A stretch of DNA of 64,000 nt from Daedaleopsis sinensis (lineage: Eukaryota > Basidiomycota > Agaricomycetes > Polyporales > Polyporaceae). Of the stretch, positions 1-64,000 are shown in pieces. Location of the stretch: positions 1,860,001 to 1,924,000 of the forward strand of contig CM066311.1 in the NCBI GenBank assembly GCA_033807695.1. The letters run 5' to 3'. A program made the position numbers and the translations under genes. Positions within the stretch are counted from its first letter, which is position 1. Each line of letters opens with the position of its first letter. Under the pieces are notes generated by a model, which had not been told where the DNA came from, ran no database searches, and saw only the letters and a program-made list of their open reading frames with translations.

Positions 1-131
1 TTGGCCTCATCATCGCCGTACAGGGAACCAGGGGGCCTTGAGTACATAGTCAGAAATTTCACAGCTGGACAGCGTCAGGACCTGAGCACGCAGAGCCCCA
101 TGACTGTCTCAAGTGACTCGCTGATGATCGA

Positions 132-155
132 TGAACGTTGAACGTTGAACGTTGA
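132..155. repeat. 7-bp tandem repeat upstream of the F-box gene
   Basis: Three tandem copies of TGAACGT lie about 95 bp upstream of the F-box start codon, followed by AGCGCTTAGCGCT-type repeats near 184-200. They may be promoter elements or plain microsatellite. Only the repetition itself is seen. Confidence 0.6.
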
Positions 156-249
156 CTGCACACCGTATTGAATATTGGAAGCTTAGCGCTTAGCGCTCAG
201 CGTGTTTCTACAAACCGCCACAAGCGCCTAAACCTAGTTCGTAACCATC

Positions 250-1731
250 ATGCGTCGACATGCGCTACCGGCGTACCGCACCATCACAGATTTGCCCTCG
301 GAGCTCCTGCACATGATCCTCTCACCTATCTCGAAGCACGCTTGGACCATGCGTTCCTGCTCCTTGACGTGCCATCGACTGCGCGAAGTGGCTGTCGAGT
401 ATTTTTTCCGCCGTGGCACCCTCAAAATCACGAACATCATTTCTTTCGACCATCTCCTCAGATTCCTCCGGAAACACCGCCGAGTAGCAAACCGTATTGC
501 TGAACTGTCTCTTCAAGGCGCGGGGGGTAATGTGGTGGAGGATGGGGTAGTGCGGGGATACGAGGCAGTCCCCGTCATCGACGAACTTGTGGTGGCGAGC
601 CTCTTGGAGCTATTGCCAGCCCTCCACACTCTCGCAATCGACTACGTTCGCTATGCTCTACCTGCAGGGGACGGCAAACCTATTTCCGGTCACAGTCCAC
701 GCCCTTTTGCTTTGAAGCAGCTGCGTCTCCGGGCAAAGTCGACACCTCGGAGTTCACTCTCCGGGGTGTTTCGAGTTCTTTCCATGTTCTCGGTCCAGAC
801 GCTCTTGCTGAGCATCGACCACGCGAAAGGGGAGGAAGAACAAGTGGATCAACTTCACTTGCGGTTCCTCCATCGTCCAATCTCTGCCAACGTCGTCAAT
901 ATTGAGAGGTTGTCAGAACTTGAAGGCACTCCTCACACGCTATTAACCTTCAAGGCGTTGGCCGCTTGCCTAGACGGAACTTCGTTGCGGGACCTGACAG
1001 TGTGCCTTGACTCGCCCCAAGAAGTCGAGGCTCTTAGTCGCTTGTTGTTGCGTGCTGGCAGCAACACCAAGGCCCTCCGGATCCGCCTCGATGGCAGGCG
1101 CTTAGTGGCAAGCGTCGAATCTCGTAAGTCCCTGCACAACATGGCACGTTTGTTCACTCGGGCGTACCTAACTCTATGCAACACTGTTCACGTCGTAGAT
1201 TTTTGGGAGTCCCTCAACATCCAGTCTTGTACCACCCTCGAGGAGATTCATATCCCAATCTATATGGGCTCGCTCCACTCTGGTCCAGCTGCTCAGAAAG
1301 CACTCAGCAAGGCCGCTGTCAACATTCTGCGACAAGCTCCGAATACCCTCCTAGAGGTCTTTATTTCGGTCTTTGGATTCACAAAACCGACCAACCTCTC
1401 GAACCGTTCGATTTTCAAGCTGCATGACTTGGACAAGGTCCTCGTTGCTTCGCAATTCCCTGCACTGCGCAAGGTCGAGGTTTACATCGAACACGATATC
1501 TCGTGCAAAATATACCAGCCTCGGCGCATTTATGTTGCTGGTGCGGCCGCAGTTTGTCGAGTACTACCTGGGCTGCATGGTCGAGGTGTCCTTGGTCCGA
1601 ATACATGTGCCAGGGATGAGATTGTCATGAATGTGTCGATTCGTCCGGGTAGCCGTCTCTTGTACGTGCTATCTGATACACCGGTCTCGCTCATACTTAT
1701 GATTACTAGTCTCTGGCTCTTGTGCAAGTAA
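250..1731 (+). CDS. F-box protein (Agaricomycete LRR-less family)
   Basis: A single open frame of 493 residues. Residues about 12-50 form an F-box-like segment (DLPSELLHMIL, then CSLTCHRLREVA), the region that binds Skp1 in SCF ubiquitin ligases. The rest alternates short hydrophobic strands typical of degenerate leucine-rich F-box proteins in mushrooms. It is a paralogue of the minus-strand gene at 27217-28545: same start region, same LxLxD-KVL-x-QFP stretch near the C terminus. The start was chosen as the first ATG before the F-box. The last 80 residues after the KVEVYIEH motif align poorly with the paralogue, so a late intron or recent frame change is possible. The substrate is unknown. 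Confidence 0.75.
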   Translation: MRRHALPAYRTITDLPSELLHMILSPISKHAWTMRSCSLTCHRLREVAVEYFFRRGTLKITNIISFDHLLRFLRKHRRVANRIAELSLQGAGGNVVEDGVVRGYEAVPVIDELVVASLLELLPALHTLAIDYVRYALPAGDGKPISGHSPRPFALKQLRLRAKSTPRSSLSGVFRVLSMFSVQTLLLSIDHAKGEEEQVDQLHLRFLHRPISANVVNIERLSELEGTPHTLLTFKALAACLDGTSLRDLTVCLDSPQEVEALSRLLLRAGSNTKALRIRLDGRRLVASVESRKSLHNMARLFTRAYLTLCNTVHVVDFWESLNIQSCTTLEEIHIPIYMGSLHSGPAAQKALSKAAVNILRQAPNTLLEVFISVFGFTKPTNLSNRSIFKLHDLDKVLVASQFPALRKVEVYIEHDISCKIYQPRRIYVAGAAAVCRVLPGLHGRGVLGPNTCARDEIVMNVSIRPGSRLLYVLSDTPVSLILMITSLWLLCK

Positions 1732-2189
1732 GATCTGCACGCATTGGCAGAACAATGAATTGCCACTTCTGGCAATCCTACTATTACATGCACACTCGTT
1801 CCATACAGGCCGGTTCCTAGTTGCATTGTCTCCGACTACATCTGCGTGCCTGTCACGCATGACCTCCGGTGGCACCACGAAGATTACGGTGAACGGCGAT
1901 AAACTGAGAGGCCTGCGCGTTGTGGACCAGGTGAGGTTCCTTCAAACAGCTCGGGTGCAAAGCTAGCGCAAATCCCAGCCGGGACGATCTGCGGTATAGG
2001 CGCGTGCGACGGCGTGCCGGTCTACTGCTCACTGGTCGAAGGTGTATTTATATCGTGTACACACAACAAGTAGGATTAAGGACGACCCATGCGCGCCTTG
2101 CTGCCAGATATCAGACACCGGCCAACGTCGCACTCCTGTCGAGGACACGAACCACCCGGATAGCTCCCGCGAAATGCGGCCAGGTCCAA
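1732..2189. other. Intergenic, nothing recognised
   Basis: About 460 bp between the F-box stop and the copia target site. No coding segment, repeat or RNA gene was recognised on either strand. Confidence 0.6.
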
Positions 2190-2194
2190 CCGCT
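2190..2194. repeat. Copia target-site duplication, left copy
   Basis: CCGCT directly precedes the TGTTAAGG LTR end. The same five bases directly follow the other LTR at 20443-20447. A 5 bp duplication is normal for Ty1/copia integration and fixes the ends of the composite element. Confidence 0.92.
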
Positions 2195-2664
2195 TGTTAA
2201 GGGTTATGGGCGATGGCTATGGACTAATACGAAGGTTAGTCTCACGCGTTCTATGAAGGAACGAGTGTATTATTAAGCTAACCTAATACGAAGGTTAGTC
2301 TACAACACAAACGTAAGTATAAGTGTTAAAATGCAGTGCGATACGAATGCTCACCTCACGCGTTCTATGAAGGAACGAGTGAGTGAGACATTCCGCAGAC
2401 CCTTGCTTTATATAGCTTGGCCTCCAGCCCAATAGTAGTAAGTAGAAAATGAAATGATCGTTCAGTAAAAGGGAGCTGCTCTATGCGTGGGAACGCTATT
2501 GCAGAAACTTTGACGATCGGCGTCTAGACTGCCAAAAGAGGAGGCGGCGCGTATGGAACGCTGCCTGGACCCGGCAGATGTGCTGCGCGCGCTTTGAACG
2601 CGCGCGCGAGGTTGGACCGGGGCCCGGGACACGTAATCGTATCCCGTCACCGTCAACCTCAACA
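2195..2664 (-). repeat. Copia 3' LTR (left copy)
   Basis: This 470 bp repeat begins TGTT and ends AACA. Its first about 297 bp match the right LTR exactly, while the remaining about 170 bp (2492-2664, the U3 start in sense orientation) carry many substitutions. Inside are two copies of a 26 bp segment (2242-2267 and 2356-2381) and two copies of TAATACGAAGGTTAGTCT. A minus-strand TATATAAAG lies at 2406-2414. Confidence 0.93.
2406..2414 (-). promoter_or_regulatory. TATA box in copia LTR
   Basis: TATATAAAG reads on the minus strand, in the sense direction of the element. The equivalent box in the promoter-proximal 5' LTR is at 20184-20192. Assigned from motif and position only. Confidence 0.6.
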
Positions 2665-2676
2665 CGCCCCCTCAAA
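2665..2676 (-). promoter_or_regulatory. Copia polypurine tract
   Basis: The sense strand reads TTTGAGGGGGCG immediately before the 3' LTR. This is the expected place and composition for plus-strand DNA priming. It overlaps the stop codon of the polyprotein. Confidence 0.6.
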
Positions 2677-4971
2677 GTGCGCGCAGTCCGAATAGTTCTT
2701 GTAAGTGCACGATCTTCGCGCGGCTGAGTGCTTTGGTGAAAACGTCGGCTGGCATGTCTTCTGTACGTCTGTACCCTAGCACGACTTGGTCCTTCTCGAT
2801 TGCCTCGCGGATGAAGTGGAATCGTATATCGATGTGCTTCGAGCGCGCGTGGAAGGTGTTGTTTTTGGCGAGCTCGATGGCGGATTTGTTGTCCGAATAT
2901 AGTCGAACCGCGTGGTTCGCGATGTCCGGATGGACGGCCTCCGAGAGCAGCGCTCGAATCCAGATCGCTTCCTTGGTCGCGTGGGTGATCGCGATGTACT
3001 CCGCTTCGGTTGAGGAGAGCGCGACGACGCTCTGCTTCTTCGCAGACCAAGTAATAGCGCCTCCGTCCATCGTGAAGACGTACCCGCTAACAGAGTGGCG
3101 CGAGGAGTCGGATGTTCCCCAGTCGGCGTCGCTGTAGCCGACAAGACCCTCGCGCGTTCGTCCGTATTCCAACCATAGCTCGCGCGTGCCGATTAAGTAC
3201 CTCACGACGCGCTTGAGGGCCTCCCAATGCGCGCGGCCAGGGTTGCTCATGAATTGTGAGAGCCGGTGGACTGGGAAGGCGATGTCGGGACGGGTGCCTT
3301 GAGCGAGGTACATCAGCGATCCTACGCCTTCCCGGTAGGGGATCACGGCCATGTCCGCAATTTCTTCCGGCGTAGTCGGAGATTGGGATTTGTCTAGGCG
3401 AGCTCCGGGATCGAGCGGCGTTGATACTGATTTTGCGTCCTCGAGGTGGAGCCTTTTGATGATGGTGTCGATGTGTGATCGCTGCGCCAATCGTAAGGTG
3501 GAATTATTCATGTCGCGCACAACTTCGATTCCGAGGATCCAGCCTACTTTGCCGATGTCGGTCATCTGGAAGTGCCCCTTGATGCCTTCACGAAACTGCG
3601 CGATGTAGTCGTCGGTGCCTGTGATGGCCAGGTCGTCGACAGAGGTGGCGACGATGGACATGGACGATGTGCTGTCGTGTCTGTAGAAGACGGCGTGGTC
3701 GGATTCGCACTTGGTCATGTCTAATTTGCCCATCGCGTTGCAGTACGTCTTGTACCAACCGCGTCCGGCTTGTCGGAGTCCGTACAACGTCTTCTTCAGC
3801 TTGCACACGAGGTGTTCTTCGCCTTTCTTGGCCGTGCCCGGCGGTTGTTCCATGTAGATGGTTTCTTCGAGCTCTCCATTGAGGTAAGCGCTCTTGACGT
3901 CCATCTGGATTATGTTCCATCCATTTCGGGCAGCGATGGAGAATATTGCGCGTACTGATCCGAGACGCGCGACTGGGGCGAATGTGTCGAAGTAATCTTG
4001 CCCGGGTTTCTGTGAGTATCCTTTGGCGACTGCGCGGGCTTTGAACTTTTCGACCTTGCCGTCTGCATCGCGTTTGATGCGAAACACGAATTTGCATCCG
4101 ATGATGTTCGCGTCTCGGGGCCTGTCGACTAGCTCGTAAGTGCCGTGATCGCGTAGATTGTTCATCTCGGTCTGTATGGCGTCCTGCCACTTGGTCCAGT
4201 CCTTCGACGCCTGTGCTTGGGCCAGCGATAGCGGCTCCTCGCCGGCTTCCATCGTTAGTGCTCGGATTTCCTCGCCTCTGTCCTGCGTGTCCGGTTCGGT
4301 CTTCATCTCGAGTGCTGCGACCGCGCCCATGATGTCACCGGATGTGAGGGCGATGATCGCGCGTGCGGGCCTGCGCGCTCTTCCGTCCGCTGAGCCTAGC
4401 CCGTTCTGGATGTCGCGGAGTTTTGCGGAGGGGATTCTGATGCGCTGTCCTCGTCCGGTAGGTTCTTCTGGCGGTTGTTCCTCGATGACGATGTGATCGG
4501 TGGCTTCGGATTCGGAACTGCTGTCCGCCTCGTCCGAGTCGGTGTTCTGAGTGTCGAGGCCCGACGTGGTGATTTCCTCGGGTTCGTTGGGTGCCTGGGC
4601 CGCGGAAGGTTCGTCGTTGACCGGGAGTACGTCGTCGGACGGAGAAACGTCGGGAGCTGCGTCGGGACTAGCGTTGACCGTCGCCCCCTCACTCAGGACA
4701 TTGGGAGGGGGAACAGCGGGTGTGTTGTCCTTGAATACGAGGTTGCGCTCGGCTGTTATGTTACGCTTGTCGGGCCAGTATACCAGTATCCCGTCCTTGT
4801 GTTGCTTGCTGAAGCCTACGAAGATTCCTGAGCGCGCGCGTGAGTCGAGTTTCCCTGGTCGCTCGACCCGGACCCAGACTCGAGTTCCGAATGCTCGCAG
4901 TCCCTTGAGGTTTGGGGCTTTGCCGAAACGCGCGAGGAAGGGCGATTTGCCGCCCAGTGCTGAGTGGCCGG
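2672..4971 (-). pseudogene. Copia polyprotein, C-terminal part: integrase end, RT, RNase H
   Basis: This is the downstream fragment of a split copia Gag-Pol. After the insertion point it reads the integrase C-terminal region (GKSPFLARFGKAPNLKGLR and the GIFVGF motif), then an acidic linker. The reverse transcriptase follows, with GCKFVFRIK, ARAVAKGYSQ, QMDVKSAYLNG and a catalytic S-V-D-D where Y-V-D-D is usual. RNase H has YSDADWG, SSTEAEYIA, SDNKSAI and the final HIDIRFHFIRE. There is no internal stop over about 766 codons. The frame runs upstream into the gypsy LTR only by chance. Together with 17671-19947 it would give a polyprotein of about 1,520 residues; on its own it is a fragment without an initiator. 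Confidence 0.92.
4968..4971. repeat. Gypsy target-site duplication, left copy
   Basis: CCGG borders the gypsy LTR on the left and again at 17666-17669 on the right. It can be read as five bases (CCGGT) if the terminal T of the LTR is counted. The site lies within copia integrase codons, and one copy restores the frame exactly. Confidence 0.85.
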
Positions 4972-5878
4972 TGATGGGGTAACTCTGGGTCGCTGGGCGA
5001 AACACACACCCAAACGAGCACGAGATCAGCTACCTAGTAGGGTGCGAGGTGGAGGACAGGTTCCCGGTGTAGTCGCTCTTCTTCACGTAGCCCGTCGACG
5101 ATAGACAAGGAAGTTGAGCAACTTCAGATGGAAGTCAAGCAACTTCCGAGGGTGAGGCTAGTCTGCAAGAGGAGGTTTGAAGATGGACGGTCTTCAACTG
5201 AGTGTCGACTAGATGATTCTTGGACTCGGACTCGATCTCTGGAGCTACTGCGCTGCTTTGCTGGGCCGCAATCCCGCTGACTTATATACTGTACAAATCG
5301 TCACCAAATAAACTACAACTATCCTACCAATCGTCCAATCATAGGAAACCCTGCTCCTCCCACGCTCACGTCGCGATCCTCCTCTCCTGAACCCCTACGG
5401 CGCACTCCGGTGGTTAGGTAGGTGTTTGCACCGAGCCTATCACGTCGCCGCTCGACTTGCATCCGCGGTCACGAGAGCGCTTAGTCTTGTGGCGCGTCAC
5501 CACGTGATCGCGTCTGAAGTCCATCCGCTCGTCTTCATAGGCCTCGGAAGGCCGTCCCCCTCACTCCCTTGTCTTCCGGGCCTCTTCCGACGACCTTCGT
5601 ACCAATTGCTGGACTCCGTGGCGGTCGCCTAGACCAGACCCTCGATCGATCGCCTCCTCTGTCCTGGCTAGAGCTCTGGCGACCTCGGTCAGCCGCCGGC
5701 AGCTCGGCATCGGCTCCTTCGACCCTTGGAATGGCATGTCTCCGTACTCGCTCCTTCGGTAGTCGCTCGCCTTCCTTGTGAAGCCGCTCGTCTTCATACT
5801 GCGTGAATTGACTGACGGGCGCGAATAGTGATGGGCTGCGTGGTGTTTCCGGGGCCTAGCTGGTCCTGAGGCTCATCA
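4972..5878 (-). repeat. Gypsy 3' LTR
   Basis: A 907 bp direct repeat of 16759-17665, with constant offset 11,787 and no difference found. It contains the hairpin GAAGTTG-AG-CAACTTC near 5112 and a minus-strand TATATAAG at 5281-5288. Short open frames within it are not considered genes. Confidence 0.95.
5281..5288 (-). promoter_or_regulatory. TATA box in gypsy LTR
   Basis: TATATAAG reads on the minus strand, in the sense direction of gag-pol. The equivalent in the 5' LTR is 17068-17075, which would place the transcript start near 17040 and the first in-frame gag ATG (16792) in transcribed U5. Confidence 0.55.
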
Positions 5879-5892
5879 CCTCCCCCCCACTT
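5879..5892 (-). promoter_or_regulatory. Gypsy polypurine tract, 3' LTR copy
   Basis: The sense strand reads AAGTGGGGGGGAGG directly before the LTR start TGATGAG. This is the standard plus-strand primer position. The same 14 bases recur at 10094-10107. Confidence 0.8.
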
Positions 5893-5919
5893 GCATTCGA
5901 ACCGTCCTCGGTTTGCGCG

Positions 5920-5927
5920 TATATAAA
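5920..5927 (+). promoter_or_regulatory. TATA box of antisense gene A
   Basis: TATATAAA on the plus strand lies 36-43 bp before the ATG at 5963 and just inside the polypurine tract. It suggests that the antisense cassette has its own RNA polymerase II promoter. Confidence 0.55.
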
Positions 5928-5962
5928 CTCCCTCGTTCCATCCTCGGTTTTCATCCTTCGCA

Positions 5963-6533
5963 ATGTCTGCCTTCATCTTCCTCAACGTCCCCATCCTCAC
6001 GGAGACTGTCCGTCAGCTTGAAGTCGCGATCTCTGAGTTCGAGGCTCTTGCTGCCGCTCGTACTGAAGAGGACGTTGGAATCATCTACGATTCTTACGAC
6101 CATATCGCTGAACTGGTGGTACGTCGTCCTCCTTCCGCGTGTAGGCCCTCGTCTTCGTGGCTGACTGTCTTCATGGCAGGACACTTTGATCACCTTGGGG
6201 GACGATGGCGAGGTTGCCGCGGACTTCGTGAAACGGACCGAGAATACGATCACCGAGGGCTGGCCTGCCTTGGCTGACCGTCAGCTCTTCCTTTTCCAAG
6301 AGCTTGTCGCCCGGTCCCGTCGGTGCGCTCGTCGGGCCGACCTCGATGCTCGTCGCATTGCCTGTCAGCAGCGGCTCCGGAAGCAACTCTGCGCGCGCCG
6401 CGTCCTCAATCGCGCCGGAGGATCCTTGATCACGGAGTCTATTCTGGTTGATGCCCGGATCCGGAAGGTCGAAAAGGAAATGGAGGAGATAGATCAGGAG
6501 TTTGCCAGCCTCCGAGAGGACATCCACTTTTGA
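5963..6533 (+). CDS. Antisense cassette gene A, hypothetical helical protein
   Basis: Two exons, 5963-6118 and 6180-6533, joined in phase 0 across a 61 bp GT..AG intron, give 169 residues. I do not recognise a family. The protein is mostly charged and helical: an N-terminal ETVRQLEVAISEFEAL stretch, an Arg/Cys-rich middle and a C-terminal heptad-like VEKEMEEIDQEF segment, so a coiled coil is likely. It is the first of three plus-strand genes lying antisense to gag-pol inside the gypsy element. A TATA box sits 36 bp upstream. The start was chosen because it is the first ATG after that TATA and gives an open frame up to a good donor site. Confidence 0.6.
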
Positions 6534-6547
6534 GTAGCCGCGTGTCG

Positions 6548-6554
6548 TATAAAG
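6548..6554 (+). promoter_or_regulatory. TATA-like box of antisense gene B
   Basis: TATAAAG on the plus strand, 42 bp before the ATG at 6596 and 15 bp after the stop of gene A. Assigned on motif and spacing only. Confidence 0.45.
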
Positions 6555-6595
6555 CCGCTGTAACTGCCTTCGAAGTTCATCAACTTCCATTTTTC

Positions 6596-7250
6596 ATGTC
6601 GTCGACCGTCCTCCCGCGTACGCTCGCCCTCCAAGTCAGCTCGCACCGCGAGTTGGCCCTTGAACTCCTCTCCCCGCTTCGTGCGCACATTGTTGAGCAA
6701 ATCGAGTTCTTCGAGACGGTATCCGTCGACCACGGCTGTCCCCGCGTTGTGTATGAACACGCGCTTTCCCGTTTAGGACAACTTTTGGTGAGCTTCTCGG
6801 CCTGATGCTTCTCGCGCTTGATTGACACCTTCCCAGTATGGTTGGAGCATGCTTCATGACGGCCTTCTCGTCGGCGTTTCCGACCTACTTGCCCGCGTGT
6901 CCATCGCCATCGACCAGTGTTTCTACTCCAACGGCCTTGAGGCGTTCCTTGTCGACCTGGTCCAGACGCACCGCCTGCCGTACCGCCTCCACTTCCTGGA
7001 CTCAGTGCATGCCACTCTGCAACACGAACTTCAACTCTTGGAGGTCATGCGCGACCTGGCGCGCGACGACCGGTACCGCGTTCATTTTTCGGAAGTACTC
7101 GCGCGTCTGGAATTGGTCGCCGCTGAACTGCGCGGGGTGCGTATTGAGCAGTCCGCCCTCCACGCGGCCATCAAGAAGCTGGAAAGGTCGCCGTCCTCTC
7201 TGTCAGACGAGGATGAAGTCTTCGGTTCTATTCCTTTGATGTGCGACTGA
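6596..7250 (+). CDS. Antisense cassette gene B, hypothetical helical protein
   Basis: Two exons, 6596-6787 and 6837-7250, joined in phase 0 by a 49 bp intron (GTGAGC...TTCCCAG), give 201 residues. No family was recognised. Long amphipathic helices dominate (LALELLSPLRAHIVEQIEFF; LEVMRDLARDD; ARLELVAAELRG) and the tail is acidic. The protein resembles gene A in size, composition, helix content and MS-type start, but I could not establish homology by eye. An in-frame upstream ATG exists at 6530, but the TATA-like box at 6548 favours 6596. AATAAA at 7353 may end its transcript. Confidence 0.58.
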
Positions 7251-7351
7251 TTGGGGCCGCCCTCGATCGCCGTCGCGCGGAGAGCGCTTAGATTACCGCA
7301 TTTGGACGTTGTACTTCACGGTTCCCTTCACGTTCTTCTGACTGTCGCCCT

Positions 7352-7358
7352 TAATAAA
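7352..7358 (+). promoter_or_regulatory. TAATAAA element between antisense genes B and C
   Basis: TAATAAA lies 100 bp after the gene B stop and 66 bp before the gene C start. It could be the poly(A) signal of gene B, a weak TATA box for gene C, or both. Confidence 0.35.
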
Positions 7359-7423
7359 CGTTTTGGCCTTCTGGTTGTCCGCCTTCGTGCATTCTCCTCT
7401 CGTCTTCTCATCCATCGCCCACC

Positions 7424-9688
7424 ATGTCCGCTTCCAACCGTCGCTCGTCTTCCAACGTCGCCGCCACTCGCTCGTCTTCCGATGCTCCTCGGCGACCGAT
7501 CCCCAAGGAGCTGTTCAAGTGGCTCCCGTTGCAATTCACGCGTGAATCCGATCGACTTGGCTGTGAGGAGCCCGTTCCTACTACGCCTGACGAGCTTCGC
7601 GATCAGGACGCCGCTCCGCTGACGATCAGCGACTTCCGGGCGATCTTGGAAGAGTACACCGACGACCAGCTCGCTACGTTCTCATATGGCACGTTCAAGG
7701 CCATGTTTGATCGTATCGTCATGGCTCTGGTACGCCGTCCCGGCCTTCCAAGTCTTGTCTCGCTGACACATTCCTTTTTCGCAGCACCGTCTCGTCCCGG
7801 AGTGGAATTGGTACCTGGATCCCCTGCTCCTCGCCGCGCTCCCGACGTTCGAGTTTTACGCGCCGCCCTTCCTGGTCTCGGAGTTCTTTCGCTCGTACGC
7901 GCTGGCTTCTCGCCGGTTGCGGTTGTTCGCGGTTTCGAGCACCGTCACGGAGTCCCCGCTGGAGATCGACATCGCCTTCCAGGCTCACCGCCTTCGGCTG
8001 GGCTTCTTCGAGCGTAAGTACTCACGTTCTTCGCCCTCACTCTTGCTTGACTAAGACCGCTTCTTCCTTGCAGTGAATTGGTACCACGAGATCATCCAGC
8101 CGCGCTGGATGGAGGTCGCCGATTACCCGCCCGACATGCGCGCCTCTCGTGAAACCATCGACACTCGCGTCGACCAGTTCTTGCCTTTGCTGTCCGGCAT
8201 GCGTTACGTCCCGGTCCTCGACAAGAAGCGTCTCACGAGGATTCTCGTCACACGCCCCACTTCCTCGTCAACCGCGCCTTCGTCTGACCCCGATGCCCTT
8301 CCTGGCGACGCCTTCCTGGCTGCGATGGTCACTGGTGTCGAGTACGTTCCCGAAGAGGAAGCTTCTGACGACGAGCCTCTGGCCGACGCTGCCCAGCGCG
8401 ACTCTCCTCGTCGTTTCCGCACACGCTCCCCCCTCTCGCCTGACCAACCTCCTCCTCCTCCGCTGTCTCAGCTGCCGCTGAAGAGGAAGAAGACGCCCCT
8501 CTTCTTCAGCACCGATGAGAGCGAGCCGCCCAAGAAGCCCGTCGACAAGGGAAAGCGTAAGGCGGTTTCTCCTCCCGCGGACGATTCCGACCGCGATGCT
8601 GAGGGCGAGGTCGACGATGAAGGCGAAGAAGAAGTCGACCAACTCGAGGAGGAGGAGCCTCCTAAGAAGAAGTCCCGCACCTCGCCCCGCAAACGTCCGC
8701 CTCCTGTCGTCGAGTTGTCGCCTAGGGTCAAGAAGCGCGACAAGAAGCCTCCTTCCACTCGCCAAGGTTCCGTGGAGTTGTCCAGCGCCGTGCAGATCGA
8801 GGGCGACTGCGACGAGTGCCGTCGCGCCGGGGTCACCTGCAGACGTCCGGACCCTTCCGCGTTCCGCTGCAACTTCTGCAAGAAGAAGGGGAAAAGCTTC
8901 TCTTGCGCGTACGACCACCTGAGTGTCCAGGGGACGGTCAAAGGTCAGTACCTTCCCCCTTCTTCTCTTGGTCTTCTTGCTGACTTCTTGTATTCTTTCT
9001 AGTGCACGCCCGCATCGGCGCGATGTACAACGGCGTTGGGTTTTCCTTCCGGGAACCCTCGCAGCTGCCGCCCGCCGACCGTCTTCTCGCCGTCGACTTC
9101 GTCCGCCAGTTCGAGAGGAACTCGCACAAATTCCTCTCCGTCGACAAGGCCGCGCTCCAGGAGCGTCTTCGTCCGAAGACCATCCGGAAGGACACCCCCG
9201 TCTACCCGTACCCGGAGGGTCCTACGCGTTATCCTTCGCTCGACGAGAAGGGCCGCCTGATCGAGGACTATGGCAACAGCAAGGCCGAACCCGACGACTC
9301 TACGCCGCCTCCTCGTTCGTCTCGCGCTTCTGGCAGCGTCAAGAAGGAGAAGCCGAGCCCCTCCAAGTCGACTTCCCAACCGGCGACGCCCCTCAAGATC
9401 TCGATCAAGTCCTCATCTTCCAAGCGCAGGTCGCCGGAGCCGGTCAGCTTCTCGCCGGAGGTCGTCGCGAAGGTCAACCATCTTCGCTCGCAGGTCAGCC
9501 TCGCACGCGCGCGCATCGTCGAGGACTTGGTGTCCATTCGGCAGCTTTCCCGCCGCGAGACTCGACAGACCCAGCTCGATTTTGGCGTGAAGATCGAAGG
9601 GTGCGACGACGTGCGGTCCTTCAAGGACTTGGTGGCGTCCAATGGCTATCGTGAGGATCTCCTCGAGCTTCTTCGCAATGCCGAGTAG
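7424..9688 (+). CDS. Antisense cassette gene C, Zn2Cys6-like nuclear protein
   Basis: Four exons (7424-7729, 7785-8013, 8074-8943, 9003-9688) sum to exactly 697 codons, 696 residues plus stop. All three introns are 55-60 bp with GT..AG ends. Residues about 1-270 look globular (ELFKWLPLQF, NWYLDPLLLAALP, NWYHEIIQPRWM). A long Pro/Lys/Glu-rich linker with basic clusters (PLKRKKTP, PPKKKSRTSPRKRP) suggests nuclear import. From residue about 424 comes a cysteine array with spacing CX2CX6CX9CX2CX8C, which fits the fungal Zn2Cys6 DNA-binding cluster but lies mid-protein instead of N-terminal. The C-terminal third is Ser-rich, then helical. It lies antisense to the gypsy genes, between integrase and the 3' LTR. 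A role in controlling the element or as captured host cargo is inference. Confidence 0.68.
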
Positions 9689-10093
9689 GGACTTCTTCGA
9701 CGCGCGCGCGTCCACGGACTTCTTGTTATTAGCTTTTCTTGTCATCTCCTGCTTGGTCGTCGTCTCGTCCTGTCGTCGCGCGGCTCGCGCTGTCTTGTTT
9801 TCTGTTTTTCGCATATATCTCCTCTGCTCGTCTCTGTCTCCCGCGGACTAGTCTCTCCGTCTCCCTCCTGTCGCTCTGGGCTTTGTAATGTCTCCTTCTG
9901 GTTTTCTTTCCCGTATCCCGTCGCGCTCAGCTTCTGTTGTCCGTCTTAATCTGTACTGTATCTAGTATCCCGAATGTATCGCATCGCCTTCTGCTCTTCT
10001 TCTTGTGTGATCTCCGAGATGACCGACGCGCGAAGCGCCTCTTGAAGCGCTCTTCGGCCTGTAGAGGAATTGACTTCCGTAGTCAAGCGACTT
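9689..10093. other. Gypsy cassette spacer, no gene
   Basis: About 400 bp between the stop of antisense gene C and the internal polypurine tract. It is pyrimidine-rich on the plus strand (TTTCTTGTC-type runs), as expected for a 3' UTR or terminator. No coding segment was recognised. Confidence 0.5.
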
Positions 10094-10107
10094 CCTCCCC
10101 CCCACTT
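10094..10107 (-). promoter_or_regulatory. Second, internal copy of the gypsy polypurine tract
   Basis: An exact 14-base copy of the tract at 5879-5892 (sense AAGTGGGGGGGAGG), only 31 bp downstream of the integrase stop. In a simple gypsy element the 3' LTR would begin here. The flanking bases do not resemble an LTR start, though GTCAAGCGACTTCC next to it echoes GTCAAGCAACTTCC inside the LTR. Confidence 0.7.
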
Positions 10108-10138
10108 TTTCCATTTGACGTCCTCGTCAACGTGAGTG

Positions 10139-11599
10139 TCAGCCGTGTTCGTCATCGTCTGCTAATCCTTCCTCTTCGTAGTTTTCTGTTGTGTTTTCTA
10201 ATTCTTGCAGTCGGCTCTGTGGTGCGTCCAGTTCCTCAATATTGAAGTTGATTGGGTCCTCACGCGCTAGGTAGGGGATGATTCTGAAGGCCGCTATGGG
10301 TCGATCGAAGACGGTCCCATCGAGTTCTGCAATGATGTACGCGCCGCCTCTGTTGCGCGATATCACTACTAGAGGGCCTAGGTACCGTGGTCTCATCTTC
10401 CTGTTGAGCGACTTCTCAATTGCCGTGTTCCGCATCAGAACCAGCCTCCCTCGCTGGAAGTTGAAGTCTCGGATGGTTGCGCTGTGTTCTTTCTCGAATA
10501 GCTCCGCAGCTTGGACGCGTGTTCGGTAGACGGTTGACCGCAACCGCGCTATGTCCTCCGGTCTTTTCTGCAATGCCATCGCCCTGTTGGTGATCAACTC
10601 CGTTGTGGACACGAGCTTCGTCGGTATAGGCAGCAGGTACGTGGCTTCTGTGATGTCCATGGGCAGGATTGGATCCGTCCCAGTTATCGCGTAGTAGGGT
10701 GAGCACCCTAGTCTCCTGCGTACTGTGATTCGGTCCGCCCAGAGTACTGAATATACCCGCGCCACCCATTGCGTCGTATCACCTTCGCATGCTTTGAAGA
10801 GCGCGTCCCGGACGTGGAAATGAGGCCGCTCGACGATTCCGTTCGCTCGTGAGTTGTATCCTGAGATCCGTATGTGCTTGACGTGGTATTGCTTTGCCAG
10901 GTACTCCAACGCTGCAACCCATGGACTTCCGTTGTCTGACACGATCTCGGACAGCGCTCCCCATCTGCACAGCAGGTCTTGATAGATCCAGTCGCCGACC
11001 GCCTTCGCTGTTTGGACTGTACTTGCCCGCCCTTCAGCATAACTTGTGGTTGCACACCTCGCATGGAAGAAGTGCTTGTACGAGCCAGGCATGTCCATAG
11101 AGTCGACGTGAACTCGTACGAACGGCGCCGCAGGATAGGAAACTGAAGGTGGTATGTAGATCCGCGTAGTTTGTCGAATTTGACATTGGTGGCAGCTTCT
11201 CACATACCAGGCCACATCCGCCTTCATTTCTGGCCACCAGAACCGTTCGGCCACGAAGGAGATTGTCGCCTGTACGCCTCTGTGTCCTATGAAGTCGTGC
11301 ATGCTCACGAACGCTTTCGCCCGTAGTTCTGGGGGTAGTACTCTCCTGTGGTTCCCATTCTTCGCTATCTTCCATAGTCGGCCATCCTTCACGAAGAATT
11401 GTCCTGCGTATTTGACGAACGCATCGAGCTCCTTCTGAACCAGCTTCGGTCTTCTCTTGGTGCACAGAAATTCGTAGACGTTCGCTATTTCTGTGGTCAA
11501 ACTTCTGGGCAACCTCCGTGCGCGGTACGATTGCGTAGTCAATTTCTGGAATGTCCGGTAGCTTGCCCGCCGTCCCGCTTGTCTGCTGCATGAGCGCAC
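10139..11599 (-). CDS. Gypsy integrase
   Basis: The genuine integrase reading begins near 11515, where this frame takes over from the RT frame. It has an H-H-C-C zinc-binding N-terminal domain (HDFIGHRG...SCHQCQ). The catalytic core carries D, D and E in VHVDSM, VSDNGSPW and NGIVERPH, and the C-terminal domain has a GPY/F-like RYLGPLVV. The family inserts element DNA into the genome in the nucleus. The tail ends with acidic residues and no chromodomain was recognised. The first 25-30 residues of the open frame, before about 11515, are Arg-rich out-of-frame sequence. Expression requires a +1 shift from the upstream frame or a separate start. The stop lies 31 bp before the internal polypurine tract. 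Confidence 0.88.
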   Translation of the reverse strand: MRSCSRQAGRRASYRTFQKLTTQSYRARRLPRSLTTEIANVYEFLCTKRRPKLVQKELDAFVKYAGQFFVKDGRLWKIAKNGNHRRVLPPELRAKAFVSMHDFIGHRGVQATISFVAERFWWPEMKADVAWYVRSCHQCQIRQTTRIYIPPSVSYPAAPFVRVHVDSMDMPGSYKHFFHARCATTSYAEGRASTVQTAKAVGDWIYQDLLCRWGALSEIVSDNGSPWVAALEYLAKQYHVKHIRISGYNSRANGIVERPHFHVRDALFKACEGDTTQWVARVYSVLWADRITVRRRLGCSPYYAITGTDPILPMDITEATYLLPIPTKLVSTTELITNRAMALQKRPEDIARLRSTVYRTRVQAAELFEKEHSATIRDFNFQRGRLVLMRNTAIEKSLNRKMRPRYLGPLVVISRNRGGAYIIAELDGTVFDRPIAAFRIIPYLAREDPINFNIEELDAPQSRLQELENTTENYEEEGLADDDEHG

Positions 11600-13910
11600 T
11601 GAAGCCCATCGCTTCCGTCTTGAAGTTGCTCGTTTTCCGCTTAACCTCGTGTTGTAGAGGAGCGTCTCCCAAGTGTGGAGGTGGATTTATGAGGTGTGTA
11701 AAGCCGTACATGTTGTCCACCCAGTCATCGAATTCTCCGTTGTCTGCTTCTTCTGGTTCGTCTTCAGGCTGCGCAGGTCGTCGGCTGAGACCGTCCGGTC
11801 CATGGGAGATTCCAGGTACGTGCCGCATTTCGAAGTGGAACATATTGATGCTAATGATCCACCTATTCATGACTGCATTCGGCGCGACATCCGGATTCTG
11901 GATCATGGCTTTCGTAGATGTCGCATCCATTTCTACTATTAGGTTTCGTACCCCGACCAGCCAGAAGCGGAGCGCCTTCAATGCTCGGTACAGACCATAT
12001 AGCTCGAGCTTCGGTTGCGAGAATCTGGCTTCCCTTTCGTTCAAGGTAATGGATCCAAAGCGGTTGTAGTATCGTTTCCGCGGGTCTTCCGGATCCTCTT
12101 GACACAGCTGGTAGCCGACCGCGATATAAGAGGTGTCCACCGCTAGAATTACCGGGGCCTTCGACTCGTAGTTGATCGACTTCAAGGCCGGGGATTCCAC
12201 TAATGCTGTCTTTAGATCCTCCATGGCCTTGTCCTGTTCCTCTCCCCATTCGAACGGTACGTCCTTCCGCGTGAGCTTGACTAATGGCGCGGCCTTCTTC
12301 CCGAAGTTCTTGATGAAGATCCTCCCAACGCCTACCGTTCCCAGGAACGACCGTACTTCGGAAACATTTTTACACGGTCCCCATTTGAGTACCGCATCCA
12401 CGCAACCTCTCTCTGGAAAACGGCCTTCCGGTGTGCATCGATGTCCCACCGCTACGAAGTCGCGCGCCGCGCAGACGAACTTCTTGCCCGAGAAGGTACC
12501 TCCCGCATGTTTCATCCGCTGTACAATCCTGTTGACGTCTTGCATGTGCTCCCAGATGTACCTCCTGATGCCTGGATTCCCCTTCATACACTCGAAAGAA
12601 CCATCTTCCCGTTCGTAGGAAGACTCCGGTCCAATGACAGGTACGTCGTCGATGTAGGGAATCGTCGTATCCGGAATTTCAGGCTGCAATATGTAGGTCA
12701 CGTCGTCGTGGAAGATGGGTACTGAATTTGTCCATCCCATTGGTAGCGTCGTCAGTCGCATGGCTCCGAAAGGCGTTTGGAAGGTCGTGAGGTCGCGCGA
12801 CTCTTCGTCCAGGATCCTCTCGTCGTATCCAACGTATAGATCCAAGGTCGTCCCGCACGCACGCCCTGCAAAGCGTTCTGCCATGTGGTCGGGTATCGGT
12901 GGTACACCGCTGTGTTGAATAGAGACTCTGTTGAGCGGCTCCAGACTATGGACGATCCTCAGACTCCCGTCCTTCTTCAGCACACAGAACCACCTGGATC
13001 GGTAAGACGCATTTGAGGGTTCGTATACGCCTGATTCTATTTTCTTCTTCATGATCTCACAGATTTGTCGGTAGGTTCCGGGTGGAATGGGGAAATTCGT
13101 TTCAATCCACGGAGTGTGAGGCACAACCGCAAACTTCACTGGTGGGAACATGTCCGTCCTGAAGTGGCCACGCTCGCTGTCTTCCCAAGCGAATCCCTGC
13201 TCCTGTTTGCACATCATGTCGTCTAGCAAAGCTAGCTCTTCTTCCGATAGGTGAGCATTGACTTTGTGGAGCTTCTCGCGTCGTTCAGCTGTGTACCGCC
13301 CAGTTGGTTCAAAAGGCTTTGGATTGAGGTCAAGCGGCTTCATCCCTTCGAGAGGGTCGCCGATTATCTCCCGTACAATTCTGTATTGCTTTGGAAGCTC
13401 CCCAATCACTGGTCGTACTTTCTTATCCACTGGCTTGTACTTCTTCTTCGATTTCACGTAGCTGCGTACGCTCTCGGGGTCCTCGGTGGCTGCTTGCCGC
13501 TCGTCGTCTTCTGGAAGTTGCTCGCCTTCCGCCTCTTGTTCTTGCTCGCTCGGCTCAGATTTCTCGCTCGCTCTTGCTGCTTCGCTGGACCTAGACCGGG
13601 TTCTGACTGCTCTTCTGCCTCTGGTTTTCGTAGCGTATACTGGGAGTGCTCGTCCTCGGAAGAGGGCTCGGTCGACTTCGCGATGTGGTTGTCGGCTCCG
13701 CATTCTATCCCCTTCCGATTCCTGGATCGGTACTTTCGAGAACATGGTTTTGATTTTCTGCTTTGTCTCGGAGTCGTCACAGGCCGATAGATATGCTGAC
13801 TGAATTGTGGAATTTTCTAGGTTTTCTAAGTCCTTGTACGCCGTCGTGAAAACTTGACCCGTTCTTGCGTCATAGTCGAGGACGAGAGCGACCTCTCCCT
13901 GACTGTTCAT
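11034..13910 (-). CDS. Gypsy reverse transcriptase-RNase H
   Basis: The frame opens with an ATG that overlaps the gag stop as TGATG. After a charged linker comes the RT: FCVLKKDGSLRIVHSLEPLN, TTLDLYVGYDE, FGAMRLTTLPMGWTNS and the catalytic Y-I-D-D. The FLGTVG connection follows, then a gypsy RNase H with acidic residues in VDTSYIAVGY, KLELYGL and MDATS, ending in the HVPGISHGPDGLSR motif. The useful frame stops near 11500; beyond it this frame stays open to 11034 but its sequence no longer resembles integrase, whereas the +1 frame does. No internal stops interrupt the enzyme, in keeping with a young element. The protein copies element RNA into DNA in cytoplasmic particles. Confidence 0.9.
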   Translation of the reverse strand: MNSQGEVALVLDYDARTGQVFTTAYKDLENLENSTIQSAYLSACDDSETKQKIKTMFSKVPIQESEGDRMRSRQPHREVDRALFRGRALPVYATKTRGRRAVRTRSRSSEAARASEKSEPSEQEQEAEGEQLPEDDERQAATEDPESVRSYVKSKKKYKPVDKKVRPVIGELPKQYRIVREIIGDPLEGMKPLDLNPKPFEPTGRYTAERREKLHKVNAHLSEEELALLDDMMCKQEQGFAWEDSERGHFRTDMFPPVKFAVVPHTPWIETNFPIPPGTYRQICEIMKKKIESGVYEPSNASYRSRWFCVLKKDGSLRIVHSLEPLNRVSIQHSGVPPIPDHMAERFAGRACGTTLDLYVGYDERILDEESRDLTTFQTPFGAMRLTTLPMGWTNSVPIFHDDVTYILQPEIPDTTIPYIDDVPVIGPESSYEREDGSFECMKGNPGIRRYIWEHMQDVNRIVQRMKHAGGTFSGKKFVCAARDFVAVGHRCTPEGRFPERGCVDAVLKWGPCKNVSEVRSFLGTVGVGRIFIKNFGKKAAPLVKLTRKDVPFEWGEEQDKAMEDLKTALVESPALKSINYESKAPVILAVDTSYIAVGYQLCQEDPEDPRKRYYNRFGSITLNEREARFSQPKLELYGLYRALKALRFWLVGVRNLIVEMDATSTKAMIQNPDVAPNAVMNRWIISINMFHFEMRHVPGISHGPDGLSRRPAQPEDEPEEADNGEFDDWVDNMYGFTHLINPPPHLGDAPLQHEVKRKTSNFKTEAMGFSALMQQTSGTAGKLPDIPEIDYAIVPRTEVAQKFDHRNSERLRISVHQEKTEAGSEGARCVRQIRRTILREGWPTMEDSEEWEPQESTTPRTTGESVREHARLHRTQRRTGDNLLRGRTVLVARNEGGCGLVCEKLPPMSNSTNYADLHTTFSFLSCGAVRTSSRRLYGHAWLVQALLPCEVCNHKLC

Positions 13911-16792
13911 CAGATCCTCGAAGCCCGAAAACCCTCGACTCTGAGTCCATAACTCGGAGAGTCTCCATGCGCGTAGGTCGGTAGCGTCAATTCGCGGTTC
14001 GAGTTAGGGCAAGTGACGGTAATTGACAATTGGCCATCCATAGAGTTGCTCGACCTCGCACGCATCACCGTCATGAACGGCCTTCCTAGGAGGATCTGGT
14101 AAGGCGCTGCCTTCACAACATGCATCTGGAGGTAGACCACGATCCCGCCACCTAATTCTACAGGCACGTTCTTTGCTAGACCGAGTGTCATGTCGACCGT
14201 CCCATTTGCGCTGATCATCCTCCTTCGCTTGGTAGGATCGTAGGGGATCTTCAACGCATAAGCGATCTGGTCGTTTATACCGACGATCTGGGACCCATCG
14301 TCGAGTGTACACTCTGTCGGCGTGTCCGTTCGAGCTACCCAGGTGAACAGCGACCTCAGCTTCTCCGATTCCGAGGCTACGATGGTTGACTTCCGCCGAC
14401 TGCTCGCAGGATAGCCTTGTCCCGGAGCTACATACGGTGCATTGTGCGACTTTGGCTCCTCGTCCTCGTCCTCGCTGCCTTCATAGTCCAGGTCTACGAA
14501 TGCAAAGGATCCAAGCGTCGGCCTTCCAGTCCCTGAGGATGAACTTCCTGCTGTCTGGAGGTTGTCTTCCAGGAAGTCTTCGTCTTCAGCGACTTCGGTC
14601 ACTAGTACCTTGTTCCGAGGCCGCTCGCCTTCCCGGTTGGTCACTTCCTGCAGTTGCTCGTCTCTGACTTGCGTTCGCCTGAGAGCTGTGGCCTCATGCA
14701 CTCGCTTCCTGAGTCCTGGAGAAATACTGAGTAGCTCGGCTGGTGACACTGTGATACTCTGGCTGTCTCCGAAGCTTCGGTTGAAGACTCTTTCTTCCGC
14801 CGTCGGGTCGATGATCGCTGCGGTCCTTCTGACCGGTGGTTCGTCCTTCTTCGGCAGTTCCTGGCCTCTGGGTACCACAGTCGGCGCATAGGGATGGAAG
14901 GTCTCTTCAGGCTCTTTTGCCCTCGTGTCCCAGGTAACGTGCTTCTCCTTCTCCTTTCCCTTCTCTCTCGTCGGCTGGTGAGGCGGCTGATCACGCTCGG
15001 GCGTCCCTGCCCGCGTGTCGTCCCTCCCTTTCTCCGAGTTGCGCGTAATACGTCGAGGCCGCGTCTCTAGCTCGACTCCATCAAAAACCTGCCGTCCCGA
15101 GCGAGTGTTCATGCGCTCTTTAACCATGTTTGCCTTGTGCATGAGGACTTCTAACTCCTCTTCCAAGGTACGCTCGTCTTCCTGCATCTCGAACTGATAG
15201 ATGTTGCTCATGGTTCCTCGCGCTCGTTGGTTTGGGTTCTTTTCGTGCCAAGCATTGACTCTATCGCGCATACAGTTCCCTGGCAGACTACGAGGGATCA
15301 CACCGCCTCCTGGTAGGATGATTTTGTCGTATACGTCCTTCCGGATGAGTCCCGCCGTCATGTCCTCTGCGACTTTCGGGCACGTCTTCAACCGACATCC
15401 CGGTAGGCCACAGTAGATGCATTCGTCGTTAGCGGGTGGATTACGTCCGTATAGGCCCCCCTGCTGCTGCTGGTACCTTCCCTGGGGAGGTTGTGGTGGT
15501 GGAGGGTATTGTTCCCCTTGTTGCGGCGGTTGCGTGGCTTGCATCCTCTGCTGGCTCACGAAGTCGCGCATGGTCGAACTCATCATGGAGATCATCTCCC
15601 GCTTGAAGGCCGATAGATCCGGCTCGGTTTTCACCGTAACCGTGGAGGCCATGGCTGGAGCCGGAGGATTGACTCGAGCGAGGTTACCGGACGTCGCAGT
15701 TGACCAACTTCCGATCCCGCCGAACGGGCCTCCGTCCGCCAGACAATAGGAAATTGCTTCATGCACTTGCGCGACCGTGTAAGCTTCTTCTTTGTGTTTT
15801 GCAGGCACCTGGTGTGCTAACCGCGCGGATACCGCCATTGTGTACTGCATAGGAACTAGTCGTAGCAAGGCTGTCGACGCGTCGCGCTCCGTTAGCTCTG
15901 GCTCGGTCTTCGCATGCAAGTACCGGTAGATGGGATAGAATTTGCCGTAGAACTTCATGTAGGTTTCGAGGCTGGATATCCCCGTACGTACGGCTTCCCC
16001 GATGACTTCATTGTATTCTCGCAGTGTCCAGGTGTACTGGGCGTCCGTCCCGAGGTAGAAGGATAGAACCTCCGTCTTGAATTCTTCATACGTCTTCTGG
16101 GTGTCCGAGAACGTCGGCAGGGACTTCCATCGCTTGGCGACTCCCGCTGGTATGTAGTCAACCGCCGCCGCCTTGCAAGCTTGTTCATCAGTGATGCTAT
16201 GCTTCTTCAGAAGTCGGGCAAGGTCGTCAAAGTACCGCTCGACGGTGTCCTTAGATTCCTCATCGAATTGGGGCGCACTCCTTTCCGTACGCAACGGTAG
16301 TTTCGATAGATCTGCGCTAGCCATTGAATGGATTGTGGGTGGTACTACGGGTGGTAGAGCCGTAGGTAATATTTGAGCGGCGTAGGCTAGCAGGGAAGGA
16401 AGGGGGTTCCTAGGTAGGTTGAAGGCCCCTGCGGTATGTGATAGCGTAGGTCTTGGGTTACTAATTGATTCTGAAGTCAGGAACGGATGGTCCGGAACTT
16501 CAATGTCCTCCTGCTCGTCTTCGGAAGCGTCCTCTAGTTCGGTAAGCGGAGAGTCTGCGAAAACTGCGAAGTTGTTCTCGATAACGGTAGTGAGCTGCTC
16601 TGCTCTCTCGGGGTCTTCTGCTTCGATTTCCTCTAAAGCCTGTTCGGTTTGTCGATGGAGGCGACGGATACGTTCGCTCCGCGTCGGCCGCAAACGTGGG
16701 ATTCTTGAGCCGGAACCGGTGGAGACTGTTCTTGAACCCCTCGCGGTGGGCTCCAGAATGATGGGGTAACTCTGGGTCGCTGGGCGAAACAC
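13910..16792 (-). CDS. Gypsy Gag-protease
   Basis: The open frame has 960 codons. It starts at an ATG inside the 5' LTR (16792); the next in-frame ATG is at 16324 (MASADLSKL), so the true start is undecided. A gag-like helical domain (RTERSAPQFDEESKDTVERY, WKSLPTFSD) is followed by a Gln/Pro-rich region. A zinc knuckle comes next with spacing CX2CX4CX4C, where the usual His is a Cys. The C-terminal retropepsin-like domain has D-D-G-S in place of D-S/T-G, then ILLGRPFM. The stop overlaps the next start codon (TGATG at 13908-13912), a layout suited to termination-reinitiation. Gag builds the particle and the protease cleaves the polyproteins. Confidence 0.87.
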   Translation of the reverse strand: MFRPATQSYPIILEPTARGSRTVSTGSGSRIPRLRPTRSERIRRLHRQTEQALEEIEAEDPERAEQLTTVIENNFAVFADSPLTELEDASEDEQEDIEVPDHPFLTSESISNPRPTLSHTAGAFNLPRNPLPSLLAYAAQILPTALPPVVPPTIHSMASADLSKLPLRTERSAPQFDEESKDTVERYFDDLARLLKKHSITDEQACKAAAVDYIPAGVAKRWKSLPTFSDTQKTYEEFKTEVLSFYLGTDAQYTWTLREYNEVIGEAVRTGISSLETYMKFYGKFYPIYRYLHAKTEPELTERDASTALLRLVPMQYTMAVSARLAHQVPAKHKEEAYTVAQVHEAISYCLADGGPFGGIGSWSTATSGNLARVNPPAPAMASTVTVKTEPDLSAFKREMISMMSSTMRDFVSQQRMQATQPPQQGEQYPPPPQPPQGRYQQQQGGLYGRNPPANDECIYCGLPGCRLKTCPKVAEDMTAGLIRKDVYDKIILPGGGVIPRSLPGNCMRDRVNAWHEKNPNQRARGTMSNIYQFEMQEDERTLEEELEVLMHKANMVKERMNTRSGRQVFDGVELETRPRRITRNSEKGRDDTRAGTPERDQPPHQPTREKGKEKEKHVTWDTRAKEPEETFHPYAPTVVPRGQELPKKDEPPVRRTAAIIDPTAEERVFNRSFGDSQSITVSPAELLSISPGLRKRVHEATALRRTQVRDEQLQEVTNREGERPRNKVLVTEVAEDEDFLEDNLQTAGSSSSGTGRPTLGSFAFVDLDYEGSEDEDEEPKSHNAPYVAPGQGYPASSRRKSTIVASESEKLRSLFTWVARTDTPTECTLDDGSQIVGINDQIAYALKIPYDPTKRRRMISANGTVDMTLGLAKNVPVELGGGIVVYLQMHVVKAAPYQILLGRPFMTVMRARSSNSMDGQLSITVTCPNSNRELTLPTYAHGDSPSYGLRVEGFRASRI
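16739..16755 (-). promoter_or_regulatory. Candidate gypsy primer-binding site
   Basis: Three bases after the end of the 5' LTR the sense strand reads TGGAGCCCACCGCGAGG. It starts with the TGG expected opposite a tRNA CCA tail. I could not name the matching tRNA. Confidence 0.4.
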
Positions 16793-17665
16793 ACACCCAA
16801 ACGAGCACGAGATCAGCTACCTAGTAGGGTGCGAGGTGGAGGACAGGTTCCCGGTGTAGTCGCTCTTCTTCACGTAGCCCGTCGACGATAGACAAGGAAG
16901 TTGAGCAACTTCAGATGGAAGTCAAGCAACTTCCGAGGGTGAGGCTAGTCTGCAAGAGGAGGTTTGAAGATGGACGGTCTTCAACTGAGTGTCGACTAGA
17001 TGATTCTTGGACTCGGACTCGATCTCTGGAGCTACTGCGCTGCTTTGCTGGGCCGCAATCCCGCTGACTTATATACTGTACAAATCGTCACCAAATAAAC
17101 TACAACTATCCTACCAATCGTCCAATCATAGGAAACCCTGCTCCTCCCACGCTCACGTCGCGATCCTCCTCTCCTGAACCCCTACGGCGCACTCCGGTGG
17201 TTAGGTAGGTGTTTGCACCGAGCCTATCACGTCGCCGCTCGACTTGCATCCGCGGTCACGAGAGCGCTTAGTCTTGTGGCGCGTCACCACGTGATCGCGT
17301 CTGAAGTCCATCCGCTCGTCTTCATAGGCCTCGGAAGGCCGTCCCCCTCACTCCCTTGTCTTCCGGGCCTCTTCCGACGACCTTCGTACCAATTGCTGGA
17401 CTCCGTGGCGGTCGCCTAGACCAGACCCTCGATCGATCGCCTCCTCTGTCCTGGCTAGAGCTCTGGCGACCTCGGTCAGCCGCCGGCAGCTCGGCATCGG
17501 CTCCTTCGACCCTTGGAATGGCATGTCTCCGTACTCGCTCCTTCGGTAGTCGCTCGCCTTCCTTGTGAAGCCGCTCGTCTTCATACTGCGTGAATTGACT
17601 GACGGGCGCGAATAGTGATGGGCTGCGTGGTGTTTCCGGGGCCTAGCTGGTCCTGAGGCTCATCA
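16759..17665 (-). repeat. Gypsy 5' LTR
   Basis: A 907 bp LTR identical by eye to 4972-5878. It starts TGATGGGG and ends CTCATCA on the plus strand, with a minus-strand TATATAAG at 17068-17075. The gag frame begins within its U5 part. Confidence 0.95.
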
Positions 17666-17669
17666 CCGG
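17666..17669. repeat. Gypsy target-site duplication, right copy
   Basis: CCGG, matching 4968-4971 on the other side of the element. Five bases (CCGGT) if the next T is included. Confidence 0.85.
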
Positions 17670-17670
17670 T

Positions 17671-19947
17671 GCGGTTTGTCGTCCAAATTGCGTGTAGGTA
17701 CGCGTACGGCCAGACTGATTTCGGAAGCGCGCTCTCGAGGAGCATCGCGCGCGTCTTGGCCGCTATGTCGCGATTGGCGCGCTCGGCGGAACCGTTCTGC
17801 TCGGGAGTGTCGTGCACGGATGTGGTGAAACGCGTCCCGTGATCCTTCAAGTGCTGCCGAAGCGCGATGAATTCGCCGCCTCCATCTGAGTGCAGCCACT
17901 TGATCTGTTTGCCATATTGAGTTAGTAACTGTGCTTCCAGTTCGCGGTAGGCGATTTCCGCGCCGTTCTTTCGTTTGTACGTGAAGCCGTCTTTCCACTT
18001 TGTGGCTTCGTCCGTGTAGAGGGACGCGTAGTGGCTTCCTCCGAGTGACGTCCAGCCTGGTTCCCAGCTGTCTGCGTTGACCCGGTCTCCGTACTCCATC
18101 GGGGTTCCGTACTCTACGGCGCTTGCCCGTTCCGCTGTCTTGGGTACCGGCTTTCTAGTCATCTTGGCTTGGATGCAAATCGGGCACTGCACGTTAGTGC
18201 ACCGATCGCTGAGCTCGATCCCATCGACGTAGCCCTTGTCCACCATTTCGCGGGCGCTCTTGACTGAGATGTGCCCCATGATGCGGTGGAATTCGCCGTC
18301 GGACAAGACGTCTTTTGCGGACGTGTCGCCGTGTGCTGCCAGAGCTATGAGAGCGTCGACCTTGTGCGTGATGACCTGGTAGAGGCCGTTGTTCTCAGGA
18401 ACCCGCGCGATGGTGGCTCCAGTTCGCCGGTGGATGAGGTTGCAGACGCCGTGCTCGATCAGCGTTGAATAACCGCATTCGTCCGCGCGCTTGACGGAAA
18501 TAAGCGCGAACGCGACGGTGGGTGAGTGGAGTACGTTGTTGAGTATGGCCGTGGTGGCGTCTCCTCTATTCGGCATCTCGACTTGGACGGTTCCTTCGCC
18601 TATGGCGAAGAACTTGTCTCCGTTCGCGGCGGTGATGGCGCGAGGAGGATCGAGGAGCTTGTAGCTGCTGAATCGTTCTCGGTACGGGAATATGTGTCGT
18701 GTAGCGCCGCTGTCGTAGACTTCGACGTAGTCGCGCGCCGGCGTGTTGGTTGCGAGCGCCGTGGTGTTCTGCAGCGCGATGAGCGAGACCTCGCTCCGCG
18801 TGTCCGAGGCTGCGTTCGCGCCTGTTCCAGTTCCCGCCCCGAGGTTTCCGCTTGTGTTCCCGTTGCCTCCTTCTGCTCCGCCGTTCCTGTTCCTCTGGTT
18901 GGAGAACTTGGGTCTCTGACCTTCCATTCCTCCTCCTGCTCTCCAGCATTTGGCCTTGATGTGGCCTGTTCTTCTGCAGTTGTAGCAGGTGATAGGTCCC
19001 GTTGCGAGCGCGTTGTCGGTGGCGCTCGGACTTGCCATCTCGCGGCGATCGTATTCCTCGTTGAGCGTGAGGATCAGGACGTTTACCGGGACTGAGATGT
19101 TCGTGAGTCGCGCTAGGTCCGAGAGCGACTGCACGCGTCCGTGGTACGTGTCGGGGATGCTGCCTGTGATGATCGCGGTGAACTCGGGGTCCGCGATCCG
19201 TCCTCCGATAGCCGCGAGGTTCTCGCGCTCCTTTTGGAGGAGTGCGAGATGCGCGCGCATGTCTCCGCCCTCGGTGCATCGAGCGTTCTGCATGCGGGTG
19301 CGTATCGCGTTGGCGTACATGGTGGACTTGTCCTCGCATGTTCGTACGACGGATTGCCAGAGCGTCGCGGCGTTGGTGGCGTCTTTGACGTCTACGAAGA
19401 GATCTTCGCTAAGTGTCTCGTAGATCAGTGCGCGTGCGTCGGCTTCCTTGGTCTCCCAGGCATAGAACTTTGTTTCCGCGCGCTCGAGTACTTTCTCGTA
19501 CTCTTCGTCGGTGAGCGTGCTGTATTGATCCGTTGCTGGGGTGGCGCCGCTCGCGGCAGATGGCGCGGCGATCGGAATTGTTCCGGAGGCTCCAGTCGTC
19601 GCGGTGTTTGGTCCCGCGCTCGCGCTCGTTGCACCCGCTCCTGTTCCTGTGGCTGCCGCGCTTGCTCCCGCGTTGGATCCGGCGGTAGAGGCGCTAGCAG
19701 AGGGGATGGTGGCAGTGGAGGTAGACGTGGCTGTGCCCGAGGTCGCGGAAGGCTGACTGTGGGGTAGAAGGCGAGGGAAGGGAGGTGGAGCAGGCGGCTG
19801 ACGGGCTGACCCGCGGACATGCTGCATCAGGCCTTTCGCTGTTAGGATGGTGAGCATCCGTTCGCGATAGACGACCCAATTGGAGCCATCGCTTGCGAGC
19901 TTTGGGAGCGTGTATCGCGATGTGGTGCTTGAAGTTTCGTATGCCAT
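17671..19947 (-). pseudogene. Copia polyprotein, N-terminal part: Gag, zinc knuckle, protease, integrase
   Basis: This is the upstream fragment of the split copia Gag-Pol. The ATG at 19947 (MAYETSST) is preferred over 19968, which falls inside the primer-binding site. The gag region (YTLPKLASDGSNWVVYRERM) is interrupted by a long Ala/Ser/Thr-rich insert. Then come a CCHC knuckle (CYNCRRTGHIKAKC) near residue 320, the protease D-S-G-A motif (YDSGATRHIF) and a GAG-pre-integrase HX3H/CX2C zinc site. The integrase core has NADSWEP, HSDGGGEF and NGSAERANR. The frame is cut after residues TNRTG by the gypsy LTR. No other lesion was seen. The continuation lies at 2672-4971. Confidence 0.92.
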
Positions 19948-19960
19948 TTTCTGTGAAGCA

Positions 19961-19972
19961 GGGCTCATAACC
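19961..19972 (-). promoter_or_regulatory. Copia primer-binding site
   Basis: Directly after the 5' LTR the sense strand reads GGTTATGAGCCC. This is complementary to GGGCTCATAACC, the anticodon stem-loop type sequence of eukaryotic initiator tRNA-Met, not its 3' end. Drosophila copia is known to use an initiator tRNA half-molecule in this way. Confidence 0.6.
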
Positions 19973-20442
19973 TGTTAAGGGTTATGGGCGATGGCTATGG
20001 ACTAATACGAAGGTTAGTCTCACGCGTTCTATGAAGGAACGAGTGTATTATTAAGCTAACCTAATACGAAGGTTAGTCTACAACACAAACGTAAGTATAA
20101 GTGTTAAAATGCAGTGCGATACGAATGCTCACCTCACGCGTTCTATGAAGGAACGAGTGAGTGAGACATTCCGCAGACCCTTGCTTTATATAGCTTGGCC
20201 TCCAGCCCAATAGTAGTAAGTAGAAAATGAAATGATCGTTCAGTAAAAGGGAGCTGCTCTATGCGTGGGAATGCGTTTGCAGAAACGAAGGTGATCGGCG
20301 TCTAGACTTCCGCAAAAGGAGGCGGCGCGTATGGAACGCTGCCTGGACTCGGCAGAGGTGCTACGCGCGATTTGAGCCTGAGCGTCAAGTGAGGCCGGGG
20401 CCCGAGATGCGTAATCGCATCTCGTCACCGTCAACCTCAACA
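19973..20442 (-). repeat. Copia 5' LTR (right copy)
   Basis: 470 bp. Identical to the left LTR for about 297 bp from 19973, then clearly divergent to the end at 20442. TATA box at 20184-20192 on the minus strand. Confidence 0.93.
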
Positions 20443-20447
20443 CCGCT
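20443..20447. repeat. Copia target-site duplication, right copy
   Basis: CCGCT, matching 2190-2194. Confidence 0.92.
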
Positions 20448-21909
20448 ACAGCCAACAACACGCACCGGCTCGCAGGACTGTTCAGGTATAAAGGCGAGCT
20501 CGCGCAGACCACCACATTCAGCCCCACCAAGCAGTCTAACTCACAAGCAAACTCCAAGCAAATTACTAGTGAGCACCGACATCTCCTACCTGAGTTCCAC
20601 ACCACTCACCACCATCGTTCTCCCGCATCAGGAAAATGGTCACTGTACGGTAGAGGATGATAACTTACTACGAACAATGGTAGAGAGTGATAGTCGTCCG
20701 TAGCTCTCGTCGGGGCTTGATCATATATGGTAGTGAGTCATCGTGTCAGACACACAGTTGGTAAATTAAGGTCGACGCCGTTGAGTTAAGATAATCTATT
20801 ATAGATTAATGCACAAGCAAGACTGAATTATATAGCGCTCTACAGATTCGAAGCTACGACAGCCTACGAGACAGCAGTGCTACTACTAGGCAGCACTCAT
20901 GTAAGTAAGTACTGCCTCATACTAGTACTGCAAGTGCAATTGCGCCGAGGATAACGGGATCGTGTTTTCGTACTATCTGGCCAGCGCTCAACAAACTGGA
21001 GTATATTAAGCCTGCCCTAAATCAACGCGGCGGTTTCCGGGTCACGATGTTCGACTTCGGAGTCGGACTTGGTCTCCTCGCAACCGTCACCCTCTGGTCC
21101 CTCTCACTTCTCAGACGCAAGTACAGCAGCTGCTCTCTTTGTGCCCCTCTCTGCCCCTCTCTGTGCCTTTGACTGGTGTTCTCTGTGTCTAGGGACTCTA
21201 GGCAGCCTATCTTGTGCTAATCTGGGGGCTTCTACTCTGCCTGCTCGATCTATGGGGCTTACTGTACTAGCACGTTGGTCTTTGGTCACTTGTGGCGGCT
21301 GACTCCGAGCCCTTCTTCGTTCCGAAGGGCAAACACCTGCACGACAATGATAAGGCCATGCATAGAGGATGCATGACTCTGGTATGTGTCCCGGCTTCTC
21401 TCATCCTCCCAGTCTTTGCTCATGTCAACGTGACAGCACCCTGCTCAACTTGAAGGACCATATAGAACACGGCCGAGTTGGCGACTGGTGCCCACACTGT
21501 GTTGTCTACCATGTCGTACCTACTACTATCCATGTATACTACTACTAGCTCGAATGTGATCTGTCGCTGTCTTTCCTTCCATGTGAATGGTCCATGCCTG
21601 CCTGAATCAAGCCCCGAGATAAACGACCACTGCCCCAGCTCGTATCACGCTGTCATGAGTGATAATGCCCATCGTGAGTGCTAGAATGTGATCGTACCAG
21701 ACGACCCATGATCATAGCGCCGGTGGCTTATGCTAGAGCATGTCAGACTCACACGGTCTCCTCTAGAACGCATTACAGCCTAAGATGAATCTTTGACAGC
21801 TTTCATCAACAAATGACCAGTCTCTACCAGTATTACAGACAACTACCACCATGATAATCCATGCCCATGTACTGTGCCAGTTTCCTGATGCGCTCGGCGC
21901 AGAGACACC
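20448..21909. other. Intergenic with a possible core promoter, no gene
   Basis: About 1.46 kb. Next to the copia end is GTATAAAGG (near 20487) followed by a C/A-rich leader, which looks like a core promoter, but no convincing coding exon follows. The remainder has short palindromes such as CTAGTACT and no recognised product. Confidence 0.4.
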
Positions 21910-22326
21910 ATGGGCCAAGGCGGATTCTTCGACCTCGTCAACAACACGCCGTACGACTGGCGCAAGACATACCAGCACTCGTACCAGATGAACGCGTGGA
22001 GCTTCCCCGACGTCGTCCCCGCGTACGGCGCCGCCCGCATCTACGTCGAGTTCGACGAGGGCGCGGGGAAGCACACGGGCGACGACGCGGGCGAGGCCAC
22101 GTTCGAGTTCTTCGGGCCCGGCACTAAGGACGGCGAGAAGCAGTTCAAGTTCTACGTCCGCTTCCGCCGCCTCGGCGTCGAACTGCTCGAGTTCCCGGTC
22201 ACGATCTACCCGAACACGGTCGTCCCGAAGGGCACGCAGTACGACATCGGCTGGAACCACAACCAGTCTGTCACGTTCACCCTCCAAGGCCAGGACGGGA
22301 ACTACATCATGACGACGCTCGTGTGA
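21910..22326 (+). CDS. Small PUD-like (Up-regulated in Daf-2) beta-sandwich protein
   Basis: A single exon of 138 residues, no signal peptide or membrane segment. The sequence alternates beta strands and carries NNTPYDWRKTYQHSYQMN, then RIYVEFDEGAG with GDDAGEATFEF, and an ending NYIMTTLV. From memory this pattern matches fungal proteins assigned to the Up-regulated in Daf-2 family, whose nematode members PUD-1 and PUD-2 are small beta-sandwich dimers of unknown biochemical role. An unrelated small lectin-like beta protein is the main alternative. The start is the only ATG before the conserved strand and has a good context (GAGACACCATGG). GC content is clearly higher than in the flanks, typical of a well-expressed gene here. 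Confidence 0.6.
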   Translation: MGQGGFFDLVNNTPYDWRKTYQHSYQMNAWSFPDVVPAYGAARIYVEFDEGAGKHTGDDAGEATFEFFGPGTKDGEKQFKFYVRFRRLGVELLEFPVTIYPNTVVPKGTQYDIGWNHNQSVTFTLQGQDGNYIMTTLV

Positions 22327-23021
22327 GCCAGGTGAGGGTTGGGATGCTCTTCTCCGCTTGTCAGAAAGCTAACGGTCGTCAAACCATAGGGTGACAGAGG
22401 AATCCCTATCCCAAGATCGGAGGAGTATAGGCAGAGTTTGGAGAGAATTGGGTGCGGTGTTCCTGAATTGTCATTTGTGCGAGAGTTGTCGAAATCGAGA
22501 TATGGATATGTGTGACCTGGAGTATCCTTGCGCTGTGGGCGAAGACACGGCTATTAAGAGCAGCATTGTCTTGTTGAACGGTACGCTATAGGTCTTCGAA
22601 CAAGAACGTCAGCGATGGCTACCATGGTGCCGTATGGTGTTTACCTGCTACTATATGCGCCACCAATCTTCGCGTACGCTGTTACAGGCCGACTCCCTCG
22701 CAGATGCCCCAGGGCAGTCGATCACATGAGCGATCATTTGGTGACGCTTCCTCGTCATACCTGCATGCCGAGTTCGCAGACAATGAGTGATGGTACAAGG
22801 GATAAGGATTACTGACCTTAGGCTCTTGATGAGGTCAGGTATGAACCGTCGAGAAGTCACGGTGTTCATTTGCAGACCAACTTTGTCATTGATGCGGCGG
22901 AGCGACTTACAGTATTGACCCGCCATTATTCATGATGGATTGAGCCCCAAAGAGATGGTTATACAACGATAGCTGACTGCAGCGACAAGATGATATGCAA
23001 CGCGATGTCCGTGCCCGAGAA
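22327..23021. other. Intergenic, nothing recognised
   Basis: About 695 bp between the PUD-like gene and the convergent 3' end of the coactosin gene. No coding or repeat signal was recognised. Confidence 0.5.
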
Positions 23022-23842
23022 TTAAACGCCGTCGTAGCTAGCGCCTCCCGCCTATGAAGCAAGCATTCAGCCACGAGGACAACACGACGGCAGTTGTGCA
23101 ACAGTCTTCTTGGTACTCACCTTGCGCAGCTTGATGATGATTGGGTCCTCCTTGAGATCATCCTTCTCCCGTGCGGGGACTTCCATTGAGAACACACGGA
23201 GAACTTTCTTCACGTCCGCGGAGTGCACAGAGATCTGCAAATTGCCGCATGTAAGCCTTATTCCTGGTCTTACAGTTCACAGTATGGCCGGAGAACATGT
23301 GATGCAATACGGCAGGACCATCAAGGTTGTGTGGAGATAGGGAAGAGAGAGCGATGCTCAAGGGGGGAGACGCACCTTCGCTTTGCGCATGACCTTGCAG
23401 CTAGAGCCGATCCAGACGACCAGGATGAACTTCTCGCGCTTGGACTCCTTGTCGTTCGCATACTGCACACGCACGTATGCGTACGACGCCTTCGAGTCGT
23501 CCAGCTGCTCGCGCAGCTCGCTGAGGCCCCCCGATCCGGTCGACGTAAGCTTCAGGGTGTCCGAGCGGTCAGACTGTCCACAGCACAGCACAGCAGACAT
23601 GAGCCGGCGCACAGCGTGTTTGGGATATCCAAGCCAGACGAATCGAGGTCGTCAGTGCGTCCGATCGCTCCGTGACAGCGGAAATCACGCACCTCGTAGT
23701 CAATCAGAAGCCAGTTCGTATCCGTCTTGTCCGAGCGGACATCCTGGTACGCTGAAACGATCGTCCTCGGTCACGCCGGCGGTCGTCCGAAGCGACTTAG
23801 AGGCTCACCTTCGTCGATCTTCGGATCGGAGACGTCGGCCAT
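23022..23842 (-). CDS. Coactosin (ADF-H domain actin-binding protein)
   Basis: Five exons: 23842-23809, 23751-23693, 23573-23376, 23234-23121, 23051-23022. They sum to 145 codons, giving 144 residues, the normal coactosin length. One ADF-homology domain fills the protein: MADVSDPKI start, TNWLLIDYE, GSGGLSELREQL, YVRVQYANDKESKREKF, FILVVWIG and VMRKAK, ending ASYDGV. Coactosins bind F-actin in the cytoplasm and counter capping proteins. All four introns are short GT..AG. The last exon encodes only nine residues, including the conserved SYDG tail, which supports the model. No lesion was seen. Confidence 0.93.
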
Positions 23843-24559
23843 AGCGTGCGGAGGAAAAGAGAAGGTCTAGCGGGACACGAGCTGGAAGAAGCCTGGAGAC
23901 GGTCCGCGGGGAAAGAAACGGGCGTGGCGGTGGTGAGCAAGTCGTTGGCGGTCTCCAGGCAATCGACCCCGCCATCCCGCTTCGGCATCTCCCGAGCGCT
24001 GTATCGGCGCGGGACAGGCGGACCGTCGTATCTAACGAAACGACTCGGATGTTGAGTAACACAACCTCGACCTAATCCCCTGCCAGACTCAGATCTACAA
24101 GTTCAGAGAACGGATTAGAAGTAGGTATATGATCTACATAGATCATAATCACACCGAGGTTCAATATAAGTTGGGCTACTTTGAAGGCTACACACTGGTT
24201 CGTACGCAGTGCTTCAAGCTTCTTGAGTGGTTAAGCGATAGACATACAACTTTACTCTGAAGATACGAAGCCTGATCCATCCCGGGGGTAGGAACCATGC
24301 TGAGTTTCGCCATCTCAACACTCATGCTCAGAGCAACACACTTGAGTATACCGTTCGTAACGTTCATCCGACGCATTCCTCAGACACGCTTTCGGTATAA
24401 CGAGCGGTAGTGCTCCTCGGAGCTCGCTCGCATTACCTATTAACTATAGCTATGTATGTCATTAGCGGACCAACTCGGCGTAAAAGCAGTGTAAGCATGT
24501 CCTTAGTCCTGCTACACGCTAACCCTCGATATCCCGGCCCACGGAGCGGAGCCGAAAGC
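23843..24559. other. Intergenic, includes one copy of a dispersed repeat
   Basis: About 700 bp between coactosin and the old yellow enzyme gene. The only recognisable feature is the 24185-24332 repeat, listed separately. Confidence 0.5.
24185..24332. repeat. Dispersed repeat, copy 1
   Basis: About 150 bp similar to 27080-27206. Shared blocks include CGATAGACATACAACT, CTGATCCATCCC and GTAGGAACCA. Its origin is unknown; it may be a decayed mobile element or a duplicated gene flank. Confidence 0.65.
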
Positions 24560-25982
<1,423 letters not shown>

Positions 25983-26870
25983 GATGTCGATCGAGGTAAG
26001 GTGTGATGAGGGTAAGTAGTATGTGCGATGCGTAGTGGCTTTTCTGCTTCTGCGACTCACCTCACACGGCTCTTAAAGTCCTCGAGTGCAGTCGAATGCC
26101 CGATCGGCGGTGGGCGGGGTCAAATAACAAGATTGCTGACTGACTTTGCGCAGTGCGCACAAACATTCCGCGATGGTCGTAAATGGTCCAACGTTACCGT
26201 TGATAAGCCAGCACTTGGAGACTGACTAGGAGTGACTCCGCGCCGGCGCCGGTGCCGCGGATTGTGGGTTTCGAAATTCGCTTCCACTAGCTGAGTCCAC
26301 CGCGGCCAAGGGAGCGCTATGCATGTCCGGAGACTCGGAGTCACTAAGGTTGATGACGCTGCAGGATTAGAATAGTGATATGCAAGCCTCAGGCCTTAGT
26401 GCCAGCAAGCGGAGGAGGAGTGCATTACTCCTGTCACCGGTGTAACGGCATGTGAGAGCGTTCGTCGTTGGGAGAGGTGGTGGTATGTAGAAGCTTCAAG
26501 CAAATCGAAGGAGTCGGGTGTTGCGGTGTCGCTGACTCAGCCTTTGGCGTCTACACTGCCTAAAAGAGTTATAACCTTACGTGACTTTTCATACCCCATC
26601 AACACGCAAGGGCCTCCGATACTTACAGGCAGTACTTGTATCCAGGTACATATAGCAGAGATTGAGCTTCCTTCGGGCGTAGTGCCAGTAATAGTCTTCT
26701 GGACTAAGCTCACGGCTCTCAGGAAATCATCACTGGTCTCAGTACTGATGGACAGGCCAACCACGTCGGTCTATTCTACTAGCTACTACAGGCATTCAAG
26801 GCAATTGCAAGACCTAGGAGACACATAGCAGGGGTGCGATTTATTTGCTGCCTACTTTGTATGCATACGC
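25983..26870. other. Intergenic, nothing recognised
   Basis: About 890 bp upstream of the old yellow enzyme gene. Apart from its promoter, nothing was recognised. Confidence 0.5.
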
Positions 26871-27075
26871 TGTGACTGTGCAGCCCTGCTAGACGCCCCG
26901 CCCCCGCTCCCCGGCAGCAACCCGCTGGAGAGCTGGTTAGTGGGCTTTCTGCACGTACGCGAAGCGATGAGCGGGGAGGACATAGAGGCGACGTGTGCGT
27001 TCCTGCGGCGCTGTCTGGATATCGATCCTCAGTCGGCGCGTGCGTCGCAAGCAGAGTTGCGGAGCGACAAGGTTC
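26871..27075 (+). pseudogene. SRPK-like kinase last-exon fragment
   Basis: A truncated copy of the last exon of the minus-strand kinase at 33092-34910, in opposite orientation. It begins with the same splice acceptor context (TGTGCAG) and keeps the equivalents of PPPLPG, LESW, GFLHVREAMSGED and ATCAFLRRCLDID. It then breaks down at the position of the SDKWFDN terminus through a missing base and loss of the stop. No other kinase exon is nearby. A copy that starts at an exon boundary with its acceptor is DNA-level duplication, not a processed transcript. Confidence 0.85.
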
Positions 27076-27079
27076 GAAG

Positions 27080-27206
27080 GCAGGCTACATAAATTCGTGC
27101 GCAAATCCTTCAGTGGCTGAACGATAGACATACAACTCTACTCCGAGTACAGGAAGTCTGATCCATCCCACTCTAGGTAGGAACCACGTTGGTTTTCGCC
27201 ATGCAC
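27080..27206. repeat. Dispersed repeat, copy 2
   Basis: About 130 bp similar to 24185-24332, directly downstream of the kinase exon fragment. It does not match the sequence downstream of the intact kinase, so it is not simply the kinase 3' flank. Confidence 0.65.
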
Positions 27207-27216
27207 CAGCAGTGAC

Positions 27217-28545
27217 TCATGCTGAACGTTCAATTTTGAGCCGTCCCGTAGCAAACACTCTCGGCAGAGCTTTTACGCACGCGGCAACACACTTGTCCCT
27301 GTCGAGGTAGGTGCCCAGATGGAGGCAGAGCTTCAGGAGCTCGAAGCACGGGAACTGGCCTGCAGCCGAGAGCACCTTGTCCACGGCTTGCAGCTTCATG
27401 AGCCGATTGTTGCTCAGCGCGCGCGGCTGCTTGATCGGACAACAATCCACGTAGATCGTCACCGTCTTGAGGCTGCTGGAGACCTCGGACATGAGCGCCG
27501 CAGGGGTCGCGCAGAGAGGGACCTCAGCGGTCTTGGGACGCATGTAGACATGCAGGTACAGGGCCTCCAGCTTGGTGCACGCCGAAAGGCGGAGCAACGG
27601 CCAGTGCGCTGCGTGAATTGAGTTGGTTGGGGTACAAGAAGACACGAAACAGGCGGGCAAGTACTCACCATCCAGCGGGTCTTTCCAAGACTGCCGATCC
27701 TCTGTCAGGGGCGGCGGGTGACGGCAGATATTGAGCGTCTTGATGTTGCGAGCGGGACCGGAGAGAAGATCACCGAAGGCACGAATGCTTTCGAAGTCCA
27801 CGAGCTCAATCTCGATGTTTTGCAGATGGGATGGTGACAGATACAATGTCAAGGATCGTATGAACGGGACTAGACACGGCTTGCGCCAAAACCATCGATT
27901 TTGCACGTGCCGGACATGGAGAATTGGGAGTACACCGGAATGCGGGGCCGTCTTGAGATCGAAGCTGTGGTGGTACTCCAGCTCGCCGAGCTCGAAGAAG
28001 GAGATGATGCGGAAGATGGCGGTGAGCGAAGAATGATTGTTTTGGATCGTGTCGAAAGAGAGCCATTTCAGGGAAATCCGGCCATCGTTGTCAGCGGGGA
28101 GCGTAATCGATGCAGTAAGATGGGCTTCGTCGTCGTCGTCGACACGCACGTCCCTTAGATTGAGGTATTGAAGATGAGGCAGGCAGCGTATGATGCGTAA
28201 TAGGAAGTTCGGGGTGATCGTCGGCCACGGGCAGCTCTTCGTCCTGCACGCAAGGTACCCCGAAAGGTGTAAAGTGACGACGGGTCTCGCAAGCCTAGGT
28301 TGAGCTTCAAATAACGATAAAACGCTTTGAAACGACTCTTTCTCGTGGATACGAAGGCGCCTGGAGTGTTTGAAGAGGAGCTCTTGGCAGATCGGGCGTA
28401 GACATTGACAAACGAGGGAGCAGGGTTTGAGCACGTATGATGGCCTCCAACCAAGGGCAACGAGCTCCGATACAATTTGGTATAAGAGTTCGTTGGGAAG
28501 CCCGCACAGGGTGCGGTACCTGCGAAGACGGTGGGCTGATGGCAT
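27217..28545 (-). CDS. F-box protein, paralogue of the gene at 250
   Basis: Open frame of 442 codons with an F-box at residues about 14-55 (GLPNELLYQIVSEL, then CSLVCQCLRPICQELLF). The remainder is a degenerate repeat-like region ending FATGRLKIERSA. A 60 bp GT..AG segment (27668-27609, GTGAGTAC...CACGCAG) is very probably an intron. It is a multiple of three, so the frame stays open either way, but its removal aligns the protein better with the paralogue and gives 422 residues. Likely an SCF substrate adaptor acting with Skp1; substrate unknown. SEC20 lies upstream in the same orientation, 390 bp away. Confidence 0.75.
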   Translation of the reverse strand: MPSAHRLRRYRTLCGLPNELLYQIVSELVALGWRPSYVLKPCSLVCQCLRPICQELLFKHSRRLRIHEKESFQSVLSLFEAQPRLARPVVTLHLSGYLACRTKSCPWPTITPNFLLRIIRCLPHLQYLNLRDVRVDDDDEAHLTASITLPADNDGRISLKWLSFDTIQNNHSSLTAIFRIISFFELGELEYHHSFDLKTAPHSGVLPILHVRHVQNRWFWRKPCLVPFIRSLTLYLSPSHLQNIEIELVDFESIRAFGDLLSGPARNIKTLNICRHPPPLTEDRQSWKDPLDGEYLPACFVSSCTPTNSIHAAHWPLLRLSACTKLEALYLHVYMRPKTAEVPLCATPAALMSEVSSSLKTVTIYVDCCPIKQPRALSNNRLMKLQAVDKVLSAAGQFPCFELLKLCLHLGTYLDRDKCVAACVKALPRVFATGRLKIERSA

Positions 28546-28935
28546 GAGGGTGGTGGTGGTGGTGGTGGTTTCAACTGGTTAGAAGCGGTGATAACTCAGA
28601 TTAGCGCTTAGTTTTATGACATAACACAGGCGCCTACCAATCGGTTCGCTCTGCCAAACCGATCTAGTTCAGTACGTCTGACTTGCGTCGACGCGGCAGA
28701 CCGTGACGGAAGTTGGAAGTACATACTACCCAAACTTCAAAGGCAGCATGAGACATCTCGGAGCCTGTGAATTGAGGGCTGAGTATGGCTCTACCTCGCT
28801 GCAACACCAACGTGAACGATCTCATCGCGAAAACTGTGAGAGGAGATTCTGAAAAGTCGCAACACATTCCGGGATAATAGAATGATAGCCAGAACTGAAG
28901 ATAAATAGCCTACGTACGTACAAGCACTATCTCAA

Positions 28936-30195
28936 CTATAACTCGTCATGAGCATCACCAGTAGGTTGGGCGTAGGGAGATGAGGCGATGCTTCCGGTCG
29001 TATCAAGAGACGTGGTAGAAGAGTCCGCTGCTACAGGCGACTGAACGGAGGCGTAGGTGGTGGGTGATGACTCGACCTCGACGCTGTCGACAAGGTCCTC
29101 TGCAGGACTTGCGAGGGACGAGGCGACCGTGGATGCCGTCGCCAGTACTGTTGATACCGTCGAGGCGATGCTTGCCGCTAGCGACGACGCTTCGCCTTTC
29201 TCCATCACGAGTAGAGCTTCGTCCCCGCTGAAGTCCGGTACGAAGCGCGTCCACCAAAGCGCGATCCGCAGGCCACGGTCGACCAAACGCCGCTTGAGGA
29301 TAAAGAGGACGACGAGGACGAAGAAGATGAGACCGGCGAAGATGAGCATGCGATCGAGCCAGTCGGACTTCTCAAGGGCGGTGATGAGGTGCTTGGAAGT
29401 TGTCATCAGCGAGTCGAGGACGTCGTGAGTAGAAGACGTCGATTTGAGTGCGACGGTGGACGACTCTGTTCAGACTGAATTGGTACCCCCTCCACGCGAC
29501 GGCGAAATGAGAACATACCAAGGAGCTGTGTTGATAGTACCGAGCGTTCAAGCTCGCCCTGCATGAGTCCAATCGTTCTCTGCAGAGACTCCGTAACATC
29601 GTTATTCGCTTTCATGAGTGCATCCTCCCTGTCTTCATGTTCGACCAACACTGCTTGCACACGTTGAGGGGACACTCACGTTACTTTCTCGTTCAGCGTT
29701 TGCTTCTCTTGGACAGCCGACGACCGTAGAAGCTCATCACGGCGAGAAGAATGTTGCGCGTCGATGGCTCGTTTCGACGCGAGCACAGCAGCACGCATGT
29801 CCTTGCGTAGCCTAGGGGTAGAGATGAGCACTACGACTCAGGATAACTGCAGATAATCCGCACCTGTTCAACGTTTCTTGGAAATCATTCACAACCTGCC
29901 TCAACTCCCTCCTTGCTCTTTCCGTCCTCTGGTCCTCCACTGCAACATCGAGGCTCTACTCAGATCTACCTCGTACCCCATCATTCCCGTCAGAGCATCC
30001 ACGCACCTCGAGCTGCCGTGAAAACACGTCTAGATCATCACGTATTTCTGCCGCGTATTGTTGCTGGAGCGTCAGAGGGCCGGTGCAGGCCCGTAGGCGA
30101 GGTAACTGGAAATCAAGGAGATCTTTCTGGCGTCGTTCTAGTGAGGCAATCGTGCTTGCAGCTTCCTCATCAAGAGCAGATGGAACAGGAGGCAT
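28936..30195 (-). CDS. SEC20: Sec20-type Qb-SNARE of the ER
   Basis: Five exons: 30195-30007, 29955-29864, 29811-29680, 29628-29519, 29465-28936. They sum to 351 codons, 350 residues. The N-terminal half is helical. The Sec20 SNARE region includes DALMKANNDVTESLQRT and GELERSVLSTQLL, then LMTTSKHLITALEKSDWLDR. A single membrane segment lies at residues about 215-232 (MLIFAGLIFFVLVVLFIL). A luminal tail of about 120 Ser/Thr-rich residues ends in HDEL, the retrieval signal that yeast Sec20 also carries. The protein acts in Golgi-to-ER retrograde fusion with Ufe1, Use1 and Sec22. The splice sites near 29680 and 29955 were chosen because nearer alternatives run into stops. Confidence 0.9.
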
Positions 30196-30834
30196 GGCGA
30201 CGGATGAATTTGAGATGGTGGTAGGTGGTAGGGTACGTGGAGGTGGATGACTGGAAGTCGTGAGGCATGAAGTGACGAATCCGGGTATTATTTACCGCGC
30301 GCCTATGTTCTTGAGCTAGCTTTTAGACCATATTTAAGTACCCTCAGGCCACAATTCACATTGAGCGGACGTCCGCAGGTTCTTTAAGCAGAGGATTTTG
30401 AGTGTGCTATACATTGAACAGCTTAGGAAGAATGCAGCGCACGCCGGTGGCATCAAAAGGATGTCGAGCACTTCAGACTGGAGTGCCCCTTATGGATTTG
30501 AACATGTACACCGATATCCTACTGCACTCTCATTTCTCAGCTGTTCTGCCTCAAACTCGCTGTACATGCTCCTCAGTACGTATGCTACGCATGTGCCAAG
30601 TTTCAAGTCGCTACAAGGATTGCCGGACTCTGTAGCAATTAAATGATTTTCCTGATTTTTCTCGTGTCGAATCTGCAGTCGCTTGTGGCGTCGGAGTTCA
30701 AATGACAATCATTTCAGAAACAGCTGTACTTGTACTCTTGCTCATCGTCATTCTCGTCCAACTCTCGTCTTCGTCGCCTTTGACATCACCGGCCGCGGGC
30801 TTGAGCAACGCACATCCTAAGCCTTTGATCCATC
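30196..30834. promoter_or_regulatory. Divergent promoter region of SEC20 and RRG9
   Basis: About 640 bp shared upstream region between two divergently read housekeeping genes. No TATA box was judged convincing and no further gene was seen. Confidence 0.4.
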
Positions 30835-31491
30835 ATGCTTTCTGCCGCTCTACGATCTATCCTCCCTAACAAACCACCTTCGCGACGTACACATATCAAT
30901 CTTTATACCACCGTCGCAGAACTCACTCGCACAAATTGGAAGACCGGGGCACATCCTGCACCACAGACCCTCGTAGAGGAAGAGGATGAAGACTGGCCCG
31001 CGCCCCAGAAAGAACAACACCCATCCATCGAGCGCGAGATTGCAGAGGCAGAAGAGGAAGCTGGCCCTTCGCGCCCCCGCTCGCTTAGGCCGTTCTCGCA
31101 GAAGGCCGAGCTTAAGCCTACGCCGCAGGAGTGGGCCGCGCACCGCGAGACGATGAAGAAGAAGTTCCCAGAGGGCTGGGCTCCCCCACGCAAGCTGTCA
31201 CGCGAAGCGATGGACGCGATGCGCCATCTGCACCAGCTCGACCCCGCGCGGTCCTCGACCCAGCTGCTGGCGGACAAGTTCAGGATCAGCCCGGAGGCGG
31301 TGAGGCGGATCCTCAGGAGCAAGTGGGAGCCGACGAGGGAGCAGAAGGCGAGGATGGCGGAGAAGGAGAGGCAGGCGAAGGTGCAGTGGAAGGCGGGGAA
31401 GAGGGAGAAGGAGCAGAAGAGCTACGATGAGATCGAGGAGGAGCGGACGTTGGCGAGGACGAGGAGTAAGGACGGTTTTACATTGACTTGA
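30835..31491 (+). CDS. RRG9: Rrg9/neugrin-family mitochondrial protein
   Basis: A single exon of 218 residues. The conserved core is KLSREAMDAMRHLHQLD, then LLADKFRISPEAVRRILRSK and WEPT, the neugrin/Rrg9 motif that resembles a helix-turn-helix. The N terminus (MLSAALRSILPNKPPSRRTH) is basic, Ser-containing and free of acids, as expected for a mitochondrial presequence. The C-terminal third is Lys/Glu-rich and probably helical. Rrg9 is needed for respiratory growth and mitochondrial genome maintenance in yeast; human neugrin supports mitochondrial rRNA expression. Length is normal for fungal members. Confidence 0.88.
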   Translation: MLSAALRSILPNKPPSRRTHINLYTTVAELTRTNWKTGAHPAPQTLVEEEDEDWPAPQKEQHPSIEREIAEAEEEAGPSRPRSLRPFSQKAELKPTPQEWAAHRETMKKKFPEGWAPPRKLSREAMDAMRHLHQLDPARSSTQLLADKFRISPEAVRRILRSKWEPTREQKARMAEKERQAKVQWKAGKREKEQKSYDEIEEERTLARTRSKDGFTLT

Positions 31492-31667
31492 TCGCAAGGG
31501 AGGTCAGTCGTGACGAAGACATATATTTTACTACACGCGGTACTGCTAATGATACACATCTCGCAAAGCTTCTTCTTCCTAAGCGGTCAGGACTTCGAGT
31601 TGGATCCCCATCGCTACCACGCACGTTAGCCATCGTCAATGATCAGTTAGGGAGCTATGATCATTAC

Positions 31668-32553
31668 TCAATAACCCTTTTCATGGTATGTTGTCACGAC
31701 CTCCAGCTCGTCTCTGAAAAGCCGCTTGATCTCTGCTTCGAAGTCGTGCTGACTTCGAGCAGCGTTTCTATGGTAGCCGTTGCTATAGGTCAGGACATAG
31801 CTCTCGCGGACCTCCGCCATCTTGACCACCGTCGTGATGCCGAGCTCCTCAACTTCGTGCACCTGCTGTGCCTGCGGGCGTCGTGCAAGAGCGTGGAGTG
31901 AGGGAAGCAACCATTCGTGTACGTCGTACTTCCGCGCGAGCGAGATCCACAGGACGGGAAAGTTCCCCGGCCGCAGCAGAGGCGTCAGACTGTCGATCGC
32001 GGCACGCCGAAGCCTCAGGAAGCCCCACATCGTCGTGAGCTTGAGGACGGAGATCCACTCGTCGAGGGTGAGCTCTTTCGTCTCCTCGAGGGTCGGGCCA
32101 TGATAACTAACATTCTCTCAGTATCTGGACTACTGTGCGCATTGCGGCTCTGGTACTCACGGTCTGAACATGACTTGCAGGAGGGCGCGGAATTCAGCGA
32201 CCTCGATGCCTTCCAACACCAAGGGTTTCTCGTCGCTGGAACCGTCCACTGCGGTATCCCCAGCGGGAAGCGTAAACATGTCCTTGAAGACCTCCGAGTC
32301 CTCGAACTTGCGTCGAGGGACTTTGAAGAGTCGGTTGCCGACCTTGCAAGAAGCATGTTAGCAGCTGAATCACTGGCATTCCATGGGGCTGCCCACATAC
32401 CTGCATCACGATATGGTCAGAGTAGAACCTCGTGTCCCGCTTGATGACATCTGGGTCCTCGGGCGGTGCGCCCTCGCGCTCAGAGAGAGCCTCAGAATAC
32501 TCGTACGCGTGTTCAGCTGGTGTTGGTGCATTGTCAATATATGTATATGACAT
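31668..32553 (-). CDS. BTB/POZ domain protein
   Basis: Three exons: 32553-32401, 32342-32161, 32106-31668. They sum to 258 codons, 257 residues. The BTB fold begins near residue 38: DTRFYSDHIVMQVGNRLFKVPRRKF, FKDMFTLP, then VLEGIEVAEFRALLQVMF. A helical region with LDEWISVLKLTTMWGFLRLRRAAID follows, seen in many mushroom BTB proteins. Such proteins dimerise and often serve as cullin-3 adaptors, but the target is unknown. The phase-2 junction between exons 2 and 3 was chosen because it is the only one that keeps the downstream helix in frame. The last about 40 residues are family-variable. Confidence 0.82.
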
Positions 32554-33091
32554 CGTGGAAGTGGGGTAGCACGACTCTGACGGAGGACGTTGCGTTATTT
32601 ATGCAGGTCGTCAGCGCTTGCATCAATCACCTTGGGAGGATTTGTGCTGGACCGGGGCACACTGCAGCGGGCACACTGTTGCAGTACGATTGCCGCAGCA
32701 ATGAGTGGCACCATAGGGGAATGTATGTGCTTCGGCTTTACGGACCTTGTAGAGTGTCATGAGTTCAACACGGTCGCAGATCTACCGCAGGCTCTGCCGC
32801 AGCATAGCCCAGTTAAGTATAGTAGACCGTATCATGCGCTCTGCATAGTGGGCAAGGTTGGCAAACGCTATCGCGTGTCATCAGGTAGTAAAATACAGTT
32901 TGACATGGGGAACTTCGTCGCTTCGGGACTGGGAGATGCTGTAGGCATCATACATCGTATCTGCGTGCTGCAGCATCGATCTAGGACGGTCCTCACGGGA
33001 ATAACATTTCGTTCATGTGTGCGCATACATCTACCTCATCGGGCGGACGTCTGCTGCAGCACCATCCGCACCTGCCTCGGCCTGTTCAGGC
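32554..33091. other. Intergenic, nothing recognised
   Basis: About 540 bp between the BTB gene start and the kinase 3' end. No coding or repeat signal recognised. Confidence 0.5.
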
Positions 33092-34910
33092 TCAGTTGTC
33101 GAACCACTTGTCGCTCAGCAACTCTGCTGCCGACGCACGCGCCGAAGGATCGATCGCCAGGCAGCGCCGCAGGAACGCACACGTAGCCTCGACGTCCTCC
33201 CCGCTCAGCGCCTTGCGTAAGTGCAGAAAGCCCCCGAACCAGCTCTCCAGCGGGCCGCCGCCAGGAAGCGGGGGCGGGATATCTAGCAGCTTGCCTGCAC
33301 AATCACAGCGGGCGCGAGTTCAAAGTATCAGGATCACGGCCTGGACTGAACTTGTAGGAGCTCCCTGGACTCACCGCTCTCGTCGAAGAATTGCGATCGG
33401 CTGCGGCAGCCGGCGAGGAAGTCGGCGGGGAATGGCCCGAGATGCTCGACCATGCGGCCTAGGTGGAGGCTCACGGGATCGTGCTTGGGGGTGCGCTGGA
33501 CTTGGAAGAGCGATGCCCCTGTGAGGCATTCGAAAACCTGGATCAGCCTTGGTCAGTCGCAATTCGTCGGACAGTGATGGAGTACGTTGAAGCGACACAC
33601 CATGCAGCCCACGGCCCATATATCGGCAGGGGTGGACCAGTCGTGGTCGAGCAGCATTTCCGGAGGCCGCAGAAGTTTGGGCGTGAGTGTTCGCGTGTCT
33701 GGGGCGATCTTGTCTATGGGAACGGCTGCAGACACCGTCAGTGAGCTAGTGTTAGTCGAAGACGAGGAAATATCGACTACTCACCCCCTCCGAAATCTCC
33801 CAGGGAGACCTTCAGGTTGTCAAGAGAGGGATGGAGCCCCATATTCGGTAACGGCTGCGATTTGACAGTGATGATTGGCCCGGAACACAGCTCGGGAGCG
33901 AGCCGCTCTGGGTAGGTCTCCGATGGGTTGTCTTTAAGGTATGCGTCGATGGCTTCTTGGCTCGCCGAGAGGTCGATGAGAAGGTTCCCGGCCTTGACGT
34001 CTGCGCGACCTGACATTAGTGAGCTGCAACTTGACGACTACGCAGACATACCGGCATGTACGATCCCGATTTCGGTATGGAGGAAGTGAAGGGCGACAAG
34101 GGTCTGCTTCACGACGAGCTTGACAACAGGGAGCGGGAGCGTCAGCCCGGGTTGCGCGAGCTGCAGCTCGTCAATCGTCGAGCCGAACGGCTTCGTCACG
34201 AAGCACACATGTATCCCGTTCCTGCTATCGGCGGTGAAAGCCGTCAGCGGCTCAACGCAGAACATGTGCCCCAGGTGCGGTGGAGGGCTTCCGTCGTGTT
34301 TGTTGCGCAGCTCGCGGAGGCGGCGCCAGACTTCCAGTTCGTATAGGTCGCGGAGCTCGATCCCGCGCGTGCTGCCAACGGTCAGGATCTTAATGGCGAC
34401 GTAGGGCCCGAGCTCGCTGTCCCTTCATTGTGACGGAGCGGTAATGAGTTTGGGAGTAGAAGACGAGGGTGGACCGAGGAGAGAGACGTACTTGCGTCGC
34501 TTCGCAAGCCACACGCTCGCGTTGCTGCCCCACCCGAGCTTGCGGACGATCTCGTACTTGCTGCCTTCGAAGTCTTCGAGCACTTGGCCGAGGTGGACGG
34601 GCATGTAGCCGACTGGGCCGCCGTATTCCATGCCAAGCATGTGAGGCTCCTCGTCGCACTTGAATTCGAAGGTAGACCCATCCGGGCGGTTCGCTACGAT
34701 GGTCGGTCCGCTTTGTCCGCTTGCAACACTTTCGGAGGATGTGTATCGTCGTGGTCTAGCGAAGTTCGGCGAGGCGAGGGTCGTGGGTCGTGGTGAAGCA
34801 TGAATGTGTTGTGAGTGACGATAAGTAGGTAATGTGTATAGTAGCCGTGTAGCATTCTGTAGTCGTGAAGGCTTTTGATAGCGAGACAGAGACACTAATG
34901 CCTTTCTCAT
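33092..34910 (-). CDS. SRPK-like protein kinase
   Basis: Six exons: 34910-34492, 34422-34052, 34000-33785, 33725-33601, 33537-33375, 33294-33092. They sum to 499 codons, 498 residues. Kinase motifs run in order: glycine loop KLGWGSNASVWLAKRR, Lys in YVAIKIL, catalytic loop VHADVKAGNLL, LGDFG, and LRPPEMLLDHDWSTPADIWAVGC. The C-terminal lobe ends SARASAAELLSDKWFDN. The split between the catalytic loop and DFG by a variable insert is typical of the SR-protein kinase group, which phosphorylates Ser/Arg-rich proteins. The loop has H-A-D where SRPKs usually have H-T-D. The N-terminal 60 residues are basic, Ser/Thr/Arg-rich and poor in acids, resembling a mitochondrial presequence. An exon-6 duplicate lies at 26871-27075. 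Confidence 0.88.
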
Positions 34911-35389
34911 GTCTAAAGTTGTCAGGCATGTTAGCGATGACCGGTGACTGATGAAGTTTTATCTCGAACATAACTCGTACTCCAGAGTAGGATTGACGGC
35001 CGTATTGATATTATGCTGCATCTGTCTGTCAGGGACTGCTGGTTGCAAGGAGGAGGGTGATCCACGAAGCTTCACCTTCGAGTTCGTGTCGTGTCCAAGA
35101 CAAGAGCTTGTAAGAGGTGTATCCAATACTACTTAGTAGTTCACGAGTCTCTAGTCAGACGCGTCCTAGAGTGTATGCGGGGGTGGTTAACAAACATCCA
35201 GTCAAGACACTCAGGCTACGGCTGCGCGAGCAGGTGCCACATCACTCGACTCGGAAACCATGCCAGTGACGATGGAGTTGAACTTCCAAATTGTCGAATG
35301 GAAGCCGGTATTGTGGCAGACTGTCGGAAATTGCCGTACCCCAATCTAGATGACTAAGCATCCATTTACCGTCTTTTGCCCATCGGACA
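34911..35389. other. Intergenic, nothing recognised
   Basis: About 480 bp upstream of the kinase, before the inverted-arm element. Nothing recognised. Confidence 0.5.
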
Positions 35390-35820
35390 GCTATGACGGG
35401 CAGCACCGGACAAAAACATTTTATTGCCTAGATTTCATGTTCAGATATACAATTTCAAGTCCAGCACATAAAATGTGGTCTCCGACTCCCACACTTGATT
35501 ATACTATTCATGTTGCTTTACAAGCTTGATCTTTGCTCGTGTACATCACTTGCAAGCTTGGTTTGTCCACTAATGTGTACGTATCCACTCATACAGTTCG
35601 TCGCGTAGAATGGTTATTCAAGTTCAATTTAATATTAAGGTTTGATACCAGTTCAAGTTCAAGTTCAAGTTCAATTCGCACGTTCAGCTTCAAGGTCATT
35701 TACTCAAGTTGAACTTGGTGCGGATCACGCCGGGGGGGCGTCTGCGACAGGTCCGGGAGCGAGGGACCGGAGTCCGAGATGACTGAGCCTCCTCATACCT
35801 CCACCGTTTGCTTCTACACT
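35390..35820 (+). repeat. Left inverted arm
   Basis: Subterminal tandem TTCAAG/CAAGTTC hexamers at 35650-35685 are flanked by sequence matching the right arm in reverse complement. Such arrays are typical transposase-binding regions. Confidence 0.6.
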
Positions 35821-38329
35821 TTTATCTATCCGGTTATGCTGCTATTTGAACTCCGAGGTAGTATGGACCTTGGGCTTGTGTACTCATCTAGAAGCTTAAA
35901 TAGTGTACAAAGGCCTATAATACTTAGTGATGCGATCCCTCCGAGTCGGCTTCTACTAGTAGTAAGTACTACTACTATAGTTTGGGATTGTGGAAGCCGG
36001 CTGACTGCCGGAAACACTCAGGAACAGAACACGAACAGATCCTGGATTGCTTTCAGTAAGACTGAGGAAAGCAATCCAGAGCTTCGCGGAAGTATATGTA
36101 TCAGGCGTCTAAAGATGCAAACAAGACACGCGTTGTAAGCGCGCGATGAGCGGGCTTACAGATTGTGACGCGCACGAGCACGCATCTCCCTCACCCCGTC
36201 TCTATCGACCGCTGGATCCGGGTGGTCACCGGGCACGGCAATGTTCGTCATCAGTGTACTAGTATAGGGGAGTCACTCCGCCGCCGCCAGCGACCGGTAT
36301 TGTTCAACCATCTAGTGAAGACCGCTGAGCGGGAGATACATCAGCAAATTGTCACGTACCTGTGTGGACCTGGACCTGTGACCTGCGACCTGAGCCTGGG
36401 TATATGACCTGGCTATACCTGTGATGACTGGTAAGTGACTTCAATTTATTTCAAGTATATATTTGATTTATTGCGACAATCAACTCACTTTCTCTTGAAA
36501 CCACATGTTGAAGTATTTCGGTGACTCGAGAGCAAGTTGGACTTCGAGTCTTCTACTTGTTCCGCAGTCTATGCCACGGCGCTACTAAGAGCTCCTGCCA
36601 AAATTGGTCTGTTTGCTAATGTTTACATCGGGCGGCAAACATGGCGTCCTTGTCGTTTTTTGCCTCTCTGCCTGCCACCCTCTCGTTCCTACCTCCATCC
36701 TCTGCTCTCACTTCATGCATCAATGCATCATGTCTGAAGATCATACCCTCAAGACCCCTCAACATAGTCGACTACTCAAGATATACGCTCAAGATAGCAT
36801 CCATCATAAGGCTCTCGGGAGATTGAGGTGCAAGTTGTCGTTGCAGTGACTCAGAGCAGTGGCACCAAAGTTCAGTACGTCTCTCTTCGCTCCATTTTAT
36901 CCCATTCATCAACTGCAAGCCTGAGAAACACACGCTCATGAATATCTCCATACATTACTGTATTTGACATCGCTGACCCGATACTGCCGTGCTCGACCGG
37001 GCCTGACCTGTAGACACTCCATCAGATGTCCGAGTCAATGAAGCCAACCCTCCTTGTCCCTTGTCGCCCGTTTCAAGATCATACCCGATGTCCGTTGATC
37101 CTCTTTCATAGTTAGTAAGCACTTCCTCCGCAATCTACCCGTGAACTTTCCTGTAGCTCACGACACCTAACGTGCGACGACTTTGCGATTGACCTCACTG
37201 AACCTTCACCGCCTGCTGCACCGCGCTAGACGACATACTCAGTTCTGAGGTAGCCGGTGACCTTGTCTGCTGAGTGGCCGCCTTAGCGTCCCGCCAGACT
37301 TGCTGGTGGCCTTCTCGCCCGATCTCGTTAACTCTGCACTACGGCCAGCCACCTCTCTCCGACGTGGCTATATTCTACTGGTCCTTGGTCCTATTTCTAG
37401 GAGTGTCATCTCTAGCTCTTGTCCTTGCTTGCTTTGTGCTCTCTGGAACCTTATCACGAAGGTGAGTCCCACTGAGCCGCGCTGTACATTGTTCGCTTGC
37501 CTGGGGGATTTGAGTAGTTACTACATACCGGTTATCCTGTCTGGTGTCGTGTCAATGTACCCTAGTAGTAGAATGAATATCATATTATTGCTATCTTCTA
37601 TCCATTGTGTGATATCTGGTTTTCCGGAGGCGTCGAACATGAAACTGTATCCGAGCCTGAGCAGCCCTGCACAGGTCGGTACGTGCCTACCAGGTAGAGG
37701 CACTTTACCTACCCAGGTCAAAGACCTGAGCGGCCTGGAGAGCCTGAGAGCCCTGCCCAGGTATCACAGGTACATGTGACGTTTTCCTGATGTACCTTTG
37801 ATAGGTGTCGCGTGCCATCAGCGGTGCAGTCGAGTAATGACAAACTGAGCTGTTGAGTACTATGATACTTGCCGTGCTCTGACTAACTAGTCAACTGCTC
37901 ACGAGCCGGAATTGTCACGTACAGGTCGAATTCAAGTTGTCAGTGTGCAGACAGACTGCATGTATGTCCTATAGTAGTACATGCGTTGTCGGCACAGTGA
38001 GTATAATACTTAGTAATACTAATAGATGGGCTGAACTCTGCATCGACAGGGCTGCAGGCTAGGCCAGACACATCCCCACATATCTCCAGGGTGTTGCAGT
38101 CTGCCAGTGAGCATCACATGCACCTATCTGCGAACTTACTTATAACATGGCGGACTCGGAGCTTACGGTAGTCTAACATGTCCAGACGCCGTCCGAGTCG
38201 CGTAGTAGTAGGACATTGGCTGTGGGATTTGATTAGAAGCTGTACTTACTGTCGTGTAAGTATTGAGTGCAGGGGGGAGGGTACCTGCGCGGCGAGAGGC
38301 GAGCTGGCACGTACCGACATGAGCTTGTC

Positions 38330-38670
38330 TAGCCATGGGGTTAGTAAACAGTGGAGGTAGTATGAGGAGGAGGAGGCGCGATCACCTTGGACTAGCTTGG
38401 ACTTCAGTGGCCTGTCGCAGACGCCCACTCGGCATGATCCGCACCAAGTTCAACTTGGGCAAATGAACTTGAAGGGAAACGTGGGAATTGAACTTGAACT
38501 TGAACTTGGACTTGAACTGATATCAAACCTTGATATTAAATTGAACCTGAATAGCAATGAACTGAACCAACACTTCTCGTTCGAATAAGCATTTATGGTA
38601 TTGAACCTCGAAAGTGCCGCATATAACTCGAATAACTGCGACTAAATACTTCTGTCCACTAAAGGCCGTC
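38330..38670 (-). repeat. Right inverted arm
   Basis: Reverse-complement counterpart of the left arm, with GAACTTGAACTTGAACTTGG hexamer repeats near 38490-38515. Confidence 0.6.
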
Positions 38671-39414
38671 ATAGACAGCCATCTATGGCAGTTTTAGCCC
38701 CATCCGTTCCCTTCTGACACATTCCCAAGGGCCATTTTTGACCTCAAATCTCCATCTTTGCCTCCCGGATTTCAAAGTTCACCCAGATATGACCGGATGG
38801 GGTTACCCTAAATACCGACAATTTTAGTGCTAGATCGAACAGATCTGAAACGCCCGTTTGCGAAGGCTGTTCGATTAGTAAGCGAGTGTGCCACACGACC
38901 AAAACGGTCACTGACTGTCTTTCTCTCCTCAATCCACGGTTGACTCTTGTCGACACTTCGTCAGCAGATGATAGAGCGATACTAGAGACTAAGGTTAACT
39001 CGGACGCCAAGAATTCATCGAGAAAATGAGTCCGATTTGGTTGGGCCCATGGCCAGATTATCGGTGCGTGGGTTTGTAACTACCACGCGGAGGTTGGCAG
39101 ACCAGTCATGCTCATCGGCGAAATGCGTACAAAAGAGCTGACAGTGACACGCTTCTAGGGAGTGGTAATGAGTGCCTCAAAACATCCCTCACCTCCTAGA
39201 CTTGTGCTAGACCTGCCCAAGACTTGCCGGGTGTATTCTCACCCTCGTGCGACTCGACGCATGACACATCCATGTGGCGTCAAACGGCCGGCTCTTTGCG
39301 TATTCTTGCGCAAGATACGAGTCCCAAACAGTGTGGGGAGAACTTCTTGGTCCTGACGAACTCGATCCCGCTGCAGGGTCATCACCAACGGATTGCACGA
39401 ACCAGAAGCTGGCA
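38671..39414. other. Intergenic, possible decayed coding fragment
   Basis: About 740 bp. A plus-strand stretch near 39260-39430 translates without stops for about 50 residues (SNGRLFAYSCARYESQ) and looks protein-like, but it has no start and matches nothing I know. It may be the remnant of an older gene or the 5' UTR of the monooxygenase. Confidence 0.35.
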
Positions 39415-41007
39415 ATGGGAACCTCATCATCCAGTAGGTTATAATCAAGGTTGATCTTCGATCGCGAAATCGCGCTAACGTCCTCGGTTTGAAGGTCATC
39501 CAGCAAAGCTGGACACTCATGTTGTGGGAGGAGTCAAGCATATCTGCATCATCGGAGTAGGACCTGTCGGTCTCGGCGCGTTAAAGGTGGTCAAAGACGC
39601 ACCGCAATTCAAGGCGGGACTGTGGCAAGTCACCGCGTTTGAGGCGCGCGAGAAGATCGGTGGTATCTGGTGAGGCTCCACAGCATGCAGTTATCCTCCT
39701 GACCGAAGTTAAAGATTACTCTGCTTAGGTACCCTGCACCGCCGGACGGAGACCCACCACTGACTGCGCTCTACGAGTCACTCTCGGCGAATACCCCTCA
39801 CCCGCTCATGTGCTACATGTCGTACCCCTTTCCACCCGGGACTCCGCTCTACCCATCCGCTGATACCATCTACAAATATCTCGAGGACTACGCGGAAGAC
39901 TTCGGCCTCTCTCCACACATCCGACTGAGCACTCCGGTCACGGCTGTCCATTGGGATGCCTCGTCGTCTAAATGGAATGTCTCGGTGTCCAGCGACGCTG
40001 GAAGCGAGACCCTTCCCTTCGACCTCGTCCTCGTTGCGAACGGCCACTTCCGTGTACCCCGTATCCCGGACACGAAAGGCCTCGAAGCGTGGCGCGTTCA
40101 CGGCAAGATGACGCACACCGCCTGGTACCGTCGTCCGAAGGATTTCTCGGGAAAGAAGCTCCTCGTGGTGGGCGGGGGCTACAGCGGACTCGACGTCGCC
40201 ACCGACACGCGGCCCTTCGCGTCCGAGGTCATACACTCCATCACCGGGGTGCCTGCGGAGGACACGGACGGGGGCAGATTCAAGAGACGCGGGCGCGTCG
40301 CCGAGTACTGCGACCCACGCGAGGGGAAGGTCGTCTTCGAGGACGGGTCCGTCGAGAGCGGCATCGACACCGTCGTGCTGGCGACTGGGTACCAGTTCAA
40401 CTTCCCGTTCCTGGGAGAGCCGGAGGTCGTGTCGGGCATGCCTCCAAGCCCCGGTCTCTCTCCCATCCCGCCGGTCTTGCACAACTCGACGTACCACCTC
40501 TGGCCGATCGTCAAACACATGTTCCCACTCGTGACGAGTTATCCGCCGTCGAGCATCGCATTTCTGGGGCTGCCACTGCGCGTCGCGCCGTTCCCGCTGG
40601 CGGAGGTCCAGACGCAGGCTGCGCTCAAGGTACTCGCCGCCCCGGAATCGCTCGATCTTGCGCACGAAGCCGCCGCTGTTGAGGCGCGATACGAAGAATT
40701 CCGCACGGAGAAGGGCGATGACCCGGTCGCGATTGCGGATGCATGGTTCAGGTTTGGGTTCAAGGAAATGTTCGCCTACCGGGACGAGCTTTACGAGTTC
40801 CTTGGAGACGCGTACAGGATCCCGCAATGGGAGCGCGAACTTTTCGAGCGCAAGGACTTCCTGAGGGAGCAGTGGCGCGCCTTGGAGGAAGATGGACTTG
40901 CAGAGGAGTGGTCGCGGGGGGTAGGGTCGGGAAGGGAGCCGTTCGAGGAATGGGGGGAGTTCATGTGGAAGATTCATGGCTATGAGCGGAAAGGGGGTGA
41001 CTCGTGA
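39415..41007 (+). CDS. Flavin-containing monooxygenase-like FAD/NADP oxidoreductase
   Basis: Three exons: 39415-39433, 39495-39669, 39729-41007. They sum to 491 codons, 490 residues. An FAD-binding Rossmann motif (ICIIGVGPVGLGA) sits near residue 25. The FMO-type segment GKMTHTAWY follows, then an NADP-binding GxGxxG (LLVVGGGYSGLD) and the LATGYQF motif. The class oxygenates soft nucleophiles (N or S) or ketones; the substrate is not predictable here. There are no membrane segments. The 19 bp first exon (M-G-T-S4) was found because it is the only upstream ATG that splices in frame to the Rossmann strand. The antisense strand happens to be open over most of the gene and is not a gene. Confidence 0.88.
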
Positions 41008-41584
41008 GGATTTCAACTTCAAGGAAGACCGTGAATCTGATCCGCAACTGTCGGGAAGACGTCAGGTTTGAGTGAATGATGTTCTTCCAATTCAACTCAT
41101 GAAATAGACTCTACGTGAGAGACTGAGAGTACTACTTACTTTGACGCGTGCACGAATGGAGATTTCACTCACTAAGTAGCTAACGTACGGATCTCGATTT
41201 TTGGTTATACTGCAAGCATGGCCTCAAGACTCTGAAGATGACGACTAGTAGTACTACTAGTAGTATGGCATAGTAATAAGTCTGTAACTTAGTTACAGTA
41301 CCGTAGTCGGCAAATGTGCACGTGACCGCGGTGTCATGGCGCGTCGGGTATTGCTATTTCGCCTCTTTCTCTTCTCCCACTGGCCACCCCTGGGCCACAC
41401 TGACGTGAGCTGCTCCCGTCTACTGTCTATTCAACACCATCGACGCGTCCTACTCGCCACAAATCTCGGAAAACACAGGAGGTGCCAATAGGAGAGCGTT
41501 TAAGTTAGGGAGGGCGACAGGACACGTTCGGTGAGTGATGTCGGCTATAGGACACTTCTGGTTCTTTGACGTTATTTCCCAGAA
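41008..41584. other. Intergenic, nothing recognised
   Basis: About 580 bp, with a palindromic ACTAGTAGTACTACTAGT near 41242. No coding signal. Confidence 0.5.
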
Positions 41585-44503
41585 ATGGACCCCTACAATC
41601 ATTTATATCACATTCAAGCTCCCCATAGCTGGCGCTCTGCGCAATCAGCTCCTCAAACTGTGCCTTCACAGGCTTCAGTTCGTCAACCCGCCCTTCCACT
41701 TCCAGCGCAACAGCCCGCCCATCCAGTCCGACAACCTCCCCCATCTCATTCCCAACAGCATACGCTGCCATCTGAGCCTCAGCGCCTTCATTACGACATG
41801 ACACCTTTTCGGGAGCTCTCGGGGGCAATCGCAAGGGCGTTCGAGAAGTACGAGATCTACACGGCCTCGCGCTTCAATCAGCTGGATGTCGCGATCGCGA
41901 ACCTCGCAAAGCACTCAGGGGACACCAGGGAGGCTGTCAAGGCGTTACGTGAGGAGTCTGTGACGAAAGATCATCTCGAGCGCGCTCGCAAGGAGTCCCA
42001 GGACGGCCTCGACACCATCCGCGCTATCGTCAGACAAGCTACGGCCGCGTCCTTGACCAAGTTCGAACGCCTCGAAAACGTCATTGGCAACCCTAATGCA
42101 CTCCACACCAACGAGAAGCCGTCTTCTGTTCTGGGACGCATGGGTCGGCTGGAATGCGCTATGATGGAGCTCACCGAAAGCGTGAGCGACCCCGACGCCG
42201 CACGTCCTCCTGTGATCAGACATGAGGCGGCGGTGAACACCAGCCCTATTTTGCACCCCACCGCCGACGTCGGTACAGACGTGCTTGATCTACTTCTCCC
42301 AATCCAGCTCGTCGAGTCCGGAGTTCAGGCGGAGATTCGAGAGAGTCCTTCGAGCTTCCTTGGTATGGCGACTCACACGATCACTGAAGGTATGGATCGG
42401 TTTCGCTCAAACAATATGGCACTGACCCATGGGCTATGGTCGCGGCAGAGATGCCTTTCACGTCAGCATGTTCCGTTCAGACTTTGGTCCCCGCATCATG
42501 GGATCCGGTAGACGATGATACTGGTCAGTCGCGCCACGCATATAGTACGTCCTCCGTTCCTGATAACCCTCATAGATAGCCTTGTTTCTTCGAGCTCCCG
42601 GGGGGCTACTTCGCCTGTTATGTCGACGACGTCTCCAGCTTTCCCATCGGGAGAGCCAAGCTCATCTACAGGTCACCTTCGCCGAGATGCTTCGATTCTC
42701 GATGAGCAAGAAATCATCGACGCTCTGGTCGCAGGGTTGGAGGATTGTACTCAGCCTTTACCTCCGAGCCAACAATTACCGAACAAGGACGTCGCCACCT
42801 TGACTCGCAGTGCCATGCAGGATCGACCTCTCTCCCCCATATCCTCGCATATCGCGTCGATCTCAACTCCCGCCCGCTCGTTGACCCCCGCACAACCACG
42901 TCGTCCTATTGTTCAGGAGCTCCCACCACCATCACGGCTAAGCCAACACCCTCAGCGCCCACATGATCCTCCCCTTTATCAAGAGTTTAGAAGGCCATCG
43001 ATGATTGCTCCACATCCTGTCTCGTCTCTCTCCAGCCTCTCCCTCCGAACGCTGTCTGGTCTCTCATCACCGCTCTCTTCACCTCCGATCATCCCAGCAG
43101 ATACAGCAACATCGACCCCCCGTCAATCTGTGCCTACAGGACGTGTGTCGTCGCCCTCACTCTCTACCATGTCGTCTCTGTCATCCCTGGATTCGGAAAC
43201 CTACTATCGGCCCGTACAGCACACCATGTCTGCTAGCACCTCACGCACTACGAACACCAGTATCAGCGCCCCAATGAAGATCAAGGCAGAGCGTAAGGCG
43301 AATGACCGGCCCGCGAAGAGGCGCAAGACAACCGCGTCCACGGCCACCTTCTATAACCTCGACCAGACCTCACATGCGACCGATAGAGGCGGGAGTAGCA
43401 CTAATGGCAGGGGAGGAGGGAGGGGTCGTGGACGGGGTGGCTCCGCATCGAAGGCAGGACGTCCGCGGAAGAATCAGCTAGTGATCACGCCGGTGAAGAT
43501 GGAGAAGCAAAAGCCCGTTTCCCAACCTACTGCGTCGTCCTCAGAAGGTGCGGCGAACACGGAGAGGACGCGCTACGAGCCGCCGAGGATCGGGACAGAT
43601 TGTCCCTGGCCTGCAAAAACTGGGGATGAGTCCCATCGAGAGGTACGCACATGTTCTACCTACATCCTTACAGGAGCTGACGCTGCGCGTGTAGTTCGTG
43701 GCGTGCGATTAGTGAGGAAAGACATTGCGAGGACGCGGGCGAGATGCTGATGGTTGCGACTCCTCTAGCTGCGAGGGCTGGTACCACTTCGGCTGCGTCG
43801 GGCTCAAGTCGGGAGACCCGCGGCTCGAGCCCAACGCCGAGTTCATTTGCCCCCCATGCGAAACGTCAAGGTGCGTCGCTCAGGCAGGTGGAGCATACTC
43901 AGTCCGCTCACCCATCTTCATGCATTGCAGCGAGATTCGTGAGTTTGACCCCTTGCCGCCCCTCGTTCCTCGCGCGCAGGACCTAACATCACAGACCTAA
44001 CATCGCGTCTCACAGGGGAGCAGCGCCGGAACGTGCGCTACAAGGACGCCGCGTGTCTGCGGCCGGATTGCGACCATCCGGAGGACACCAATGAGTACTT
44101 CGTCGAGCGCATTATCGGACGGCGGCCGTACAGCGCGAAATATGACAAGGACGTCAGTCCGGACACGGACTTCATGTGGCTGGTAAAGTGGGACGGGTAC
44201 GCATTCCTTCCTGATCTGTCGTCTGTGTCCGTCGTTCTGACTATCACGTCACACCTGTTTCCACCCGCCCGCGCTGCGGTGTTTGCGCGGTCGTCGTCCC
44301 CTTGCATATTGACACGTAAATTGTGTAGGTACAAGGCAGATTTGGCGACGTGGGCCCCGAAAGCCCACTTGGGCGAGTGCGCTCGCATCATTGAGGAGTT
44401 CGAGCTGGCCGCCGAGATCGAGGGCCGCAGACTCGACGCACGCGACGCGCTGATCTTGCTGAACGAGGCCAAAGCTGTTGGCTGGGATTTGCTGCGCATA
44501 TGA
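41585..44503 (+). CDS. PHD finger-chromodomain protein
   Basis: Eight exons: 41585-42362, 42449-42523, 42576-43642, 43695-43711, 43769-43870, 43931-43938, 44016-44196, 44329-44503. They sum to 801 codons, 800 residues. The N-terminal 80 residues are Pro/Gln-rich, followed by coiled-coil-like helices, a Ser/Thr/Pro-rich stretch and a basic region (RPAKRRKTT) with a GRGGGRGRGRGG run and AGRPRKN AT-hook. A PHD finger follows (FVACDYCEGWYHFGCVGLK, then CPPC), then a chromodomain (YFVERIIGRR, FMWLVKWDGY, TWAPKAHL). PHD and chromodomains read methylated histone tails, so this is probably a chromatin-associated regulator. Exons of 17 and 8 bp carry the PHD core and the linker; without them the frame hits stops. 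Confidence 0.87.
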
Positions 44504-44986
44504 CGCTCGCCTGCGAGTTATTTGTTTTGCCCCCCTTGCCTCCCCCAGCCCTTGCGCACCGTATCTCGTACGATGCCATTTATCCTATCGCCAAAAACGG
44601 TTGAAGACGCATGCAGTCTTCTGCCAGCAAAGACCTACCTTATACGTTCCTCACAACTCTTCCCATACCCCACGACCTACTAATCGCGAAATGTTGATAC
44701 TTCGCCCGTTTAGTTATGCGCTAATATCCCCCTTATGCAACGGCCTCCCAGTATGTTTTGTCTCTAGTCTCTAGTAGTAGTATCTCATGTTTGCTGCTTA
44801 TTGCTGTTTTGTCATTCCGCTCTCGAAGCTTTGATCCCGCTCTCGAAGCTCTGATCCTATACAGCGTGCTCGTCTCGTATAAATTCCACTTCAGGTCAAC
44901 AGCGTTCATACAAAGACCATATGATAGAGAGAACCATCAAAACCCAGTCATCGTCCGTTATCGTCCTCGTCATCGCCATCCCGTGC
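44504..44986. other. Intergenic between convergent genes
   Basis: About 480 bp. A tandem CGCTCTCGAAGCT(C/T)TGATC repeat, two copies near 44818-44851, is the only structure seen. Confidence 0.5.
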
Positions 44987-47857
44987 TCATACTGCAGCTA
45001 GGCCAAGGTGCATGAGGTCCCGGCGTGCCGTAGTCCTCTGAGCCATATTTACCCTCCTCCACTTCCACCACCTCCACCTCCGAGTCATCAGCCGAAACAG
45101 TAACCGAACTGTCGCGCCTAGCATCATCGAAGTTCGCCGTTTGACCTGTAGCGAAGTAAAGAATTTCTGATCCCCGCTCACTACAGTCGCGCAGACGAGT
45201 AGCGCAGTCACAGCAACAGCCACACTCGCGACAAGAATAGTGGCGATACTTGTGTTATAGAGGCATTCCCAGCAAATGGCCGCGGAGAAGGTGATTAGCC
45301 TGTGGTAACGATGAGCCTGAGACGGGGCACACTCCTCGGCAGATACAGTCGCGCTGGTAGACTCACGCCCAAAGGAACAACGCTGTTGGGATGCTAAGAA
45401 CGATTGCGATGTTCTCCAGACTCCTGTTCGTGACACACGTTTGCGCGCCGAGGAAGTAGCGTTCTGCCTAAGGGTCGGGGTTCAGTACACAGAACACAGA
45501 AGATATACGAGGTTCGCGCATGTGGTTATTATAGCGAGACTCTAACCAATTCCGCCGTTGTCCCGCTAGTAACGTGCAGGCAAAGATGTTGCCGATACTT
45601 AGCACCATGGACACATAACTGATTATCTGCCCTGTAGATCGATCGGGGCCATTTCGATCAATGCTTTGAATAGCCAAGAAGCTCACATTGGCAGTGAGGA
45701 TAACCGTGGACTGCGAAGAAAAAGTAAACAATGAGTGATCCTGTAGAACAGGCTATTGCAGCAAGAAGCGCAACAAACGGGTGTGATAGATGATGTCAAG
45801 CCCTCCTCGAACTCGTCTATGAACTTCTTCCATAGGTAGACATTGAGCATCTTGTCAACCCATACATGTTGTAGACGGTCGAAGTAGGTTTTCGGAGCGA
45901 AGAAGAAGAGGGAATTAGCGCATTTGAAGTGCCACGTTGGTTTATGTGGTATATTCTGATATGCACTGTAACGACTGTCGATACGTGCGTAGCGCTCCCC
46001 ATGATAGCGTACGAATCGCTCCCATTCTGTGTAAGATGTTGTGTCAGACAGCATAGTAGATGAGACACTTCCCGATGTTGCAAACGGTCGTAGCGACCAC
46101 GTACCTAAGGATTGTATCGTCCTTCCTGAAGCGCAGCTTTATTGTAAGACGAGAACAGTGATGAGATACTTAGGCTTACCTAGGATAGCAACATTATTGG
46201 CTGGTTCTGCCATTGGTGGCGATTCGGTAGTATCTGACATAGCAGCGCCATAAATGAGTGAACGAGGTCATCAATTATGCAGTGCGAGCAGGCTCACTTC
46301 TTTCCGCATCGTCAGCGATCTCCTTGAGGAGTCGCAATATTTCGCGAAGGTCGTCGTCGCTGTATGTACTTGTCCACGACGACGACTTACTGGTCAGTTG
46401 ATCTGTAGAGCGCCGTGAGAAACGTAGACATCTTCGACACTGAGTAATAACAAGACCGACCGAACAGCAGGAAGCGCACGTCTTCTCGTATCGAGCGTAT
46501 GAACTCATGCCTAATAAACCGGCCATGCGGGAACATGAAAATATGGTCCCTGCCGATCAACTGCATCAATATAGCTCCTGCCATAACGCAGTTCAGTAGT
46601 TCAGTACCAGAACTGGGCATGTGCAGAGTGTGCTGTAGTTGGCGACCATCAGTACTATCCAGATTGCTACCATGAACCATCATTCAGAGCTTACAGAGGT
46701 GTTCCTGACTCACGACCCTTACATCTGGTGAGCCGTGCGTGAAGAAAGGGTTAGCTGGGCAGTCCCGAAGCCAGTAGACTTCATGCTTCGCTATGTCGCA
46801 CACATAGTAGTAGGCGACACGTCCAATTCCCCACTCGCGCCGCATATGGATACCGACTTCGATCGCCATGGTATTCAAGTCGGCTTCAGGTTCAAGGTTG
46901 TATATCTGTCGGAGGTGTGTACTAAACCAGTCTACAATGCCATCCATTGCGCGCAGACTGGATTCGTCAAAGAGGTACACGTTGGTGTAGAATATCTAAA
47001 TCGTTCTAGTCAGCAAAGTGGGAAACAGTTTATCGGAGTACTCACCTTGTACTTGAAATACATCGACCCTTCTGGGTGCACAAAGGATTCCCAGCGAGTG
47101 TCCGCGCTGTCATCTCTTACCAAAGTACGAAGTTAATACTTGTGACCATTGTCGAGTGATCTTTGCCTCACCTAACCGGAATATTGTTTCCACCGGGAAT
47201 CTCTATGTATGGATTATCTTGATCCAATTTGCTGCGACAGTAGGATTGGTTTGCCGCCATACATACGAGCACGATATGCGACTCACATTTGATCCCTTCT
47301 ATTATACCGCAAGTATTGAATGAACGCCACGGGGACGGGCAACAGTCTCACGTCGACCGTATCGATTCGAAGGTCCTCGGGTTTGGGGGGATCTTCCGGC
47401 TGGTATTGTTCTGGATTGCGCACTCCAGCCGCGGGCAAATCCTGACCACGATGTTCTTGGGAAGATTCGCTGGCAGTTCGTAGCGTCGTCATTACATGAA
47501 CCTCAACGGGCTGATGTGAGCTCACGAAGTTCCGGGAAATTCTGAGTGGCTAGTGGTTCTTGTTGGAGCCGTCACTGCAGAGACGCTCTCGAGGTTAGGC
47601 CGGTCGTCCTCCTCGGCAGCATACAGCTCCTCGGTCGTCGTGGCCACGAGCAACGTATCCCGAACAGTCACATCACCGGTCGTGGACTCTGCCGGGGATG
47701 CGGTAGACGTGATCAGCGGAAGAGGCGGATAGCGACTGGATTGTGCTTGCATAAGGTCTTGTCCGGAGGAGTTTCGGGAGGGTACATGATCGAACGAATC
47801 TCCTGAGCTCATGCGAACAATTGAGAGGTAAGGAGAGTCAGGAGGAAAGAGGCGCAA
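44987..47857 (-). CDS. Mushroom-specific membrane protein with WW-like HPEG motif
   Basis: Multi-exon gene; the outer bounds are sure, not all internal junctions. The N terminus is Ser/Thr-rich and disordered (start 47857, or MSSGDSF at 47812). Then comes a WW-like segment, RWESFVHPEGSMYFKYK, near 47050-47100. A conserved region follows with IVDWFSTHL, VAYYYVCDIAKHEVYWL and HGRFIRHEF, then LFFFAPKTYFDRLQHVWVDKM. The C-terminal part holds hydrophobic segments (ILTANVSFLAIQS, IISYVSMVLSIGNIF, LENIAIVLSIPTALFLW, ATILVASVAVAVTALLVC). This arrangement is a lineage-specific family common in Agaricomycetes; no biochemical function is known. A probable junction is TC|C at 47520, joining FPGTS to ESSQEH. 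Confidence 0.7.
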
Positions 47858-49667
47858 CTTGCACGGTGCATGAGTAGCACATGAAAGTTTTTATACAGGA
47901 TGTTGACATAGGATGAGTGGATTCCTGCAGCGACGTGTGTTACACGTGTTGGGTCCACTGGCATAGTGGCATCCACTGGCACAGTGTCATCGAGCGCACA
48001 ATAAGCGGACTCGGGCGGACTACTTAACATCATACTTAGTCTAATTGTGTCGGTGAGACACAACCTTCTATGACCGATTGGCTCACCCCGGACACCCGGT
48101 GGACGGTGGACGACGTTACTCGGCCTCACGGGTGTTGTTGCCGCGGGGTCCAAGGAGCGAACCAGCCTATGAACGAGGCTACAAAGTCAGACGGGTATGA
48201 GACGAGTAACCATACATAGTAGGTAGGTCGTTGAGCTCAGGAGCGAGTGATAGATCGAGTTGGTCGTGGGCGAGTGGCAATGTCATGTAGTAGTTTCGTA
48301 GAAAGGAACATAGACGCCTGAAATAAATTCTTTCCAGAATCGGTCGCGAGCCACCGCCACCGTCGAATCAACCACTGAGCGACTCATTTTCCCTCCTCCT
48401 TTCTCTCTGCGTCTCGTGAATCCCTAAGCTCGACTTAGGTTTTGGATGCGACCTTCTGCGGCCCCTTGAGAACCCTACTTACCGTCGCGGTCATCGCCAC
48501 TTCTGTAACTTGAAGCGAAGTTCATGTTGTCGACATGATGACAAGCATTGTGACAGCCTCGTGGACCGTTCCGCACAATCCGAAGACTCTACGGGATCCG
48601 CGCGAGGTTTGACCACGGAGGAAAGAACTTGAAGGAGAGGGAACGCGTCGAGGATACTGAACGTAGATGAAGACACCTCCCTTCCTCCTCGACCCATCGA
48701 ACCCGGGGTCCGAAACATTTTACCATGCTATTCGTTCTTCAAGACCGTGACCGCCCAGCCTATATCGCGCCTTCGGACCAGTGATTCTGTCATTATAAGT
48801 ACTGTCTATCCGCTACAGTTATCCGGGCTTACGCTAAACAGCGGAATCTAGAAGCTCGGCGATGCTTTGAGAGCATATTCGGAAGCAGGCATGTCCATGG
48901 GCCATAACCAATTGCCAAATGCTAGCTCAGGAGCGCAAATAGCGAGGTCATGATGTTAAAGCTTGCGTGATGCCCATTGAGTGCACCATGACATGTCTAG
49001 GAGTGACATTGACGGGTTAAACTCTTTGAATGGCATAAGGAGGCTGAGGAGCGGAGATGGGTACTACAGGACAGCCCCGTACTGACCTGTATGGTGGCTG
49101 CGACATGAGCTAGCTTGATTAGTATACAATATCAACAGCAGCATCAGCCGTAACCGAGCGTCAGCGTCTGGGAATAGAAGACCCGTCGGCCAAGGACTTC
49201 GAGAAGCTCTCCGACCGGATGTGTTTCGTGTCCGGACGCTCTTGGGTTTCGTACATGTGCTGTCCTAACTTTGTGAGATTGAGAGAGGGAGGTCAAGAAT
49301 GTAAGTCATTCCCGTGTTCTATGACTCTACCGAAACATCATGGAACTCTACCGTTACGTACCATAACTGTAAATCTCCTACCGTCTACTACTCCGTCATC
49401 TACAATCGTTCACGACAACTGACACATTCTAAAAAACATTCCAGGTCAATCAAGCCGCTGATTATCAAGGAAGGATCCTTCTACGAACGCGGACGTCCGA
49501 GTCTTGATTTCCAGTGTAGAGCTAGAGAATCAAGCGGATGCTCCCGCCAGATTCTATCAGCTCAGGCATATGGCGCAGCCGGAAGCGCGTTCTATACCTC
49601 CCGTTGCTGCAACAGTCGCGCGGACCTGCACGCATCCAGTCAGCAATATGCCCACGCGCCCAAGGAA
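47858..49667. other. Intergenic, nothing recognised
   Basis: About 1.8 kb without a convincing gene. Short open frames on both strands (for example 48491-48718 minus) have no recognisable family and no splice-supported extension. Confidence 0.5.
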
Positions 49668-51176
49668 TCACTCACGACAGTAGTCCTCCCCGTCTCGCAT
49701 CACGATCCGGCACACCGCCATCCGCGCCAGCTCCAACACGTCCCTCTCCTCCACGAAGCAGCAGTTGATCACCCCGACCTCCTCGATCGGGTCCGACAGC
49801 GGCCCCGGCGCGCCCGCGCGGGCGTCCCCTGCGACGACGTGTCGGCTGCGCACGAGGTCCACGAGCGCGCGGCCGTGGAGCAGCCCGCACCAACGCAGGG
49901 CGACGCGTGCGAGGCGCGGACAGAGCCCGCGCGGGCCCCGCAGCAGGCCGAGCGTCGCGTCCGAGATGGACGACTCGTGCAGCCGGAGCTCGCGCAGCGC
50001 GGGGAGCGCGCCGAAGCAGGTCGCAAACGTCTCTGGGGCGAGGTCGATGTCGTGCAGCTCGATCAGCTCGAGCGGCGGCGCGGACTGCTCGAGGTAGCGG
50101 GTGAGGCTCGGTCCGATCGGCTGCTGGCGGTAGCCGACGTCCTCGAGCGAGCGGAGGTGGAGGCGGCGGAGGGCTGGGGTGTGGAGGTGGGGCAGCAGCT
50201 CGTTGAGGTCCGTGGGGCCGTACAGAGTGAGGGTCGTGAGGTCGGGAAGGGAGACGATGCGGGCCTGATCTTCCTCGGGGACGAAAGGCTGCTCGTAGAC
50301 CAGGGGCATAGTCACCGTCAGGTTGCGAAGCTCGAGGAGCGGCTCCAGTGTGCCGATGATGGACGCAGCTGAGAGAGGCCGGTGGGCAGGGCTTTCGCGG
50401 ACCTCGATAGTGAGGTCGTTGATGTGGCTAGGGAAAATCGGCACCGCTGGGACGACGCTCGAGGAATATCTCATGGAGGACAACCTCGGTGCACGATCGG
50501 TTGTGAGTAGCGTGAGGTTCAGTTCACCGCCTGCATCGGCGCTATCCATCGCGTTCGTCCAGACTTCAACACGACGTAGGGTTGGCATGCTGCGATGACA
50601 TTGGGAGAGAATGAAGTCGGCGTGTCGAAGAGTGTCCGTCTCGATCTTGAGCGAGAACCACTGCTCGCTGCGCGCAGTTAGGAGGTCTAAGAGCCCTTGC
50701 ATCTGCCACTCTGGGACATGGTGCGATGCCGCGACGGTGACATGGAGGTCCGCAGCTCGCGCCATGTTGAGCCAGAACCGCGTCCGGTCATATACGTTCG
50801 CGTCGTCGCATCGGACGTAGATGTGGGACCACACCTGGGGGGCGTGCGCCGCCTTGCGCCATGCAGAGCAGACGTGGGATACGACAACAGGTGCACGCGT
50901 CCACCCGCCCTCGACGCAGTGGACGAATATCTTGATGAGCAGCTCCTCCGGGAGACGTCGGGCAAGGGTGATAAGCCCGCAGCAGCGTGCGATATCGGCT
51001 CGGTGCTTGGCCTGGTCGTATTGCAGCTCCCTGACTTGCTCCAGAAGACGTTGGATACGGTCCTCAAGAGTGCCTATGGCCTCCTCATGTCGCTGTATCC
51101 TGTTGTGAACGGATTGAATGACTTCCGGCGTGGGTTCTAGTCGGAACTGCAGTCGGTCGGCCTCGGAGAGGTGCAT
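49668..51176 (-). CDS. F-box protein with N-terminal coiled coil
   Basis: A single exon of 502 residues. Residues about 15-60 form a coiled coil (IQRHEEAIGTLEDRIQRLLE). The F-box follows at about 72-112 (ARRLPEELLIKIFVHCVEGG, then VSHVCSAWRKAAHAPQVWS). This coiled coil-F-box layout, with W-S after the box, is the most common F-box type in Agaricomycetes. The rest is a leucine-rich-like fold (LPDLTTLTLYG, LRRLHLRSLED, LPALRELRLHESSI). It is divergently paired with the F-box pseudogene at 51558, 380 bp away. It probably recruits a target to an SCF complex; the target is unknown. The 3' half is extremely GC-rich. Confidence 0.83.
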   Translation of the reverse strand: MHLSEADRLQFRLEPTPEVIQSVHNRIQRHEEAIGTLEDRIQRLLEQVRELQYDQAKHRADIARCCGLITLARRLPEELLIKIFVHCVEGGWTRAPVVVSHVCSAWRKAAHAPQVWSHIYVRCDDANVYDRTRFWLNMARAADLHVTVAASHHVPEWQMQGLLDLLTARSEQWFSLKIETDTLRHADFILSQCHRSMPTLRRVEVWTNAMDSADAGGELNLTLLTTDRAPRLSSMRYSSSVVPAVPIFPSHINDLTIEVRESPAHRPLSAASIIGTLEPLLELRNLTVTMPLVYEQPFVPEEDQARIVSLPDLTTLTLYGPTDLNELLPHLHTPALRRLHLRSLEDVGYRQQPIGPSLTRYLEQSAPPLELIELHDIDLAPETFATCFGALPALRELRLHESSISDATLGLLRGPRGLCPRLARVALRWCGLLHGRALVDLVRSRHVVAGDARAGAPGPLSDPIEEVGVINCCFVEERDVLELARMAVCRIVMRDGEDYCRE

Positions 51177-51557
51177 CTATAAGTTGAACAGAAAGCTGAG
51201 GGTGAGTGGCGTCGAGATGCGCAAAGTTCAATGCTGTTACATATGTACTCACACTGTACAGTTACCAGCAGGCCATATTAGTGTCGTGTGCCAGTAGTTC
51301 GACCTTCGTGGCAGTTCGGGTAAGCCTCGAGAGGGTTCGAGACGATTACCATTTGTGGTGATTGAGGCTCGCTGAGTAATATACGCGTCAGGGCAGGGAT
51401 CAGACGCCCAGACACCCACTGCAAGTTCAACACAACATTGCCACAACTGCCTGGCATTGCCTGTGAAGTTCGTTGCTAACATGAACATGGTAAAGGGTTT
51501 ATACTGTGCGAACGCCTGGGCTAACTACTAGTAATGCAGAGCCCACAGTATTGATCA
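51177..51557. promoter_or_regulatory. Shared upstream region of the divergent F-box pair
   Basis: About 380 bp between two divergent F-box genes. No TATA box was judged convincing. Confidence 0.35.
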
Positions 51558-53061
51558 ATGTTCATGCACAAGATTACCATGCAGCACTTCGAGTCCGAAT
51601 GGGAGTCTGAGCCTCCACGAGACATCGCACACCAAGACACGGACCTTTCTTCGATCCCTCTCGAGATCTGCTACTCTGTCATAGAGTGTCTTCAGGGAGA
51701 CAAGGCCGCCCTTGCGCAATGCACTCTTGTATGCCAAGCCTGGCTTCACCCAGCGCGCACGCATCTGTTTCACGCAATCCGAGTCGATATCGCTCTGGAG
51801 AGTGACGAGATCTTCGATCTCTTTCGCAGATTCATTCTCAACAATCCTGTAATTGCCTCTTACATCCGACATCTTGTTTTTGATGGCTCGTCGCTACTAC
51901 GCGACAGGGATGATCTCGACGACCTGTACTCCCTCTGCAAATCCTATCGGAAATGGTCCCTGCGCTCCCTCGCATCCAGGTTCTCAAATTGATAGATCTC
52001 GCCCTCGACCCCAAGAGATCAGACGACATCGGACCAGCTCTACAAGACTGCATGAATGTCTCCGATAATCGCCACCATCGCAAGGATGGGCTCCCCGGGC
52101 AGTCATCCCTTGAGGAACTCCACATCAATTCATGCTCCACCAACGGCCATCCGAGCCATACCGTGGCTGACACCATGGCCACGCTTCGTCTCTTTCACAC
52201 CGTCGACCGCCTCGTTTGGGAGCTCGCTTTCTGGGCCCATCCTGGTCCTGGAGATACCACGGCGATCCCCGAGCAGTCTTCGTCTTCGGTGCGAGTCGAC
52301 GCGATGGAGCTCAAGCTAAACCACTTGTGGTGGAAGAGCGCCGTGGCCGTGTTACCAACTATCATTCTGCCGCATAGCCTCTCCACGATGTCCGTCCACG
52401 CCGCGATCTTCTGGAGCGAGGTGTGCACGATCGGCACGCTGCTCCGGACAGTTGGTCGGAACCTCAAGAACTTCACCCTCAACCTCTACAGCCCGATCGG
52501 TTGCCGTCGCATTCCCCCGCCCGGTGAGGTATCCGTCTGCCGATACGTATACACAGCGCACAATACGTACGTTTGCGCTCATGTGTCCACGGTTGCCGAG
52601 ACTCACTCTTGCCACCGCCAGGCACTCTCGCCGAAATCGCCGCCGGAATCTCTGCGGATGGTCTGTCGAGGCTGGAGACGCTCGGATGCACGCTGAGCGT
52701 AGAGGACCCTGCGGATGTCGGCTGCCAGTGGCTCTCTGTCATCGCCGCACTCATCTTCACCGCGGGCCCGTCGCTGCGCACCGTCCAGATCGCCATCCAG
52801 GCAGACAGCGGCGCTCCTGGTGCCGATGCAGACATGGACTGGGTGCAGCTCGACCAGAGCATTGGCGCGCATGCTGGGCTGCAAGCGGTGGAGGTCGTCT
52901 TCCGCTGTCGTCCGAACGACCCGCCGAACACGACGGGCCCTGACCCGGAGGAGGTCGTCAAGAACAGTCTGCGCGCGGCCTCTGCGAGGGGGGTCGTCCA
53001 TGTCGCGATTGAAGTGTCCGTACCTCTCGCTGGTCGCTCTCACAATGACACTAGATGCTGA
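51558..53061 (+). pseudogene. F-box-like protein gene with a one-base frameshift
   Basis: The first part encodes an F-box-like N terminus (LSSIPLEICYSVIECLQGD, then CTLVCQAWLHPARTHLF) and DDLYSL. At 51933-51938 the frame changes: the sequence CTCTGCAA has to be read as if a base were missing after CTC to continue with QILSEMVPALPRIQVLKLIDL. The second part runs to a 98 bp intron (52524-52621) and ends at 53061. There is no room for an intron at the frame change. The product would be about 450 residues if intact. It is either a recent pseudogene or a sequencing error. The start could also be the ATG at 51582. Confidence 0.72.
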
Positions 53062-53456
53062 CTTCGCTGTACGCCAGTGGCTCTTATCGTAGTCACTATA
53101 TGCCGGTTTGGTGAAGGCCCGCGGATTCGCGCTCTCATTGTGGTTTCAATTGCGTCATTACAGCACCATTCCATGCCCGCGCACAAGCCAATAAGTTCGA
53201 TATTCTAATTTCTTCGCACTTGCCGCAGACTCCAGAGAGTCTCGCCGGGGATTCGCTCAATGACCACCGTATGACCCTTCCCGGCGGCCCATCGTTGCAA
53301 TACACTCGGACGCATACTGCTGTTTATCAGAATCAGCCACTCGATGCATTGGGGCTCGCTGAGTAATGTGCGATAGCGCCGGATTCTACAGACCGTACAT
53401 ATATATGAGCGATTGTTCAGGTAGTGAGCGATTGTTCAGGTAGTACACTAACAAAT
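53062..53456. other. Intergenic, nothing recognised
   Basis: About 395 bp between convergent gene ends. A 20 bp direct repeat (GAGCGATTGTTCAGGTAGT) occurs twice near 53407-53443. Confidence 0.5.
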
Positions 53457-55575
53457 CTAGTCCTTGCCGGGTATCCATTCATACATCGGCAATTCCAAGA
53501 GAACAGCGCGCTTCAGCCATCGAGGAAGCACGCGGTACACCGCCGGAGGAAGGGGCACCAGGATAGACGTTTGCGCGCGATAGGTGAGATAGTTTGCCCA
53601 CGCCCCGTTTGCCGCTGGACGGTCACCGTAGTCGTTCCTAGGGTCAGAGTCGTGGTCAGGATACGCCATCTTGTAGAACCTCTGCGCCATGGGTTTCTCC
53701 GCTGTTGGCACACCAGAACCGAAGAGAAGTAGGCTGCGTAATCGTGATGAGCAATAAAAAGTATTTCAAACTGGTAGGCTGGCCAAAGGACTCACATCAT
53801 CGTGAAAAGGGGAGAGACGAGGGTGCCAAGCTGTGCTGAGCGCGCAGCAGAGCTATGGATGCCACCAACGGCAGGCGCAATAGCAAGTGTCCAGATACCC
53901 CACCAGCACAGAATCCTTGCAGAGGTCGTCAGATGTAGGGGTCATAGGTTTTGGCCCCGACTATGATACTCACTCGCCGAAGTAAGGAGGATGCCGAGAC
54001 CAAGCCCATAGGCCAGCCTAGGACTGCGGTAAGTGATCACAATCGTCGCATACAATGTCAGTCATGGCCTACGTCTATCGGTTTCTCCTTAGGCGGTCCA
54101 GTCGCCTTGTACCGATACTTCTGTGCGTCCGCCACAGTTTCGATGAGCCAGCCTGAAACCCAGATGATGATTCCGAGTATGTCGCTAGCAGTGCCAAACG
54201 GGGGCGGGCTCCCGCTCGACACAGCCGGAGAGTTGAGCACTATCAAGGGTAGCGAGACTACCCAAACCTGAGACGAGTGGTTAACGGCGCGAATGATTAG
54301 ATGAAGTCATCAAGCATCAAGACGCACCCATAATATCTGCCCTAAATCGGAAAGACAGTTATATTTTTGAGATCAAGACTGTGACGTGTAGAGGCGATAC
54401 GCACCGACCCAAAAACCTGTGACGAGATCGTTAGATGAGCGGCTCGCCACCACGATGTTTGACATACCCAAGAACTTAAAGAAATGAGATCTAATATCGT
54501 CGAACCGAGTGTCGCTGCCAGTTTTAAGAACGCGAAAGAGAAGGAAACCTAGAAAATTAGTAGGGTAAGTTAAGCCGCTCAGCCTCAGGTAGGAAGTAGC
54601 ACGATATGGGTATATCCGTGCCGGGTATGGATCAAACCGGCGCGGGTGATCGCCAGTTCGCGCATCGTCGTCGTTGCCCAGACCCGAAACAAAACGGTCT
54701 CGACAAGCAGCCTCGGCTGTAACCTCGAGAGTCGGCCCCAGCCATGCTTCACGCTCGAGTTGGCCATAATGTTGGTCTCGTACCCATCCGTTGCTGGGTA
54801 GCCACATTCGTGGGGTGCGGGAGATACCACACGAATGGGTACGAGCCCACATAGTGTACTACGACAGTGTAGTAAGACGCAGACCCGCCGGAATAAGTAC
54901 CCGTAGTACCCGCGTAAACCCGTACCCGGGGACTACGGTACGGGTCTGCGCGGGTACGGGTACACATCTACTCGCGGTATTACCCGTGCTACTCTCACCT
55001 TAATCATAAGCGTGGCGGCATGCGCCTTGATTACTGTATGCAGGTGCTCACCTGCAAGCCGGGAAGCCCAGATCATGACGAAGACGCTTGTCAGGACATT
55101 CCGCGCTGAGAACTCTTGTCCTAGCAAGAGGGTCACGAGCGCTGTGAAGAGTCAACGATCGAGGGGTGCCCATTCCTGGAACAAGCGGGCTCGGTACCTA
55201 AAATGAAGAAATTCGAACCTGCGAGGAATACGGTGAGCCATGCAGCAGTAAATTGTGGGTAACAGTGAGATAGCAGTGCGTCAGACTAGCAGTACTTGCA
55301 CGCCCGTGATTGGGGTTGAATGTTGAGATTTGCACGAGGACAGTACCTCTCGATCGTCCGAGAATTACTTGCTACCAGTCTGCACTCACCTCCGGTGAAA
55401 TCTGTGATCTTGTCAAACTAAGTGTACGGCTTATTAGCTACTTCCGCATAGCTTTAGTCAACTAACCTGCCTGTAAACTCCATGCAATGGCGAATCCTGA
55501 GAGCTGATATCCCACCGTGATGAGAAGGGTCACGGCGAGATAGTACTGGTCGAGAACGTGGGTAGGAGAGCCCAT
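53457..55575 (-). CDS. DUF1295 / steroid 5-alpha-reductase-like membrane protein
   Basis: Eleven exons: 55575-55471, 55417-55390, 55218-55198, 55141-55052, 54548-54468, 54416-54405, 54341-54328, 54267-54073, 54017-53974, 53915-53796, 53733-53457. They sum to 329 codons, 328 residues. Several hydrophobic segments include LAVTLLITVGYQLSGFAIAW, VWVVSLPLIVL and ILGIIIWVSGWLIE. The family signature is LWAWSRHPPYFGE, the conserved motif near the NADPH site of 5-alpha-reductase-like enzymes, and the C-terminal GVPTAEKPMAQRF. The substrate is unknown. Three microexons (21, 12 and 14 bp) are needed to keep the frame. The first intron appears to use a GC donor. The 503 bp fourth intron contains a small TIR element. 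Confidence 0.87.
54587..54998 (-). mobile_element. Small TIR element (MITE-like), copy A, inside a DUF1295 intron
   Basis: About 410 bp with degenerate terminal inverted repeats around AGTAGCACGGGTA (left end AGGAAGTAGCACG, right end TACCCGTGCTACTCTC). It is full of CCCGTACCCG/CGGGTACGGG palindromes and similar throughout to copy B at 56466-57078. No coding capacity. It lies wholly within the intron between exons 4 and 5, so the host protein is unaffected. Confidence 0.75.
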
Positions 55576-55964
55576 GGTAGACTTTCGATGAGGATGGATG
55601 GGGGAAAGAGGGGAAAGAGGAGAAAGAGGGGTCTTATATACGTCGACGCAGCGGCATAGCCCAGGGAAACAATCGAGGAACCTGTCAACGCTTCCGGTAA
55701 GGCGTTGTGGAGAACGCGATCGCAGGCCTCCATCGAGACAGACGCGCGTGACGCGTGGGGACGCGTTGATGATACTTGTTTACACTGTGGCTTCACCCCC
55801 ATGGATCAACTGACGTCAGGCGTCGCCTCCATGCTTTATATATTACATCCCATGGCGCAGGATGGGGAGCTCACGTTTTACCCCGCACCACCTACTGCTT
55901 GCTGTTCAAGTCTACTTGAACATATCTAGCGACTTCTTACGACACTGACGGACCGCATACAACC
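55576..55964. promoter_or_regulatory. Divergent promoter of the DUF1295 and hydrolase genes
   Basis: About 390 bp shared upstream region. A TTTATATATT element on the plus strand near 55835 suits the hydrolase gene, and CTTATATACG near 55632 may serve the DUF1295 gene on the minus strand. Confidence 0.45.
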
Positions 55965-58736
55965 ATGCCTCAACCTCCGGAGAAACGCTACGCATACCAG
56001 GACGACATGCCTTACGCCCGGGAACCGCTCAAGTCCATCTACGTCTTCCAAAGGCTCTTTACGACGCTGGTCATGACTGTCTGGTGGACTGTGTACTATG
56101 GGGTATTGCCTCGCAGCTACCGTCCTCGACCGTCGTGGACCATCAAGTGCTGCATCTCCGTCAACTTCACCCGCCGCGTCTACAAAGTCACTGAGCTTGC
56201 CGGCGTAACTTGGGGCACCCGCGACCCAGACGAGGACTGCGACAGCCGCAAGCTCAAGCATACGCGGTTCGAGTGGGTGGATCCATTGCCAGACGAGCTC
56301 AGGACGGGCATCATCGCAGACCCTCAAGTGCCGTTCAGACGAGTGGGATGTTTCGTATGGCCCAAGGAGCGACCTAAGGGTGAGTACTAGATCTGCCAAG
56401 TTCGTAAGAACGGGGGGGAATTACGCAAGAGCTACCGAGAGATGCATGGCTGTGTACCTGCATGTAGGGAGTAATCATGGGTATAACTGTGACTACTTGA
56501 GGCGTACCCGTGCCCGTACCCGCGCAAACCCGTACCTGGACTACGAGTACGGGTTTGCCCGGGTATGGTCTTTCACGGGTACGGGTATCTCGGCGGGTCT
56601 GCGTCGTATTACACGGTCGTATACATTATGTAGACTCGTACCCATCTGTCGTGATATCGCCCGCACCATTGCGGCTACCTAACAACGGAAGGGTACGAGA
56701 CTAACATGATCATGGTGTAACTCGAGCATAAAACCCTGGCTGGGGCCGACTCTCGAGGTTACAACCGTCGGGCTGCTTGTCGAGACTATTTCTTGGGGGT
56801 CCGGGCAGCGCTGTGCGAGGTGTTTGTTGGGGTCGCTGCGTCCGTCTATTTTTGCATGACTGTCGTGCGGCCATGAGTGCTGGAGCAGAGGTTGAGTGAG
56901 AATCAGTTGGACGAGAACATCGTACAAAAGACTGACATTTTGGGCCGACGGCGCTCAGTAGAATGTGCGGATTTCCCGACAGGTCTACGAGCCCACCTGC
57001 CAACCTGTACGCGTACCCACGTGGGTTTGACCCGTACCCGGCGCGGGTATACCCGTCCCGTGCTACTTCCTACCTGCTCCTGAAGTGAAGGACGTTGCCA
57101 TCTTCGCGGAACATGTTAACCTCCTCCACGCGGGGGATGGGCTTCTTGAGCGCGCCCTGGAGCGTTTTGTCGTCCTGCGCCGTCGAGGGCTCCGTCTTCC
57201 GTACGATGCACGGCGCAGGATGCTCTACCGCCTACAAACGCGTACGCGCTTGAGCTGAACGTCGAGCAGGCGAGGGATGGTGCCAATCCATCAATCCGTT
57301 TTATCCCGCTAATTAATCATCGGACTGACCACAGACACAGTCATTCCCGCTTGCGTAGATGAACAGAAAGAGGGTACTCAATCGAAAGATGGTTTGATGG
57401 ATGGCGGCGAATTCGAGGCCGCTGCCGGAGACATTCCTCTCATCGGGATATTCTTGCACGGCGGAGGTTATTGCCACATGTCCGCGCATGAGAACGCGTC
57501 CACCTCCAAGATCCCGGCACGTCTCATGAAGGTCAGTAAAGGACATCGTCGATTTAGACTCGTGATGATGACCGAACATCAGGACAAGGCCTTTACAGAA
57601 ATACACGCTGTTGAGTATCGACTGCTCCAACACGCTCCGTTCCCGGGTGCTGTGCAAGATGCCGCCGCTGTGTATGCGCACATAGTCCGTCGCCACCAAC
57701 GGCGCGGCGGAAAGCGTCCTTCCAGCAACCGGAACGGCAGCGACTCGGACGATTCCAACAACGGCGACACCAACAGGACGGCGGAGGCTGTCACAGATTA
57801 CCTCACGGTCAATAGCCCAGACTACCGCGAACATGCCAAGAACAGAAGGGAGAATGACGAGATCGAAGTGCGAGTCAAGGAGGCTTCGGCCAACCTGAAC
57901 TGCAAGATCGTCCTCATTGGCGACAGTGCCGGTGGCAATCTAGTCCTTGCTCTCGCGCGCTGGATTCGCGACGAAGGTGTACTCCCACCACCTGACGGCT
58001 TACTTCTCTTGTCCCCGTCCTGCGACCCCTGTGAGTCCGTCAAGTCTGGCGCCGCGAACCTGGCCTGACCCCGACCCGTTTAGCTCACGCATTCCCCGAG
58101 ACTCCTTCCTCGTACATCCCGCGCCCTCACGCAGAGACGGATTACCTCGTGGACACCCCAGAGCCGCGCGCGCTCCTCCAGCGCACCTTCCTCGGCCACA
58201 ACCCCGTCGAGACCATGCACAGCCCGTACGTCAGCCCCGCGTCCTCGCGTGTCCTCAGCGCGTTCTACGGCGACGCGTTCGCCGCGAGCGTCGCAGACCT
58301 CACGATCGCGCAGCTCGACGACACGCACCGGCAGTTCCTGCGCACGATGTCCTCCGCCCCGGCGACACCCGTGCCCATCACGCCCGTCGGGCACGGGAAC
58401 GGTGTCCCGATCGTGCTCGGGCCGCCGGACGCTGGGGACGGCGACGGTGCGTCGCTCGAGCGCAGCCCGACGTCGCTCGCGCGGCCGATCATCGCGTCCC
58501 CGCGCGGGCTGAGCCTCTTCACGGGCTTCCCGAAGGTGTGCGTGGTGCTCGGGGACGCGGAGCGGCTCGAGCGCGAGGTGATGCGGCTCGTGGGTGCGAT
58601 GGAGCGCGACGGGACGGAGGTGCACACTGTGTGGGTCAAGGACGCGCCGCATGACGTGCTGATGATGGGCTGGTGGGACGAGCGTGTGCGGGACACGGTG
58701 TGGAGGCAGGTTGAGGAGTGGGTCGCGAAGGTCTGA
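55965..58736 (+). CDS. Alpha/beta hydrolase (HSL/arylacetamide deacetylase type)
   Basis: Four exons: 55965-56379, 57335-57531, 57583-58030, 58084-58736. They sum to 571 codons, 570 residues. A hydrophobic stretch at about 30-48 ([20 protein letters not shown]) may anchor the protein. The oxyanion motif H-G-G-G is in [11 protein letters not shown], the nucleophile Ser in [16 protein letters not shown], a candidate Asp in [10 protein letters not shown], and the His in [10 protein letters not shown]. An ester or lipid hydrolase is likely; the substrate is unknown. A Ser/Asn/Asp-rich insert lies between the oxyanion and nucleophile regions. The first intron is 955 bp, far above the usual 50-60 bp, because it contains a TIR element and an inverted NAC-beta fragment. 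Confidence 0.87.
56466..57078 (+). mobile_element. Small TIR element (MITE-like), copy B, inside a hydrolase intron
   Basis: About 610 bp related to copy A, sharing GGCTGGGGCCGACTCTCGAG, GGCGGGTCTGCGTC and the right end GTGCTACTTCCTACCTG. The left end GGAGTAATCATGGGTATA is a degenerate TIR. Its middle (56830-56990) has sequence not found in copy A. It ends directly against the NAC-beta fragment. Confidence 0.72.
57081..57236 (-). pseudogene. EGD1: NAC-beta (BTF3/Egd1) exon fragment
   Basis: On the minus strand, opposite to the host gene, about 50 codons read without a stop and match the nascent-polypeptide-associated complex beta subunit: [20 protein letters not shown], then [11 protein letters not shown]. 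It breaks off at codon AG right where the TIR element starts, which resembles an exon end. No flanking NAC-beta exons were found within the intron. It is a transported or duplicated exon, not an expressed gene. Confidence 0.8.
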
Positions 58737-58739
58737 ACG

Positions 58740-59873
58740 CGCGCGTTATTGTTTGTGTTAGTAGTAGATGTGGGACGGACCTCTTGCGAGACGCTGCTGA
58801 TCTCTTGTTATGTATGTTATACCATACACGCTTTGGAACATAGCTCTTTCTCAATGCTTACACTGGAACCCTACGATCATGCGAGGTTGCTAGACTCGTG
58901 AACGCGTGAACTCCTGTCAAGATTGATGGAAAACGAAGAACGGACGAATACTCCATGTACAACTTCACCCGATTTGGTGAGACCTCTGGCGTTGTGGCTG
59001 TGAACAACTTTCGTCCACGGCCACGCCTATCCTTCTTCACCGCAACTTCAACCACCGCCAACGGTGCACTCAGCCTTCCCAGTAACCTCGCTAATTTACT
59101 AGGATTCAAGCACTCGATTTTCGTCCGTACAAAGCACCATACAGTATGGTAAGAGGTATGTGCTTGTTCAAATAATCGATACTGCTATGTCGCTGTGCAC
59201 AGGTGACTTCAGGCACTCCTCATTCGCCAACTTGTCTCTTGGTTGAAATTGCACAAGACAAGTTACCAGCCACGCACAATACTCTCCTCGTCTGTCAGGT
59301 CTGGCTCTATTAGGCGCCAACTCCCCGTACCACAGGCTCGCCCATCAAGCTCAGGAGGGTGATGCCTCCCGGGCCTGCAACATGATATAGTAGTACTAAA
59401 GCATAGAGTCTATACAAAGTTTGTGCTACACCCTCAGGTTAGCAACAGTACCCAGACCCACTCAGGTACGAGTCACTCCCCTGTCCATGTCATTGTCAGA
59501 GAAAGCTTGTAATGTTGTTATTAAGTGCTGCTAATACTCTCAGTACACTACATTAGTAACCTCGAAGTAGTAGTATAAGTAGTAATGTAATGTATAGAGC
59601 AAAGGACATCATATGGGCACAGCAGTCACAGAGCATCAGAAGAGCAAGGCAGGCTGTAGCACTGGATGAGGATGTGGGTGTAACTGTAAGTATGTGAACA
59701 ATGGTAGACCTGGCGGTTGAACTGGGCGGCTATGATCTGGCGGAGTGTCCAGAAATGGTAACTCAAGCGCTGGTGGCACGTGACCTCCGCGGACTGACAT
59801 GTCCATATCTGTCTGTAAAGGCTTGAAATGGTGTATGTGGGCATGATAAAGGGCATAATGACGGTTCAGTCGG
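58740..59873. other. Intergenic, nothing recognised
   Basis: About 1.1 kb between the convergent hydrolase and homeodomain-like genes. TAGTAGT-type short repeats near 59390 and 59565. No gene recognised. Confidence 0.5.
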
Positions 59874-61409
59874 TCACGGAGGTTTGGAAGCAATGTCGGG
59901 ACCCATGCCGAGATGCGTGTACTTTCCGCTCTTGATGTTGTCCAATAATACGGACGGGGCCCGATTTTGGCTCATCCAGCGAGAGAGCGCGGCAAATGTT
60001 TTCGGGGCTCCTTCCGCGGGATACTCTGGCGGCTTTGCCAGTGTCTCCCGCAGCTCTGTAGCGACAGCATCGAAATGTACTTGGTACGAAGGCGACTCTT
60101 CTGGCACTGCCTCCTCTTTTTCCCTATCTGATGTATCCGAAGATGTCACAAACTGGCAGAACAGCATGGTGTGTGATGCAGACTCACCCTCACCCCTCTC
60201 ATCATCGGAAGAGTCCACCAGCTGGTCTTTCAGGTCTTCGTCCTCGTCCTCCCACTGTGCGATCACAATGGGCTGACGAGGCACGGTCTTCTCAACCACC
60301 GGCGAGAGTGGCTCGGGCGATTTCGACGACGCGGGCGTGGGCAGGTGTGAATGCGCGCGCCGCGGCGGGGGAGAGCGCTGGAACGGAGGGAGCCGGGGAA
60401 GCGCGAGGGCATCGCCGGCCGCTGTGTTTGGGTTCGGGTTCGGGTTCGGGGCCTTCGGAAGTCGCCACGACAGAACGCGAGGGCCTTGGGAGGCAGCAGC
60501 CGAGGCCGATTGCGACCCATCCACTAGTACTGGGCCTGTGCGCGAATTCGCGTCCGAGTGCGAGCCGTTAGCGGGGGGTATTGGTGCGGCGGGGGCGTGC
60601 CCGTTTTGCGCGTGGCGTCGGAGGTTCGCGTAGGTGACGATGTCCGTCGCCTTGGCGCCCCAGCCGATGCGCTCCGCCCAGATGACCGCGACATCGAGCG
60701 TAGGCTCGGGCGTCTCTTGGAGGAGCACGTCCAGCATCTTCAGTGTGTTCGGGTCCTTGACCAGGCTGGGATATACTGCAGAGCGGGTGAAACGTGGCGG
60801 CGCGTCAGCATGCGTTGGGGCGCGACGCGGAGTGGCGAGCGGGCGAAACCCGCGACGTACGGATGTGTGCGCTGGTGAGATATCCGCCTGTGCGCGAGGC
60901 CGCTTGTTGTGTGCGACTGCGGTCGCCTTGCCGTTTGCTCGCGAAGTAGTTGGCCACTTGCTGCTCGGTGTAGCCGTCGCACCCGGGGAGCTGCCGGATG
61001 CGCTCCACGAGCTGTATGCGTTCCGTCTTCTTGGGGTAGGCGGTGACGTTGGCGTAGTACTCTGTGATGCATGCACGGGCGCAGTCAGCGTGGCGCTCGG
61101 AATTCGGGAGATGCCACACGACGGACGTTGGCTCGTACAATGGGAAGGCGCGATTGAAGGAGTGCAAGACGTACCTCTCATGATGTGGTAGGCATCCTCG
61201 GGCAAGCGCCGCTGGTAGCGTCCGCGTCCGATGCGGGTGTCCTGTGTAGCTTGTGCCGATGTCGGAGCAGCCTCAGGTATGGCCGGCGATGTGGTGGCAC
61301 TGCTGCTACTGGGCGTACTGGGCCCGGCACCAGGTGTGTCACTCGCCAACGCGAGTGGAGTCCACCCATTGGATGTGACTGTCCACCCAGTAGGTACTGC
61401 TGAACCCAT
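59874..61409 (-). CDS. Homeodomain-like protein
   Basis: Three exons: 61409-61175, 61061-60861, 60775-59874. They sum to 446 codons, 445 residues. Residues about 79-125 contain a homeobox-like helix set: YYANVTAYPKKTERIQLVER, then GCDGYTEQQVANYFASKRQ, with V-x2-YF-x2-KR where a canonical homeodomain has V-x2-WF-x2-RR. The N terminus is Ser/Thr/Pro-rich. The C-terminal half is Pro/Ser-rich with an acidic block (WEDEDEDLKDQLVDSSDDE), suitable for a regulator. The minus-strand frame is open straight through the introns, but that reading destroys the homeobox helix, so the spliced model is preferred. It is probably a nuclear DNA-binding protein; no mating-locus partner is nearby. Confidence 0.72.
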   Translation of the reverse strand: MGSAVPTGWTVTSNGWTPLALASDTPGAGPSTPSSSSATTSPAIPEAAPTSAQATQDTRIGRGRYQRRLPEDAYHIMRGTSCTPSIAPSHCTSQRPSCGISRIPSATLTAPVHASQSTTPTSPPTPRRRNAYSSWSASGSSPGATATPSSKWPTTSRANGKATAVAHNKRPRAQADISPAHTSVRRGFRPLATPRRAPTHADAPPRFTRSAVYPSLVKDPNTLKMLDVLLQETPEPTLDVAVIWAERIGWGAKATDIVTYANLRRHAQNGHAPAAPIPPANGSHSDANSRTGPVLVDGSQSASAAASQGPRVLSWRLPKAPNPNPNPNTAAGDALALPRLPPFQRSPPPRRAHSHLPTPASSKSPEPLSPVVEKTVPRQPIVIAQWEDEDEDLKDQLVDSSDDERGEGESASHTMLFCQFVTSSDTSDREKEEAVPEESPSYQVHFDAVATELRETLAKPPEYPAEGAPKTFAALSRWMSQNRAPSVLLDNIKSGKYTHLGMGPDIASKPP

Positions 61410-62540
61410 CTGCTGACGGATTGAGTGGCCGGAGACAGTGGGAGGTGAAAATGGTGGGAGGTGTGCAGGTTGAGTGGTGGGAGAGGTGTGAGTGAGGTTG
61501 AAGGAAGTAGGGGGCAGGTATTTTCTGGGGGTCTGTTAAGTAGCCCCTTTCTTGACAAAGCTTGCTCCTGCACATGATGCCATGTTGATAGGCTGGCAGC
61601 TGGGAAAATCAACATTAATCAATGTCCACGTGAAAGGAAAGTGCTACAAAATGATCGGCGGCAAATGCGGGAGGTTGAAAAGGCGACGCTTTGAAATGCT
61701 CCCACCGCTTTTGCTCTCAGCCTCAGCCTTTCCTCTCACCTAAAACCCACTCCATCCTCCTCATTCTGAGTCTCATCGAGTCACGGCTACTCGTCTCGGA
61801 GCCCAAGACGTGCATTTCTACCGTTCTACAGGGGACGGGACCGTCGGGACGAGCCCGAAAATGATGGCGGTTTCCACACGTCGCCACGATCGGCGGATTG
61901 CCATCGATAAGTAGGAGGAAACCCGCATGCTGCCCCTGTGCGCGTGTAGACCACAAACTAGAGCATAATTAGAAGTCGGAAGGCATGCTCACAAGGTTCA
62001 GAACCCCAAATTTCGGACCAGATGTACCTTCAATCCTTCAAGCTTCAGGTTCGGTGCCTGCAGAATGGTACAAGCCGCATGTTGAAGGCTAGTCCGAGTC
62101 GGAGGACCCTGTTCGAAGGCCGCGAAGGAGCAGGAAGACAAGCGACCTATACAGACGCTTCCAAAGCAGGCTAAAGTGACGCCTGGGTACTCGCGATTGG
62201 AAGACGTGGACCCTGAACGCGTGTATGCGCATGAAACCAGCGGTCACCAGATAGTCAGCTCACCTGCAGCTTGTGGAAAACCCTGCTGTCGATTTAGCCT
62301 TGGCGTTTCCAGCTAGTTCCAGTGGTATCCAGCTGGTATCCTGAACAAGTTTGATTGTCATTCGAGTGTTTTACGCGGTGGCAAAGGGCATATGCATCTA
62401 GACAGACTCGAAGAACAAGACTACCAAGACCCCTTGAATGGAGGACAACCGTGAATTGCTACGCCAACGAGGACAATAGCGATTCGAATCCACGAAGTCG
62501 AGCGAGGCGCGCAATGACAAACCTATTGTCTTCGGAAGCT
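61410..62540. other. Intergenic, nothing recognised
   Basis: About 1.1 kb upstream of the homeodomain-like gene. No coding signal recognised. Confidence 0.5.
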
Positions 62541-62547
62541 TTATATA
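62541..62547 (+). promoter_or_regulatory. TATA-like box
   Basis: TATATAA on the plus strand, about 66 bp before an ATG at 62607. It may start a transcript, but the downstream gene is unresolved. Confidence 0.35.
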
Positions 62548-64000
62548 ACACGCCTCAGACACGCCCCTCCCACACTGCTGCAGCGCAGTCACCCAGGTCA
62601 CCCAGCATGCCCTCAACGCCCCCTCTCGCCCTCCCTCCTCCTTGTCTCGCAACTACCACCATCTCCCGTGTCGACTCCCGCCGTAGCCGCCAAGAACTTC
62701 GTCCTCAAAGTCCAAAGTCCATCTGTACCGTGAGGACGCGCAAGCACTGGCACACCGCAATGCGAAATCGAAGCGACGGAACTTGAAGGAGATCCAGAGG
62801 ACGGGAAATGAACGAGAATCGAGGGACGGGTCCACGGGAGAGCCCTCCTGCCTGAAAGGGAAAGGGGCCGCAGACGTCGGATGTCCTCACCTATTTCCAT
62901 CCGCCCGCCACCGCGCTCATGGATACCCAGAGGGAGAAGTTCCGCTCCTATGGTGGCCTCCTTTCCCTCAGCGACTCCTTGGGACCGATGGTTGTCGCGA
63001 TCGCCGTTATCCACGTCGGCCGCGTCAACTGTGCACCCCGGAGGCTGGCTGGGGATTACATGACTCGACGGCCCACCGCGGTTCTCGCGTATATCAGGGC
63101 AAGGATGTACGCGATTTCCGTGGGTTGGTGGCTGTTTTGAGCTTGCGGACATCGAGACGGAGCACGGTGGGGTGTCTCTGGACCTCTAGCGTGTTCCGAA
63201 CGTTGCTCGCGGACGTCTGGCGTACGGAGAGGTTGAGATCGAGAAGGAGCTCGGAATTGGAACGAAGGTCAGTGTTGCCTAGACTACGGAGGTGCTCGTT
63301 GTGGTGCTGACGAAGCTCTACATGTTAGAAGCTATCAGAGAACCTATGAATAAACAGACAGCAAGAAACATACCAATTGTGTGCAGTCGTGCGGGAAAGA
63401 CGTCGGCCAAATGGAGTACACTTGAACCTCGTGGTGCCAAAACCCGCAAACTGAATATTCAAGCTTCAAGCCGCACCTGAAGGTTTTTCGTCTGCGAGGC
63501 GCCTAGGGAACAAGCAAAGATTACGCTGGAAATGTCCCATAATAGTTCACAGCTTCCGCAATACACAACAGGATGCAAACGTCCTGCGAGATCTACTGGG
63601 TTCTGTCAACTTCGAGAGGATGGATCAAGAGACAGAAATGTGGCCACAATTTAAAAGATACTCATAATTATGGGAGGTCGAGATCATCGTGTATGGGACA
63701 GCGATGGCCGCTTTTCCACCGAACGACAGCATGCACACACATCGATAGGGACGAGGAGTATGAATGGCAATTGAAGCGCGAGATGTGGCATGCCGGGAGT
63801 TGGTTGACTTGCCGTAAGGGGAGGAGATTACTCCTTATCATGATGATGTTACTCGTAACTCGACTCGCAGGAAGAATGGAAACTTGTGGTTGTGCAAGAA
63901 TACACGAAAAGGAAGGCTCACCGGTGTTATCAAACCCTCGCAAGACACCGGACCTGTCTCCCTTCCTCGATAGCATGGATGCTCCGAGTAGTGCCGTTAA
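62548..64000. other. Unresolved, possibly coding
   Basis: A 60-codon plus-strand frame starts at 62607, and 62883-63310 has open frames on both strands. A minus-strand stretch near 63110-63285 (VRNTLEVQRHPTVLRLDVR) looks protein-like. At 63668-63976 a minus-strand frame starts close to the window edge. No family was recognised for any of these, and no spliced model held together, so I leave them unassigned. Confidence 0.3.

Follow-up and report, generated by a model that had tools for sequence, protein, structure and literature searches.

How do genes with introns persist in an element that is copied through RNA, and do such genes belong to the element or to the host? Both questions are raised by a Ty3/gypsy LTR retrotransposon of the polypore Daedaleopsis sinensis, which holds a block of intron-containing genes on the strand opposite gag-pol. 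We analyzed this element within a window of 64,000 nt (assembly GCA_033807695.1, contig CM066311.1, positions 1,860,001 to 1,924,000) and compared it with its relatives across the genome (51.6 Mb, 24 contigs). The reading that we favor, with a probability of roughly 60%, is that this cassette is an old, element-encoded accessory module of a gypsy lineage, probably regulatory, rather than passenger DNA.

Anatomy of the element and its antisense cassette

The element (family A) is nested in a copia element, pieces of which occur on both flanks (RVT_2 at 2675-5029), and Pfam matches give the order gag-protease, then reverse transcriptase-RNase H, then integrase (Table 1). The two LTRs, initially judged identical by eye, agree at 907 of 907 bp. 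Within the window the repeat measures 909 bp; since the 5' LTRs found genome-wide match only positions 1-907, the last two bases belong to the polypurine tract. In the window copy, pol is broken into two frames of 989 and 515 aa, because of which this copy may be non-autonomous; a single 1287-aa pol frame holds 27 of the 34 family A reverse transcriptase (RT) matches in the genome. A Pkinase_fungal gene and F-box genes fit a fungal host.

The 4.2 kb between the integrase stop and the 3' LTR holds three plus-strand genes encoding proteins of 169, 201 and 696 aa, with five introns (1 + 1 + 3) of 49-61 nt each, all GT..AG in the window copy. The three intron-containing frames described in the initial annotation are thereby confirmed, in the window as in aligned copies, and the borders that it gave to the block (5893-10093) are exact, since the same 14-nt tract bounds the block on either side.

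Table 1. Features of the window copy of the family A element and of its cassette (window coordinates).
Feature	Coordinates	Strand	Basis
Target site duplication CCGG, left	4968..4971		Sequence
Ty3/gypsy LTR retrotransposon, family A	4972..17665	-	LTR pair; Pfam RT, RNase H, integrase zinc domain
3' LTR, 907 bp	4972..5878	-	Repeat comparison
3' polypurine tract adjoining LTR	5879..5892	-	14-nt match to 10094-10107
TATAAA upstream of gene 1, 41 nt before ATG	5922..5927	+	Pattern scan
Gene 1 exon 1	5963..6118	+	Spliced frame
Gene 1 intron, phase 0; same position in family B	6119..6179	+	Comparison with B
Gene 1 exon 2 (protein 169 aa in total; without Pfam family)	6180..6533	+	Frame, Pfam
TATAAA upstream of gene 2, 48 nt before ATG	6548..6553	+	Pattern scan
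Gene 2 exon 1, start 6596	6596..6787	+	Aligned copies
Gene 2 intron, phase 0; same position in family B	6788..6836	+	Comparison with B
Gene 2 exon 2 (protein 201 aa in total)	6837..7250	+	Aligned copies
Gene 3 exon 1	7424..7729	+	Aligned copies
Gene 3 intron 1; comparable position in family B and, as judged by eye, in family D	7730..7784	+	
Gene 3 exon 2	7785..8013	+	Aligned copies
Gene 3 intron 2; missing from family B	8014..8073	+	Comparison with B
Gene 3 exon 3: charged, proline-rich middle and cysteine cluster	8074..8943	+	Aligned copies
Gene 3 six-cysteine cluster C-x2-C-x6-C-x9-C-x2-C-x8-C	8808..8906	+	Six-sequence alignment, profile
Gene 3 intron 3; missing from family B	8944..9002	+	Comparison with B
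Gene 3 exon 4 (protein 696 aa in total)	9003..9688	+	Aligned copies
Second, internal polypurine tract, 31 nt after integrase stop	10094..10107	-	14-nt match to 5879-5892
Integrase part of pol	10139..11686	-	ORFs, Pfam; stop at 10139
Reverse transcriptase and RNase H part of pol	11034..14003	-	ORFs, Pfam
gag and protease frame	13910..16816	-	gag-asp_proteas E 1e-5, just under its cut-off
5' LTR, identical to 3' LTR	16759..17665	-	Repeat comparison
Target site duplication CCGG, right	17666..17669		Sequence

Distribution among family A copies

Searched against the genome, the block returned at least 30 full-length matches (window copy included), as well as at least eight pieces corresponding to four further copies and at least four weak matches. 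An RT search, with 40 of 55 candidates scored, gave the 34 family A matches, and the cassette was found at the same offset (1007-1008 nt) in 31 of them. Of the three matches without the block, one lies where a contig begins. The other two are 3'-truncated and belong to a nested region of contig 6: in the first of these, an LTR directly follows a shortened pol, the integrase end and the cassette having been lost together, and the second ends at the LTR of a neighboring element. No family A copy with a complete pol and without the cassette was seen among the scored RT matches, while three cassette loci had no adjoining scored RT match. The cassette is thus a regular part of family A, and the concern that the other copies might all lack it did not materialize.

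Coding constraint and intron survival

In an alignment of 30 of the 34 cassette copies, the whole frame is intact for gene 3 in 30/30, for gene 2 in 27/30 and for gene 1 in the eight of eight copies covered. Gene 3 differs from the window copy by 0.6% at first, 0.4% at second and 1.7% at third codon positions, and dN/dS among family A copies is low (0.177 for gene 3, 0.305 for gene 2): the cassette exons are under purifying selection. For comparison, pN/pS is 0.14 in gene 3 exon 3 and 0.12 in the integrase end, against 1.23 in a control, a 672-nt frame on the opposite strand inside gene 3. Because gene 3 is open in every aligned copy and this overlapping frame is unconstrained, a chance origin of the frames is excluded.

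The exons of genes 2 and 3 hold no indel in 2697 nt across 26 copies, and their introns hold four in 223 nt, none a multiple of three; intron lengths vary freely, as if the introns were removed from RNA. The same persistence of introns in aligned copies, with lengths independent of frame, fits the earlier proposal that introns in antisense orientation are not lost: reverse transcription would use the sense transcript, in which the cassette introns are reversed and would be invisible to the spliceosome. One copy (L008) has AT in place of GT at the donor of gene 3 intron 2, so not every copy is intact.

These data also weigh on the idea that the antisense RNA itself matters, as double-stranded RNA or as a silencing trigger, and that the frames are incidental. 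The accessible text of a review (PMC7264820) discusses a regulatory role of antisense RNAs in other retroelements. However, selection at the protein level, frame-preserving exons and protein homology between families A and B (see below) already stand against this reading, which we regard as barely credible.

Related families and shared descent

Family B (RT 67%) carries all three cassette genes, at 24-33% protein identity to those of family A, with the first introns at the same positions. Frames are therefore conserved between families A and B as well as between copies, another point on which the initial annotation could have failed. The match between the two gene 3 proteins is strongest over the cysteine cluster and the part downstream, and poor over the first half. 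Individual family B copies vary, one (L041) having both the frame and an acceptor of gene 3 broken, and another (L040) holding nine tandem 28-nt units between genes 1 and 2; a third (L039) has no tandem repeat above threshold. Families C and D, which were read in part, each have gene 3 and one small gene. Families B and C are close (RT 96%), and likewise close in the gene 3 alignment. In family E, the element ends ~200 nt after integrase, without a cassette. The cassettes of several families thus share a common descent.

This comparison, together with exon searches of the genome, allowed us to evaluate whether the cassette represents captured host genes carried as cargo. The spliceosomal introns described above would be compatible with such a capture, as an antisense insertion would retain them. 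Yet the searches, made with one exon per gene, detected no host copy in this genome: gene 3 exon 3 gave 39 matches, gene 1 exon 2 of family B gave 45, and gene 2 exon 2 gave 35, all three queries being of limited depth and the last one missing even family B. One short fragment at 68% apart, the matches are confined to elements or lie beside them, which argues against recent host cargo. In addition, the level of identity between families A and B means that any capture must be old, and no Pfam family exceeded its cut-off in the cassette exons, scanned as single-exon pieces. Of the two origins first suggested, element-encoded regulators are hence the better supported, and captured cargo is very unlikely.

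Paired polypurine tracts

Two matching polypurine tracts flank the cassette in families A, B and D. The family A tract, CCTCCCCCCCACTT (14 nt), lies beside the 3' LTR and is repeated 31 nt past the integrase stop; the family B pair is 18 nt long, unlike that of family A in sequence, and its inner member lies 27 nt after the stop, and the family D pair is 12 nt long, 15 nt after a stop that was placed by eye. In family C, again from a partial reading, the inner tract alone was seen. The longest chance matches in 300 shuffles, run for families A and B only, were 13 nt (A) and 15 nt (B), such that the family A match exceeds its longest shuffle match by just one. Within family A, the inner tract and its surroundings (26 nt) are unchanged in 34 of 38 loci (equivalent to 30 copies), the pattern having missed four, and the outer tract was found in all eight loci that reach that far.

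That the tracts are alike within a family and unlike between families suggests either that both are used by the RNase H of the element or that they are homogenized by copying. The inner tract occupies the place expected for the sole tract of an element lacking a cassette, which points to a cassette that was probably added, along with a copy of the tract, between the tract and the LTR. The inner tract would then mark the original tract place, and may still prime plus-strand DNA.

The paired tracts of families A, B and D, and the existence of a cassette-free family, could be expected from a semi-independent passenger that moves between gypsy families by copy choice at these tracts. Cassette divergence, however, follows family divergence as far as can be judged by eye (families B and C being close in both RT and gene 3), and no copy was seen with an inner tract but without a cassette. 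We consequently give very little credence to a mobile passenger, and retain the accessory module of the gypsy lineage as the preferred reading.

The gene 3 protein

The six cysteines of gene 3 are invariant across six sequences and are arranged in two C-x2-C halves, with spacings that vary. Among 17 matches of the corresponding profile to PDB (best E 0.22), 11, including the top four, are Zn2Cys6 domains (CYP1/HAP1, LAC9, GAL4, CBF3B, AlcR and PPR1); TFIIE and G-beta-5 are among the six that fall outside this class. Pfam Zn_clus (PF00172) matches three of the six members (best E 0.003), the window piece scoring 15.3 bits vs. a gathering score of 21, and unrelated Pfam families come near at E 0.02-0.04 (Anti-TRAP, Bowman-Birk, zf-BED). 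The cluster looks like a fungal Zn2Cys6 domain by its sequence but remains below every threshold, and we do not class it as such. Counts of half-sites in the LTR gave no clear excess of Zn2Cys6-type sites.

Candidate promoters and a proposed mode of action

The initial annotation gave each gene its own TATA-like box, which holds for genes 1 and 2 and not for gene 3, where we found AATAAA only, 71 nt upstream. Taking families A, B and D together, a TATAAA lies 41-50 nt ahead of the ATG in four small genes out of five, namely gene 1 in both A and B, gene 2 in A, and the small gene found in D; gene 2 of family B has ATAAAA at 77 nt. By chance, TATAWA would be expected in this window 0.014 times per 60 nt. 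Upstream of gene 3, TATAAA is absent in all three families, and in families B and D none of four promoter patterns occurs within 130 nt.

It is thus tempting to propose that the small-gene TATA boxes, close to the inner edge of the 3' LTR, serve as promoters from which host RNA polymerase II transcribes the cassette in the direction opposite to gag-pol. The resulting antisense transcripts would be spliced and would yield one or two small proteins as well as a large protein with a Zn2Cys6-like cluster. By analogy with certain retroviral antisense accessory genes, the gene 3 product would most likely be a nuclear DNA-binding regulator of the element.

A competing view, which we hold to be clearly less probable although worth serious consideration, is that these are accessory proteins for a later step than transcription, such as RNA export, particle assembly, nuclear entry or target choice. 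Exon 2 of gene 1 has the same score in 30 of the 34 family A matches, so that this gene is highly conserved, and a worm LTR element is reported, in the title of PMC10309623, to need a protein of its own for export of its genomic RNA. Nonetheless, the cysteine cluster of gene 3 and its basic, acidic and proline-rich middle look more like those of a nuclear regulator, so that a regulatory module remains our preferred interpretation. A bolder version of it, which we offer tentatively and consider rather doubtful as a whole, would be a retrovirus-like second gene programme, in which a spliced antisense module is accompanied by a duplicated, co-evolving tract serving as a second plus-strand start, and a Zn-cluster protein controls its own LTR.

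Comparison with known systems

Antisense ORFs between pol and the 3' LTR (aORF-3R) are described in plant gypsy elements, including gene23 of Grande, RIRE2, Retand and PvRetro13 (accessible text of PMC7264820), which bears out the initial annotation's mention of such frames in plants. The cassette resembles them, as characterized in that text, in its place and orientation, in its lack of known host relatives, and in its presence in most copies of the family (for the aORF-3R class, all or most; here, 31 of 34 scored RT matches). Grande also has its own promoter and a nuclear protein (ibid.), to which the putative promoters and predicted nuclear protein of the cassette would correspond. Unlike the plant ORFs as described there, the cassette is fungal and has up to three genes, each with introns, and we found no shared domain. 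The same text never uses the word intron, and calls for a search for antisense spliced transcripts.

In the TRP28 lineage of plant Retand elements, the region between pol and the 3' LTR is similarly long (2.9-6.6 kb) and contains antisense frames, with predicted DNA binding and tandem repeats (accessible text of PMC11963269) that may be compared with the 28-nt units of family B. This lineage belongs to a different kingdom, the word intron is absent from the text consulted, and TRP28 (PF04195) was not matched, even at E up to 1, by any of the single-exon cassette pieces scanned. For the plant antisense genes, a regulator role is proposed only, and their role is described as unknown in the available portions of both sources (PMC7264820, PMC11963269).

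Closer in taxonomy, the Boty/BcGypsy1 element of Botrytis has an antisense gene, brtn (Zhao et al., 2011, as cited in the accessible parts of PMC7264820 and PMC8365987), and thus gives a further case of an additional antisense gene in a fungal gypsy element; from these descriptions, one gene is named, vs. up to three here. HBZ of HTLV-1 is likewise a spliced antisense gene of a retroelement, and encodes a nuclear regulator (PMC10186651, in part), as is predicted for gene 3. It is a bZIP protein expressed from the 3' LTR according to this source, whereas the cassette has TATA boxes inside the element and a cysteine cluster, and no bZIP domain was matched by Pfam in the cassette exon pieces.

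We found no other spliced multi-gene antisense set for fungi in the open literature, although most subscription papers lie outside this scope and absence is therefore unproven. As far as that literature shows, what is new is a fungal lineage whose antisense module is spliced and has as many as three genes, together with the selection measured on this module, its conservation across families and the paired tracts. Since a single genome holds both near-identical and diverged copies, selection on such antisense genes can be measured, and the cassette constitutes a fungal, spliced, multi-gene parallel to the antisense ORFs of plants. More generally, it indicates that retroelements can keep spliceosomal introns over the long term by placing the genes antisense to the RNA that is copied.

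Genomic context of the gypsy copies

The gypsy insertion in the window, a family A element, splits a copia element into two pieces, and a cluster of family A copies on contig 6 of the searched genome includes one copy with a deletion from integrase to LTR. On contig 8, a family E element (locus L052) is followed, past its 3' LTR, by a frame for a protein kinase of fungal type (PF17667, 2531-3904) and, as judged by eye, a pair of similar kinase-end pieces.

Features in the window and at related loci
Feature	Location	Domain evidence
Copia element, two pieces	2672-5029 and 17581-19974	RVT_2, E 3e-66
Flavin-binding monooxygenase-like host gene	39703-41001	PF00743
Family A cluster, copies nested and in opposite orientations	contig 6, 4143019-4174845	
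Region past 3' LTR of family E element	L052:1433-5559 (contig 8)	

Repeats within cassettes and possible relatives of gene 3

Antisense genes 1 and 2 are separated in the family B copy L040 by nine 28-nt tandem units (L040:8060-8317); no tandem units above threshold were found in L039, also of family B. The family C copy L045 carries an inverted repeat between gene 1 and gene 3 (L045:317-3722, 1383-nt arms, 89% complementarity).

Frames at two further loci (L046:3263-3733 and L047:4423-4959) resemble decayed gene 3 C-terminal ends (67-79% DNA identity) and point to putative older related families.
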